A DNA stretch of 64,000 bases from Strix aluco (lineage: Eukaryota; Chordata; Aves; Strigiformes; Strigidae), in assembly GCF_031877795.1 (NCBI RefSeq), contig NC_133934.1, positions 26,477,716 to 26,541,715 on the forward strand. The letters are read 5' to 3'. Under the pieces are notes generated by a model. That model was given only the letters and a program-made list of their open reading frames with translations, had not been told where the DNA came from and searched no databases. Below, in pieces: positions 1-64,000 of the stretch. Positions within the stretch are counted from its first letter, which is position 1; each line of letters begins with the position of its first letter. The position numbers and the translations under genes are program-made.

Positions 1-3000
1 TAAATTCATCAGAGCCCACATACAGACTGAAGTCGGAGTGACTCTGAAGAGTCTCAAGACGGTGTGAATTAGGGCACAGCTCCACAGTATGATTTCCCAG
101 GAGGCAGAGCCAGTGTAAGAGTCCCTGAAGATGTCTCTCAAACCAGCTTCACTGCTAGATAAAATGTAGTGGAGAACTCCATCCTCACAAATGTATATGG
201 GTACCAGAAACCAATGTTAGCATCAGAAATGGAGTGGCACACCTAGCCGCAACTCTAGGATGAGTATGCTTTCATCTACATAACAAATCCAGCTCAGACC
301 AGAGTGCTCCAATTTGCCCAAGAACCTAAACTAAGAACAATAAGCAAAGATGTCAAAACAAGCAAAATTAAATGGCAGTCTTTTTACTTTGTAATCTGAC
401 TGAAGGTGTTTTAACCTCTAAAGGGAAACAAAGGCTAGGACTGAACGAGCTTTGGAAAACATTACACGCCACCCCCCCTCTCCCAGCTGAGGTCTAGAAA
501 CACAGCCTTTAACTCGGTTTTCACTCCCAGTTCAAAGAGATTTTTTTTAACAACTTATTAGGTTTTCTACTGACCTACTTCCAGTTGAACCAATGTGTAT
601 ATATTCTACAAAGATACAGTTTTTGTACTTGGTGAACCCTGCCATTTCCTAAAGCAAAATTCTCATGATTTTACAGCAGTCTAGACTACCAGTTCCAACT
701 GGAACAAAGCTGAAATCTTATTTCCAGATTTCTCAATTTCCCTTAGGCTGCAGAGTTATGCATACTTTCATATTCTACATACATTTTCTAAGAAAAAATG
801 TCACTAACAGCTCACAAATGCAACTCCTAGACCTTCATTTACTGACTTCACATAAGCAAAAATAGTACTTCTTTTCTTGCCACTGGAATATTACTGGCAA
901 TAGCAGAACTGTGAGTGTTAAGAGAAGAGATGGATTAGAAGTTTTTCAGAAACAGTGACATGTGCCAACTACATTTACAAAGGATGACTGAATAACGTAT
1001 TTAAATAAACATGTATTTTCAGCAAAAAGCTTTAAAGTTGCCTTGCATTTCTTTGTTTTGTTTTGTAAGTGAATGAATGTTAACTCTGCAGCAAGTCAGT
1101 GCTGAGAAAGAACCACCTGTCAAAAAACATACAGGGTAACCTTTTCCACCTCCCCCCAGAATCTGAATTCTGTTTCTACCATGAAAAGTACTGAGTTTAC
1201 TTTATTTTATTCTTATTACTGCAACAGCTTTAGAATTAAACTTTACTTATTCTACAATACATTGTGCCATTGCATGAACAAAGGGGCATAATTTCTGAAT
1301 CTTCACTGTTTCATGTAAACAAAGTTTTTAAACAAAAATTATATCCTTTCTGACTGACTAGGACATCAGGACTGAAGCCCACAGAAAGACACTGCAGTCA
1401 GTAAGAATTAAGTGACCAAGTAGCAAGTTTTACTCTTTTAAATCACAAGAAAAGAACAATTTTTATATTCCTCAAAATTTAATTTCAAATAATTCCCTAC
1501 TAAATTATGAATATGGTTTGATTACATTTCAATAATGAGTTTATTATGGAGAATCATTTACTGCATTTTGGATAATCAAGTACATGCATATATTCCAAAT
1601 AGTAACAGAAGAACACAGTTAAACCATAAAATTATATTAAAATAACAGGATTTGCCCTGCTTTGACTACTCTATCTCTCTGAAAGTAGAGTAAAAATTTT
1701 AAGGGTAAATATCCAACAGCATTTTCCTTTCATTAAATTGGTAACACAAGTAAAGTAAATCAGTTTCTTTTTTTCAAGGAACAACTTATTTTAACAAACT
1801 TCACATTCACGCTATGGCATCATTATAAAGCTCAAACTGCAATTTTCTTAATATTCAGCACTTCCTAAGTTCAACTCTACTTTCACTTCACATTTTGCTT
1901 CAGCATTTGTACCATCATCGTGATTCTAAGAAGCCAAAATAAACAGAAAAAACAAATTATGTAAGAAAAATACTATAGAAAACATTAACTAAAGAACTTA
2001 GTGATCATCTGCTGAGGTTTCTGGCTACTTTGAGTGGTTGGGGGTGGTGGTGTGTTTTTCATTTTTGCTTTACCCTTTCTGTAATAGCATATTGCATAAG
2101 CAATTTTCATCAAGACGATCAAGAAATCCAGGCATCGGTTTTAGTTGTTAAAAACCACCACTTTAAGCTAAAAAATTAGTAATATTTTCAAATACCACGC
2201 AGAGCCTGTGAGTTAAGAGAGTATTAAAGAGTTTTGTGCTTTATTTTAGTTGTCTATCTCCTTTACTGCTGCTATATGAAATGATTTTATCATAAGCAGC
2301 AAAATTAACGAAGGCTGGTTTCCAACAGATCTGTTCCCCATCACTCTCCTCCAAGAGGGCTGCCAACTCACTCCCTCCTGTATCCCTCACTCTCTCCTCC
2401 CGCACTACCTGCCCACTTTCCTCTCAGTGCCGTGCCTGGAGAGCTGGGGAGGGGGCAGCACATCCCCTACAACATTTGAAGCACCGATGTGGGAGTTGGT
2501 TGAATTTATTCCAGCTAGTTTACGGGCTGCTGCCTTTTGAAACGTTTAACAGTGCTAGTCCATTTTCCTTTGTATAAACAGAATTCGGATGTCTATTCTG
2601 CTTAGGACCAATTAGACAAATCTCGCATCTCTGAAACCTTTGCCCAACCGCCAGCAAGTTTTGAACTAACGTAACTTCAGGGAAGATCAGTAACAAAGAA
2701 ATTAGACTAGCTGATCAGATAAAAACCTTATTTCATTAAAAAAGCAAGCTAAAAGCATCTGTCCAGACAAAGCACTATCATATATGCAAAGTAAACTGAA
2801 AAACAAATATGTTTTCTTTCAATTTTTGACAGACATTCTTGGGCACTTAAAACTACAGTAATAAGATTTTCATAATAAGTACAAGTTTGAAGTTGGCCTT
2901 TTGATGGCCTCTCATGTCAGATGCAGTGATAAAGTAGTTTAAAGATAAGTTACACAATATTAATAAAAATATTGTAAACCTGCAGATCTAAAGCTATTCT

Positions 3001-6000
3001 GTGATGGTCAATCAGGTTATTTCCATAGAAAGACATAAGAAAGACAGAGACTACAATTGCAGAGGAAAGGGAATTCGTTAATGACTGCAAGCAAATGCTA
3101 ATACTACTAAACATTAACATAACTACTTTTTTTTTTTTCAAGCATGTGCATTTTTCAGGTGCTGTAGCAAGCAAAGAAGGGGGTAGAGGAAGACTCCAGA
3201 AAGATTTTGTTTTTCCGAACTCCTTTTAAAATGTTCTTTTGCTCTTTCATCTTTAATGTCTGTATCAGTTCAAAAAATTATTTGTATATAGAAAAGACAT
3301 AGGTCTCTTTAATGCTTATGAATGTATTTTGCCAGTACAAAACTTTTTCTCTGCTTCAACAGTTTGGGAAGTTTTAATAAATCTGGAGATAGATGTCATA
3401 ATTTCTACCACGAGGTATTAAAATACAACACTAAAAACATAATGTCAGGCCTAAAACTGCTAGTGACTACCAAACAGTGTTTCAGCAGAAGGTGACAGGC
3501 TCTATTCCTTAAAGACAATAGAGTACCATTAAGATTAGGTATGTAACAGAGCAACTAGAAAGAAATGGGAACTCACTTGAGAATAACTAAAGACATTAAA
3601 AAAGCTGACCAATCTTCACAGTAAATTTGAATGGATTTTTCCCCCACTGTGTCTGCAAAACTGATCCTAACACTGCAGCTTTGACATCTCCATCAGATAA
3701 GTACGTACCGCCTGTGTCACATAAGCGAAACGCATGCTTAGGGTATCCCATGCTAGCTAGATACTGCAAAGTTTTCAACCTTCATTTCTAAGCAGGAACA
3801 TACTTCGTGCCAATTTTATCTTTGTTTACCTTTAACAGTACTTCATCACACTTAAGACATCTTTGCAACAGCCAAATTCTGATGTCAGCACAGCAGTGGG
3901 AATACAGTTCATTAGCTTACTGCAGCTGCAGCGCCAGCAAACACACATTGCTTTGAGTGACACCAATAATAAGCATGTGTTTTAGATTTCTAGGTAACAA
4001 TGGTGATCAAGAAGATACTGAGGTCAGGAAAAAATTCATATATGAAGAATTTTTAACATAGATTGGGGACTAGACAAAAGTTTGGTTTCTGTAACTACCA
4101 AAATGGCTATAATATATACTGTGAACAAACGATCTGCTAATTATTTTGTCTGTTTTTCTTTCTGGTAGCAAAAGATGCACATACGCATTAAGCAGACAAA
4201 ATAGTATGAATTGATTCAAGTAGACAAGGAAGAAAAGTAACCCCAAATGATGTTTGATTTCCCATCCTATCAATCATCTCCATATTACTGTCTGCAAACC
4301 AAGGGATAATTTTTCTTTCACTTCATAGCACTGTTGTGAGATTAACACTTCGTTTATGAGTCTTTAAGCACAGCTAAGGCTCCTGCTGTTTTGCAAACTT
4401 ATGCATACAAACTTCTCATAAGAATACAGTGATATGTCAAGGATTTTGTATCCAAACTTTATTTAAAATATTTGAATACACAAAACGTCTCCCACATTAT
4501 ACCATAAAAATACATACTGACAGACACATCCACCTAATTTATATGATTAAAGCATGTCACTTATACTAAAGACTACATCAGTTCAGCTCTGCTGCAACCT
4601 TCCAATATGACCCTAAAAAATATTTAACCAACAATTTTTTAAATTTCAATTTCAATTAATGCTCTTTCTTCAGGAAAGGGGGGCAAAACCAGAAATTCCT
4701 CTTTTACTACTTGTCATTTGTTATTTTGTATGCTTTTATCACAACAACTCTTATTCATCTCTTCCAAGGTAAACAATCCTGTACTTCTCAAACCTCTAGT
4801 CAGCCTCCTCAATCCTAATATTACAGTATTTGGTAAGTGATTACATATCTTTTTTTTTTTTTTCCTTAAAAAAACCCACCCAAAAACTTGAAGCCATTAC
4901 TTGGTTCAGTCCACGGAAAGGACTGGCTCCGGAGTTAATCAAGGCTATTTGGTAGAGAAGCGTATTGCCCAAAGGCCATCTTTCTTATTTATTGAATCTG
5001 GAAGACTACAACTGAAAGAAAATATTGCAGGAAAGGAATATTCTATGCCATGTTTTAAAACAGTTAAGTCTGAAGACTTGCATGATCTCCTCCCACCTAT
5101 TACAAAGTTTCTATATGATGCTTGTTAAACAGCCTGTAACAAAGTTTTCACAGAAAATGTTCATCATTTTCTGGGTTCTTAAGCAGAGACAATGAGGGTT
5201 GGTTTACAGAAGCGCTGGGCGCTCAGAAATGTAACTGAAATCAAAGGAACTTGTGGTCCGAACATGTAAAGTGCAACAGAATGCACAGTCACTTCAGAAG
5301 ACACATTTTAGAAATGGCAAATCAAGCATATTAAGCCAACTTGTCTGTCTTGTGTTTGGGTTTGGTTTTTTTCCCTTTCAGTAGCTCTTCAGTTCCCCAT
5401 CTTTTAAAACTGCGGTTAACATCATGTCCTCACCTCACAAAAAAGCCTTAGCACAAGAAGAAAATTAGTAATTCTTTGAGGTTTATAATAGAATAAATGA
5501 GGGCACAAGGACTTCAGAACTAGTCTGTTCATTTTGGTGGTCAGTCATCAGAAGCTATCGTTCCTAATTCAGCAACCTCTGTTTTTTCCCCCCTTTCAAA
5601 TTGGGGCTTCTTTTCTTTCACGATATATTTATCATATTGTTGCCAGGAAACCATTAGAATAATATTGTACGTGTGAAATTGCCATTAATTAATGATGCAC
5701 GTGTAACAAAAGAAAATTATCAGATACAAAACCAAAGGGTTTCATCATCAATCAACTTGAAATTCAGTAACATCTGGGTGAGCCTACACGGTCTATTTCT
5801 CTAAGGACTGATAAAATTGGGACATTTACAAAGCAAACAGCTAATATTCCGTTGGAAAAAAAAAAAATAATCAGAACAAGATTTCTTCTCCTCTGACTAG
5901 TGGCTTGTCCTAGTTAATGAAAAACTTGATTGTTACAAGAGTCAAACTAATTAAAAAGATTAAACTATGAGCAAAATCAAATTAGAAATTTCGCTTTAGG

Positions 6001-9000
6001 CTTATGTGGCCAGCAATAGCTCAAAACCATTGCAAACTGCAGTCTGCAGTTACATACAACTAATGGAAGTTTAAAAATTTTTAGAATAATTAACCACCAA
6101 TCATTTCTGTAACCTGGCTATACAACCTCCACAAAACTACTTATAATTCTTAAATATAAGCATGTAAGTACATGCAAGTCAGAGGTCTAAGCCATGAAAA
6201 TACCCATGTCATCTAAGTCTTGCCAGCAAATAGTGTTTAACTGATACAATCCAACACAGTTAATACGTATACCTTTTCCCCCAAAACATACCAAATTCTA
6301 GTGTATGCCATAATAGAAAATAGATTTTCTTCTCCCAGATGATACTCTAATTTGTATTTTTGTTTCATTCAAAATAACTACCTAAGCACAGCCAAGTCAG
6401 ATCAGAGGTCCATCTAACTACACAATCTCAGAGTGGTCATTAACTTATGCAGAAATATCAGGGTGAGTAAAGACCCAGCTTTTTTTTCCCTCTCGCATAC
6501 CTCTAGCTTACTTCAAAACATTTAAGTAGCAAACAAGCAACCTTTCTCAATTTTAACATTATGTAACAGATGCCTAAAAAACACCTGTGCATAATATGAT
6601 AAATTATTAACATTAACTATTTCTAGTGATATGAGGATAATCTTCCAAATATAAAGACACAACAGTCCCAACTACAAAAAGCCCAACATTTCATCATCAG
6701 AGGAACATGCAGAAAGACAATGGGAAGAAGGAGAGGGAGTGTTCACTCTGGCACAAATACATATCAGATAACTAAGAAATGCCAAGGGACAAGATAAGGA
6801 AGACTCCAAGGCACACTAGGAGTGCTAACTTCTCCAGATGATCGCAAGCTAGGCCTTGGGGTGAGGTGGCAGACGGAGAATTGGGGAGAGGGTGAAAGGG
6901 TGTGCGTGTGTGTGTAAATCAGAAGAAACTTTCACAGAAAGCGTCTTGACAGACTGTCACCATGGGAAAAGCAACAAGACTACTGGACTGATTAAAAACA
7001 AAAGGAAAAGTCACTCCCCAAAACAAAAAAACCCAGAAAACAGAATATTAACCCCAACTATGACAAAGAAAAACTACATCACCCTCAATGAATTCTAACT
7101 TTAAGAACTCTTAGTTTCACAAAACCAGGTTTTGTGAAACAAAGGCCTTAAACCTTTGTTAAAAATCTCTATGCTGAAACAAATTTATCACTCCTTTTCC
7201 TTTGGAAGGTTTCAGATACTTCCTTTTTTTGTGGGGTGGGGGGTGTGTACTTTTGTATCTGCAGTGTCTGATTAAATGTGCTTTTTATAGATTTTATGAA
7301 TTAGCATTGCTTAGACTGATATCCAAAGGTAAAAGAAAACACTCCACTATAAATGTTTTCTTTTTTCTACACACTTGCCGTACACTTCACCAAACTGTAC
7401 AGTTGTCGATACAAAGCTGTCTCTGAACACATCATTATGCATTTTTTTTTTTTTTTTTTTTTTACTTAAGAAAAAGATCTGGCGGGTGAGATAGTTTTGC
7501 AGAAACAATGCAGAAGTCCCCATCTCTATCTCAAAAGATAATATTTCCAAACTTTCACGTTCAGATCAACTCTGAAGTTCCTTTAACACTCTAAGGCAGG
7601 ACTACCACAGAAAGAAGTTGCTTTTTCCCCTATACCAGCACAAGTATTTGTGAGCTCTCACAATAAATCAGGCAAGAAAATGACTCAGGCTAAAACTAAT
7701 ACAGGTTTGGGGTTTTTTTTCCTCCTAACTTTTAACCCAGATCTGTTCACCCATCCATTTTGGCACGAGGCAAAACAAAATGCTTGTAGAGACGTACAGA
7801 ACAGAGGCTGGGACAAGCAGCAGAGCGAGCCACTTCTTTCAGTGGCAGTTCTAGCTTTACCTACAAAGGCTGCTTAAGTCAGTCTCTGAGAAAGTCAATA
7901 TGCATTTTGCATTGGTGGGGCTATTTTTAGTATATCTGACAATTAAGTACACTACTATTAATCTTATTCATAATGATTACAAGATTTTACATAAATAACA
8001 CCAATATATTCTCTTGCGACCAAAGAAAGTTATATCCGAGATTAATAGTTTACTGACAACAATATACCAGTCTAGAGTTTGAAAAAGCAGTAAAATAGAA
8101 TCAATTTTGAAAAAATTTCAATAGTCATAGAGAAGCTTTGCATCAAAGCAGATGCTGAGTTTCTGAAACTTTTCAACCTTCAACGATCTTACGGGAAGAA
8201 ATACAATATTGCTAGTACAATTGTTTTCAACTTGTATTTAGTTGCTGGGTCGATTTTGGAACTGAAGGAGGACTACTTGGGTGCCTTAGAATTGTTTATT
8301 GTTTCCCGTTTCTATCATTTGTTTAAATAAAAGTTATTACCTCTCCCCACAAGCCTTACTAAACTGACAAGCATCTGACTTACAGCCCTGAAACCAATCA
8401 CTATATAACTTGAACAGATGAACTGTAAAGAGGAACATTAGCCTTAAAAAAAAAAAACCAAAACAAAAACACACAACCAAACCATTTTGTAGTCAAAGTA
8501 CAGTAAGCCTCAACTCTCTGCTACATCCTACCTGCCTTGTTTGGTTAAACTTAATTGGATCTATTAAATAGACACTTGTCCCCAGCCATAGCACACCACA
8601 GTTAAAATCACTTCTTCAATAGCTGAAATTATACATCGCATACTGTCCCACTCCAAGAAGGCACCAACCCATCATTGTAATCTAACACACCAGGAACCAC
8701 ACTTGACTCCACCAAGCACCTGAACTGGTGTTTCATTCATCATACATATGCAATCCAGAGGCTTCTCCTTTCTACATCACTCAGAAGGTACGTGTTGATT
8801 TCAAAATTCTCAACACTTCAATTTTCAGTGCTAATGTTATCATGCAGATATATCAAAACACTGTAAAAGAATCTGGCCTACATTTTATTACCCACAACCC
8901 CAAGCAGAAGGAGGGAAAGCATAGAAAAACATTCTTTTTAAAAGTCTTTGGCACAAAAGCTGCTGCTCAGGCACTCTGGGACAGGTGCCCAGAACGTCTC

Positions 9001-11114
9001 AAGTTCCAATAATAAGAAAAGCCTTCATTACGAGAAGAGGTCTGGACACATAAATACAGATGTGATATCAGAAAAGTTGCTAATAAGGACACAAATTTGT
9101 AACCAATTAAGTTGACCATGACTTCAATAAGCTAAAAGAACAAACGTTTGCAGGAACTGACCCAAAGCCTGGTGGCCAAAACACCAAGTTACACACACGT
9201 CTTCTATAAGAGATACACTGAGCATCTTTAGATCATGCATAGCCAAGGCATCAAAAAAATCTAGTTTCGAGGACTGATTCATGCCTGAATTTGTACACTC
9301 TGCTAAAGCTGGCTTTTATCATTAAGTTCTATTTAAAGTTGTGGAAAATTATCTTTTAACTGAACAAAACTTTTTCAAGCATTTCCATCTCAAGCACTGC
9401 ATCATCACAATATTCCACATGCCAAAATGAATGTTTTTATAAATCAATTTGATATAAATAAGCATGTATTTCATAAACAAAGACTATATACTTGTTCTAA
9501 AGTGTACAGTACTTCTGATTTTCTTGATGCTTTAGTAAAGCCAATATCTGACAAAAAAAATTCCTCAAACTCAGATTAAGCAGTACCAATGAAATAAGAA
9601 AAATCTTCCTTTGTTGTTTCAGTGATGGTAGATCCACTAGCAAAGTATTTGTTCCCATTTAGTCTACAGTCTCGAGGTAACCTGAATACCTTAACAGTCG
9701 TTCATAAAAAAATGACAGGAAAAAAAAAAAATCTCCTCTTAGCCTGGAAATTATGTCCAACACACACATGACTTCTATTATTCCTATTATCTAGAAGTGG
9801 CACAGCTCACCACTCCAAGTTTTACAACTCAGACAAAATAAAATACCCATTTCAACAAGCACCTCAAAACCACACTTCTCCCCATTTCACACAGACTTCA
9901 ATCCAAAGTCTCCATCCAAACAATCAAAACTCCCAGATTTTCTCCTGTAACTGGCAATATTCCACTGGAGTTTTGAAAATACTAGGCTGGACTTTTCCAG
10001 TCAATAATTTTCAAAATTGTAATTGGACAACAATACTCATTTTCAAAGAAACAACTGACACATGCCTCACCACTCTGAAAGCAAAGCGCAAAGCCTTCAC
10101 ATTTACAGGTTAAGAGATTTTTCAATGTACTGACTAGCCAAGACCATGATTTTTATTTTTCAATATTTGTGGGGTCACTGTTGTGACGGGAAGCAGATCA
10201 TCAGGTGAGAGAACATTTCTGATCTCCAAAAAATTATTACTACATCCCCACCCTGGGCACAGGACCAAATCCCAGGTTATGACAATTTACTGGTCCAAAG
10301 ACCATGGCTTTAACAAACGAGCTGTGCCAATATTTGATCAATGCTCAACTTTATTCTTTATTTTCAGCATAGAGTGAAGAAATGTTTTTAATTAATGGTT
10401 TAATGTTTCCAGTGGAAAAAGGGATTAAAAAAATAAAAAACAGAGATAAGCCTCACAGTCCCCCAGAATACTGTCAAGCAAACAGAGAAGATACTTTTCT
10501 AACAGTCCTTTTTGCTTATGAAAATTTAGAAACTTTGCCAAGCACCAGTTACACTGAATAGGAAAGAAACTATAAGTATTATATCAAATTGCAAAATCTG
10601 AGGCAGGTTTTACATATGAAACAATTTCAAAGTTCCATCTACAAACTCCAGAAATTCATCTTTGCTGTTTCTAAACTGTTCTATCTTTTCAGTCCAGAAC
10701 ACCCTTAACTAGATCTACTTGTTTTCCCCGCTCAACTATGCTTGCTCAAAGTGCTGGAACCAACAGAAACCTTCTACCTTACCACCAAAAATTTTCAGTA
10801 ACATATCCTGTAATTATTACTTATGATTTCACTTCAGACCTCTCCCCAAAACTGTGGATGTGTTTCACATACAAATTAGCAGCTTAATATATCAATTCTG
10901 GCTCAGACAGAACTCTGAGAGTACACTCACAAATTACAAAAATGACTCCTCTTTTAAGGAAAAGCAAGGAAGTGGTATTCCCGTAAAGGTCCGCAGGCAA
11001 GGAGATATTTCAACAATGACAAGGGAACTCCAGCAGTTCTCCTTTCCAGTGATGAAACGTTTACCTTAGGAAGCAAAAGTTGCAGGGAGGGGGGTAGTGG
11101 TCAGGATCGCTCAC
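1..11114 (-). other. PDS5A: PDS5A intron after the first coding exon
   Basis: This stretch lies downstream of the PDS5A donor at 11114/11113 on the minus strand, so it is intronic. I looked for the next conserved PDS5A block (beginning MVVKTFMDMDQ in vertebrates) on the minus strand and did not find it, so the intron runs past the left edge. The DNA is AT-rich, with simple tracts: a 22-base T run at 7442-7463, a short GT tract near 6899-6916, and A-rich tracts near 8447-8470. A 60-codon minus-strand frame at 3596-3778 has protein-like composition, but I recognise no family and there is no support that it is used. No other gene or RNA was seen. Confidence 0.8.
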
Positions 11115-11234
11115 CTTTAACCGTTTAACCACCTCATCGTTGGTAATTTTGTCCGTAATCTCCTTCACTCCAGGAGGATAGTAAATGATTTTACCGTCGG
11201 CAGCAGGTTTTGGCTGGGTAGCAGGGAAGTCCAT
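11115..11234 (-). CDS. PDS5A: PDS5A first coding exon (cohesin-associated factor, N-terminus only)
   Basis: This exon encodes the first 40 residues of PDS5A. The family is nuclear and built of HEAT repeats. It binds the cohesin SCC1-SMC ring with WAPL, sororin and the ESCO acetyltransferases, and controls cohesin release and sister-chromatid cohesion. On the minus strand, ATG at 11234-11232 sits in a strong Kozak context (A at -3, G at +4). The translation opens [15 protein letters not shown] and continues [19 protein letters not shown]. The PPGVKEI-DKI core is shared by vertebrate PDS5A and PDS5B, while the MDF...QPKPA start is specific to PDS5A. The exon ends in phase 0 after Lys40, with donor AAG|GTGAGC at 11115/11114. 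The rest of the protein, more than 1200 residues in the family, lies beyond the left edge. N4BP2 starts on the opposite strand to the right, as in human 4p14. An in-frame extension upstream is possible and is reported as a finding. Confidence 0.93.
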
Positions 11235-11285
11235 CCTGGTGCTGCTGGTTATAAACTTTCCTTCTCCACAGTCCTCTACCGGCCT
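11235..11285 (-). other. PDS5A: PDS5A 5' untranslated part of the first coding exon
   Basis: On the minus strand a pyrimidine-rich tract (TTTTGTTTTCTGACCGATAG) ends at 11286 and makes a plausible 3' splice site, so this exon would begin at 11285. The 51 bases before the ATG contain no stop in the MDF frame. A second AG ten bases downstream (GGTAG|AGGAC) is an alternative acceptor that would shift the upstream frame. The boundary is inferred from splice consensus only. Confidence 0.55.
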
Positions 11286-11755
11286 CTATCGGTCAGAAAA
11301 CAAAAGTTCAGCAGAATGGAAACGACTTTCTAACCCTCTTTTTCCATTTCTCACCCTCAATTCGCAGAAGGCCCCGGTTAGCACCCCGCCGGCTGCGCCC
11401 CCCGCCGCCGCCCCCGCCGCATCCCCCCGCCCCGGGCGGCGCTGAAGCGCGGCCCGGCCCGCCGCCGCCGCCGCTCCCCGCAACTCCGGCCCCTCCATTC
11501 CCCTCCGGCGCCTCCTTTCATTGCGGGGCTGCTCCAGCCCAACACTGTTAGTTCGGAGCCGACGATTTTACAATGAAATTTCGGGCTCGATCGAAGGATG
11601 CCCCGGGGCCGCGGGCTCGTTACGGCCCCAGGGAGGGGCCGGGGGGCGCAATTCCCGGCCCCGGCGGGGGCTCGGAGCCGGCACACCGGCCCCGGAGCCG
11701 GGAGACGAGGCCTAAACAGTTAGGCCTCAAAACTATCAGGAGGCAGAGAAACCAA

Positions 11756-11791
11756 CAGGAGAGGGAGAGGGAGGGAGGGAGGGAGGGAGGC
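11756..11791. repeat. GGGA-rich simple repeat
   Basis: A run of GGGA/GAGG units lies in the PDS5A CpG island, probably in intron 1. On the plus strand the repeated GGG runs could form a G-quadruplex, but this is inference. Confidence 0.8.
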
Positions 11792-12280
11792 GGCGGCGAG
11801 CACAAACAAAACACCCCCGCCGGCCCCCCAACCCGGCGCCGAGCCCCCCGCCCGGCCCCCCCGCGGCGGCGGGAGCCCCCCCGGGGAGGGGGCCAGGCCA
11901 CTCTCCACTTTCCATTTGTTCCCGCAACTTCATGCCCCCTCAGCCCCTCGCCCCGCAGCCCCTCCTCGCCCCGCCGCCCCGCACCCGGCCGGGCCCACAA
12001 AGAGCCCCCCCCACCCCCCGGCTCCGCGCACACGCCCCCGCCGGCCGCGGGCGACGGGGAGGGGGGCAGCGGGGACGGAGGGAAGCGGGACCCGGAGCCG
12101 CCTTTACCTCATGCAGCTCCGGAAGGTGCAGCATTGAGTAGCCTCCGTGCCGGGTGGTCCTCGCCGCTCCGCCGCCACCCCCGCCGGCCGCTGCCCTGGC
12201 TGCTCCCGCCGCCTCCCTGCTCCGCGGTGCGGCGGCGGCTCCTGCTCGGGGAGGGGTGGGGGGAGGGGGAGGCTGCTCGG

Positions 12281-12305
12281 TGGCGGCAGCGGCGGCGGCG
12301 GCGGC
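12281..12305. repeat. GCG/CGG trinucleotide tract in the PDS5A island
   Basis: Interrupted GGC units occur here (tggcggcagc followed by ggcggcggcg). About 17 bases of this tract are missing from the otherwise matching copy in the N4BP2 island, which suggests an expansion or contraction after the duplication. Confidence 0.75.
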
Positions 12306-12427
12306 TGGGGAGAGGGGGAGGCTCCGGCGGAGCGTGCGCCGCGGGGACACAGTGCCGCTCTCCGTCCGGCCGGGGAAGGACAGCCCGGGAGGAGGCTCCG
12401 CGCCGCCCCCCTCCCCCTGCCCGCCCG
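12296..12427 (-). repeat. Promoter block shared with the N4BP2 island (PDS5A copy)
   Basis: This block pairs with 29954-30084 in reverse complement, position for position (coordinates sum to 42381 over the core). I count mismatches only at 12306 (t/c) and 12405 (g/a), and 60 consecutive bases match at 12321-12380. Beyond a small gap on each side, similarity continues to about 12273 and about 12461. Relative to PDS5A transcription it reads in the same sense as the other copy does relative to N4BP2. Confidence 0.93.
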
Positions 12428-12594
12428 CCCTCGGGCCTGGGGCCGGGCCCGCAGCGCCGCCCAGCCAGGATCCCCCAGCCCCAGCCGCGGGGCAGGGGCG
12501 AGGCCGGCCAGTAAGTCTCCTACCCCGCCGAGCCCCGCGCAGGGCGGCGGCGGCGGGCAGTACCGGGCACGGCCGCCGCAGCGCTGCCTCCCCC

Positions 12595-12606
12595 TTGGCG
12601 CCAAAA
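12595..12606 (-). promoter_or_regulatory. E2F-like palindromic site upstream of PDS5A
   Basis: The minus strand reads TTTTGGCGCCAA. It contains the E2F consensus form TTTGGCGC and a 10-base palindrome TTGGCGCCAA. It lies about 170 bases upstream of the shared block, in the expected promoter position. E2F control would suit a cell-cycle cohesin factor, but no functional evidence is in the sequence. Confidence 0.4.
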
Positions 12607-15600
12607 CCGCCGGAGCGGCCGGGCCGCGGCCCTGAGGGCCCCTCTCCAGCCGAGCCCCGACCCCGTGGGGCTCTCCTCCTGGGCGGCGGGGGGGCAGCGG
12701 CCGGCTCCGAGGCCGAGGCCTGGGCGGCGTGGGGCCGGCTGCCGGGGTTGCCGGGGAGGGGGCCGCGGGTTGCCGGCTGCAGGGCGGCAGCGCCGTGTGC
12801 GGGAGGGGGAGAGGCATGTTAGTGCTTCCTCACGGAGCTGGGCCGCTCATGGCCGCGCGGGCTTTTCTGGCCGGTCCCTCGGGCAGCCGGTGACGGTCGT
12901 GAGGCCTGAGCGGGCGTGAGACATAAGAAAACAGGGGACAACGGTGCGTGGGGTGGCACGGAGAGTGCTGTGGCGGGTAGGAGCAAATAGCCCTTCTCCG
13001 GGCAGGCGGGCGGCAAGAGCAGCATCCACGCATTGACGTCCAAATTCTTCTTCCTCGTTGTTGGCAAATGAGTTTCTCCAGCATTAATTTAGTTATAAAT
13101 CTTCAGGAGAAACTTGAACACACAGACCGAAGGAGCCCTTGCCAGCCAACGCAGGAAATCCTTCCATGCAAAATGTCTTTATAATTTAATATTCTTTCAT
13201 ATTTCCAAGAGATGGGGTATGTCTGGAAAGTCAGTAGCAAAGTGGGATATATCTGCCTGTTTTGAATCTGCATTATGTGCCCTGCATGTCTGAAGTATGG
13301 GTGGCTAGAAGGTGTTTTCCAGATGCCTGCCCTGTGCAGAGAAGGTGCGTGGCAACTGAAAGATGACTTCTAATTGATTAAGACTAATTTAGGGTCTTCA
13401 GCTGACTATTCTTGGTTACCTGAACCAGCTAAAATTATCATTCATCTCAGTTTTGAAAATCTCTAATGAATTTTCTGTAGAGCAGATCAAAGGCGGGCGG
13501 CTGGGACCAGTCTGCGTGGAAGGATGGGTTTCTCCACAGGGGCTGCGTGTGTGTGACAGGGGCCTTGCTGGGCACAGCAGAGGTGCTGGTGTGGCCTACC
13601 AGTCACACAGGAGAGATGCAGGAGGGCAAGGGGATGGGAAGGGAATAAGTAAGCAGGATTATGGTGAAGTATGCCAAAATCCAGATGTGCAAGGTGTGGA
13701 AGGAAAACATAAAGACTGAGGAGCTCTCAGGTACTTCTGGTGTAACAGCATGTGAATAGGAAACTGCTCTCCTACTCCTGTGTTCCTTGTCTCCCTGCAC
13801 TGTTGTCTTAGGGGAGTTAAAGCCTTGAATGCCCATAGCTTCTGTGAAACCAGCTCAGAAGTGTTATAGTGAAAATGACTGAGAGTTGCCAGGAGCACTT
13901 AGGAGATCTCACACACTGATTTAGAAATCTAGAAGGGTGCTGCCAGACAAGGCATTTAAATCTGGCTGTGAGTCCAGGTTTAGATAAAATGATTCTCTCC
14001 AGACTTAAGGATCGGTGGATTGGGGCATTCACAACAGACAGGTGACCTTAAGAGTGGGATACATGATTCAGTTTTAACAAGGTTGTACTGATTTAATAAA
14101 CAAAGCCAACACCAAGCATTTAATCTTTTTCCTAATCCAAACTTCAGTGGCCATTTAGATTTGCCTTAGAACTGAAGTACTCAGACTAGCTATCAACTCT
14201 TACTTGTTGTCAATAAAATAATATGTACTGTCAGAAGTATTATACCTTTAACAAATCTGTTTTTTCTACCCTTATGTTTATTACATTAGGTACTTTGCTT
14301 CCCAAATCAAATGACTAATACAAACAATTAATTTGGTGTAGATTCCTTATTTTTAATATACTTGTATTAATACAATAAATCAGAAACAAATCCTAGAAGA
14401 TTATTCTGTAACTAAAAAAAAGAAAGTATGTATCAAAAACCTATATGGGCTGTCTTAAATAGAAAAAGAATGCAAGTTAGTAAAAATGATGCAAGAAACA
14501 AATTTAAAGTGACCTTTGCTGAGGTTTTTTTATTACCAAAGCATAAAGCTAGGAAGATGTTAGGCAGGCTTCTCTTTGGGCATAACAGTAGTATTACGGG
14601 TGTTATATTCTAGAAATTTCAACTAAGTCTCAGAACTTCCTGGGTTTTGATGTTTATTTTCAAGTATTATTTTCTTATTACTGAAAAGCAGTATTTTATG
14701 TGTATCATTAATATGACCTACAATGTCATAATGTTTTCTTGTAATCTCGTGATTACAACTTTTTCATGAAGCTACACCATCTTTACCTAGAAATATTTAT
14801 ACAACAGGTCATGAAGTAGGAATAAGAATGAAAAGGTAGAGGGCTGTGTTCCCACAACTTGTTTTTAGTCCAAGGACAAACACAGTGCAGAGCCTCTAGT
14901 ATGCACTTCTAGTCACTTTTATTTTCCACTGAAGAATAAGATAAACTCTTGCATTCTAAGGCATGTGTACAACTGTAACTAACATGTAGTTAGATGTAGT
15001 AGTTCAAAGATTTCATTTGAAAGTGCCAGGCAAAGTTTGCTCATTTAATTAAAATTTTACTTCATCTTGAGCAAGTTGGTTGTGAAGCCCTACACTGGAG
15101 TATTCTTGGTTGTGGACCAAGATCTCTATCTTCTTGCAGACTTTAGATAGTGAAGTTAGCAATTATTGTGGAGTAATGTTCAAAGATTTTTAATTTTCAG
15201 GATTTCATATCCGTAATACAACATAGAAAAAGTCCTGAAATACTTCAGTAGGAAGCTGAACATCTAGAAGTTCACACTGGATTTCTGCTTTCACAGGTAA
15301 CGGTTAGTCAGCAGTATGAGAATTCTGACCACCCTTCAGTGTCAATGTTGTTGGAGTCCTTAGCTATTAAATGCAGGTGCAGTTGCTACTGGTACACTGT
15401 TCCGCTCCTGGAATAATTTGCTGTCTGACTGTAGGTTCTGGTATCAACACAACCTTGCTGACATACCGTAGGTCCACTGAGCAGGAGTATTTTGCCAGCA
15501 TACTAGTGTAAAACTGTCAGAGTGCTCCTAGGATAGCCATTAATTTAGATGCTGTTAGTCAGATATATGGTGTCTTGAATGAGTCTTAGACAAATCCCGA

Positions 15601-18600
15601 TTAGCAGAGTGGTTGAGAGAGGAGTAGGTGCAATTCTGTAAACATGGGATGATTAGGCAATGGCCCATCATTTCTCTGAGGACAAGCTGCAGGGATTCAT
15701 ACTTCTGCACCATTTGAAATTCTAAAGGGCTAAAACAAAGCCTGTGGTTCTGATATCACACCCAATTAAGGGAGGTATGAATGAACACTTAGCTGCCAAT
15801 TAGTGTGAATATATGCATGGTATTTTCAGAATGTGCAAACATAAAAGCTTCAGATAATCTGACCTGTGTACTCTTAATCTGAATAGTCCTGAAATCTGCT
15901 CGCAGATATGATTACGGCTGCTAGTGTCTGGTTTGTTGCCTTTGCTTGTTTGACCTTCACCCTTCTAATTTCAGCAGACAGCTGAGATCTGACTTGGACT
16001 CTGCTTCTTGTACAGCTGTAGCCAGGTTCACATGATCCCTTGGGTTCTAATGGATGGCTCTGTCTAATAATAAGACCCAATCCTTTCGTCTTTATCCAGA
16101 TTTTATTGAGTGCCTACCTGGACAAATTTATGTTGGAATTTATTTACTTCTACTCCCATTATTTTTATTGGAATGTATTTACTCCAATCTGTTGTTTATT
16201 TGTTTATTAATATATTTTAGACTGCCATTGCAAGTGTAATTTATAAGCAGACTGAAATAAAGGGTGCTGAACACTCTTGTGGGACAGTCGTGTGGGGTGC
16301 TTCTTTCTCTGTATCACGTCAGGAGAGTAAAGTACCAAGAAAAGAAGAATTTACTGGTAGGGGAAGTAACGCAGCACAGGGTTTTCAGAACAAAACATCT
16401 TTCAGGTGAAACAGAAGAGAGTATGGAGTGATTACTTTAAGCACAGAAAATCCCTTAATTCATGTTGATTAAATTAAGCTATGTGCATATCTTTCCAGGA
16501 ACAGCTTAACGGTTGTCCTCAGGTCTTTGTTAGTACAGTAAGGGTAGTAATAATGATCAAGAACTAAATAGTCGTATCAAGACAGCAGTGTGTCATGAAC
16601 TGCAGAATAAGTCATATCTGTCAGTCGGCTGGGCAGACAAGTAAGAAATTCTATCTGGTGGGTTAGGAAAACACTTGTCTTCCTAATAATAGCTGTGCTC
16701 TTGAAAGCTTCTGCTTTGCAGAACCAGGTGGTGGAGTGTGGTCCTCCACTATTGAATTTTTTAAGTCACAGTCAAATAGGTCAAGAGGGGAAGGAAAAAA
16801 AAAAAAAAGCTTAATTACTTGTTTTCAACTCTAGCATTTAGCCAGTTTTTGACATCTAGCAGGTTGCTTTCTGGCAGGTTTCTTCCTAATCATGAATGCT
16901 TCCCCCCCTTATGAAAGCCTACTTATTTTTTCAATGATACACATTTTTTCCTGCAATACAGCAGTTCTCTGAACTCAGTAAAAATCAAACCCTGGAAAAT
17001 AATTTTTTGCCCTCAGTTTTACACAGAAGCTTTCTCTCTTAGCTTTCTGACTTTGATATTAGTCCATGTTTCCAGTCATCTTTCCTCTTTGTCCATCTGT
17101 TGATTCTCTCACACATGCAGTTGCACACAGCTCCTCCAGTTAAAATTATAGTTTTATATGTTTGCTTCACTGGATCTTCAGAGATATCTCTGAGGTTTCT
17201 AATTAAACTTTGTAGTGTAGCATATCTTTGATAACAGCACCTAATTGTTTTAACTACCTATTTTTATAAAAGAATTGGTGTTTTTTACATCTGCTGTAAA
17301 TTGAGAAGAGTGGTTACACTCACCTGAGTCAAAGGTGGGTTTCTTCACAATGTGGGTTGCCATAATGAAAGAGCTCCAAAAGGTATCCCATTCCAGAGAG
17401 TATGTGCAGTGAAATTACTCTCATCTAAGAAGAGACCAAGAAGCGTGTTTTGTCCTGAAGACTTACATGTGTCTTCCATGATCTACACTGACAAAGCAAA
17501 TCCATGAAAGGGTGGAGGAGGACTTGTGTGTATTATCTCATGAAGATGGTCAGCTGGAGGCACAAAGGGCTTCCTTGGAAAAGAGAAGCGAGTTCCACAA
17601 CTTGCTGATTTTTCATGTTCTGAATAAAGGGAAGGACCAAATATGTATGGATTATATACTCCTTTGAAACTGATCCCTACCCATATCTAAATATTATTTT
17701 GCTCTGGTTTCAGACAGCATAACTTTCTCCTGTGCTGTCTGAAACTGTCCTTATTTTGAGTCATACTTGGAAATAGGGCAGTTATACTTGCCACCAGACT
17801 TTTGTGGTATCAAGGCATGTTCAGAAATGACAAGAATTATCATTGTCAGTATATTTAAGCCATTGTGAAAAAGTGTATCCTAGCGAATACACTTGTAATT
17901 TACAAAATACTGTATTGACTGAACAATTGCACTTGTTTCCTTTGCTTGCAAGTAAAGCAAAATCAATTTATTGGCACCTGCATATTGGTGATTTCATAGG
18001 AGAATTTTTAGAAGCCTCCTTGATCTATTGCTAGTTTTGAGCATTCAGAAACTGAAGTCACAGCAGCCTACTGCGTGCCATCTATCCACCTCCTTTCTAG
18101 CTGCTCTCTTTTACGATGACTTGTCACCATTCACTCCATAATTACATTCTCAAGGTTATTTCCATCTCTACTCCTGATGTGTCCAAAGCACATACATTTA
18201 TACCTATTCATTTCTGACAGCCAAGTCTACTTTTCTCCAATAATATATTTAATATGAGCATTTATCATCTTTTCTGCCCAGGAGATATGCAAGGGTCTTC
18301 ACTTGCACCACATCTCAAAAGCTTCAATTTTCTTCCTGTCACTATCAATAATTTCACAGAATTCACATTCATAAGTTGCTACAGTGAAAAATTAAGCATT
18401 TCACCAGTCAAATCTTTCTATTTTTTTAGGTGAAATGTTTTTTTTTCAGGCTTTTGTAAGGGAAGCCATGGGTGGATCAACTATTCTTCAGATTTTTCCA
18501 GTTTCTATTGGACAGTTTCTGATTGGATAAATTTGATCCCAGGTAATTGAATTTATGAACAATCTCTGTAGCTAGACCATTAAGCATGAAGTTAGCTTAT

Positions 18601-21600
18601 ATTCTATTTTTATTAATTAAGTAAAGTTATTGTATTTATGGCACACTCAAAAATAGCCTGTATTTTTCATTAGCCTCTTATTGACTCTCTAATACTTGCT
18701 GCACAGCAGAAGCAGTTGTGACAAAGAGCATTACGGCATCAGTCGAAGGTCACTTAAAAGGATTCCATCCATTTCAAATTTAACTTTTCCATTCTGTAAA
18801 AACCTTCCCAGATTTTTTTTTTTTCCCCCAGCCAGGCTGCAAGGAAATCTGCAGTTACTCATAGCTGTAATAAAGGTGTATGACTCTTTATGTTTGCTTG
18901 GTATTTTTTCAAATAACAAGACAGATTTGGGGAATTTCTGAGTGTATGGGACTGCTTAGAGGAAATACCACTGAGGAAACTGGGAAAAGTTTGGTAATTA
19001 GCCCATGGCAGCTACCTACTGGAGGGAAGACAGTATGAGTAGAGCCTCTCCCTCTCCCCCATTAGATAAGAACTGTCTCATGATCTGTTAAAAAACGAGA
19101 ACATGTGTGGTACTAACAAATTCTAATTAAGCTCCTTCATGAAATGTATCGATTGTATTTGTGATGCTGCTGTTCCTAATTCTTTCACAGATACGATGTC
19201 TGCTGCTCGCAGTGAAGAAAAGAATGATAAGAAACTTTACAAATGAATATGAACTTGGAATTTACCATTATGGTCAAAGAAAGATATTTGATGAATGGAT
19301 CTGCAGTCTCAGAGCTGTACTGTAATGATGGGGTCATTTCAGGATGATGGATAGGTATGTGGTGTACTATTCAGAGGCTTAAAAAGGGGTTGCATTTATC
19401 AAACTCAGGGAGGCATCAAAGTGTTTGGGTATGATTCTGTGAGCAATAGAATCATTACAGTTTGCCTTTGAACAAAGTCAGGAAATGTATTGATCATATA
19501 GGTTTATGCTGCTAGGAAAGCAACTAATGATGGTTCAGTCAATGTGTTTTGTGAATGGCTTCAAGGGATAATAATTAAAATGTTACACCACTACACCATT
19601 TGGGAACTTGAATGTGGAAGTTGGAATTTCAAACCCTTGTAAAGAACAATTTGCATTTGAATTTACAAAATAAAATTACTTCTTTGGATTGTGCAGCTTT
19701 GTTCACTTCATCCTTACGATTCCACTTCAGTTAACGCACTGGATATTTTCATCCACACAGGTCATCAGCCAGCATGACAGAGGAGCACACTGACAACATA
19801 GTGATCCAGAAGCAGGGAATACTGAGTATCAGTGGAGGATGATTTTCCTAAATTCAGGATATGTGGCAGCAGAGAAGGTAACTAAGGTTCTTTGAGTCAG
19901 TACTTGAATGGGTATTTAACAAAGCAGACAAGGAATTAGTGTCTGAAGAGAGGACAGAGTATCAGGTATTGAGTAGACAAAGCCAGAAGTAGGCTAGACA
20001 AGGGAAGAGCATATATAGAAATGAGAAGAGTGTAGTCTTGACAAACGTGAATGCTTAGTAATACAAAAGCTGGTTCACAATAGTCAGATTTCTAACCAAA
20101 AATTCTCCATGATGGAATATAAAAAAGTCCATGATGGTAGAGTGATCGCTGAAGGTGATGATATTAAATGCCAGCAGAGGGATTACTACTTGTAAGTAGA
20201 CTGATACGTATCCACTTACAATTTCACCAACATTTAATACCACTATTTATATCCTATCTGAATTTGGCAAGGCAGCTGTGTGCTCTGTGTAATACACTGT
20301 AACTACACTGTATCAAGCACATAAACACTTGCTTTCTTACTCTGTACTGTTCTTTTTATCTTCCAGACACTGCATACTTATACCTAATCATTTTTATTTT
20401 CAGGGAAGCGCGTGCTAAAATTGTAAACTTCCTTTATTTGAGACCATTAAAGAGAGAGACAGAGACTTTTGGCCAGCATGTGAACATTTAAGTCACTACT
20501 TCAGATGTACTCAGTTTTTGCTTATGGAATGCCACTGATCTATATTTAATCAATACTTTTTAAACTTCCTTCAAGATCTGCTCAGCAGCCACCTCTAACC
20601 CAGCACACGATGAAGAAAACTTGAGTGAACCAGTTTTTTCATCCATTTTCAGTATCATCTAGCTTGACACTGCCTGGATGCACTCTCTTAGGCTTGTATC
20701 CTTGCTTCAAAAACTGTAACAGTATGTTCTCTCACACAGCTTCATAGTAAAAAAGATTTAAATTAAAAAATATGTCAACAAGTCTATTGGATTCTATCAC
20801 ATTCTGAATATACTAAGAGAACAGAATGATGTTACTTCTAGGAGAGAAAAACTTTAGCAATAGATCCTTAAATACCCTAAGGAAGCAGCTTCATATAGCA
20901 AGTAAGAACACTAAAGGAAGTACACAAATGCTGAAGTAATCTATGAATAAAAAAATGCAAGGGCTTTATATTTTCCTGAATTTAAGAAATTTGCAATAAT
21001 AGTCTGTCTTACCACACCTTTATTTTGGTGTTTGTCTCTGTGCTCCTTTCTAAAAGGTTTGTCCCTTGGCCCATGGCTGGGTATGAGAAATGTGAACACA
21101 AGAAAAGGTATGAAGGAACAGGAGAAATAGGAGGAGCAAAGATGAACACATGTGCTAGAGAATCTGCAGCTGGCTGAGCATTAGGGAGTTTCACGTGAGC
21201 AAACAAAAAATGTAGAAATAGAAGATGAAATAAATAGCCTTGAGTGAATTGCAAGTGTATCTTAAATATCATAATTTGTGATCAGCAAGTACAGTTTTGC
21301 CAAATTCAAGCTGAACTGGAGAAATCAAATTCTGAGAACAATATCATTAAATGTTCTGTTATATATCTTAAAATTAGTTACACCTACAGTTCATATTTAC
21401 TTAATATAAAGACGCCTGTCAAGTTTGATTTTGGCTTTGCATATTTGGAAGCTACAAAACCAATCTTTTCTGAAACTAGCTGAACAAACTTGCAAGAAGA
21501 TTTTTAAAAAACAGAACATACTGTTAAAATTCAGAGTTAAAAAGTGGATTTCTTTTGTCCCCTGTTTACATATGAAGGGGAGATCCGGGTCAACTGGAGA

Positions 21601-22868
21601 GCTACATCAAATATATTGGAGCTTTTGTTTCTGTGTACATGACCTGCCTGCTGTTTTGATGCTGCCATGTAAATGTCTTCTTGCTGAGTCTGGGGAGGAA
21701 CATATGTGTGACAGTGGCTGCAGTTGCACTTGGGACTGACGCAGCCTGCCATCCCAAAGGGGTGAACCTGTCTGTGAAGAGTGTTGAAAGGTAAATGAAA
21801 CAAACTTAACTTGTGGAAGTGGTGTTTGTTTTCTATTTCAGTCCTAATAATAGGTTTAAATGTAATCCACATAGGGATTTGCTTGTATGTGTCTTTGATC
21901 ACTGCTGAATTTGAAAAGTAGATGTATAACCAGCAACAATTAGGAGAGTCCAAAAACATTTGCCTTTAAGAGTCATCAGAGTCACAAACTGCATAATGCT
22001 GCTGAGAAAAATAATTACCAACATGTGTATGGATGAGGGGGAAATTGGCAATTTGTTCTGCTAAGTATTTAACCTTTTAATTTTCTACTCTTCAGGACTG
22101 TTTAGTATATATAGTTTATTTTTTGTATGTGGAAAATAGGCAAGTTTATAACAAACACTGATGTAAAGATAAAATTCTTACTTGGTTTTGAGGTACGCAT
22201 TGTTCTCTCCTAACCATCACCACTGCACAGAAGAAGAAATCATAGCTCAGAAATTGAAGGACTACATAGAAAATATGAACTACTCCCATTTCAGTGTTCT
22301 TTTAAGTTAATGTGTTCTTTCTTCCAGGTTTTGTGGAATGTAAACAGAGGAATAAAGTAATTGAAAGAGTTCAGTGTTTGATCATCTATTTGAAGAAAGC
22401 TTAAACATGTTTTCATGCTGGCTGTATCAACTGTTTTCGGGGTTTTGTTTTTGGGTTTTTTTTAGTAAGTTGTCTATTACAGATGGGCCCAGATCCAAAT
22501 TACACCACCTCTGCTCCATCCTGAATTGTGTGTATGAACTTAATCTAGTTACAGATACCAATCTGAATGTCATGAGCTAGGGCAGGGTGAGGTGGAGCTT
22601 GTCTTAAGATCTGACTCCCTTGTTCTCTGGACTTGGATTTGGCATGAATTTGGCCGGTCCCAGCTAACTAATTTTCACCTGGTCCCCAAATAAATCAGAA
22701 ACTACACTGTCCTGTTGCAAGGAGTGACTGTCATTTTATGTCTCTGGCTTTCTAAATTTGAGTTTCTTCTGTTGCTGATATTATTCACTGGGAAAAAATG
22801 TGGCCCCATTTCCAGTGACAGAGGGTGTGAAATAAAAAGTAGAAGTGATAGGTGGATTTTAAAGGGAC

Positions 22869-22889
22869 CAAACAAACAAACAAACAAAA
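22869..22889. repeat. (CAAA)5 microsatellite
   Basis: Five consecutive CAAA units lie in intergenic DNA. Confidence 0.9.
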
Positions 22890-24210
22890 GAGGGTCAGAA
22901 TTTACAGGAAAGCAAAAGAAGGCCTTGTTCCCCATTCATTAGTGACCAAATAGCCATGGAGTCGGTTTCATATCTAAATAATTAGGTTCTATCATGTGAC
23001 AAAGAGTCACATACTGAACAAAGGATTTCCTTAAAAAAAAAGAAAAGTAGTCTATACAGCTGTTTTTAAATGCACATCACTCTCTGCTCCCTTCCCCCAT
23101 CTACTTGGCTTCTTGTTTCAGCCTAAGACATGAAGCATACAAGTTATTCAAGTTTACAAACTAGTTAGTGAAATTTAATTCATAAATGAGTGCTAGTGGG
23201 TTTAGACCATAACAAGTTCCCTAATTTATTTTTATAAGCAGTTGGAGTAATTCACAGATGTTTGTGACAGAGGTCAAGCACAAGGGTTGCTGTAGCTAGA
23301 CAGCTTTTATGTAACAAATGGTGAGTGAGGAAAATTGACACTAAGCAGGATACCTGCAAGATACTTATATATCGTAGATTTTTTAAGCCACTGAATTGTG
23401 TGGTATCAGAAAATTTTGTAAAATACGCAAGTCTAGATAGGATCTGTACTTGGAAATAAGGCCTCTATGAAACTCTTTGGGGACAGAAATAAGACAGCTT
23501 TTTATATTGTTTTAATCTTTTATTAATCGAAGGTCAGTCACGGTGAGGTAAATGGATTTGTAAATCACTTATGATTGGCAAGCAATTAACTTCTGGTAAA
23601 TGAATTGTACAGACAATGGAGAAGAGTCTATCTTCACAGGTAAAAGCATTTGTTCATTCAAGTGACATTAACAGATGATTGAAACTTGCCTAAAATTCAG
23701 GCTTGTACTTAACATTAGATCTACTTAGAAATTCCGTTCTGCAGCAAGGTCCAATGTTTTAACATTTGAGAATTTCTGAATCGGAGCAAACAATAGACAT
23801 CCCAAAACTTCTGGTAGAATGAAAGTACTGGGTTTTACTTAGAATCACTGAAAAGTTTTAATGATTTTTTTTCCAGTATTTTAGTAAAGTGAAATGGACC
23901 GATAATCTTTAACATCATAAACCCCATAAAATACGAAAATACTTAAAAGAAGCCAAAATTTTACTAGAAATAATATTACATAGTCAAAAGAAAACAGTAA
24001 TGGATAGATTTTTTTCCTTTTCTTTATAATGTCAAATTGACTTTTTCAATAAATGGTTTGGTTTTGAGCGTTTAATTCTGCATCTCAGCATGACTTGGTC
24101 ACAGTAAGTTAGTTCTGTCTTAACCTAGAAAATTTTAGTCCAGTTCAAAATCAGTGCTGTACTCCAAAAAACAACTGCCTGAAGGCAGTTAACCTTGCAG
24201 ATTGGACACA

Positions 24211-24243
24211 CCTCCCCACCCCACCCCCCCCACCCCCCCCCCC
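24211..24243. repeat. C-rich tract with G-quadruplex potential on the minus strand
   Basis: Cytosine runs of 4, 4, 7 and 11 or more are separated by single A residues. The minus strand therefore carries four or more long G runs with one-base loops, a strong G-quadruplex pattern. It stands alone in AT-rich intergenic DNA. Confidence 0.85.
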
Positions 24244-24752
24244 GGAGATTTTCTGTCCTGGGGCAGTTTTGTTCTTACAGCTCTGGCTTTACCATTGAAT
24301 AGAGGCCATTAATGATACTCTTCATTGGAAACGTCCTGTTTCTTGATCAGCATACAACAATTGTTGTGTAAAAAACAGTAAGTAAACTTTCACATCCTGG
24401 TCAAATTCCAGTTCAGATAACAGCACCCTGCTTAGAGTTCCGACAGTTTCAACTGGGTAGTATCCGTTAACCTGCTGGGTGGTATTGCATGGTGTAGTTA
24501 AACAGCTGTTGCATTTTGTTTGAGAGGTGGTCTCAGCTAACTGATGTATAAAGTGGATCCTCCATGGCTGGTTTTACAAGACATTTCGGGGATGGTAAAA
24601 GTTACAGAAATGTCAAACATTATTCATTTTTTTTTTCTGTTAAGCTTCATCTAATTACTTCAGTGATATAAATGAAATCTGATTTTTTAAAATAATACAG
24701 ATATGCAGTTTTACTGCTAGCCTTGTTCTTAGACCATGTCTCAAATACTCAA

Positions 24753-24777
24753 ATCTCTAAGATCTCTAAGATCTCTG
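24753..24777. repeat. 9-bp tandem repeat
   Basis: The unit ATCTCTAAG is repeated about 2.7 times in intergenic DNA. The array is short and probably arose by slippage. Confidence 0.8.
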
Positions 24778-25913
24778 ATATTAAATTTGCCGTGGGATAG
24801 GATCAATGCAGTTTTAAAAAATAAAGGCAGTGATATTCAACAGATAAAAACATGACAGTTACAATGGAAGTCAGCTTTTTACTTTTTATCATGTGCCAAG
24901 GAAGCATATTAGGCATTGTTTGGTTTTCCTTTCTGCAGTTTAAACAGATCAGGATGGATTTTTGATATCCATGAAATTTGACATATCAGATTGATAAAAA
25001 TAGCATAGCAGAGAACATCCAATACAGGAATCAGATTCACCACAAATCGAAACTGAAGTGTGAGCTTATTCCAAATTCAGGAGGTCCTTGTAGCACTGAG
25101 GCTTCTGTCAGCTGTATAAGCATGACCTCATTCTTTGCTTGCAGAGAAGGTACAATTAAGTATAATTCTTTACTTCTTGGATTACAGCATTTATTGTCAT
25201 CATGTCTCTGCATCTCCTTTCCGAAAGCCCAAACATCTTTGTAGTTTGTATGTTCTGGCGATGTTTAGTATATCAGGTGTAATAAGCAAATTTGATTTCT
25301 GTTTTGCAATATATCTGGAGTATCTCATCCAAATGAAGACTAGTAATATGCTGCTTTAGAATGCCTTTAAACAAGAATTTGAAAATTTACAACTATTAAC
25401 GTTCAGCAGTAACCTTGTAAACTCCTCTGATAGTTTACTGATGGGTAGGTGAATCAAAGTACTGATTTGTTAAGCAACTTTTCAATTCATTAGTGGTAAT
25501 CTGGAATTAGGGTCACCCGCTCACCTAAAAAATGTGATCCTATTGAGACCATCAGAATTTTTACTCTTGTCTTCAGTGGGGCAAAAATTGCCCCATGATC
25601 TAGATTTTTTTCTGCTTCTAAATACTATTTTTTCCCCATTTAAAATAATGCTGAAATAGAACCCTGTATAAAGGGAATTAAGGCATTATTTTAATATAGG
25701 TGTAGTAAAAATGTACTATTTGGAATGAAAAAATGTGTATGTGAATTAACTAAAATTACTGCAGTGATACCAACCTGTTTCTGCAGTTAACTATGGAATC
25801 GATAGCTATGTGGAACAGAAGATCAATATACTTCAAGTATAGAAACCAGATATGGAGTTCCTTTATGGAGATAAAACACCACAATTCACTAAGTCAAATG
25901 ACTTAAATCTGAA

Positions 25914-25929
25914 GGGGGGGGGGGGGGGG
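25914..25929. repeat. G16 homopolymer
   Basis: Sixteen consecutive G bases lie in AT-rich intergenic DNA. The true length may differ, because such runs are prone to sequencing error. Confidence 0.85.
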
Positions 25930-28900
25930 AGGAGAAGAGTCACGTGAGCTATTCTGCAAACATTTATTTTTACATAACTTCTATCCTTCTTCTCACCCAC
26001 CCCGTTTTTGTTTTTTTTTTTAATTAAGGAATTAAATTTCTACTTCAGAAATCAAATTCTGGCTGAGGGAAGAGTTATCTTCTGTAGGAATACAAACTCA
26101 AAGATTGTGGACAAAGTAATATTAACTGGAGACACAGATACTCCAAGCAGCCAAGTTAAACATCTTTAAGCAGTATTAAGGTAAATCCATTAAAAAAAAA
26201 AAGGGAAAAGCTAACACTTTTTATTTCCCTCAATGGTAAATGAAACCTAAAGCTGGCAACAGAATGTGGAAGGCTCCTTAGGAAGAGGAAGGGTTATAGC
26301 ATGGAGGAACTGAATCAACTTTTATGAAAATGGTTTCTGCAGGAACTAGATGAGGGCTCTTTTCATCTCTCCTTTCTGAAGGAAGGAAGGAAAAACCCAT
26401 GATAATTTGGGGCTTTGATTGTATATATTAATGGTCCAAAATAAAATTCTGAGTAATGATAAAAACTATACCTTAATTTCCTGGAAAGATAACTTATTTC
26501 ATATTTCCTGCAGGCAGGCATGAATTTTTAATGCACCCTAATTTCTCAGGCATTTTCCTACAGTATTTATTATTGTATATTCAGTATGTTACTGCAAGTA
26601 AAAATAAGTCTTTAAAACTGACAAAGTTAAACATGTCTTTCTTGCTACACCAGAATGTTCTTCAAACCAAAAGTTTAGCTGGAAATTGTTTGTGCAAATC
26701 AATATCTAATCTAATCTTTTTTAACTATAGATCCTCAAAGACAATTTGAGCATAGAAGAAAGGAAATTACAATTTGCTGAGTAGTCTTAGGCTGTATATA
26801 ATCAGAAACATTAAAAGCGACTGACATTTCCTTGTTTTTATGGCCCAATTCTGGTAATAATACTATTTTAATATGATTTATAATATAAGCAAGAACATAG
26901 TATTTTTACTTTGAGAAGGCAACATTGTAGAAACTAAAATGGAAAATCTGCTGTTAAAGCATTCAACGAGGACCAGACTAAACACTTGAGCCAAACAGCA
27001 CAGATTACATGCTGTATGTTCAAGCCACTCTAAGTAAAACTAAGCCAACTGTAGATTTAAGGAGAGACAAAGGAATGGGAAAAAAACCCCAAAACAATAG
27101 CAGATAATAGGTGATTATTGTGTTACGTTTGAAAAAATTTTGTGAAAACTCAAAAAAAAAGGACACACATACTTGAAAGAACCTCTCTTACAGTGATTAT
27201 AATTATCTAGATATCAAAATCCCTCCTATTTAAAGTGTTAACTGTGGTAGCGAGAAATCTGCCAGTACCCAAATTAGTCTGGCATTTTCATGGTGTCAAA
27301 TACTGTAATATGTACAACTGGCAAAGAACAACATAGTTTCATGCATCAAGTGCCAGCAGCAACACCCCACTAGCAGTGCAGTTTAATGGAGGCTATCAGA
27401 CTCGAGCGTACTGAAAACCTCTCTCTTCCTCTTTTCTGGCAACCTTAAAAATATAAAGACACAGTCATTAGACTGGAATTTACATGACCTATTTTTCCAA
27501 ACCTATGATTAACACATTACTAGCATCACACCCTTAAAGAATTTTTTTTTTTTTCTCTGATACTTGTCCAGACACTGAATGCATGAAGTAAGGAAACAGT
27601 TCCTGGTACATCCATGAAACCATCACTTGACACCACATGCGCACACAACTTCTGATCAAGGCTTTTCCTTCAGATTTCTGGACATGTACAATATCAGTGT
27701 ATTGAATAATTATTTATTTTCCTTTTGTGAGTCATGGCAAGAGACAGCCTTTTGAAACTTACCAGCACATCCTGTGGATGACTATGTATACACTTTACAT
27801 ATTGTATTAGAAATGTAGATGTTTGTCCTTGTTTATTTAAATATACTACAAGATAAGCACTAAAATAGCAAAGTGACAGGCAAACTAGCAATGCCTAAAT
27901 CAATTTAATTCCTAAAACATTAAATGCTTTGAATACAAATTTCAAAATTTCTAACATTACTTTTATTGCAAAATACATATAAAACGTATTTGCCTTTCCG
28001 TTGCTGTGCTACCACTTTGGGACTGTGATCCCTACAAGCTCTAGAGAAATTACTCTGAGCACCCTTCTGCAGTTTTCAGAAGGCAACTATAGTGAACTAC
28101 CCATGCATAATTAGTTCACCTTAGAACTAGCTATTTTTGAATTTGCTTATTCTTTATTGGCATTAAAACTAGAGTTACATCTCTAATAATGCAAACAGGT
28201 CAGTCCTGGTGGCAGAGGGAAGGACTCTCCAGGCCCCAGAAGGAAGCAGCAGTGGGAGAGCAAGTGACTGAGACACAAAGCTGGCCGTGACTTCTTGGTC
28301 TTTCTTTCGAAGCATAAGTAGCGCTTTAGTAGTCTGCTGAAGGCCACTTCTCGTTTCTTTGAAGGAAAGTGAAGGACAAATGATGGTGGGGGATGCCACC
28401 TCGACCTTGAATGGGGTGAATCACAATGTGAGGGACCTTCGGCCTGGGAGACAACCTTACTCCCCTCGGGGGAAAATGCTTCTCCCCTTTCACAGGAGTG
28501 TTACTGCTTCTGTTCCCTAGGAAGATCACAGTGGGGCACCTCCAGCCAACGTCCTCCTGAGGCATTGTGCCCTGATGGGAGGTGGCTGAATACAGATGGC
28601 AGGGAGGTTATCTCGAGTCAATGGTGCACCCATCTTCTTCTGGGAATCAGATGAACAAGCAGAAAGAAGTGGAGACCCTGCCTGTTATCTTGCTTGGACA
28701 GGCAGGGAGGCAGAGCTGACAAGGAAGCTTATAGCTATGTAATGAAGTCCTATCAGTAATGGGTAAACTTCATCAGTAATTTTCCAACTATATTTTAATG
28801 CCCGTTTGTTGACCGTGAAATTTCTCAGAACAATAAACATCTATAAGATTACAAAAAAGTTTCCCAGTAGAACCTCCTCATCTTGAATGGGGTTTTTTGG

Positions 28901-29667
28901 GGTTTTTTTTTGTTTGTTTTTTTAAGAGCTTTTCCCCTTGTTGATAAATTAAAAACTCTTGTTCAGGTGGATTCACAGCAGTTCTAACTTAAGAGCTGCT
29001 ATCATCATCTCAGTCTGTCAGGAGCATGTCTCTCTTCCCTTTCATCTTTCCATAATCTTCCATTGTCCATCCCTGTCAAATGTCCGTTGCTTGTTGCAGA
29101 TAATGAAGCCTTCTCCTAACCAGTTGCTCCTCTGTTCTCCTGTTGCAGCTCATACCCTCCACTGCTATCAGAGATGCCAGATCCCACCAGCCTCTCCTCA
29201 GCTTCCTTAAAAACTCTTCATCTCTTGTCTGCTTCTTACATGCCGTTTCTCCTCCGGCATCAGCCCGCAGATCCACTGCATCATTCTGGCCTGTAGGAGC
29301 CTTCTCTTCTGCGGCGACTTTAGGAATTGCTTAGTAGAACAGGGCAGCAGCACCAGGAATTAAACATTCATCCTTTCTGTTACAAATTTGAAACCTGTCA
29401 CTACACGGCTACTAGCTTTCACTACACTCTGTTATCTCCCAATTGTTTGCTGAACTCGCCTACGCCCTGTAACCAGCAATGTGCCCTCTACAGGCAAGGC
29501 CTGTCTTTTCACACCGGTTTTCCCACACCGGTAGAGCACAGTTACCCTTTGCGAAGGTGAACACGTGAAGCTGTATCGGCACCCAAGTTTTATCGGTAAC
29601 CACTGGAAAAGTTGGCGAAAGCAGCCTCCCGGGGAGGAGAGCTGCCCTCAGCTGGCAGGAGGCGGTA

Positions 29668-29679
29668 CCCCCCCCCCCC
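29668..29679. repeat. C12 homopolymer
   Basis: Twelve consecutive C bases lie at the left edge of the N4BP2 CpG island. Confidence 0.85.
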
Positions 29680-29953
29680 GCTCCTGCGGTTCTTCTTTTC
29701 CTCCTGCAGTGACCCTTCGCGCGGGGCAGGTGCCGGCGAGTCTCCGCAGGACGTCGGAGGCCCGAGGCCGGATGCAGGCCCCGCCAGCAACCGCCTCCCG
29801 CCCGCCCCAGCTGCCCGCGGCACCCGAGGCCGGGAGCGGCCGCCGCCCCCGCCCACCGCAGGCCCGGCCTCCGGGGCGGCCCCTCGCGACGCGGCGGCGG
29901 CGGCGGGCGCGGCCGGGCGAGGCGGGAGCCGGCCGGGGCGGCGCTGCGGGCCC

Positions 29954-30084
29954 CGGGCGGGCAGGGGGAGGGGGGTGGCGCGGAGCCTCCTCCCGGGCTG
30001 TCCTTCCCCGGCCGGACGGAGAGCGGCACTGTGTCCCCGCGGCGCACGCTCCGCCGGAGCCTCCCCCTCTCCCCGGCCGCCGCC
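29954..30084 (+). repeat. Promoter block shared with the PDS5A island (N4BP2 copy)
   Basis: This is the reverse complement of 12296-12427, with two mismatches in the core. Homology resumes after a deletion of about 17 bases on the left side (to about 29934) and again on the right (to about 30100). It ends about 60 bases before the donor at 30145. No known mobile element signature was seen in it: no poly-A tail, no terminal repeats and no CR1 tail. Confidence 0.93.
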
Positions 30085-30145
30085 GAGCAGCTCCCCACGC
30101 CCTGCGTCCGCCGCCGGCGGAAGCGAGCGAGCCGAGCGGCGGGAG
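29954..30145 (+). other. N4BP2: Probable N4BP2 non-coding first exon (5' end undetermined)
   Basis: The plus strand carries the donor GGGAG|GTAAAGG at 30145/30146 inside the CpG island. The next well-supported exon is the ATG exon with acceptor at 43212/43213. The transcription start cannot be read from sequence. The start given is only the left edge of the shared block. Other GT sites in the island, such as CCGT|GTAAGC near 30794, could also serve as donors. Confidence 0.45.
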
Positions 30146-30250
30146 GTAAAGGCCGGCGGGCTCTGGCGCGGAGCGGCGGGACCGGGGAGGAGCCTCGCCC
30201 TCCCCCTGCTCCCGATAGGGTGCGGGGGCCCGCGCTGTTCGCCGCGGCCC

Positions 30251-30316
30251 CCCGCCATCTCGGGGGCGGGAAGGCGGCCCGTCCCCGCTATCTCGGGGGC
30301 GGAGAGGCGGCCGGTC
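30251..30316 (+). repeat. 33-bp tandem duplication with a YY1-like site
   Basis: Two 33-bp units start at 30251 and 30284 and differ at a few positions. Each contains the core ATCTCGGGGGCGG followed by GGCGGCC. The first unit has CCGCCATCTCGG, close to the YY1 consensus (GCCGCCATNTT). The second has CGCTATCTCGG, which breaks the invariant CCAT core. The pair lies just downstream of the proposed first-exon donor. Confidence 0.8.
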
Positions 30317-33300
30317 TCTGCGGCGGCTGAGGGCAGCTTCCCCCCGCTGGCCAGCAGGCGGGCGTGCGGGAGCCCCCCCGGCCGCCTCCCCGTATCGCGG
30401 CGGGCCCGGTGGCGCTGAGGGGCCCGTCCCCAGGGCGTCACTGGAGAGGAGTTGCCTGCGGGTGGGAGGGGAGGTGGCGGGGCGGGTGCTGCGCGGAGGG
30501 CCCGCCCGCCAGCCGGGGGCCCGGCCAAGGGTCACGGGTCCCCGCTAGCGGCTCCCCTGCGCGGGGAAGGGGCCGGGGGAGCGTTGTCGCTAGCAGCGGG
30601 GGGGCCTCTCGGGCTGAGGCCGCCGCTCGGGCCTGCCCTGCCCTGCCCGGGGGCCTTCCTGTGGGCCTCGCGGCTGGAGCTGCCGCTGGGTCGCCGCTCC
30701 CCGCCGCTGTGGTGAACGCTACGGGCGCTCCTCAGCGTGAGGCGCCGGCTGCCCGCCCTGCCCCTCTGGTGGCTCTTCCTCGCCCGTCACCGTGTAAGCG
30801 CGCTCGGCGGCGGCCCAGGTGCCCGGCCTTCCTGTCAGAAACACCGGCTCCTGCCCCCCGCGGCCCCGGGGAGGGCCCCGGCCTGTCCTGCCGGCAGCGG
30901 CGGCCTGTGTGGCGGCACCGATCGCTGGAGGAAGTGGGTGGAAACGCTTCGACTGTTTGTCCTGAGCAAACTATGCGTAGTGCCTGTGAACTTTAAAAAG
31001 CATCTCGCAAAGCATAGAGCCCCGCAAGATAAATTCACCCCGTGCGAAATGAAATAAAAAGATTTTTAGTAATTTAAGGGGATGTTCGTTTTGAACAGTC
31101 GAGAGCTGCTGAAACGTGTACATCGTGTGGTTATATAAAGTTGTGACTTTTCGTAGTGTAGTACTCCCACGTGCTTTGGACACGGTCTGCAGTTTGCTGA
31201 TCAAGTGCCATGAGATCAGAGGGCCTTCGGAGGAGCCTGACTTCAAAGGAGAGGAAAAACCCCTATATTCACTATTACTTTTCTTAATTCTTACTCCAAA
31301 TAACTGATAACGGTTTGACTCTTAAGAGACACTTAAAATGTTTTTATACAGTGTCTTGACAAAGTTTAGTATGCATCTGGAGTCTTTCGGTAGGATGTTG
31401 CAGTGAAAGATGAGAATAATTCATATAGGACTTAGGCAAAAAACCTCCAAAAGTATTTTGGATATTTCAGGTAAAGCAAAAGAACAGAATCAGGTTGCTC
31501 TTCATCCATTTTGCCTTCACTGGAATAAAAGCCTTAGGTAATATGTCTTGGGATATGATTGGAGAACCAAAGGTTGAGATATAAACCTGAAGCTAATTAC
31601 AAAAGTGCAGAAAAGTTTAAGAATGGTATACATTTGTAATCATGAGTGTTTTAGCCCTGATTCATCCGGGGTACAGTCACCATGAGTAGGGTGGTGCTTG
31701 CTTGTGTCATGTGTTTGCAGCACTTTCAATTTGCAGTAGTTTGTGTGCCTAGATGATGTGAAGAGCTTGTGAAGGAAATTTAACAGTATCAAAGCACATC
31801 TTAAAAATCCAGTAATTTATTCTTTATAGGTTTTCTTCTGTTGTGTTTTGGTTTTGTTTTTAACTGTGGAGTTGCCCTGATTTTTTGTGGTCCTGTTTAT
31901 ACTTTGTGGTATTTTTAAGAACTCTCCCCCTGTTGTATTAATGCATTTCAGCTGGGGAATACACTGATGTAGAGGGAAGTGAGGTTCTTGATGTACCAAT
32001 GTGAAAGTGCAATAGTACCTGACAAAAATGTTAGCCGAGGCATGGTGTTAGGAAATATCCATGGTATACTTACAGCTGTTTCAGCTTTATGGTGTAGGTG
32101 GATTGTCACCTGTGATTTTGTCTGTTTTACAAAAGAGAATTATGTTATCTTGAATTAGTGTATGAACATGTTGTAATAGGGACTTTAGGGGGTTGTAGTT
32201 CTGTGGTGTTGCATGGTCTCTTGCCTTTCACTCCTATTTGTGTACTGATTTGTAGTCTATGCTAAATGGCTGATGTAATCAGTCTAATTATTATTTTAAA
32301 TAGAGTTCTTCTGTGTGTGAATTTAGCTCTGGTAAAAGTTCCTGAATTATTAATCCTTGAGTTTTAGGAAGTTGCTGCCTTTGTTTTTCTTACAGAGGCT
32401 CTGCTACTATAAAAATGTCAGTAGGGCATTAATTAGCTGACAGTTACACTGCCTTTCTGAATTAAGTAAGGCCGTACATTGATACTTTCTCCTGAACCCA
32501 GCTGTGGGTAGGGAAGAGGTTAAGTTTTCCAGCTGTTTCTTCTCAAGACTCCACTGGGGATTTTCGATCTACCAGTGTCTTGGTTTATGTAACTGATCTG
32601 TGTTCCATCTGAAAAATTGCCTGTGTTAACTCAAATGACCATTTAAAACTATTTGAATGGACCTGGCTGATGTTTTTTACAGTCATATAAGGTGAACTCA
32701 TGTGAACTACTTTCTGAACGTAAATGACAGGTTTAAGTCTCTATCAAGTAAGTAATGACAGTCATTTGATGGCTGTAAGCTTTTCATTGATGTACCTAGA
32801 TCAGGATGAGGTCATCTGGCTGTGGTTTACATTAAGCTGAAAGTAGTTTTTATCTTTTTAATAGCTGTGTAATGGCTGTATGTGTGCCATGTTCAGCTGG
32901 CCTAGTAGCTTCAGCAATGGAAATGCATCTGAACATACAAAGTAGATACAATTGTCCTGATAGGTCTGTGTAATGTAGTTTCCAGCCTAGGACCTGATAC
33001 GTGATTTTATTTTTTTTCCCCAGAAAATATTTAGGATGTCTACATGAATAAGCTGTTCTCATTCCTGTCTTGCTTTCTTCATGTGGTTTGGTTTCTTGCT
33101 TTTTTTTTTAAGTCATAATTGTATGATGCATCTTGAATCAGTGTGAGTTGGCTAAGTGTATTGTGTGTCACTATAGTATGTTCCTGTTTCGGAAATTCTG
33201 GAGTGGTTCTCATGTTGCTGTTGTATGTGGACCACAAGCAAAGTTCACAAACTGCTTTATGTCTCTTTCCAACCTGACTTCTCAGCTTCCTGATGTGGCT

Positions 33301-33534
33301 GCAACTGTTCTGAGTTCACTGGTTAATAGATAACACCTTGGTGAAAAATCTGGCTTATGTTCCAGCATACCTTGTGTGTTCCAGCAGTCATGATCGTCTC
33401 ATCAGCCTCCTGTTCTTGCACGTGCTTTCTGCAAACCTGAACACATCTTCATTTTATTTCTGTACTTGAGCCCACGCTGACGTTCAAAAATTTCTTGTGC
33501 TTCAGCTTTGTTCCAGTGTGCAACAAACCTTCAT

Positions 33535-33600
33535 TTAGAGTCACAGAACTGAAAATTGTATGAGGCTGTTAGAAGGGAAGTGGCAGCTGGAGATCACCAG
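33535..33600 (-). mobile_element. Possible diverged CR1 LINE 3' remnant
   Basis: The plus strand reads in sequence agagtcacagaactg, tagaagggaagtggc and tggagatcacc. These resemble the reverse complement of the CR1 3' end (ATCATAGAATGG...GGAAGGGAC...GGAGATCATC). The match is patchy and short, so this is tentative. Confidence 0.3.
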
Positions 33601-36600
33601 AGTGCAGCACTGTATGTATGCGTCACGGACTTGAAGGTCTTAAGCAGACCTTCAGGTAGAAAGAGATTATACTGCAGAACGTTGGTTAAACAGTGCTGCC
33701 TTTGAGTTGTTCTGTGTATCACTCACGAGGGAAAGGTGTGGAGCTGAGAAGCCTTTGTATGTGGAAGCACCAGAACCAAGGTCTGGTCACATTGCAGAAG
33801 CCTTGTTAGGTGTCTACATGGGTCTGAAGATTCGTGCTCTGGAGTCCAAGTCTTTGACAGCCACTTCCCTTTGTTCCCAGCCATGTTAGAGTTGCAGCAT
33901 CATCTGTAAGAAGAAAGTAAACCCGTCTTCTTTTGCATCAACAGCTAAAGCAAGCCAGGATTTGTGGAAGTAGCATTTGCATTTATTGCCAGCCCTGACT
34001 GCTGCCATTGCAGAAAACTCTAAATATTCTTTTAATGTTCTGCTTTTCCTTCTTCCATAATGCCACCTGCATGTGCCAGCCCATAATAATAAGCACCACC
34101 TGTGGTCTTCAGTAATACTCCTCTTCTACAGTATCTTCTAATCTTGATGGAACCAGTCCTTACCCTCGCTGCTGCCCTTCTGATGGCTTTCTAAGCACTA
34201 AAACAAATGCTTATCCTTTGGCCAGGTCTCAGTCACAGGAAGAAAAACCAACCAACCAAAATCCTTAAGAAACAAGAAACAGTAATATAGCAGAATACAG
34301 CAGTATTAAAATTAACCTCATTTGGAGAGTCTTGCACAAGCTTTATAATGTTGTATTTTCCTTTATCAGCCTCAACTATTCTGTGCATTAGACTATATCG
34401 TAGTTTCTTAGCCAGATATTGCCAGAGTTGCAATTTATAAAAGATTACAAGCTATTTCCAGCAACTCAGAGAGGCTCCAAGTCTTGAATTACAAGATCCA
34501 GGCACTGCTGTCTGTATGAAGGCTTTTCAGAGACGGGTATGAAAGTTCATCTGGAGAGGATGTGAAAGGAAATTCTGTTGTGCCGAGAAACTGTAATTCT
34601 GCAGAGATGTGTTACTTGTATTCACTGCCCTGCAGCCTGACTTTTGGACAGTCTCTGGAAGCGTGGTGTGGGCAAGTCTCTCCAAATACCCGCGTGTTTT
34701 ATAATGTGGAGCAGGAATACAATCTTAAGGAGTAGTACTGATGGCAGGTGTGAAACTGCAGAATCACCACCATAACCACAAGTCTGGTCTCCTTTGTTGT
34801 AGCCTTTTACATTACTCTGTGGGCTGGGCATAGGTCTCAGCAAAGCAGCTGAGCTGTGTGGAGTCTACACTGGGGGCCATCCAGGTAGCCTGAGAGCTCT
34901 GCCTCCTGGAAGATCTCCCCTCAAAGCTGAGTTCAGCATGGGTATGGTAACCCTTACTTCAGCGCACTCGAGCAGGGCTGTGAGCTGTATGGGAGGCTAC
35001 CAAAGAATGTAGGAGGGAAGCTATAAAAGGATCTGATATCTCTGAGCTCTCCTAGGGCTGGAAAGACATTTTACAGATACTCTTATTATTTTCTGGGGGG
35101 GAAAAAAACAGAACAAAACAACCCCTAAAACCCCATGCAACAACCATCTCCAGCTAAACAAGGAAAACAACTGCTTCTTGATTTTTCTAGCTTGTCAGGC
35201 TGCATATTTGCATGCTCCATAATCCCAAGGCTGCTTTCTTTTTTTGCCACATCCCAAGTTTTGACCTTCAGCACACAGTAAAAGGAAGGTGAGTACAAAA
35301 GCAGTTCTTACCAAGCAGACCTGGTGCTGGAGAATGTGCTTACTGGTGACTCTCTTCCTCCTACCTCACTGCTTTAATCATGTGCACCCAGCAGGAGATC
35401 TGCCTGTCTTTGAGAGTGCCATTCTGGGAACTTGTGCTCACCTGTACGGAGGGTCTCGAGTAAGAGCAGCTTCCCAGCTTAAAAGGAAACTCTTTGATGT
35501 CACCTGTCAAACACCAGTTGACTGCCACTGCAGGTTGACTTATCATGACATGGCATGTGGAGAAGAGCCTTTGAGTCCTTCCTAGTGAACAGGGCTCTGC
35601 TCTTCCTGAAAGTTGTATTTGCTTCCTAAACATCTACTTTGGATGTGTTTGTGCTGGTTTTGTAGTCTTGAACTGTGTGTATAGTTGATGGACAAAGTTT
35701 TTGTTTCGTACTCAAAGCTAGATTTATTTTTTGCAGCTGCCTCAAAAGAATCTGCTTGGTCCAGGCCATACACCAAGCTTAAAAATCACAAAAGTGGAAA
35801 AACACCCTAGCAGACAGATTGCATAAAGCAATCTGCTTTATTGAGACATATATGTCAGTGTCTTGCACTTTGACAGAAGTTGATGTGAAAAAGAGGACCT
35901 TAGTTAAAACTGTTGAAACAGCCAAAGCCTTTGGGACAACCAGTGGGAATAACACTGAGCAGGAGAGGGAAAAGAGTGGACAAGATGCTTGAAGTGTTTT
36001 TACAAGCACTTTGTCTCTAGCTGGGTATAGATTTTCACATTAAATAACAAAGCATTTAGGTGGCCTGTTCTGTTGCTAACTGCTGGCAGAAATGGAAGAA
36101 CACAAAAGGCTCCCAAACTGTCTCCTTTGCTACTCTTACGCGTATTGAGAAAAATCTGCAGGAAGGCATTTCCTATTTTTTTCTTCCATTTTTTACCTTC
36201 TGGTTTTTAGAGAGGGGACTCAAATGTTGTCCAGAAAGAAGAGTTTCTTGTTTATAAATACAAATAGGAAGTACGATGTTTGGGTCTCAGTTTGATTTCA
36301 TTGGCTGCTTTTTTCTCTTGTGCTTGTATTTAAATAACTTGCTCCATTTATGAGAATTCAAAGTGCAAGTGAGCAAATGTAGAAATAACCTCTATATTTT
36401 AATGCGTGTGTGTTAGTAGAGCCTGATTCAGAAAGCAGAAATCTGAGGAGTGAAAATAACGAAGCATTACACTGTTATCAGGTACACTTCAGCCTTTTTG
36501 TTCTGTTCTAGGCTGAATTTATATTCAGAGATGAAATGTTCTGTAAAATTGCTGAATGGCTTTTCAGCCTTTCCTGGTGTGGTTTTTGTGAAGCCGCATG

Positions 36601-37646
36601 TTTTGAGAGTGGGGTGAATAGCGTTCTCTGCCTGCAACCTGTTCTTTATTTACTTTGTAAATTTGGATTCTCATCATCATGTTCTTGCTTATGTGAAGTG
36701 CTCTGTTTGTTTTGATGGCAATTCTTAATGCTTTGGAACAGTGGAATGAGGTTAGATGCAAAATGGGAGACAGGTTCCTCCATCTCTTGTGAAGACTGCT
36801 ATAAAATAATTGAGCCATCAACCTGGCGTGTTAGGAGTGCAACAGAATATTTGTTCCAAATTCTGTACCAGATTTAGGTGTGTATGCTCAGTGTGGGGTT
36901 TTTTTTGGTTTGATGGTTAGCTTGTTTTTTTAAAAATTTATTTTAGTTTGATTGAAAGCACAAAGCTGTTGTCAGGAAAGTGAGCTCTAGGCTAATATGT
37001 ACAGGCTTTGAGTAGAGCCAACATCTTTGGTGTGTACACAGTGGATTAGGAGTTTGCAGCCACTTCGATGAACAGAAATGCAGTTTTTTAGCATTGGTAG
37101 GGCATTGCAAATTAGTATTGTAAGTAACGTCTTCTGATTTTGATGTACCAGGTTGTCTTTGCTTAATTCACCACATGACAGAACGAATCTTTTCTTGACC
37201 GGCATGGATATGTAGACCTTTTCAAGATGGTTAAGAACTGTGGTGAAGAACCAAGTGGAATGACAAGTGAGAAAACTTACTTTTATTCCGAACTAATTCT
37301 GCTGCCATTATGTTATTTCTTTACCTGATGTCAGTCAGAGAGATCAGTAGCTGAAATCAAGTAGGCATTCTTATCCTTAGGAAAACTTATATTTGAGCTC
37401 AACTTGGCATGTTGGGTACTTTGTCAGTAAAATGTTGGCTGTGCTTAATCTACTGAAAACAGTTATGTGTATTGCTCAGTGTTAAAACTTTGCTTAAAGT
37501 TGCATGGTCTGTGAGCAAAATACCAATTTTAATTTGTGTTCTGATCATTCCTTTGTCAGGAGGGAACATCCATTTCTGCTGACAGCTGATTTGTATGTTT
37601 GAAAGTATGGTTTCCTGACAGAAGAGTGCGTTATATTTTTTAACAG

Positions 37647-37732
37647 CAGATCTTTATGAAATATGCCATCAGTGGTGGTTTTGGAAAGATGAGAAGGGAC
37701 CCACTGCAGGGCAACTCAATGAAGCTGAAAAT
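37647..37732 (+). other. N4BP2: Candidate untranslated exon of N4BP2
   Basis: An acceptor with a pyrimidine-rich tract (ttatattttttaacag) ends at 37646, and a donor GAAAAT|GTAAGT follows at 37732/37733. They bound an 86-base segment on the coding strand of N4BP2. It holds an ATG at 37656 whose frame stays open to the donor. This rests on splice consensus alone, and such pairs also arise by chance. Confidence 0.25.
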
Positions 37733-40700
37733 GTAAGTTCTATGTCATTAATATTTTATTTGAATTACAAATACAGATTTGGGTTTTTTCCAATCTCCAG
37801 CACGTCAGTATATGTGTGTGTTTTTTAAAAACTAGGAGATTCAAATGAACATTACATGATAAATATTTTATGTATTTTGAAATTTAAAAATTGTTTAGAA
37901 CCCCCCCAACCCAACAACAAACCAAAATGAAAAACCAACACCCCCAAAACCCACCTCTTTTATATGTATGGAGCTAACTTCTTTAAATTGGTCAGAGAAA
38001 TTGAAAAATGTATACAAATCAGGCAGCTTTGGTCAGATTGGTTGAATGTTATTGGTTGAATGTTACATTGTGTCAAGGTTGGAGACTTCCTTTTTCCTTC
38101 AAAAAGGAAGAGAAGTAATATTGATAACTTATTTGTCATTTGAACTTGATCACAGTTAAACCAGAAATGTCCCATGCTGCTGAATGCTTTTAGTAAACCT
38201 TGAATACTGATTAGAATATTTTTCTGCTCTGTTTGCTTAAAAAATAAGTTCTCATAATGACTTTGAAAAATTGTGTTTACTGCTGGTTGTTTCCCAATGT
38301 GTATCTCTGATTTAAAGAGCTTAGTGAATACTTTTGGTATCAACTATCTAACTTAAAAAGTAGTTTAGTGTATTTCTTCCTTTATTCTGTGTTCTGTCTC
38401 TTCTTGAATACTACCTGTTTCCTTCTCTTCCTATACTTGAGATTATATGTGTAATAGGACTTGTAGTCAGTCCACTCCACTTCAGAATTTTGACACATCT
38501 TGAAAATGCAAGCTTCCGTGTGTGCTTTCTAAGATATCCCAGTGTAAAAGACATACGAGATGTGTCAGGCCTTCATCAGATCTTTATTCAGCAACTGCAT
38601 ATACATTATGATATTACACTAAAAATGAAACAATAATGCGTATCTCAAGCCTGAGACTTAAATTGTTTTTCCAGAAATTCTAGAATAGTCAGATGGTGCC
38701 TAATATTGTTTATAGTAAAAATACAGTTATTCAACAATATATAGCAGTACTTAGAAAGCATAGCTTTTGCTATAGAAAACAAAAGATATGTAGCTGGACA
38801 CATTTTATGTAGTCTCAGTGTAAACGTGACTCACGCCTTTTTCACTTAATTTTAGAAAATGCATTTATAGCCTGATTTTTTAAATTTCTTCAGAGTTCTA
38901 GGAGAATTCTTCACAGCAAGTTTACTGATAAAACTACTGGTTGGCAATGTGATGGCATGTGTATGACAAGTCTATGTTAGCAATTATTTCCTAAAATAAA
39001 TGAAATCTTAGATATTTTAAAAATAGCAGATTTGGTTTTGGAGGGTCTTGGGAATGCTTTTGTTTGGATGGTTTAAATGTTTTGGATTCTTTAGATTATG
39101 TGTCATAAGAAAGAGTACACTTTGAATTTTTCTAAGGACAATTTACAATTAAGTTAAAGTTGCAATTTGCTTTCCCTGTATTGAAGCCTGGAGGATTTTT
39201 TTTTTTTACATTTTTTTTTTCCCCTTAATGTGAGGAGTCTGACCAGAATGGTTAGTATACTCCTGCTATTTTGGATTAATTTCTTCTACGGACAGTTGTA
39301 TTAATGAAAGTAAAATGGAACCTTTTGAAAAGTGTCTGCAAGGGAATTCCTTTGCAGTAAGTGTGGTGATTTAAATTCACTCTATGCTTTATGGAAGAAT
39401 TTTCTTACATATTTTCCTAAGACTGTAATGCTTCATCAGTTTAGGTATGAGAGTGCAAAAAATGGAGAGGGAGGGACTTAAAAAACTTGCATGTTCTTCC
39501 TCTTCTGTATAACTGACAGACACTTTGTATTTATTGGAAACATTGGTCTACTTACTTTCTTCCCCCTAGGGAATTATAAACACATTTTTAGAACTAGTTT
39601 ATGAAACGATTGGTTTTCCTTTCACTGGAAAGTTGAATGTTGTTAGTAAAATGGTGGGATTGAGACTTGGAATCTTGGTCCATCTTCTTGCTGTGCCAGG
39701 TTAGCCACTTCTCTACACCTCATTGCTCTGTCAAACAGAAAAAAATGCATTGTGTTAGGTTGATTAAGTCAGTGCCTGCCTGTTTCTGTAGTGACTCGCT
39801 TGCCTGTAATGGATGCTAATCTCTGGCTACATGTGTCTATGCCTACAGAATGTCCATGATGCATCCATCAAGCTCATTAGGGGTAGCAGTACTGAAACAG
39901 GCAACTCCTGAGGCTCATAATCTACCATCAGAAATAAACTCTCACCAGTTAGAAAGATGATGATGTTAAAGTGCCCTGACCTGACAAGTCTACTTGTTCT
40001 CTTCTAGGTTGATAGGGCTTGAAAATGATCTTATTTTATAGGGAATGCTGGTATCTTAATAACTTTTATTTGTAAGATTGCTTAATTTGGAAGGTAATTT
40101 TCATACAGGCAGATTTTTGTACATATGCTTGTTTGCGGTAGTTGAATTACATTGGGAGGAGATCTTTAATGTCAAGAGATGTGTATTTCTGAAGAACTAT
40201 GAGCGAGGAGGTGCTTGTGGATTTTGTTTTGCTTTGTTTTTAAAGGTGAAGTTGAGACTGCCACAGGAGTATTGTTTTTCATCAGGGCTGAAATGAAACA
40301 GCTGTTTGCTCTAATTGGATGTGTGTCAAACAGCAGCACCCAGAACTGACTAGCGAACCTCTGAGTGTATTGCAGCCTCTGGCTAATTGTCTAGAATTCC
40401 CTTTCAGTGTGTTCAGCACAGCCCTGCTCTTCTAAATCATTTTGTTATTACAACTCCATTTTCATTTTGGGGGAAAAATAACCCCTCATCCACAGCAAAC
40501 TACAGACTGATTCATATTATGTTATCCAGAACCGATGCAAGTATAGCTGTTGGGTTATTCAAAATTATTTCCTCTTTTGTAGTAAGCTAATTTCCAGAAA
40601 GAGAAACTTGAATATCTGAAATGGCAAGTCACTAGATAAAGTCCTCTTTAAGGTTCAGGGCATGCTCTGAAAAGCAAGTGAAAATTATTCCTTTCAGTTG

Positions 40701-42605
40701 AGCGTGTTAGTGTTGTCTCTTATGTACGGTGTGCTTTGTATGTGTGCAGGCAACTATTTTTATACACTTCTATTGTGCTTGATAATATCAACAGAAGACA
40801 CTGTCCAGGAGTCTGTCCAGGAATTTAATTGTAAATATTGTGGTAAACAAAGGAGATTCTGTCAAAATATCGTGTCAGTGATACTGACCATGGTAAATAC
40901 GTTATTTAAATGAAATCCTGGGCAGTACTGATCTATCTTTTTGATAGGTTTAACAGTTTCTGCAATTTTACTGAGACTTTAGATGGAGAGATGGGACAAA
41001 ATGTGGATCTGTGCATTGCCTTATCATACGTGGGTGTAGTGGGAGTCACCAAGGTTTTGACCTGTGTGTAAGTTCTGAGGTGACCGATATCTTTTTCCCT
41101 TCTGCCTGCTTTTCCCTTCTGTGTTTAATTGCAATAAACAGTTTAGGCCTCAGTAATCCTAAAACAATGCACTGTAAATTCACTGATTGGGATTCATGCA
41201 GACTGAAGTGTATGGCTTCATTAGGTCATTAGAGTAAGGCCTTCTAACATACAGTGGGATACATAGCCTAATGCAGGAAGTACATTGGGAAGGGAATATC
41301 CTATAGTGAAGGTAATCAGTTGTTAAAAGACCTAGCTACAGAGCATGTTTTTCAGCAGCAGGTCCTTACAGGTTTGGTCATTATAAGAAAGGTAGATTAA
41401 AACATTGACAACACTTGGAGTGTTCTGCTTAAGGTCTCAGTGCTCAGTAATATCAAGGTGCATAAATACCTTTCTCCCTTGCAGATCTTTTCTTTGTCAC
41501 TGAACCGATTTTAGTGAGGAAGAATCACAGTTTTTAGCACTGACACATTATGTGAAGTTAGTTCTCAACCTCTTTTACTGGCTGGAGGATGAATCAATTA
41601 GAAATACAAGTTTGAAAATCATGACTTGCTATAATTTTTAATTGTTTTGCTTGAATACTTTTTTGTGACAGTAAAGAATGGTGTAAGGATGGCTAATCAG
41701 AGAGGTGAACCAAAGAAAGTGTAATGAAAAAAACAGATGCAATTGTCCCAGCTCAGTGTGGCTAACTAGCATCTTCCACTGTCATTTCTCCTTTATTTTT
41801 GGAAGTCCACCTCTTCCTTTTCCTGTCTATTGTTTTCTGTGTCATCCATTTCAGACTTCCTTGACCTCTTCATTGTTTCAGACATCTGTCTTGTTTGTCT
41901 ACCTAAGGTCTATATACATACAGTAGAACCTCCTGGGATCCTGGAGTTGTTTGTTTTTCTTACATAAATTTCTATGACTCGGGAACAGTCCATTCTCTTC
42001 TAAATGATACTTCTCTTGGTTGCTGGAAGAGATTGGTAGAGAATAATGGAGAAGTGCTGTCCAAATCTGGCACTGATCTGGCATAGTCTTTTGTGTGCCA
42101 GTGATCCAGGGAGGGAAAGACCGAGTGAACTTGGAAGTGCTGCCATTGATCTAACTGCACATGTTGAATTGGTCGTCACTGGCAAAATAATCTTTATATA
42201 GAAACAGGTATTTTATGGCCTACTCAGTAACTGTTATCACTAAAAAAGTGAGTCTTTGCTGTAATTAACTTCAGATTCTGAGTCTTACCAAGGTTTTAGT
42301 CTTCTGAAATTATTTGTAAAAATTATAAATTAGTTTGAACATCACCAGAATGCAACAGAACTTTGATGTTATTTGATACAAAATGTGAGATCACGCTATA
42401 CTATGTGCTTGTACTTCAATTGATAATCTCTTTCCTTTGCTATACAAGATTAGTGCAGTAACTGGAGTTATTATAGATGCCATAATATTTTAACTAGATG
42501 TATTTAAAGGCTTTATGGCAGAAGGGGGGTGGACAGAAGCCTCTTCTTGCTTTATGGCTTATAAAGCTGTAAAATGTTTTTAACAATTAAAAAAACACAC
42601 ACACA

Positions 42606-42770
42606 GGCTGAGGTAGGAAGGCACTTCTGGATGTCATCTGGTTCAACCCACCTGCTCAAACAGCGTCACCTGAAGCAGGTTGCTCAGGGCTGTGTTCAGT
42701 CAGGTTTAGAGAATCTGCATGGGCAACCTCTGCCAGTGTTTGAACACTGAAGAACCCCAACTCTTTACTC
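42606..42770 (-). mobile_element. CR1 LINE fragment, reverse orientation
   Basis: The plus strand reads as the reverse complement of a CR1 3' region. It has recognisable stretches such as gaaggcacttctgga, catctggttcaaccca, cctgctcaaacagcgtcacc, gcaggttgctcaggg and gggcaacctctgccagtg. These follow the order seen in avian CR1 copies. It is a heavily diverged, 5'-truncated fragment with no coding capacity, located about 450 bases upstream of the N4BP2 ATG exon. Confidence 0.85.
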
Positions 42771-43212
42771 TTAAAAAATCAGGGTGGGGGAAAAACCAGT
42801 CACAAAGGACTTCTGGAAGATTTGGAGATGTCTATTATGTTTTCCAGTACTTCTGAAAGAGGAGCAAAATATCTGAATTTTAACAAAATATAAGCATTCC
42901 ATAATGTTAACTGGTCATCAGTAGGTGTTAGCAGAGGAATGCTGCCTTGACTTGCTTCCTTTACTTTTCTGGATTTTTCTTTTAAACTCCATTTTATTTG
43001 TTCTTTCTTCCAGATGCAGATTCAATATCTAGTTAGTCAGAAAATAAGGCTGCTATTTAGCTGTCAGCCATTTGAAATGACAAAAGACAGCCTTCTAGAA
43101 AATGCTTTCCTGGATGCTTATGTATTTTTTTGATCTTTTAGCGATCTAAATAGGAGACATGGAAATGTGACTGTGTATTTTGTTACAATTTCTCTGTTCT
43201 CTTTTTTTCCAG

Positions 43213-43334
43213 GTCTGCTATTTCTGTTATGCATAGCCCAGTTACGAGAGGCTTTTTGTGATTTCTGAGCTTGGTGCTGTCAGCCTCATGTGAACAAACT
43301 AAAACTAAAAGCAAGCCGATTTTTAGAAAACAAA
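43213..43334 (+). promoter_or_regulatory. N4BP2: N4BP2 5' leader with two short upstream ORFs
   Basis: The acceptor (ctctttttttccag) ends at 43212. Within the 122-base leader an ATG at 43229 opens a 10-codon uORF ending in TGA at 43259-43261. At 43288-43293 an ATG is followed at once by TGA, a minimal start-stop element. Both precede the main ATG at 43335. Such elements usually reduce or delay main-ORF initiation, but the effect here is inference. Confidence 0.6.
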
Positions 43335-43551
43335 ATGCCACGGAGAAGGAAAACTGGTGGGAGTCCTTCTCGGAAGAATGGAAATTCTGACAGAGCTGCT
43401 ATTGCCATATCTCAGGGGGACCCAAGCCACTTAGTGTCACAAGCAGTGCATAATGTCAATAAGGAAGAGCTCTTCAACAGCATGTCGGAGATGTTTTCTG
43501 ACCTAGATCCTAGTGTGGTGTATATGGTTCTGTCTGAATGTGATTTTAAAG
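43335..43551 (+). CDS. N4BP2: N4BP2 coding exon 1 (start codon, most of the CUE domain)
   Basis: Residues 1-72 plus the first base of codon 73. It begins MPRRRK and holds the first part of the CUE domain (EELFNSMSEMFSDLDPSVV, residues 44-62), a ubiquitin-binding three-helix fold. The donor AAAG|GTAAAT splits Val73. A basic, serine-rich stretch (residues 2-20) precedes the domain. An in-frame extension upstream exists only from a GTG and is not used here. Confidence 0.95.
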
Positions 43552-46500
43552 GTAAATAACGTACAGTTGGCTTTACAGTTTTGTTCCATGCGCAGACGGC
43601 TCTTAACTAGGGCGACTCCAGAAAAGTTGGTGTGGGTGTTGCAAGTGTATTTGTGAGTTTAGCTTTTAATGAGTAGGTGAGTCATAATATTTTGAAATTT
43701 TGTAACTCTTTCCATGCAAGATTCTCCAAGTTTGACATTGTTTCTGTGAGGCTGGTAATTTGCAGTAGCAGTATGCTTCATAAATGGAGGTACGGTTTAA
43801 GTGGCTTGTTCTGTGACACAGAGCAGGCGCTGGTAGAGTTGTGAGGAGAATCTGTTTCTTCCAATTAGTTTCTGTGCCATATCTGCTAGATGCATAAACT
43901 GTTTCTGCAGGAGGGGTATTTTATGTTCTAGATCACAGTTTTTTAAAACAGCGGTACACCGTATGTGGTCCTGGCAGCATTTGCTTTTCCTTAAGTACTT
44001 GAATTGAGCTTTTGTTTTACTTTCTATTTTGCACTGTCATCTCCACTGAGGATTAGTATTTGCAGGATAAATTCTGTTTGTCATGTTGAATTCTCTGCAG
44101 CCTTGCTTGGACTGTGTTTCTTCCCCTGTATTCTGCCAAGCTACAGACCCACCTCTCCTGGCAGACTGTTTTCATGTCTGTGCCCAGTCCTTCCCATGCT
44201 TTTGTGGTTTTGAAATTCTTCTATATACAAGTTCATTCACTTTTAGTGAAAGTAATGACTGAGATGCTGGATAGCAACGTCTGAGGAGTTATTTGGCAGG
44301 CAAATAAGTCGTATATGGAGCATATTAATCAATCTATCTACATATGATCAGATGTGATTAGCTGAGATTTTTCTAAGAATATTTGCAAAGAAGGCAGAGT
44401 TTGGCATTTTTTTATATGTATGAAAGCTAGGTAGCCATTACAAGGGCTGCTTTTGTTGCTGTTTTTGCCTTACCTAAATTATACAGAATTTATAACTTAA
44501 TAACTCTCTCACGTTTGTTGATACGATTGTTGTTCCTTTTAAAATTGAAATTAATGGAATTACTGATTCATGCTTTGAACTCTTGATAAGATTCACCTAT
44601 ATCAACATAACAGATTTATCTAGAAGCTTACTGGAGAATTCAGTAAACACACTGAGTTCATTATTGTGTTGTACTATTAACAAGAGTTTAAAAATTGAAT
44701 GATTAACGTCTTTTCATATGAGTAATAATAACTTGCTCATATAGTAAAGAAGATGGAAGGACAAGGAAGATTTTATTTAATGTGTGCAGAAAGAGTGAGA
44801 CTTTAATGGAGTTAGACTTTTTGCTGTGCTTTCAGGAAAACAGAAGCTTAGCTTTAGGGCTCATATGATACTTGTGCCAGGTTTTCATTGTGTACTCTAT
44901 TTAGCAGCTTTACAAAGGATTAATGCAGATACTGGATTTTTCAGGCTATGTTACATATAACATTTTCAATTGGGCCTAGCCATAATGAACATATTTTGCA
45001 TACTTTTATCTCTTTAGTCCTCAGTAGTTTTTTTCAGTTCATTTTATGCTATTTTGCCCATATGAGATAGGTTAGAAATAAGTATCCATTTAAACACCCA
45101 GTTCTGATATTTTTTCCAGTGAAACTTAATAATTTTTAGACACTATTTCCTTAGTAATTTTTATGCCTATTAGGTTATTATTTTGCAATATATCTTTATT
45201 GAGTTCTGCCTTTATTGAGAAACAGATCAAGAGAGTTGCAGAAGATGTGTTAAAAGATAAATTGGTCAACTGTCTTTTGGTTGTCTCTTTAGTTGTGATA
45301 AACACTCCTTCAAGTAAAAAAATTGCATTCGTATCAGCTTGTGTTTGTTGAGTTGACTGTGCTTTATTCTTTTCACCTTACTCAACAGTAGAAAACGCTA
45401 TGGATTATCTACTAGAGCTGTCCACCCATGCCAAAGGAGTAGCATCTTCAAAGTCCTTGGGTTTTGATTCAGTAGCATCATCGCTAGCTCTTGTTAATCA
45501 GCAAAGATCTGTTGCAAATGAAAGAATGGGGGAAAGTACTGCAGAACAAAGTAATTCTGAAGAAGAAAAAGAAAAGGTCCTATCACCTGATGTGCAGCTG
45601 ACTGAAGAACTGGATTCCTTACTAGAAAATGCCCTTCAGAGATACAGCTTGAGTGATGAATTGCCTAATTCTGCAAATGACCAAATAGTGCATAAGGACT
45701 CTGTGGAACACGATGGCTTTAATGAATTTCTTGAGCAGGAAAAATCTGATTCAGGTTGCAATGTCCTACTTTTTTCACAGCATACAGGGACAAATAATGA
45801 GGTTTTAGAAAACTTCTGCTGTTCTCAGCCACCAGTGAGTCAGCTGAGCGTCCAGACAAGCTTACCAGCTGCATCAGACACTTTTGCACAGATATTGGAA
45901 GATGCTGATTTGTCAGAAATACATGTTCAACATCACATAGCTTCAGAAGCCTATGAAGAATCGAATGGAGAAATATGTGGAAATTGTGATCAGACACAAG
46001 ATACTGTTTTGGATCAAAGGAGTGTGACTGCTGCTTCTGACGAGTCCTCCCAAAGACCCCTGGAACCTGGAGTAGCTGTCACTGGATACCCTAATTCAAG
46101 GTGCCTGGAACAGAATGAAGAGGTAGCGACTGCTTTTAACAGCCACGAGAGCACTTCTCTTCCAGAGGCATATGTCTCTCTTGAAACATCCAGTTTCAAA
46201 ACACCCAAACCTGCAGATTTTCAGCAAACTCTGCAGGGTTATAACTTAAATTTTTCTACACCGCCATGTCAACCTCAACAACACTGGAATCTCATGGCTC
46301 CCGTGTTTTATCCGTACAGTGGAAGTCACAGCTTTGTAACTCCTGTGGCTGTCAGTCCAGGGCAGTGGAGACCTGTTTCAGACTATATGACTTTGGAAAA
46401 AGGACATTTTTTTTCCTCTCCAGTGGTTTCAAATGCCTGGGATAGCAACCCTTCTCTGAAGGTACGGGGAAATCAAGATAGAAACTCAAAATTGAACCTC

Positions 46501-49500
46501 TCGCAAGCACAGCAGCCACCTGTTTGTCACATGATGAGAAAAAAGATGCACCTTATAGGTGAAGTACTTGTTCTTCTCAGAGGTGTTCCAGGATCAGGAA
46601 AATCGTATTTGGCAAGGTAGAACATCTATATTGTGAGCTTCTAAAAGAAATTGCTTAATTGTATACAGGATTCAGTGCAGGCAGAGGCAATTTTCTGACA
46701 TTTGTGAATAATTACGTTTATACCCTGATTGCCAGCTACATGGTACATGCAGCATAATGAATAATAATAATTGCAGAGGGCTGAGTTGCAGCTCCTTGAC
46801 CTCTAGTAGAAATTGAAATAGCAGGGGTTAGCTTTAACTTCCATCACTGGCCAAAGCAGTTGCTGCCAGCAGAGGATCACTGCAGTAGTATTAGGTCTGC
46901 TGTGTTCTTCCAGCCGCTGTTCATTTGGGGTGTTTCCTTTCAATAACATGGATGGAAATAGGCCAGCTCTTTATAAGCAGAAATTCCCTTTCCACTGTTG
47001 GAATTCTGTTGTGTAAGCAGTATGCGTGGAGCTTCTTGGGTGGAATTCTTGATTTCTTTTCTAACTCTTGAAAAGCCTAGACTGAACTTAGATTCCTTTG
47101 GCTGGCACCTGAAATATTTGGTGCAATTAAGGCTGTATGTGTATTTGACAGTGTGAAAGTATGTCACTAGATGTAGATGGAAAAATACCTCCCTTACTGT
47201 TTTGAAATGAGACTGTAGGGAACCTCTGTCAGCTCTTTCCCCTAGATATCCTCAGCTTTTGGAAAAGGAGGGAAATTATTATAGATTATTTTTGCCTGAA
47301 GGGTGATTTTTTTCCCCCCTTACCTAAATTTGCTGCTTCCATTCCAAATCTTGGTTTTGTGCAATAGACTAAATACATATAAGTATGGTAGCAGGTAACA
47401 GGGTTGGGGAGGAGAAAGGGGAGAAGCTATTTACTTCTTGATCTTTCACAGGACTTTGCTTGAGGATAACCCAGGTGGAATCATTCTTAGTACTGATGAT
47501 TACTTTTATAAACATGGACGATACTATTATGATCCTGATTGCTTAGGGGAAGCACATGACTGGAACAGGAAACGAGGTGAGAAATAAATAAGGGATTAGC
47601 TTGCTTGTTTACAGTTCAGGACTTGTGTGCTGTTTAAAAAGCTGCCTGTCTTGTCATGCCTGTGTCAAAGGACAAGTATTTATGTCATAATAGAAGTATT
47701 TTTTTAATATGTGTGTGGAAAAAGAATATGAGCACAAACTCAGGAGTCATCTGTCCATTGTGTGTCTTGCAATTAAAAATGCCAGTGTCTTTGTCAAAAG
47801 ATGGTTTTGTCCTCAGATTTCACCATGGTATGTACTTTGGGTTGTGTCCCATTTCTGGAGTGGTAATCTGTACCATCTCCCAGAGATACTTGTTCTGAGA
47901 TGAGACATTATATATGCATATGCAGTAAGTAATGAGGATGTTGATACCGGTGACACTTTCACAGATATTTTCGTGCTCTTGATTATTTTTTCTCTTGAGC
48001 ACTAAATTTTTGGCAAACTTAAAACAAAATTATAAGAGTAAGAATAATTTTTTTTTTCTTCCCATAATGGGTGTATTTTTTGATAGTGGCTCCCACTAAG
48101 ATCGCCATAGAACAACTCTTTTTAAGCTTTTATTTGCTAAATTTGAACCATGATCACTTTTCTACTGCCAAATTTCGAACCAGTGGAGAAATGGGTTAAT
48201 AAGAAATTTGTGATTCAGTGATAACTTTGATTATTCAGACACATTGTAACATAGCTACAGAAACATGGTGCTGTATCTCAAAGCTAGTGATTCTAAACAT
48301 TTCATTACTGTGTATTTAAATTACAATAATTCTTTTGATTTTTCATATTTTATACAGTTTACAGAGTGGACTAATCTTAAGACTGTTAGAAAGCCAAGAA
48401 TTTTGTATGCAACAAAGAAGTCCACTTTTAAGGTGATCATGTAGTTTTTTTAGTTTAATTTACTGATTGATTAGTCATCTTGATGCATTTTACATCTGCA
48501 TTTTCATTCCTTGATTATCATACATACATTAATTCAAAAGAATAATGTCATTTCTTAGTAGTTTTACATGTGAGGGGGGGATTTCTAGAATAAGAGAGCC
48601 TTGAAACAGATCAAGCTGTGGCAAGAATTCTTTACACAGTGGTTAATCATTATGGATTATCTACTTAAAAAAATATTACAAATTTAGAGAATTAGTATAA
48701 ATGTTACATGTCCACCCTATTGTAATGAAATTAACTATAAACTATATCGCATTCTTTTGTACATGTGTGTCTTTCAGCCAAAGAAGCATTTGAAATGAGA
48801 ATCTCGCCTATAATAATAGACAACACAAACATACAAGCATGGGAGATGAAACCTTATGTTACTTTGGTTAGTATTACAACTTGATCAATGCGAAAAGGGA
48901 TTATTGACCAGCATGGCAACAATGCATGTTATAAAATGAGATTGTCATTCTCAGTCTGGCTGTTATTCCACAAAGAAGTCTGGAGTCAAAAAAAAGTGTT
49001 ACATGGAATCATATTACTCAGTGTCATATTCTGTGCATGTCTGAGTATTGACATGGCCTAGTTTCCAAGTGACAAAGCCAAGTGCTTTGCACTTGGGAGC
49101 AAAATAAATATTGTTGAGGAAACTGAAATCTGTTTCTCTTTTATGTGATCAGTAAAATTATAAGCTACTTTTAAAATATAATCAGCACTAATTAATAAGA
49201 GTGATGTTTGATGCTCTGTGAAGCTTGAAAACTCAGTCTTAGTTTCATCCTAAATATGACATAGAGGCAGATATCATCTGACCAGTGGGAGGGCTAGAGT
49301 TATCAAATGTTGCTAGCTTGCTTGAAGTTACATAGATTTACTTAATAGTTTTTATTGAAGTGATGTAATCAAAATAATGCACATGCACTATTTTATGTTG
49401 GTAGCATAGTGCTTTTATTTAGTGACTAAAAGTGACCTGCTTTTATTTAGTACTAAGTAAACTCAATCTACATTTAACTTCCAAAGTTACATTTAATGAT

Positions 49501-52500
49501 ATAAATAACTTGGTGAACTCTGTTACATGTTTCTCATACTCCAGTTTTCTGGAGCTTCTCACCTTTTTGCTTAATGCTTTCTAAATGACTGTCAGCACTT
49601 TTAGACTCTAGCTCTTATTTTGCTGTTGATATTCACCATTTTGGTTGGTAGTTTTAAAAATTTTTTTTGCTTAGAGTCGCATTTTTAAAAATTGCTTCTG
49701 ATAACAGAAATAATATATTGGGAGAAATATTATAAAGTAGATCTGGAATTTCTCCTACCACGGTACGGAAACACATCGGAGAGTGTAGTATGTAGAACTG
49801 ACACCTTTTGAGCAGATACTGTACATATGTTGCATGTGGTAATGGATTAGTGAACAGGGGGACTTAACACAGATAATTTTTATTAATAAAAATTGTATTT
49901 CATCCTTGCGTTCATTAGCGATTGTCAGATTAACAGTTCTTTCATAAATTAAGTCCTTGATTTTGCTGTGTACTGAATTAAAGATACAACAAAAGTTCTT
50001 CCAGGAAGTGCAGGGTTTGGTAGGGTGATAAGAATTTTTTCTGAAAACAGGAATGGGGCTAAATGACATGGTATTCAGTGTTTCTCTTGATGAGACTTTG
50101 GGCTGCTTTTCTGTCATGATGAAACTAGGCCATTTACTTGCAGCCTGGTCAAGTTTCCCATATGTGGCAGGAAGGCTGTCCACAATAGCTGTGTTAACGT
50201 AACTGAATTGCTTGTTTTGGAACTGGCTCGCATCTGGTCAGCTCTGAATGTAAGCAGTGAGCTTTCCTCTGTCTTGGAGAGGCTCTGTGGACATGCACAC
50301 ACTGTACCTGGAAAGAGGAGATGTTCTGCACTCTTGATTAGAGGAGGTAGAACATTTAAAGGCATGATATAATAGTAGTGATTTCTTTTTTTTCCTGTGA
50401 TCATGGCACACATTCAGTTTTACAGTAAGAGATACATACACATGTGCTTAAAAATCTCCACTTATATAATCAGAAATGAAACACTGAGCAAAAATATGTT
50501 ATTCCAAATGTTTAATTGGTTTCGAAAAATACGAAAACCAGCTTTAAAGAAGTGGGCTATACATGTTGTGTACTTCTTCGCAGAAGTAAGAAATAGGTGA
50601 TGTGGCTTGTTCTGTTTTATATCTGTTTTATTCAGGCTCAGCAGTTCAAATACAAAGTGATGTTCCGAGAACCAGACACTTGGTGGAAGTTTAAACCAAA
50701 AGAGCTTGAAAGGTAAGAATGCAAAGGAAGATTTCATACTAGATTGTATATCTTTCAGAGTCTATAAACTATGATTTTTAAAAAGGTATTGCTTAGTACA
50801 GTGGCTGGTGAAATAGCAAGATATCAGTCAAGATTTTTGCCAATAATAAGTAGCTTTTAAATATTTTATTTCTAGAATATTATCTTCTGTGGGATTTTAT
50901 ACGTATTATGAGATTATTTTTTTCCTGTCACTATATTACTATTAGCAATAGGTATTATCTAATGTTTTAATGATTGCAGTTCTTTTGCATTTAAGGTGGA
51001 GTGGCTGATCCTTTGGGTTCCTGAGGTTGCACAAATGATGTCAGTTTGGGGCTGTTTTTTCATCTGGCCGGTCTGTTGCCTTACTTGAAATGTTTCTGCT
51101 GTCACTGAGTTTAAGGCAATCAGCACCTCATGGCCTGAGAGGGGCAAACCCCTGTGCGTCACCATTGTTGTTTACCTCCTCTTTAGCAGGACCTTCTGCA
51201 CAGTCACAGAGCCATTACTTAGAGCCAGAGTAGGCAAGACGTAAACCTTATGTAAGTGAATAATAAGGTAGCTAGAAAATTGTCTGGATGCCACATTCAA
51301 AGGGTATGATCGGTGGTTCGATGTCAAAGAGGAGGCTGATGTTCTTTAGGATGAATACTAGGGCTGCTACTATGTAATGTCCTTTTTATGACTTGGATGT
51401 TGGGACAGAGTGCACTCTCAGGAGATTTGCAGGTGATACTGAATTGAGCAAGAGTAGTTTGTTCAGCCTTAAGAAGAGGCGGTTAAGGAAGGATGGTATT
51501 GTTGTCTTCAGCTACCTTTTGAGAGGTTATAGAGGAGACTAAAAAGATCTCTTCTGAGAATTGTGTGGGGATAGGACAAAACAAACGTAAGCAAGTTGGA
51601 ACTTCAGAAAGTTTTGATTATATAAAAGAAAACCCAAAACTTACTTTGAGGGTGGTCAGGCACTGAAAGAGTTTGCCCAGAGTTTGTAGGTTTTCAGTCA
51701 TTTGGGATACTCAAAATTTGACAAGACAAAGCTCTGGGCAACCTGATGTAGCTGTACCTCCTCTGAGTAGGCGGTTGGACTATGTGACCTCCAGAGGTCC
51801 CTTTCAGCATAAGTTATTTTGTGATTCCATAGTATTTGTTGTCATCTGAATTTGCATGCTTAGTGTAAGGTTGGCCACTTTTCAAGCAAGGTAAGGAAGA
51901 TTATTTTCTTTTCTAAAATAGAACTTAAACATTTTCTCCTGTACCTTCAATTTCTGTTCTGCCATCCTGGGCAGGATTCACTTGTTCTAGGTGGAACTGC
52001 TGCAGAGCGCATAGCTAGCTGGTATTTAACAGAGTCAGTAAAAATTTCTAGCCAAAGGGTGTCCAAAATAATAGGTGAACAGGTTTTCCTCAAGTCTCAA
52101 GGAGTTTAGCAAAAGCAGAAAAGGAAGATAATTAAAAAATCTTCTATACCCAGTTTGATATCCTGCATCACTGTCAGGATCTGATATGGTGTATTTCTGA
52201 TATTTATTTGAAGAAGATGCATTATTAGTACAGTTTTAGATTTTAGTATTAAGCAAACCATCCTATTGCAGAACAGGGCCACCAGGTGGGGTGGAGAAGT
52301 CAAGTGCAGTAGTGATTTGTCCGAGATACCCTGTTTGGAATGACTTAGTGCACTGATACAGAAGGAATTGCTGTTTCACAGCTTTTGCCCTGGTCCGCTG
52401 AATTCTCTGGTTTGTCTTGCTGTAAACTTATTATCATTCACTTACTCTCTTCTCTCATTGTAATACACAAACCTGAAATGTTTATTTTTCAAATTTTTGT

Positions 52501-55500
52501 TTTTTAAATTCATAGGCGAAACATTCATGGTGTATCTAAAGAAAAGATCAAAAGAATGTTGGAACGGTATGAACGCTGCCTTACTGTTAGTTCAGTATTG
52601 GATTCTTCAGTCCCAGACAAATCAGAAGCTGCTGGCTGGAGTGAAGATCCTTGTCAGGAAGAAAGCCATAGGTTAGATTCTTTACTAGCTTTGTAGTCTC
52701 AAATAAAAGGCTAAAACTTCAAAGGTCATAGCAATGGAACCTGGATACTGCTGTTGAACAGTGAATGCATTAAAAAAAATAGTTAAATAATAGAAAGAAA
52801 TACACTTCATAATTTTCTTAATTTTGAAGAATTTCAGGATTTCTAGAAATGAACAGTCAAGGGATCTAGTCAACTTTCCAATGCTTTTTGAAAACCTCCA
52901 AGTATGGCTGTGTGTTAGTCTTCAGTAGGCCAATCTTGACTGACTTTCTCTTATCTTAGAAATGTGCTGTTGGATGTGTGTTGTAGATACAAAACGCTTA
53001 AAATGTGTAAAATGCTTTTCAGAAGAATGTAGTCTCAAATATGAGCAAATTACTATTTCTGAGTCTGTGTGTTCCCATTAGATGATGTCTTTGTGGTAGA
53101 AGCTGTATTCTTCATGCCGTAGTAACAAGTCATCTACTTGCTCTTGAGTGTATTTAATTTAGACTTGTCTAGATTTATGTTGGTTGTAGAGATGACTATT
53201 TTGCAGTGGCTAACCTGAATAATGTTGTATATGCATTATAATAATGCATAGGAAATCAGATTTTATTGTAGTTATTTTGTTTGGGTTTTGCATACTTAAT
53301 GTATTTGAAATGAAGTGGGCACTGATAATAGTGGAATGTAGTTGATTGTAATAAACAGTATGACAAGAAGAGGCACGTCATCTCCTGGTTAACTTCTAGA
53401 CTTTCTTTAGCATTGAGCCATCAGGAGGGAGCAACAGTCATTAAATAAAAGCATATTTACCAGGTTTGCTGATCTGAAGGAGGAAATGTCTGGCAGCAAG
53501 GTGCTTCAGTACATAACTGAATGCTGGGAATGGGGAAAAATAGACTCCTGAGGAAGTATTCTTAGCCCAATGCTGAAGTAAGAAAGGGATACTTACCAAG
53601 AAGAATTCTGCTTTGCTTAGCTGCTTTCTTTTTATAATGGAGTGTTGAGGTTAGGGCTAAATCATCTTAAATTTGTTTTCCTCTCACTAGAGTTCTTCAG
53701 CTGGATGATTAGCGTCCTAGAAGGTGGTTTCCAGATTAAATAGCCAAACCAACATTAAAAATGTGGACAAATGCTTAAAGAAGGTTTGAAATGGGTTTAT
53801 AATTTATTCCAATTTGTCTTTCAGAAAGAAAGAGGCACATTCTCATGTAAAGGAAGGAAAACCTTTTGCTTCTGATGTGGAGCCTCTTGAATTAGCTGAA
53901 GATGATAAAACTTTTCCCAGTACTTCTGTAACATTAGAAAGTGACTGTGATCCTGAACATCTTCAGAAAGAGGAAAAAGAAATGGAAAATAACTCAGGGG
54001 AACACAGTTCTGAGAACAGCACTGTTCAAGATGACTTGGATGTTTATTTATCAGATCATGTAGAAAAAGAATTGCTATTGGAGAAGAAAGAAGAAAAGGG
54101 AGAAAAAATAGAAAAAAATAATGAAACAGAGATGGATGAGCTTGATGTGACCACGACTGAAGAGGCTGTGTGCTTGCATACAGGAGTTGAGGAACACAAT
54201 GATAACATTCTCAAAGTTCAAACTGAAGTTGAACAATCTGGTGAAATACGTACAGAACCAAAATCAACACAAAGTAGTAACATAGTGGAACCAAGCAGTT
54301 CAGCTTTTGACACGTCAGGAAAACCAGAACTACTAAACTTTCTGGGTGACTGGCCTGTAGAACAAACAATGGGACAGAGAGTCAAAAGGGCTAGAAGACT
54401 AGAAAAATCTGTGAAGAGTGATAAGGAAGGTAAAACTCCTAGTCAGCAGCATCCTGAGTTAGGTAAAGAGCAAGTGGGCCTTCCTGGGACCTGTACTGTT
54501 GAAAAAGGACAGGAGGAAGAAAATCGAGCCTCTAGCTGTTCCTCTGTTAGCTCAGATAAAGTTACAGCAGAATTGCAAATGATAGGACACTGGCCTGTCT
54601 CAGGCTCATTAGAACAGAGACAACAAAGGTCCAGGAGAATGAGAAAGACAAGTCTAAATCTGTCTGATGAAGGTAGAAATACTGAAGGTGACATTAATAG
54701 AAATACTCTTGAGACTGAAGGTGATATTAGTAGAAATGCTCTTGAGACTGTAGATGTGCTTCGTGGGATACCTGTGAACACTGTAGAGCAACCGGGTACA
54801 AAGAGTTTGCATATGCACCAACATGAAGCAGTAGGTAGTGAAACAGTAGGTGAGAAAAAACCCCAGCAAAGTAAGAGAATGAGAAAACATCACAAATTAG
54901 CCCTCACTTTTACAAACAACAATTTGCTCCATCCCAAAGAGGAGGAACACTTGTTTATGTTTAATGCAGCAGAAGAGAAAGAGGACACATGCTCATGTAG
55001 ACAAAAGAGTAGCCATTCACAAACTGAATCACAGGACTTTGCTCTCCTGTGGAGATTAGAAAAGAAAATGCTTTTTCCTGAGACTACCAAAGTATTGCAT
55101 GGCAGACTAGACGGCTTCAAACCCAAAGATGTAGATAATGCCTTGGATTCTCAGGGAAAAATACCCTATCGAGTGATGTATGATAAAAGCACATTCGTGG
55201 AAGAAAGTGAACTTATCAATATTGATGAGTCTGAAAAGCTAAATATGCTGTGTAAGCTTTTTGAGTCTGTTTCATTTGAAGCTCTGAAAGATCTGTATGA
55301 AAGATGTAACAGAGACATAGACTGGGCCACAGGTCTGCTGTTGGACTCTGATGAAAAGTTATACAAAGATGTTGATACTGAATGCTTTCAAGTAAGAGAA
55401 GCTGAGCCAGTTGTCGCAAACCTTGGTTTCAAGGCAAGTACAAACTATGGTGAGAATCTCAAAGACTGCAAAAAAACGCTGCAAATAATTGGGGCTGGTG

Positions 55501-58500
55501 ATATCTCTGAGCCTTCAGAAGACAAGAACTCATCACTCGACGTTACAGAAAGTAGCGCTACCAAGGCAACTGTGACAGATGCTGATGTATCTGACTCAAT
55601 TGCTACCTCATTGAATGATTCGGAGGAACTGAAAAATTCCAGAGACGCAGCCCCTAGAACTGATGTAGGCAGCTCAGCAGCAGGTATCATTGAGCCATCA
55701 GTTTCAGGAAAGCAGAAGATAGAGTCTGAGAGTCCTGTTGAAGAAACTACAAATCAGCCATCAGTCTCACAACTTGATGCAGGTTTCTGTATATCCATGA
55801 CTTTGCCCCATGGCCCTAACACAAGTTCCACCAATTTGAAATTTGAATTAAATAATGAAAGTGACAGCAACCCTTCAGAAAGCGATGCAGAGAATTCCAA
55901 AGTGACTGCTTTGTTACTGGAAAAGGATCATGCATCTCTGGTTGGTCCTAGGAGTGATAAAGAACTGGAGAAGGCTAAAGAAACCCAGGGGAGTTCCAGA
56001 GAAACATGTGGTAAAGAAGAAATTGAAACTCCAAGCTCGGATGAAGCTAAAGCCAAGATACAAAGCCCTATACCAGCATCACGCACAACCTTCAATATAG
56101 ATTGCCTAGAATTAACATTGCCTCCTGAACTGGCACTCCAACTGAAAGAAATATTTGGGCCTGTTGGTATTGATGCAGGTATGGGCGTACTTATATCCTT
56201 ATTTTTATGAAAAAGCTCAGTTTGGCTAAGAAAACCTTTCTTCCTTTGCCTGTGGTTCTTTTTCTTCAAGCTTGATTTTGGAGCAGATTTGCACAGTTCC
56301 TCATGATACTGATGTTTGCTGTTGTTCATCCAAAAATGGAACTGAACTAAGCATGGCATAAAATATAAATGCAGTAGTGCTACCTTCTACCTTTTGTCTT
56401 TTTGTACATGCACATACTTCAGAATCATAAGAAAATATATTGGCTTATTTGCTTCTTGAGCAACAGGCCTTTGAGGCTGTATTCAAACTCTGAGGGGATA
56501 TTAAGATGATGAGGAAGATGCTAAGTATGACTGGTTAGGAAAAAAGGAAGAAAAAATAAAGCTTTAGTCATCACTTAAATTAGAGAAGGAGAAGATGAAT
56601 GATTTAGAGAATGTAAAGTGCAACTGTACTTAAAAGATGAAACCAGACTAGTCTGCTGAGAGACTATGATGAAGGAAGCTGTAAGCAGCTTGAACATGCA
56701 TCACAAAAGTTAAAGATTGATAGAAGAAGGAAGAAAAGAAAACACAAGGGACATATAGTTTGTTTGTTTTCTCTCTCTTTTTTTTTTTTCCTTTGTTCTC
56801 CTGAAGATTACTTGAAATCCTGGATACCTGTTCTATTGTTGGGTTTGTCTGCTGGCCTCTTTGCCTTCCATGCCTACTTCCTCCCCCCCCCCCCCAAAAA
56901 GTTTGGTTTTGATAGCAGAAAGGTGTTTTACTGTGTCTGAAATATGCCCTGCCTTTTTATTTAATACATAGGTACTTCTTGCGTTTTTATTTTTGAAAGG
57001 GTGAGAAACAATATCAGAAAGGTCTTTTAGGGAAAAGATGTATCATTATGATACCATGATAATTCCTGTTGTTGCCTTTAGAGTTAGAGGGGATACTTGG
57101 AGTTTGGTTCTCTGAGTTTGTGTGTTTGAAAGGAGGGATGTGACTGCTGTTGGGCAGTGGCAAGTATATTGTGTTACATAAAAGAGGTTGCATGTGGCTT
57201 GCAATAAAATAGGGGGATCACAGTTTCACAAATGAAACTGTGGTTGTAAATTCACAAATGAAACTGTGGTTGTAAATTAACAGTGGCTTTGTAAAAGAAG
57301 GTTCTGCTAAAAAAAATGGAAAAAAAGAAGAAAAACGTAGTTGTTCAGGTAATCATATTTCAACAAGATACAAGTAATGTTAACTATGTTTTTCCTACCC
57401 TTTCTGAGTTTTTGAACACCAGATAATGAATTCTGTGTGTAATGCTTTTTTGTAAGTTGGCAGTTGCTGAAGTTTTTTTCAGGCATGGCAGTTTGTGCAG
57501 AATCTCCAGAATTCAAATTAATAAGTCTAAGCTACTGTACTTTAATTGCTTAGGTAAGTTTTTATAGAATGCTTTAATGAATATGTTTTCTTTCTTCCAT
57601 AAGGATCACTAACTGTTGAGGATTGTGTGGTTCATATTGATCTGAATTTGGCAAAAGTGATTCATGAAAAATGGAAAGAATCTATTCTGGTTAGTAGATT
57701 TCTTGCTTATGATATGGTATGGCATGCGCTTTGTCAGACCATTTGTCTCCTTATGTGTTGGTCTAAATGTGTCAAATGCAAGCATCTTTGTGACAACAAT
57801 AATAAAATACAATAGTAGTTTGTAAAATATATGTATATCAGCATGTCATAATCATCAGAGCTGTTGAAAGACAGTTTAAGAGATTAATGAACTGCATGTC
57901 ATGAGTGCCTCATCAGGAAACCAAAATTCTAAAAAAAAAGGATCATAATGCACAATTTCACTACAAGATTGATCAAAAATTTCACTGGCCAAAAATCATT
58001 ACTGGCTTTTTGACATATAAGAAGAGGGTTTTTTATGAATAATTATGTATACAAAACATCTCCATGTACACTAATTGAGAAGAGTTCTCTAACCTCCATT
58101 CCTTCATAGCCTTAGGAAACTCAGAATGCTTTTTGGCAAAACTTTTGTTTGGTGTATTTAATAAAGGTTATGAAAACTTAGCAGTGGGGCATGTTCCTCT
58201 ACCTTGATGTGTTTTCAGAAAGATAGTTCTATCTTTTAAAATTCACTTCGTAATTATTTTTCTTAAACATTTTTTTTTAAAAATATCCAATCTTTGAGAA
58301 ATACTGTGAGACATTATTTTGAAGCTGGTTTACTTAGAAGCTAACACTTGTGAAGATTCACTGCAAAATTTATAGCTTGCTTATAACATTCGTGCTTTTA
58401 CTATTTTTATTTAGAAGCGTCAGAGGAGAGATGAATCATGTAAGTTGTCTGCAGAAGGTATCTATTTCTCTTAATTGTAAAAATACTTAATTCTCATTAT

Positions 58501-61500
58501 AATCATATTTAATTCTTTGAAACTTCAGTAAGGTTGCAAGTATTCTATCTTTTGAAAAATGATAGATTCATTTATTAAGCTAAGCTTTTTTATTTATTGC
58601 CCTTGCTTCCATTTACCATTCTCTTTACGGAGGCGTGGGGGGGGAGAAGAAGTTAGTTGTAAGCAGAATCACTAGTCCAAGGTAGATGCAAGCAAAAAGC
58701 CTGTCATTTTGTGTACTTCGGAGAATTTAAAGAGAGGCTCTGGCTGGATCAGACAGCTGTTCGGTAGGATTTCTGTAATCTCTGTGGCAAAAAAAGGTGT
58801 GGCTGGAGAATGACTAGCAGAGTAAAATTTCTACAGTTGAAGGAAGGAGGTCAGGAATACAACATTCACACGTTATTGTCCTTGTCAGAGGAACTGATTT
58901 TAGCAGGAAGATGTATGTCTTTGTTCAAAAAGTGTTAAAATCGCTGACGATCCAGTTTTCATTCAGCTCCCTAAAGAAATGTCCTGTACAGCAGAACCCC
59001 TCTACTCTTGCATGGGACCTGGGTGAAGACTTGGATTGCAGCGTGGGTGCAAAATCTCCACAGGAATGACCAGGCAGTGCTGTTAGCATTAAGTGTAAAA
59101 CCCGATTGTTAAGCATCTGTCCTTAAATTGTAGAGGAAAGGCAGGTAAACGTGTAAACGCATGAGACAATAATTCTTTTATAAAAGCAAACAAACCTCCC
59201 CACTTAATGTATGTGCAAGGTAGTTTATAGCTGTAAGATATGTCTTGGCACTTGAAAATTTGGTTAGGGAGTCTGATGGTTTTGTTTTTGTTTTACAAAA
59301 CAGATAAAGATGATCAGACAGTCTTTGCAAAATAGTGGTGATGAAGGTAAAAATGTGTTGTTAGGTTGGAAAACTTACCTAATTATTTTGGCGTTGCTTG
59401 TATAAATAAGCTAATAATTGTTTTATTTGTCACCTCATTTTCATTGCTTTTGAAGGTCCTACTGTGATTCAGCAGATAGATACAGATGGCTCAGAAATGC
59501 TGTTATCTCAGAATGCAGACAGTAAAATACAGAAGAAAAAAATGAACTGGGTGTCAGGTTCATCTAATGACATACAGACTAAAAAACCAGCAACATCAGA
59601 CGTTTTTCCTTTTATGGATCACTGGAATGCTCAGATTCAGAAAGTTTCTCTCAGACAAATAATTTCTGAAGAAATAGCTATTCAGGAGAAACAGGACCTG
59701 GTATGGATAGCACCAGTTTTTTATGCAGTTTAAATTCGTTACTATTAATGAAACAGAGTATGTCTTATCTGGTGACTCATCTTTGTGCTTCTGATTACAC
59801 CCTGAATTCGTGAGACAAATGCATGCCAATTAATATTGTTGATTACTGTGATACAAGAGTTTGCTTGTGGTAGATGTTTCTGATTTAAAAATATAAATCT
59901 CATTTTAAAATGTAATATTTTGATTGTTTCACAAACAGATCATGGTGCATTTCACTATACAGGTTAGCATTTGTGTTTGGTTGAATTGTTTTTTGATTGC
60001 TTACCTAAAAAAAAAAATCCCTGTGATTTCCCACACTTTTTATTGGGAAAGTGAATTAAAAAAAAATCTTAATTAGCTCCATGCCTTGTTTGTTTAGAAG
60101 TGGATTGAACTGATTTTAATATTTTTTGTAAGGAGAACCCACAACATTCCTAACAGATGAGACATTAAAAGAAATACTTGAGGTTAATCTCAAACAGGTT
60201 TCTGTACCCACTTGTCAGGAAATAGTAATTTTAAAAAATATTTTTATTAATCTGCCACACGGTTCCCATAGCCACTCTGGTTGGCGTGTGCATAATGCTG
60301 CCCTCTACTGCCCGGGAGTTGTTCAGAGCAGGCATTTTTATTTGTCTCTGAGAAGTAGCTGTCCTAAAAAAGAGGAGCTTTGTTTCTACTGGTATAGAAA
60401 GCTGGATGGATTAGCCTGTACTTTGAAAGAATGGCTTGTGGATTCTTTCTCTGAACTGCATGTATGTGGCTTACTGATAATAACAACTGTGATGTCTGCA
60501 GCTTTCAGTTTGGATTCATGGAGCTTGGCTTTGTTTTGACCACTTTTTTTAAAAAAAAATCTGAGTATTGGAATCATCAGTCTGATTTATTCTGGGCTAT
60601 TATTATGCTTTCTCAAATGACTTCACAAATATGAATATTTATTACTGTACAGCTTCAGCCACACCAAACCAAAATTGTTTACACTGTTCAATAATAAAAT
60701 GTTGTTTCAATCCCAGGCCCTCAATATGGAATAGAGAGGTGGATTTTGCACAAGCTTAGCATTGAACTAGATAGACTAGCAGGGAATGGATTCCAAAACT
60801 TAAAATCTTCCTTTTGCTTTGTCCAAGTTATAAGGGAGCTCCAGCTGAGTCTGTTCAAACAACTGCAGAGTACTGCAGTGGTGTATAGTACAACTTACCT
60901 GTCCCTACTTTATTCTTATCAGATCAGTGTGGCAGGCTGATATTGGCATGTTGTCATTGCTGTGGGTGCACGCCTACTGAGCAGATACTTTTTGAAATCT
61001 TGAAAGTGGGATTGGCTCTACTGTTACTATATTTTGTTCTAATGAAGAACTTGTGATATTTTTCCTTTGTCTTCTGGGTAGAATCGTGTCCCTTCTGTGG
61101 CTAGAAAAGACTGTGCTGCTAAACTAAAGGAGAAGCAACTTTTTGAGATGTTTCCAACTATTAATCAAAATTTCTTAATGGATGTCTTCAAGGACAACAG
61201 GTAAGAAATCTTTAAAGTTCTTTGTAAAAATGGTACTCAGTAACGCTATAGTGCACAGTTACTATATTAAGAGTTAAGATCCTGCTAAAGAATGGCTTTT
61301 TCCAAACTAGCATACTTTTGGTAGACCTAAATAAAAGCAAAACTAGCTGGTCTTAAAAGCAAAAAGGGCATAAAAACCTCTATGTAGACTTGTTTCTTTT
61401 TTTTGGGCAGTAGATGATTTCTCTCATTGGGAGAAGAATGTCTCTGGCTATTGACCTCTCACTGGCTGTCAGTGGAACTGCCTATTTGCTCTAGAGCTGA

Positions 61501-62954
61501 GGTTTAAATCAAGTGAGAGAAATTAGCAGGAGTGGTAATAGTGGGCTCACAGAAAATGGCATCCTCCCAAGTGGAAAACTACCATCACCTGATGTTAGCT
61601 ATGAGTCCTTTCCTGGTTACTACAGCAGCTCTGAAGGAATGAGCTATCTCTCCATCTCCTCCTGCTGACTTTCTCTTTTCTGCATTATGTTTCTGGGATA
61701 TGTGGCTACCTTCTTAAATCCACATTCATGAGAACTGAACTTTTTTTCAAGAGAAACTTATTTTTTCATCCTTGGCCGACTGAATGTCTGTCTCTACATA
61801 CGGGTTTGCATGCCTGCTTGTCAGTCTTTCTGCTTGTCCAGGTTGTTATTAAAACCTTTCCTTGTGGAATGGTTAAAATACATCCTTCATCCATCTCTAC
61901 AGCTCGAGCATTTCACCATCTCTTGTTTTTCACATTGTAAATCCCCTTCATAGTGTTGCCTTTCCCAAAATCTGTCTTTACTTTTGATCAGTCTTCCTCT
62001 TGTCTGCTTACTGAACAGCAAGAATAAAGAAGAAAGAGGGCTTATTAGAAATCTGATGGCAACTGATGTCCTATTCTTATTTCATTAAATTTAATACAAA
62101 GCTTGACTGGAAATACAAGGATTTTTTGCATAATGCTTTCAGAAAACAGATGGTTTTAAATTAGTTTGTACTATCTAACCCTGACCAGAGAAGATTTAGG
62201 ATGAAGTAATTTATCCAGCCCAAAAACCAGTGTTTACTTCTAAACTAATATCTGTTTGATTAAGGTAGGATGCAATTTACTTTAGTATTTCATTGTCCTT
62301 TTAATATTCAAATGCCCCTCTATGAACCAAGACTGCATGTGTGTTGATGCCAGTAATGCAGTACAGTGAGTCTGCAAGACTTTCTGTAATAAGGTGTAAA
62401 ATTCCATTCCGGTGCTTTATTTTCATTGTCATCTGTTTCTGTAACAATATCAAGGTTTGTAATATGCATTTTAATAAATGTAGCGGCTATTAATGTATTT
62501 GTAAATTCACAGGTTTTACTTATCCTTTATAGCTACTCTTTAGAACAAACTGAGCAGTTTCTGAACTGTGTTCTGGAGGCAGATCCTGTAAAAACAGTTA
62601 TAGCTCAAGAAAGCGTTCAGCCAAATGAAATTGTTTCTACCTACAATGCTGCAAAGAACCGGGAGAAGAAGGTATTTTTTTTTTAATAGTAGTTACAAAC
62701 ATATCCAAAGCTATATCCAAAAACACCCTATGATGCATACTTAGCTTCAACATTGCAAATTCCTACAGGCAAAAAAAAGTAAGGAAGAGGATGATCCTTT
62801 GAGTGAAATATTTCAAGAATTTGAGTATCCACAATATGATGATTTAAGAGCAGAAGCTTTTTGTCACCAGCAAAAGAGACAGGAATGTTTGAAGAAGGCT
62901 GGGGAGGCCTATCGCATGGGTATGAAGCCTGTGGCAGCATTTTATGCACATCAG
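43335..62954 (+). CDS. N4BP2: N4BP2, NEDD4-binding protein 2 (13 coding exons; 3' end beyond window)
   Basis: N4BP2 (B3BP) binds NEDD4 and BCL3. The family has 5'-polynucleotide kinase activity and a C-terminal Smr nicking-nuclease domain. The coding exons are 43335-43551, 45389-46616, 47452-47576, 48778-48866, 50636-50712, 52516-52671, 53825-56178, 57604-57689, 58415-58457, 59456-59700, 61082-61200, 62533-62671 and 62769-62954. Joined, they give 1688 codons without a stop and with matching phases at every junction. In order I see a CUE domain (44-84), a Walker A GVPGSGKS (471-478), STDDY (495-499) and IIIDNTN (535-541) of the T4-PNK-like kinase, a long acidic disordered region, two WPV...QR repeats, two further CUE-like modules (about 1101-1140 and 1558-1596), and DUF1771 (about 1645-1688). 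The human protein is about 1770 residues, so about 80-100 residues with Smr should follow to the right. The start MPRRRK matches the human start. No frameshift was seen. Confidence 0.95.
45389..46616 (+). CDS. N4BP2: N4BP2 coding exon 2 (end of CUE, acidic linker, Walker A)
   Basis: Residues 73-482. It completes the CUE domain (VENAMDYLLELS), then encodes a long Ser/Glu-rich linker with a conserved patch QLTEELDSLLENA. It ends with the kinase P-loop strand VLVLLRGVPGSGKSYLAR, whose Walker A residues are G471, G474, G476, K477 and S478. The proline-rich run that I recall in mammals before the kinase domain is reduced here to a short STPPCQPQQHW segment near residue 363. Acceptor ctcaacag and donor GCAAG|GTAG. 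Confidence 0.95.
47452..47576 (+). CDS. N4BP2: N4BP2 coding exon 3 (kinase domain)
   Basis: Residues 482-524. It encodes LEDNPGGIILSTDDYFY and CLGEAHDWNRKR. The STDDY aspartates (497-498) correspond to the acidic pair of T4-PNK-like kinases. The acceptor atctttcacag and donor CGAG|GTGAG preserve phase. Confidence 0.95.
48778..48866 (+). CDS. N4BP2: N4BP2 coding exon 4 (kinase domain)
   Basis: Residues 524-553, AKEAFEMRISPIIIDNTN followed by IQAWEMKPYVTL. IIIDNTN is the second conserved motif of this kinase family. It ends in phase 0. Confidence 0.95.
50636..50712 (+). CDS. N4BP2: N4BP2 coding exon 5 (kinase domain)
   Basis: Residues 554-579, AQQFKYKVMFREPDTWWKF followed by KPKELER. The FREPDTWWKF segment is highly conserved in N4BP2. 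Acceptor tttattcag and donor AAAG|GTAAG. Confidence 0.95.
51380..51838 (+). mobile_element. CR1 LINE 3' fragment, forward orientation
   Basis: This lies in N4BP2 intron 5. The order of recognisable CR1 segments is gagtgcactctcagg, tgcaggtgatactgaattg, aagaagaggcggttaagg, cagctaccttttgagaggtt, tctgggcaacctgatg and gttggactatgtgacctcc. It ends close to the 8-bp CR1 tail form (gattccatag). It is diverged and internally deleted and has no intact reading frame. The left edge is approximate. Confidence 0.85.
52516..52671 (+). CDS. N4BP2: N4BP2 coding exon 6 (end of kinase domain)
   Basis: Residues 579-631. It starts RRNIHGVSKEKIKRMLERYE, the conserved end of the kinase module, then becomes variable (SSVLDSSVPDKSEAAGWSED). 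Donor CATAG|GTTAG. Confidence 0.95.
53825..56178 (+). CDS. N4BP2: N4BP2 coding exon 7 (large acidic central exon)
   Basis: Residues 631-1416 in a single 2354-base exon. The sequence is rich in Glu, Ser, Lys and Thr and mostly predicted disordered. Conserved islands are LLNFLGDWPVEQTMGQR (W807) and QMIGHWPVSGSLEQRQQR (W887), a degenerate third copy of the QR-basic part before LALTFTNN, and a helical CUE/UBA-like segment at about 1101-1140 (LCKLFESVSFEALKDLYERC). A 33-base tandem duplication sits at 54681-54746. The exon ends LTLPPELALQLKEIFGPVGI. The gene is therefore rapidly evolving outside short motifs. Confidence 0.95.
54681..54746 (+). repeat. N4BP2: 33-base in-frame tandem duplication in N4BP2
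   Basis: Two 11-residue units, TEGDINRNTLE and TEGDISRNALE (residues 917-938), lie back to back and differ at a few bases. The frame is kept. They lie in the disordered part of exon 7. Confidence 0.95.
56883..56895. repeat. C13 homopolymer
   Basis: Thirteen consecutive C bases lie in N4BP2 intron 7. Confidence 0.85.
57219..57278 (+). repeat. Hairpin plus 26-bp tandem duplication in N4BP2 intron 7
   Basis: Arms CACAGTTTCA (57219-57228) and TGAAACTGTG (57233-57242) form a perfect 10-base inverted repeat with a 4-base loop. From 57225 a 26-base unit is repeated twice (second copy from 57251), duplicating the right arm. It lies about 330 bases upstream of coding exon 8. Confidence 0.85.
57604..57689 (+). 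CDS. N4BP2: N4BP2 coding exon 8
   Basis: Residues 1416-1444, SLTVEDCVVHIDLNLAKVIH followed by EKWKESIL. HIDLNLAKVIHEKWKES is a well-conserved N4BP2 block. Acceptor cttccataag and donor CTG|GTTAGT in phase 0. Confidence 0.93.
58415..58457 (+). CDS. N4BP2: N4BP2 coding exon 9 (short, two possible donors)
   Basis: Residues 1445-1459, KRQRRDESCKLSAE plus the first base of Gly1459. I chose the donor GAAG|GTATCT at 58457 because SCKL...PTV aligns with the human SCGKL...PSL. An internal donor TCAT|GTAAGT at 58439/58440 has a better intron side. It would remove 18 bases (six codons) without changing the frame. Confidence 0.8.
59304..59346 (+). other. N4BP2: Possible cryptic (poison) exon in N4BP2 intron 9
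   Basis: An acceptor (ttttgttttacaaaacag) ends at 59303 and a donor GATGAAG|GTAAAA follows 59346, bounding 43 bases. Joined to exon 9 in phase 1 it reads about ten codons to a TAG, and its length would also shift the frame. It therefore cannot be part of the full-length protein. Use is undemonstrated. Confidence 0.3.
59456..59700 (+). CDS. N4BP2: N4BP2 coding exon 10
   Basis: Residues 1459-1540. The first part is variable (GPTVIQQIDTDGSEMLLSQN). The second part carries the conserved DHWNAQIQKVSLRQIISEE and AIQEKQDL. Acceptor gcttttgaag and donor CTG|GTATGG in phase 0. Confidence 0.92.
61082..61200 (+). CDS. N4BP2: N4BP2 coding exon 11 (C-terminal CUE-like module, first part)
   Basis: Residues 1541-1580. 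It includes KLKEKQLFEMFPTINQNFL and MDVFKDN. The F-x-MFP...NQNFL pattern resembles the CUE MFP motif. Acceptor tcttctgggtag and donor AACAG|GTAAG. Confidence 0.93.
62533..62671 (+). CDS. N4BP2: N4BP2 coding exon 12 (end of CUE-like module)
   Basis: Residues 1580-1626. It starts YSLEQTEQFLNCVLEADPVK, which completes the CUE-like helices with its hydrophobic FLNCVL end, then becomes hydrophilic. It is followed by a 97-base intron, the shortest in the gene, whose retention would stop translation within a few codons. Confidence 0.93.
62769..62954 (+). CDS. N4BP2: N4BP2 coding exon 13 (DUF1771)
   Basis: Residues 1627-1688. After a lysine- and acid-rich start it encodes EYPQYDDLRAEAFCHQQKRQ and ECLKKAGEAYRMGMKPVAAF, the DUF1771 helical region that precedes Smr domains. 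It ends phase 0 at CAT CAG|GTAAAT. The Smr domain itself (motif LDLHG in the human protein) is not in the window. Confidence 0.94.
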
Positions 62955-64000
62955 GTAAATGTAAATATTGTGCTTTTTGCCTGAATTTAGAGAGGTACTT
63001 AAATACTGAATTAGAAGTGATAAGAAAAACATTGTGCCTACTAGAGTTGATAAATTTGCTCAATTACTGTTCCCTGTGTAAGCGTGATATTGAGAATCCC
63101 CTTGCAAGTAAAATCCCTTTCACTAGTACTGATACTGATATAGGAGACTAATATAACCAAATTGTGCAAGACCTCATGAAAGATGATATTTAGTACTTAG
63201 TCACACATGCTTGTTTTCTCACAGATCTCACTCTCACATCCACATAAGTGTAAACACTGAGACCTGTGTCCATGTGGTCTGGCCCAGTTCACTCATGTGT
63301 GACATGGACTGCAACGAACATCAGTTTTCAAATCCTCCATATGTCCCTCATGTTCCTCTTAATTGGTGATGAACTGTTTTTAGACACGTCTTTTGTACTT
63401 TTTAGGTATCAGACAGGTATTAAGAAGTGATCTTTTGCCTCGGAATCTTGCTTGCTTCGTCCTCCATAAATCGTGGGCAGGATTGCTGCCTCCTGTTTTT
63501 GCTTCCTCGTTCAGACTATCTTTATGGCTACAGTCTGTCTTGGGCTGGGATAAAGGTGGTGTGGTGTGTCGTGCTTTTTGCCATGCATCTGGTTTTGGAG
63601 TGTAGATCCGCTGCTGATCAGTCTTGTGTGCTCTGGGCTTGGAGCACAGGCTCTCTGGTCTTCATTCAAGCACATTTCTCAGTATATACCAGTTTGATTG
63701 CTGTTGATCATTGCTGTTGATCGTATTCTTGATTATAATTATCAACTGCTCTTGTGACCATTCCTGTGTGTTGGTTTCTTGGTGCCTTCACATGAGACCC
63801 ATTCACACTTCATTCAGACTACTCTTAAAAGTTCTGTTACAAATATCTCCCAAGGCTGTAGCTTTGATCTAATAGTATATTAAAAATTGGTTATTCACAT
63901 TATAGAAGCATTTAATTCTAAACTATGAATTGCATTATGACAGAACAAAAATGTAATAATGAATGACTTGAATTTGCTTAATATCTTAAAAAAGCTTTCA
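62955..64000 (+). other. N4BP2: N4BP2 intron 13, running off the window
   Basis: No segment matching the expected next exon (the end of DUF1771 and the Smr domain) was found. The DNA is AT-rich intron without clear repeats. Confidence 0.8.

Follow-up and report, generated by a model that had tools for sequence, protein, structure and literature searches.

Divergent genes with a bidirectional CpG-island promoter have related start regions, while inverted repeats undergoing concerted evolution by gene conversion have a near-identical core and less similar edges. Inverted arms can also be left by rearrangements: PMC7584159 describes staggered-break inversion, which leaves a segment bordered by inverted arms, template-switch repair, which can leave an equal pattern, and a Drosophila case with inverted arms of 59 and about 540 bp.

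The locus described here differs from a bidirectional CpG-island promoter in having two separate islands, each with its own copy of a block, and the blocks lie 17.5 kb apart. The block is present as an inverted pair in the window (the whole 64,000-base stretch of DNA analysed, C4:26477716-26541715), a genome search has located it at these two places, and in the CpG islands of both PDS5A and N4BP2 it is placed in the sense of the gene. We consider the pair to be the probable product of break or fork repair that recently duplicated some 150-167 bp in inverted orientation.

The inverted block and its edges

The core block occupies 12296-12427 (minus strand) in the PDS5A island and 29954-30085 (plus strand) in the N4BP2 island. 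In the self-comparison of the window the former matches the reverse complement of the latter at 130 of the 132 positions without gaps, and no other inverted match is listed at E<=1e-3. This agrees with the sequence-only reading, which had described a 132-bp inverted block with two mismatches, with the second copy now ending at 30085. The unchanged run, given there as 60 bases, proved longer: the longest exact run common to both copies is 98 bases. The spacing between the arms is 17526 nt. Chance likeness between GC-rich islands can be ruled out, as simulated island pairs (Markov orders 1, 2 and 3, with 300 pairs per order) share at most 19 bases exactly.

Similarity had also been claimed to continue on both sides past gaps of about 17 bases, and this holds for the inner (upstream) side. 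There, 17 bases that the N4BP2 side lacks (12428-12444, minus strand, next to the PDS5A block; an insertion there or a deletion in the N4BP2 copy) are followed by an 18-base exact match (12445-12462, minus strand, and 29936-29953, plus strand), and the score of the 60-base inner flank is not reached in any of 1000 shuffles. Beyond the 18-mer the score is reached in 55 out of 1000 shuffles, which is marginal. On the outer (downstream) side the claim has no statistical support: the copies diverge within a GCC run of unequal length and then both have GAGCAGC, but the score of the 60-base flank is at chance (203/1000), and so is that of the stretch beyond GAGCAGC (651/1000; from 30092 on the right-hand side). 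The description of the flanking DNA as unrelated therefore fits past the 18-mer, with the marginal score just given, and past GAGCAGC. As the outer edge falls inside the GCC run, its exact placement is impossible. By these limits the homologous tract covers 12296-12462 near PDS5A (about 167 bp) and 29936-30085 near N4BP2 (150 bp); among the 150 aligned bases, 148 are identical.

Aligned over 33 bases, the adjoining inner flank has 27 identical positions, with indels flanking the core. The differences, 6/33 in this flank and 2/132 in the block, are unevenly distributed (Fisher p=0.0009), but the 33-base flank was picked by alignment, it includes the whole 18-base exact match, and the comparison hinges on the choice of alignment. 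A flank less alike than the block could also be produced by an older duplication with a converted core, a counterpoint to a single recent event.

Both mismatches in the block are transitions (C/T and A/G), located at 12405/29976 and 12306/30075, and each of them gains or loses a CpG. With the first one, either the N4BP2 copy has lost a GC box or the PDS5A copy has gained one. None of the 92 non-CpG sites differ (95% upper bound 3.2%). This distribution favours a recent event or recent conversion. By avian substitution rates, the copying or conversion perhaps took place within the last several million years if the block is free of constraint; constraint or GC-biased conversion would push this estimate back.

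The genome search (1,414,655,264 bases in 202 contigs, E<=0.001) has found the block at two places, both in the window; the search skips very common words, so such copy counts are lower bounds. An interspersed repeat or transposable element, the high-copy alternative which the sequence-only reading had proposed to look for, is rejected because of these two places only. When each whole island is searched against the genome, its partner is found at 233 bits, while the next best match is at 73.4 bits for the right island (among 20 matches listed) and the best non-partner match is at 63.5 bits for the left one (among 15 matches listed). We also compared 24 GC-rich loci in 276 pairs: 19 resembling parts of the islands, three islands from the PDS5B side and both islands of the window (L034 was left out due to its overlap with L033). 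The longest shared runs ranked first, third and fourth (202, 96 and 96) are runs of N, without which those pairs share at most 29 bases; the following pair shares 29 bases versus 98 for the PDS5A and N4BP2 islands. BLAST gives 54.7 bits for the best other pair in this panel versus 233 bits.

Some further candidates can be set aside. Segmental duplications are usually counted from 1 kb and 90% identity, and the 132-167 bp found here fall short of this length. The Rfam scan of the window gave no known RNA element at gathering score. An exact 20-mer is absent from both viral and prokaryote contigs, which were checked for stray animal DNA. One of the six block 14-mers tried in paper texts matches a human miR-892a PCR primer, by chance.

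Two genes and their start regions

The CpG islands, defined in 400-base windows by GC>0.6 and CpG o/e>0.65, extend over 11151-13150 (PDS5A) and 29401-31100 (N4BP2). Together with the self-comparison, this island scan bears out the earlier claim of an inverted duplication common to the CpG islands of two divergent genes that are unrelated. We named the genes by likeness to the human proteins, by the open frames and their Pfam matches and by the PDS5 exons found on C4. The minus strand open frame 11064-11285, which includes the first PDS5A coding exon, has no Pfam match, and we take it to be the PDS5A N terminus by its likeness to the human protein. PDS5-family exons continue on the C4 minus strand beyond the window, from 26,454,691 downwards. 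There is a second PDS5 gene on C2 near 113.3 Mb; judging by the N terminus, we assume that the C4 gene is PDS5A and the C2 gene is PDS5B.

The plus strand open frame 43269-43556 (MPRRRKTGGSPSRKNG...; MPRRRKTGG) also lacks a Pfam match and is presumably the start of N4BP2, as recognised from human N4BP2. At the 0.01 threshold four out of eight frames have Pfam matches, all of them in the N4BP2 region (DUF7816, DUF7817, DUF7818 and DUF1771), with the matching frame at 57603 scoring under the cut-off of its family. No match at this threshold was obtained for the PDS5A frame at 11064 or the N4BP2 frames at 43269, 45352 and 47399.

In both genes the block reads in the sense of transcription, as had been stated earlier: PDS5A is on the minus strand and N4BP2 on the plus strand. 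Judging by sequence only, the remainder of the probable first exon (5' UTR) would cover 12108-12295 on the minus strand in PDS5A and 30086-30145 on the plus strand in N4BP2, each ending at a GAG/GTAAAG donor (GT from 12107 and 30146, respectively). The block is upstream of the predicted exon boundary in the transcript sense, and its end is 60 nt away from this boundary in N4BP2 and 188 nt away in PDS5A. The earlier placement of the block just before the first-exon donor is thus apt for N4BP2 and less fitting for PDS5A.

Some promoter-like motifs are located in the block. The BBCABW initiator-like motif matches once per stretch scanned (first base at 12356 and 30025, its A near 12353 and 30028), GGGCGG boxes are found twice in the PDS5A copy and once in the N4BP2 copy, and a G-quadruplex motif crosses the upstream block edge in both copies (12430-12406 and 29948-29975). 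No TATA, CCAAT, full NRF1, ETS or YY1 match was found in the block, nor a match to the CTCF consensus. Since the surrounding DNA is so GC-rich, the motifs found are weak evidence for start sites. From the position of the block combined with these motifs, it is plausible that the block acts as a promoter/first-exon module common to PDS5A and N4BP2. As a counterpoint on promoter function, the two copies are unequal in their GGGCGG boxes and the motifs are weak.

The 50 kb upstream of the PDS5B exon (C2:113325001-113375000) include three CpG islands. The block is absent from all three, their best match to the PDS5A and N4BP2 islands has 36.2 bits, and a self-comparison of this region under a low-complexity filter gives no match at E<=1e-6. 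A module common with the PDS5B neighbourhood thus finds no support, and judging by this one paralogue there is no visible sign of the module being an old PDS5 feature.

How the pair may have arisen

The identity of 130/132, the 98-base run, the two genomic places and the flank scores (55 and 651 out of 1000 shuffles) are all consistent with the inverted duplication that we prefer. We infer its being a single event, its mechanism and recency, as well as the promoter function of the block. One fairly recent rearrangement would have copied about 150-167 bp of GC-rich DNA, in inverted orientation, into the CpG island of the divergent neighbour, 17.5 kb away from the source. The source would most likely have been the core promoter and 5' UTR of one of the two genes. 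The changes after copying would amount to a transition at each of two CpG sites, a 17-base indel and, probably, a shift in the length of the GCC run. Since PDS5A and N4BP2 diverge, an inverted copy reads in the sense of the recipient, and the orientation needs no special explanation. In its simplest form this may have been a repair event at two GC-rich islands, and two routes could lead to it: a 17.5 kb segment was inverted and its staggered ends filled in, so that each end kept an inverted copy, or a fork switched templates close to the block edge that is prone to form a G-quadruplex, resulting in a templated insertion.

The first route has a real, if minority, chance of being the right one. 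The 17.5 kb between the arms (12428-29953) would then be inverted relative to the ancestor, the blocks would represent the filled-in overhang of one breakpoint, and the upstream halves of the islands would have been exchanged between PDS5A and N4BP2. Near-identical inverted arms do lie at both ends of the segment, as the model in PMC7584159 requires, and the genome search has found no third copy of the block. As to how sharply the arms end, the outer flank is at chance but its edge lies in the GCC run, and on the inner side the similarity continues for 18 bases after the indel before becoming marginal. A palindromic E2F-like site (TTGGCGCCAAAA, 12595-12606) in the inner flank now adjoining PDS5A argues very weakly against an exchange, as such a motif would presumably suit the own upstream region of a cell-cycle gene.

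Fork switching of the MMBIR type without inversion, by which one island would have received a copy of the promoter stretch from the other, we regard as possible but somewhat unlikely. The short length, the flanks near chance past the tract and the G-quadruplex motif at the edge are in its favour, and bases skipped by the copying fork could account for the 17-base indel. What speaks against this route is that a random insertion has to hit the start region of the neighbour in the right sense.

A less likely explanation is that the inverted duplication is older and that gene conversion between the islands has kept its copies alike. The core/flank difference described above, dependent on the alignment as it is, would suit concerted evolution, and the core is bordered by indels. 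However, similarity past the 18-mer is borderline in the inner flank (55/1000), and in the outer flank it is at chance (651/1000). Moreover, a tract of 98-132 bp is short for efficient gene conversion.

An assembly or gap-filling error, with a fragment of one GC-rich island pasted into the other, is unlikely as a source of the pair. Runs of N do occur in three other GC-rich loci (L013, L033 and L040), where they are not necessarily assembly gaps, but the window is free of N and the assembly consists of 202 contigs for 1.41 Gb. Besides, two substitutions and an indel distinguish the copies, which are located in distinct flanks. Finally, selection alone holding two old copies of a regulatory or 5' UTR element nearly identical is very improbable: the block does sit in both start regions, but it has neither an Rfam match nor a copy in the three PDS5B-side islands, and 98 unchanged bases presumably exceed the needs of promoter motifs.

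Under the preferred recent duplication, PDS5A and N4BP2 may now start from nearly one core promoter sequence. More tentatively, and with the odds rather against it, we speculate that in one step a micro-rearrangement put the promoter of one gene in place of, or next to, that of its unrelated divergent neighbour, so that N4BP2 acquired the start region of PDS5A or PDS5A that of N4BP2. If so, the geometry of inversion ensures a correctly oriented promoter at both ends, and divergent gene pairs could swap core promoters without a non-functional intermediate.

Comparison with known systems

No description of the PDS5A/N4BP2 pair was found in the literature on these two genes and their promoters, on promoter duplication or conversion, on staggered breaks, on duplicated promoters at inversions and on bird microinversions, judged mostly from titles and abstracts. 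If PDS5A and N4BP2 truly start from one promoter sequence that they came to share recently, the locus provides a natural experiment, in which a near-equal core promoter serves gene bodies that are unrelated and lie 17.5 kb apart. It would also illustrate how small rearrangements between divergent genes can pass a working promoter from gene to gene.

Compared to inverted repeats maintained by gene conversion, the pair shows a similar pattern of core and edges, but the PDS5A/N4BP2 arms are much shorter and their edge past the 18-mer is barely above chance (marginal). An MMBIR/FoSTeS inverted insertion is alike in being a short inverted copy of a nearby template with a GC-rich, G-quadruplex-bearing edge. 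The inversion-breakpoint duplications described in PMC7584159 are alike in that near-identical inverted arms border a segment, whereas the present pair is known in a single arrangement and its arms overlie the probable start regions of PDS5A and N4BP2. The type of event is already known, and the PDS5A/N4BP2 pair is unusual.

GC box and E2F-like site

One of the two differences between the copies of the inverted 132-base block (12405 in the PDS5A copy, 29976 in the N4BP2 copy) falls in a GC box, which reads GGGCGG in the former and GGGTGG in the latter, so the copies differ in a probable Sp1-type site. The inner flank of the PDS5A CpG island, upstream of the block, contains a palindromic sequence, TTGGCGCCAAAA (12595-12606), which occurs only once on the plus strand of the window and which resembles an E2F site.

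Repeats in N4BP2

Two 33-base units, 88% alike, stand in tandem at 30250-30315 within the N4BP2 CpG island (CCCCGCYATCTCGGGGGCGG...). If the donor predicted at 30146 is right, this pair would lie just inside intron 1. Within the long N4BP2 coding frame, a 37-base direct repeat (54681-54750, 92%) encodes TEGDINRNTLET and TEGDISRNALET.

Other GC-rich loci and the PDS5A N terminus

Three other GC-rich loci of the same genome contain runs of N totalling 241 (L013), 94 (L033) and 200 (L040). These represent assembly gaps or withheld stretches and give spurious long matches when the loci are compared naively.

The PDS5A N terminus is carried by an open reading frame at 11064-11285 on the minus strand. 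This version appears to be shorter than the human N terminus, lacking some residues before ADGK.
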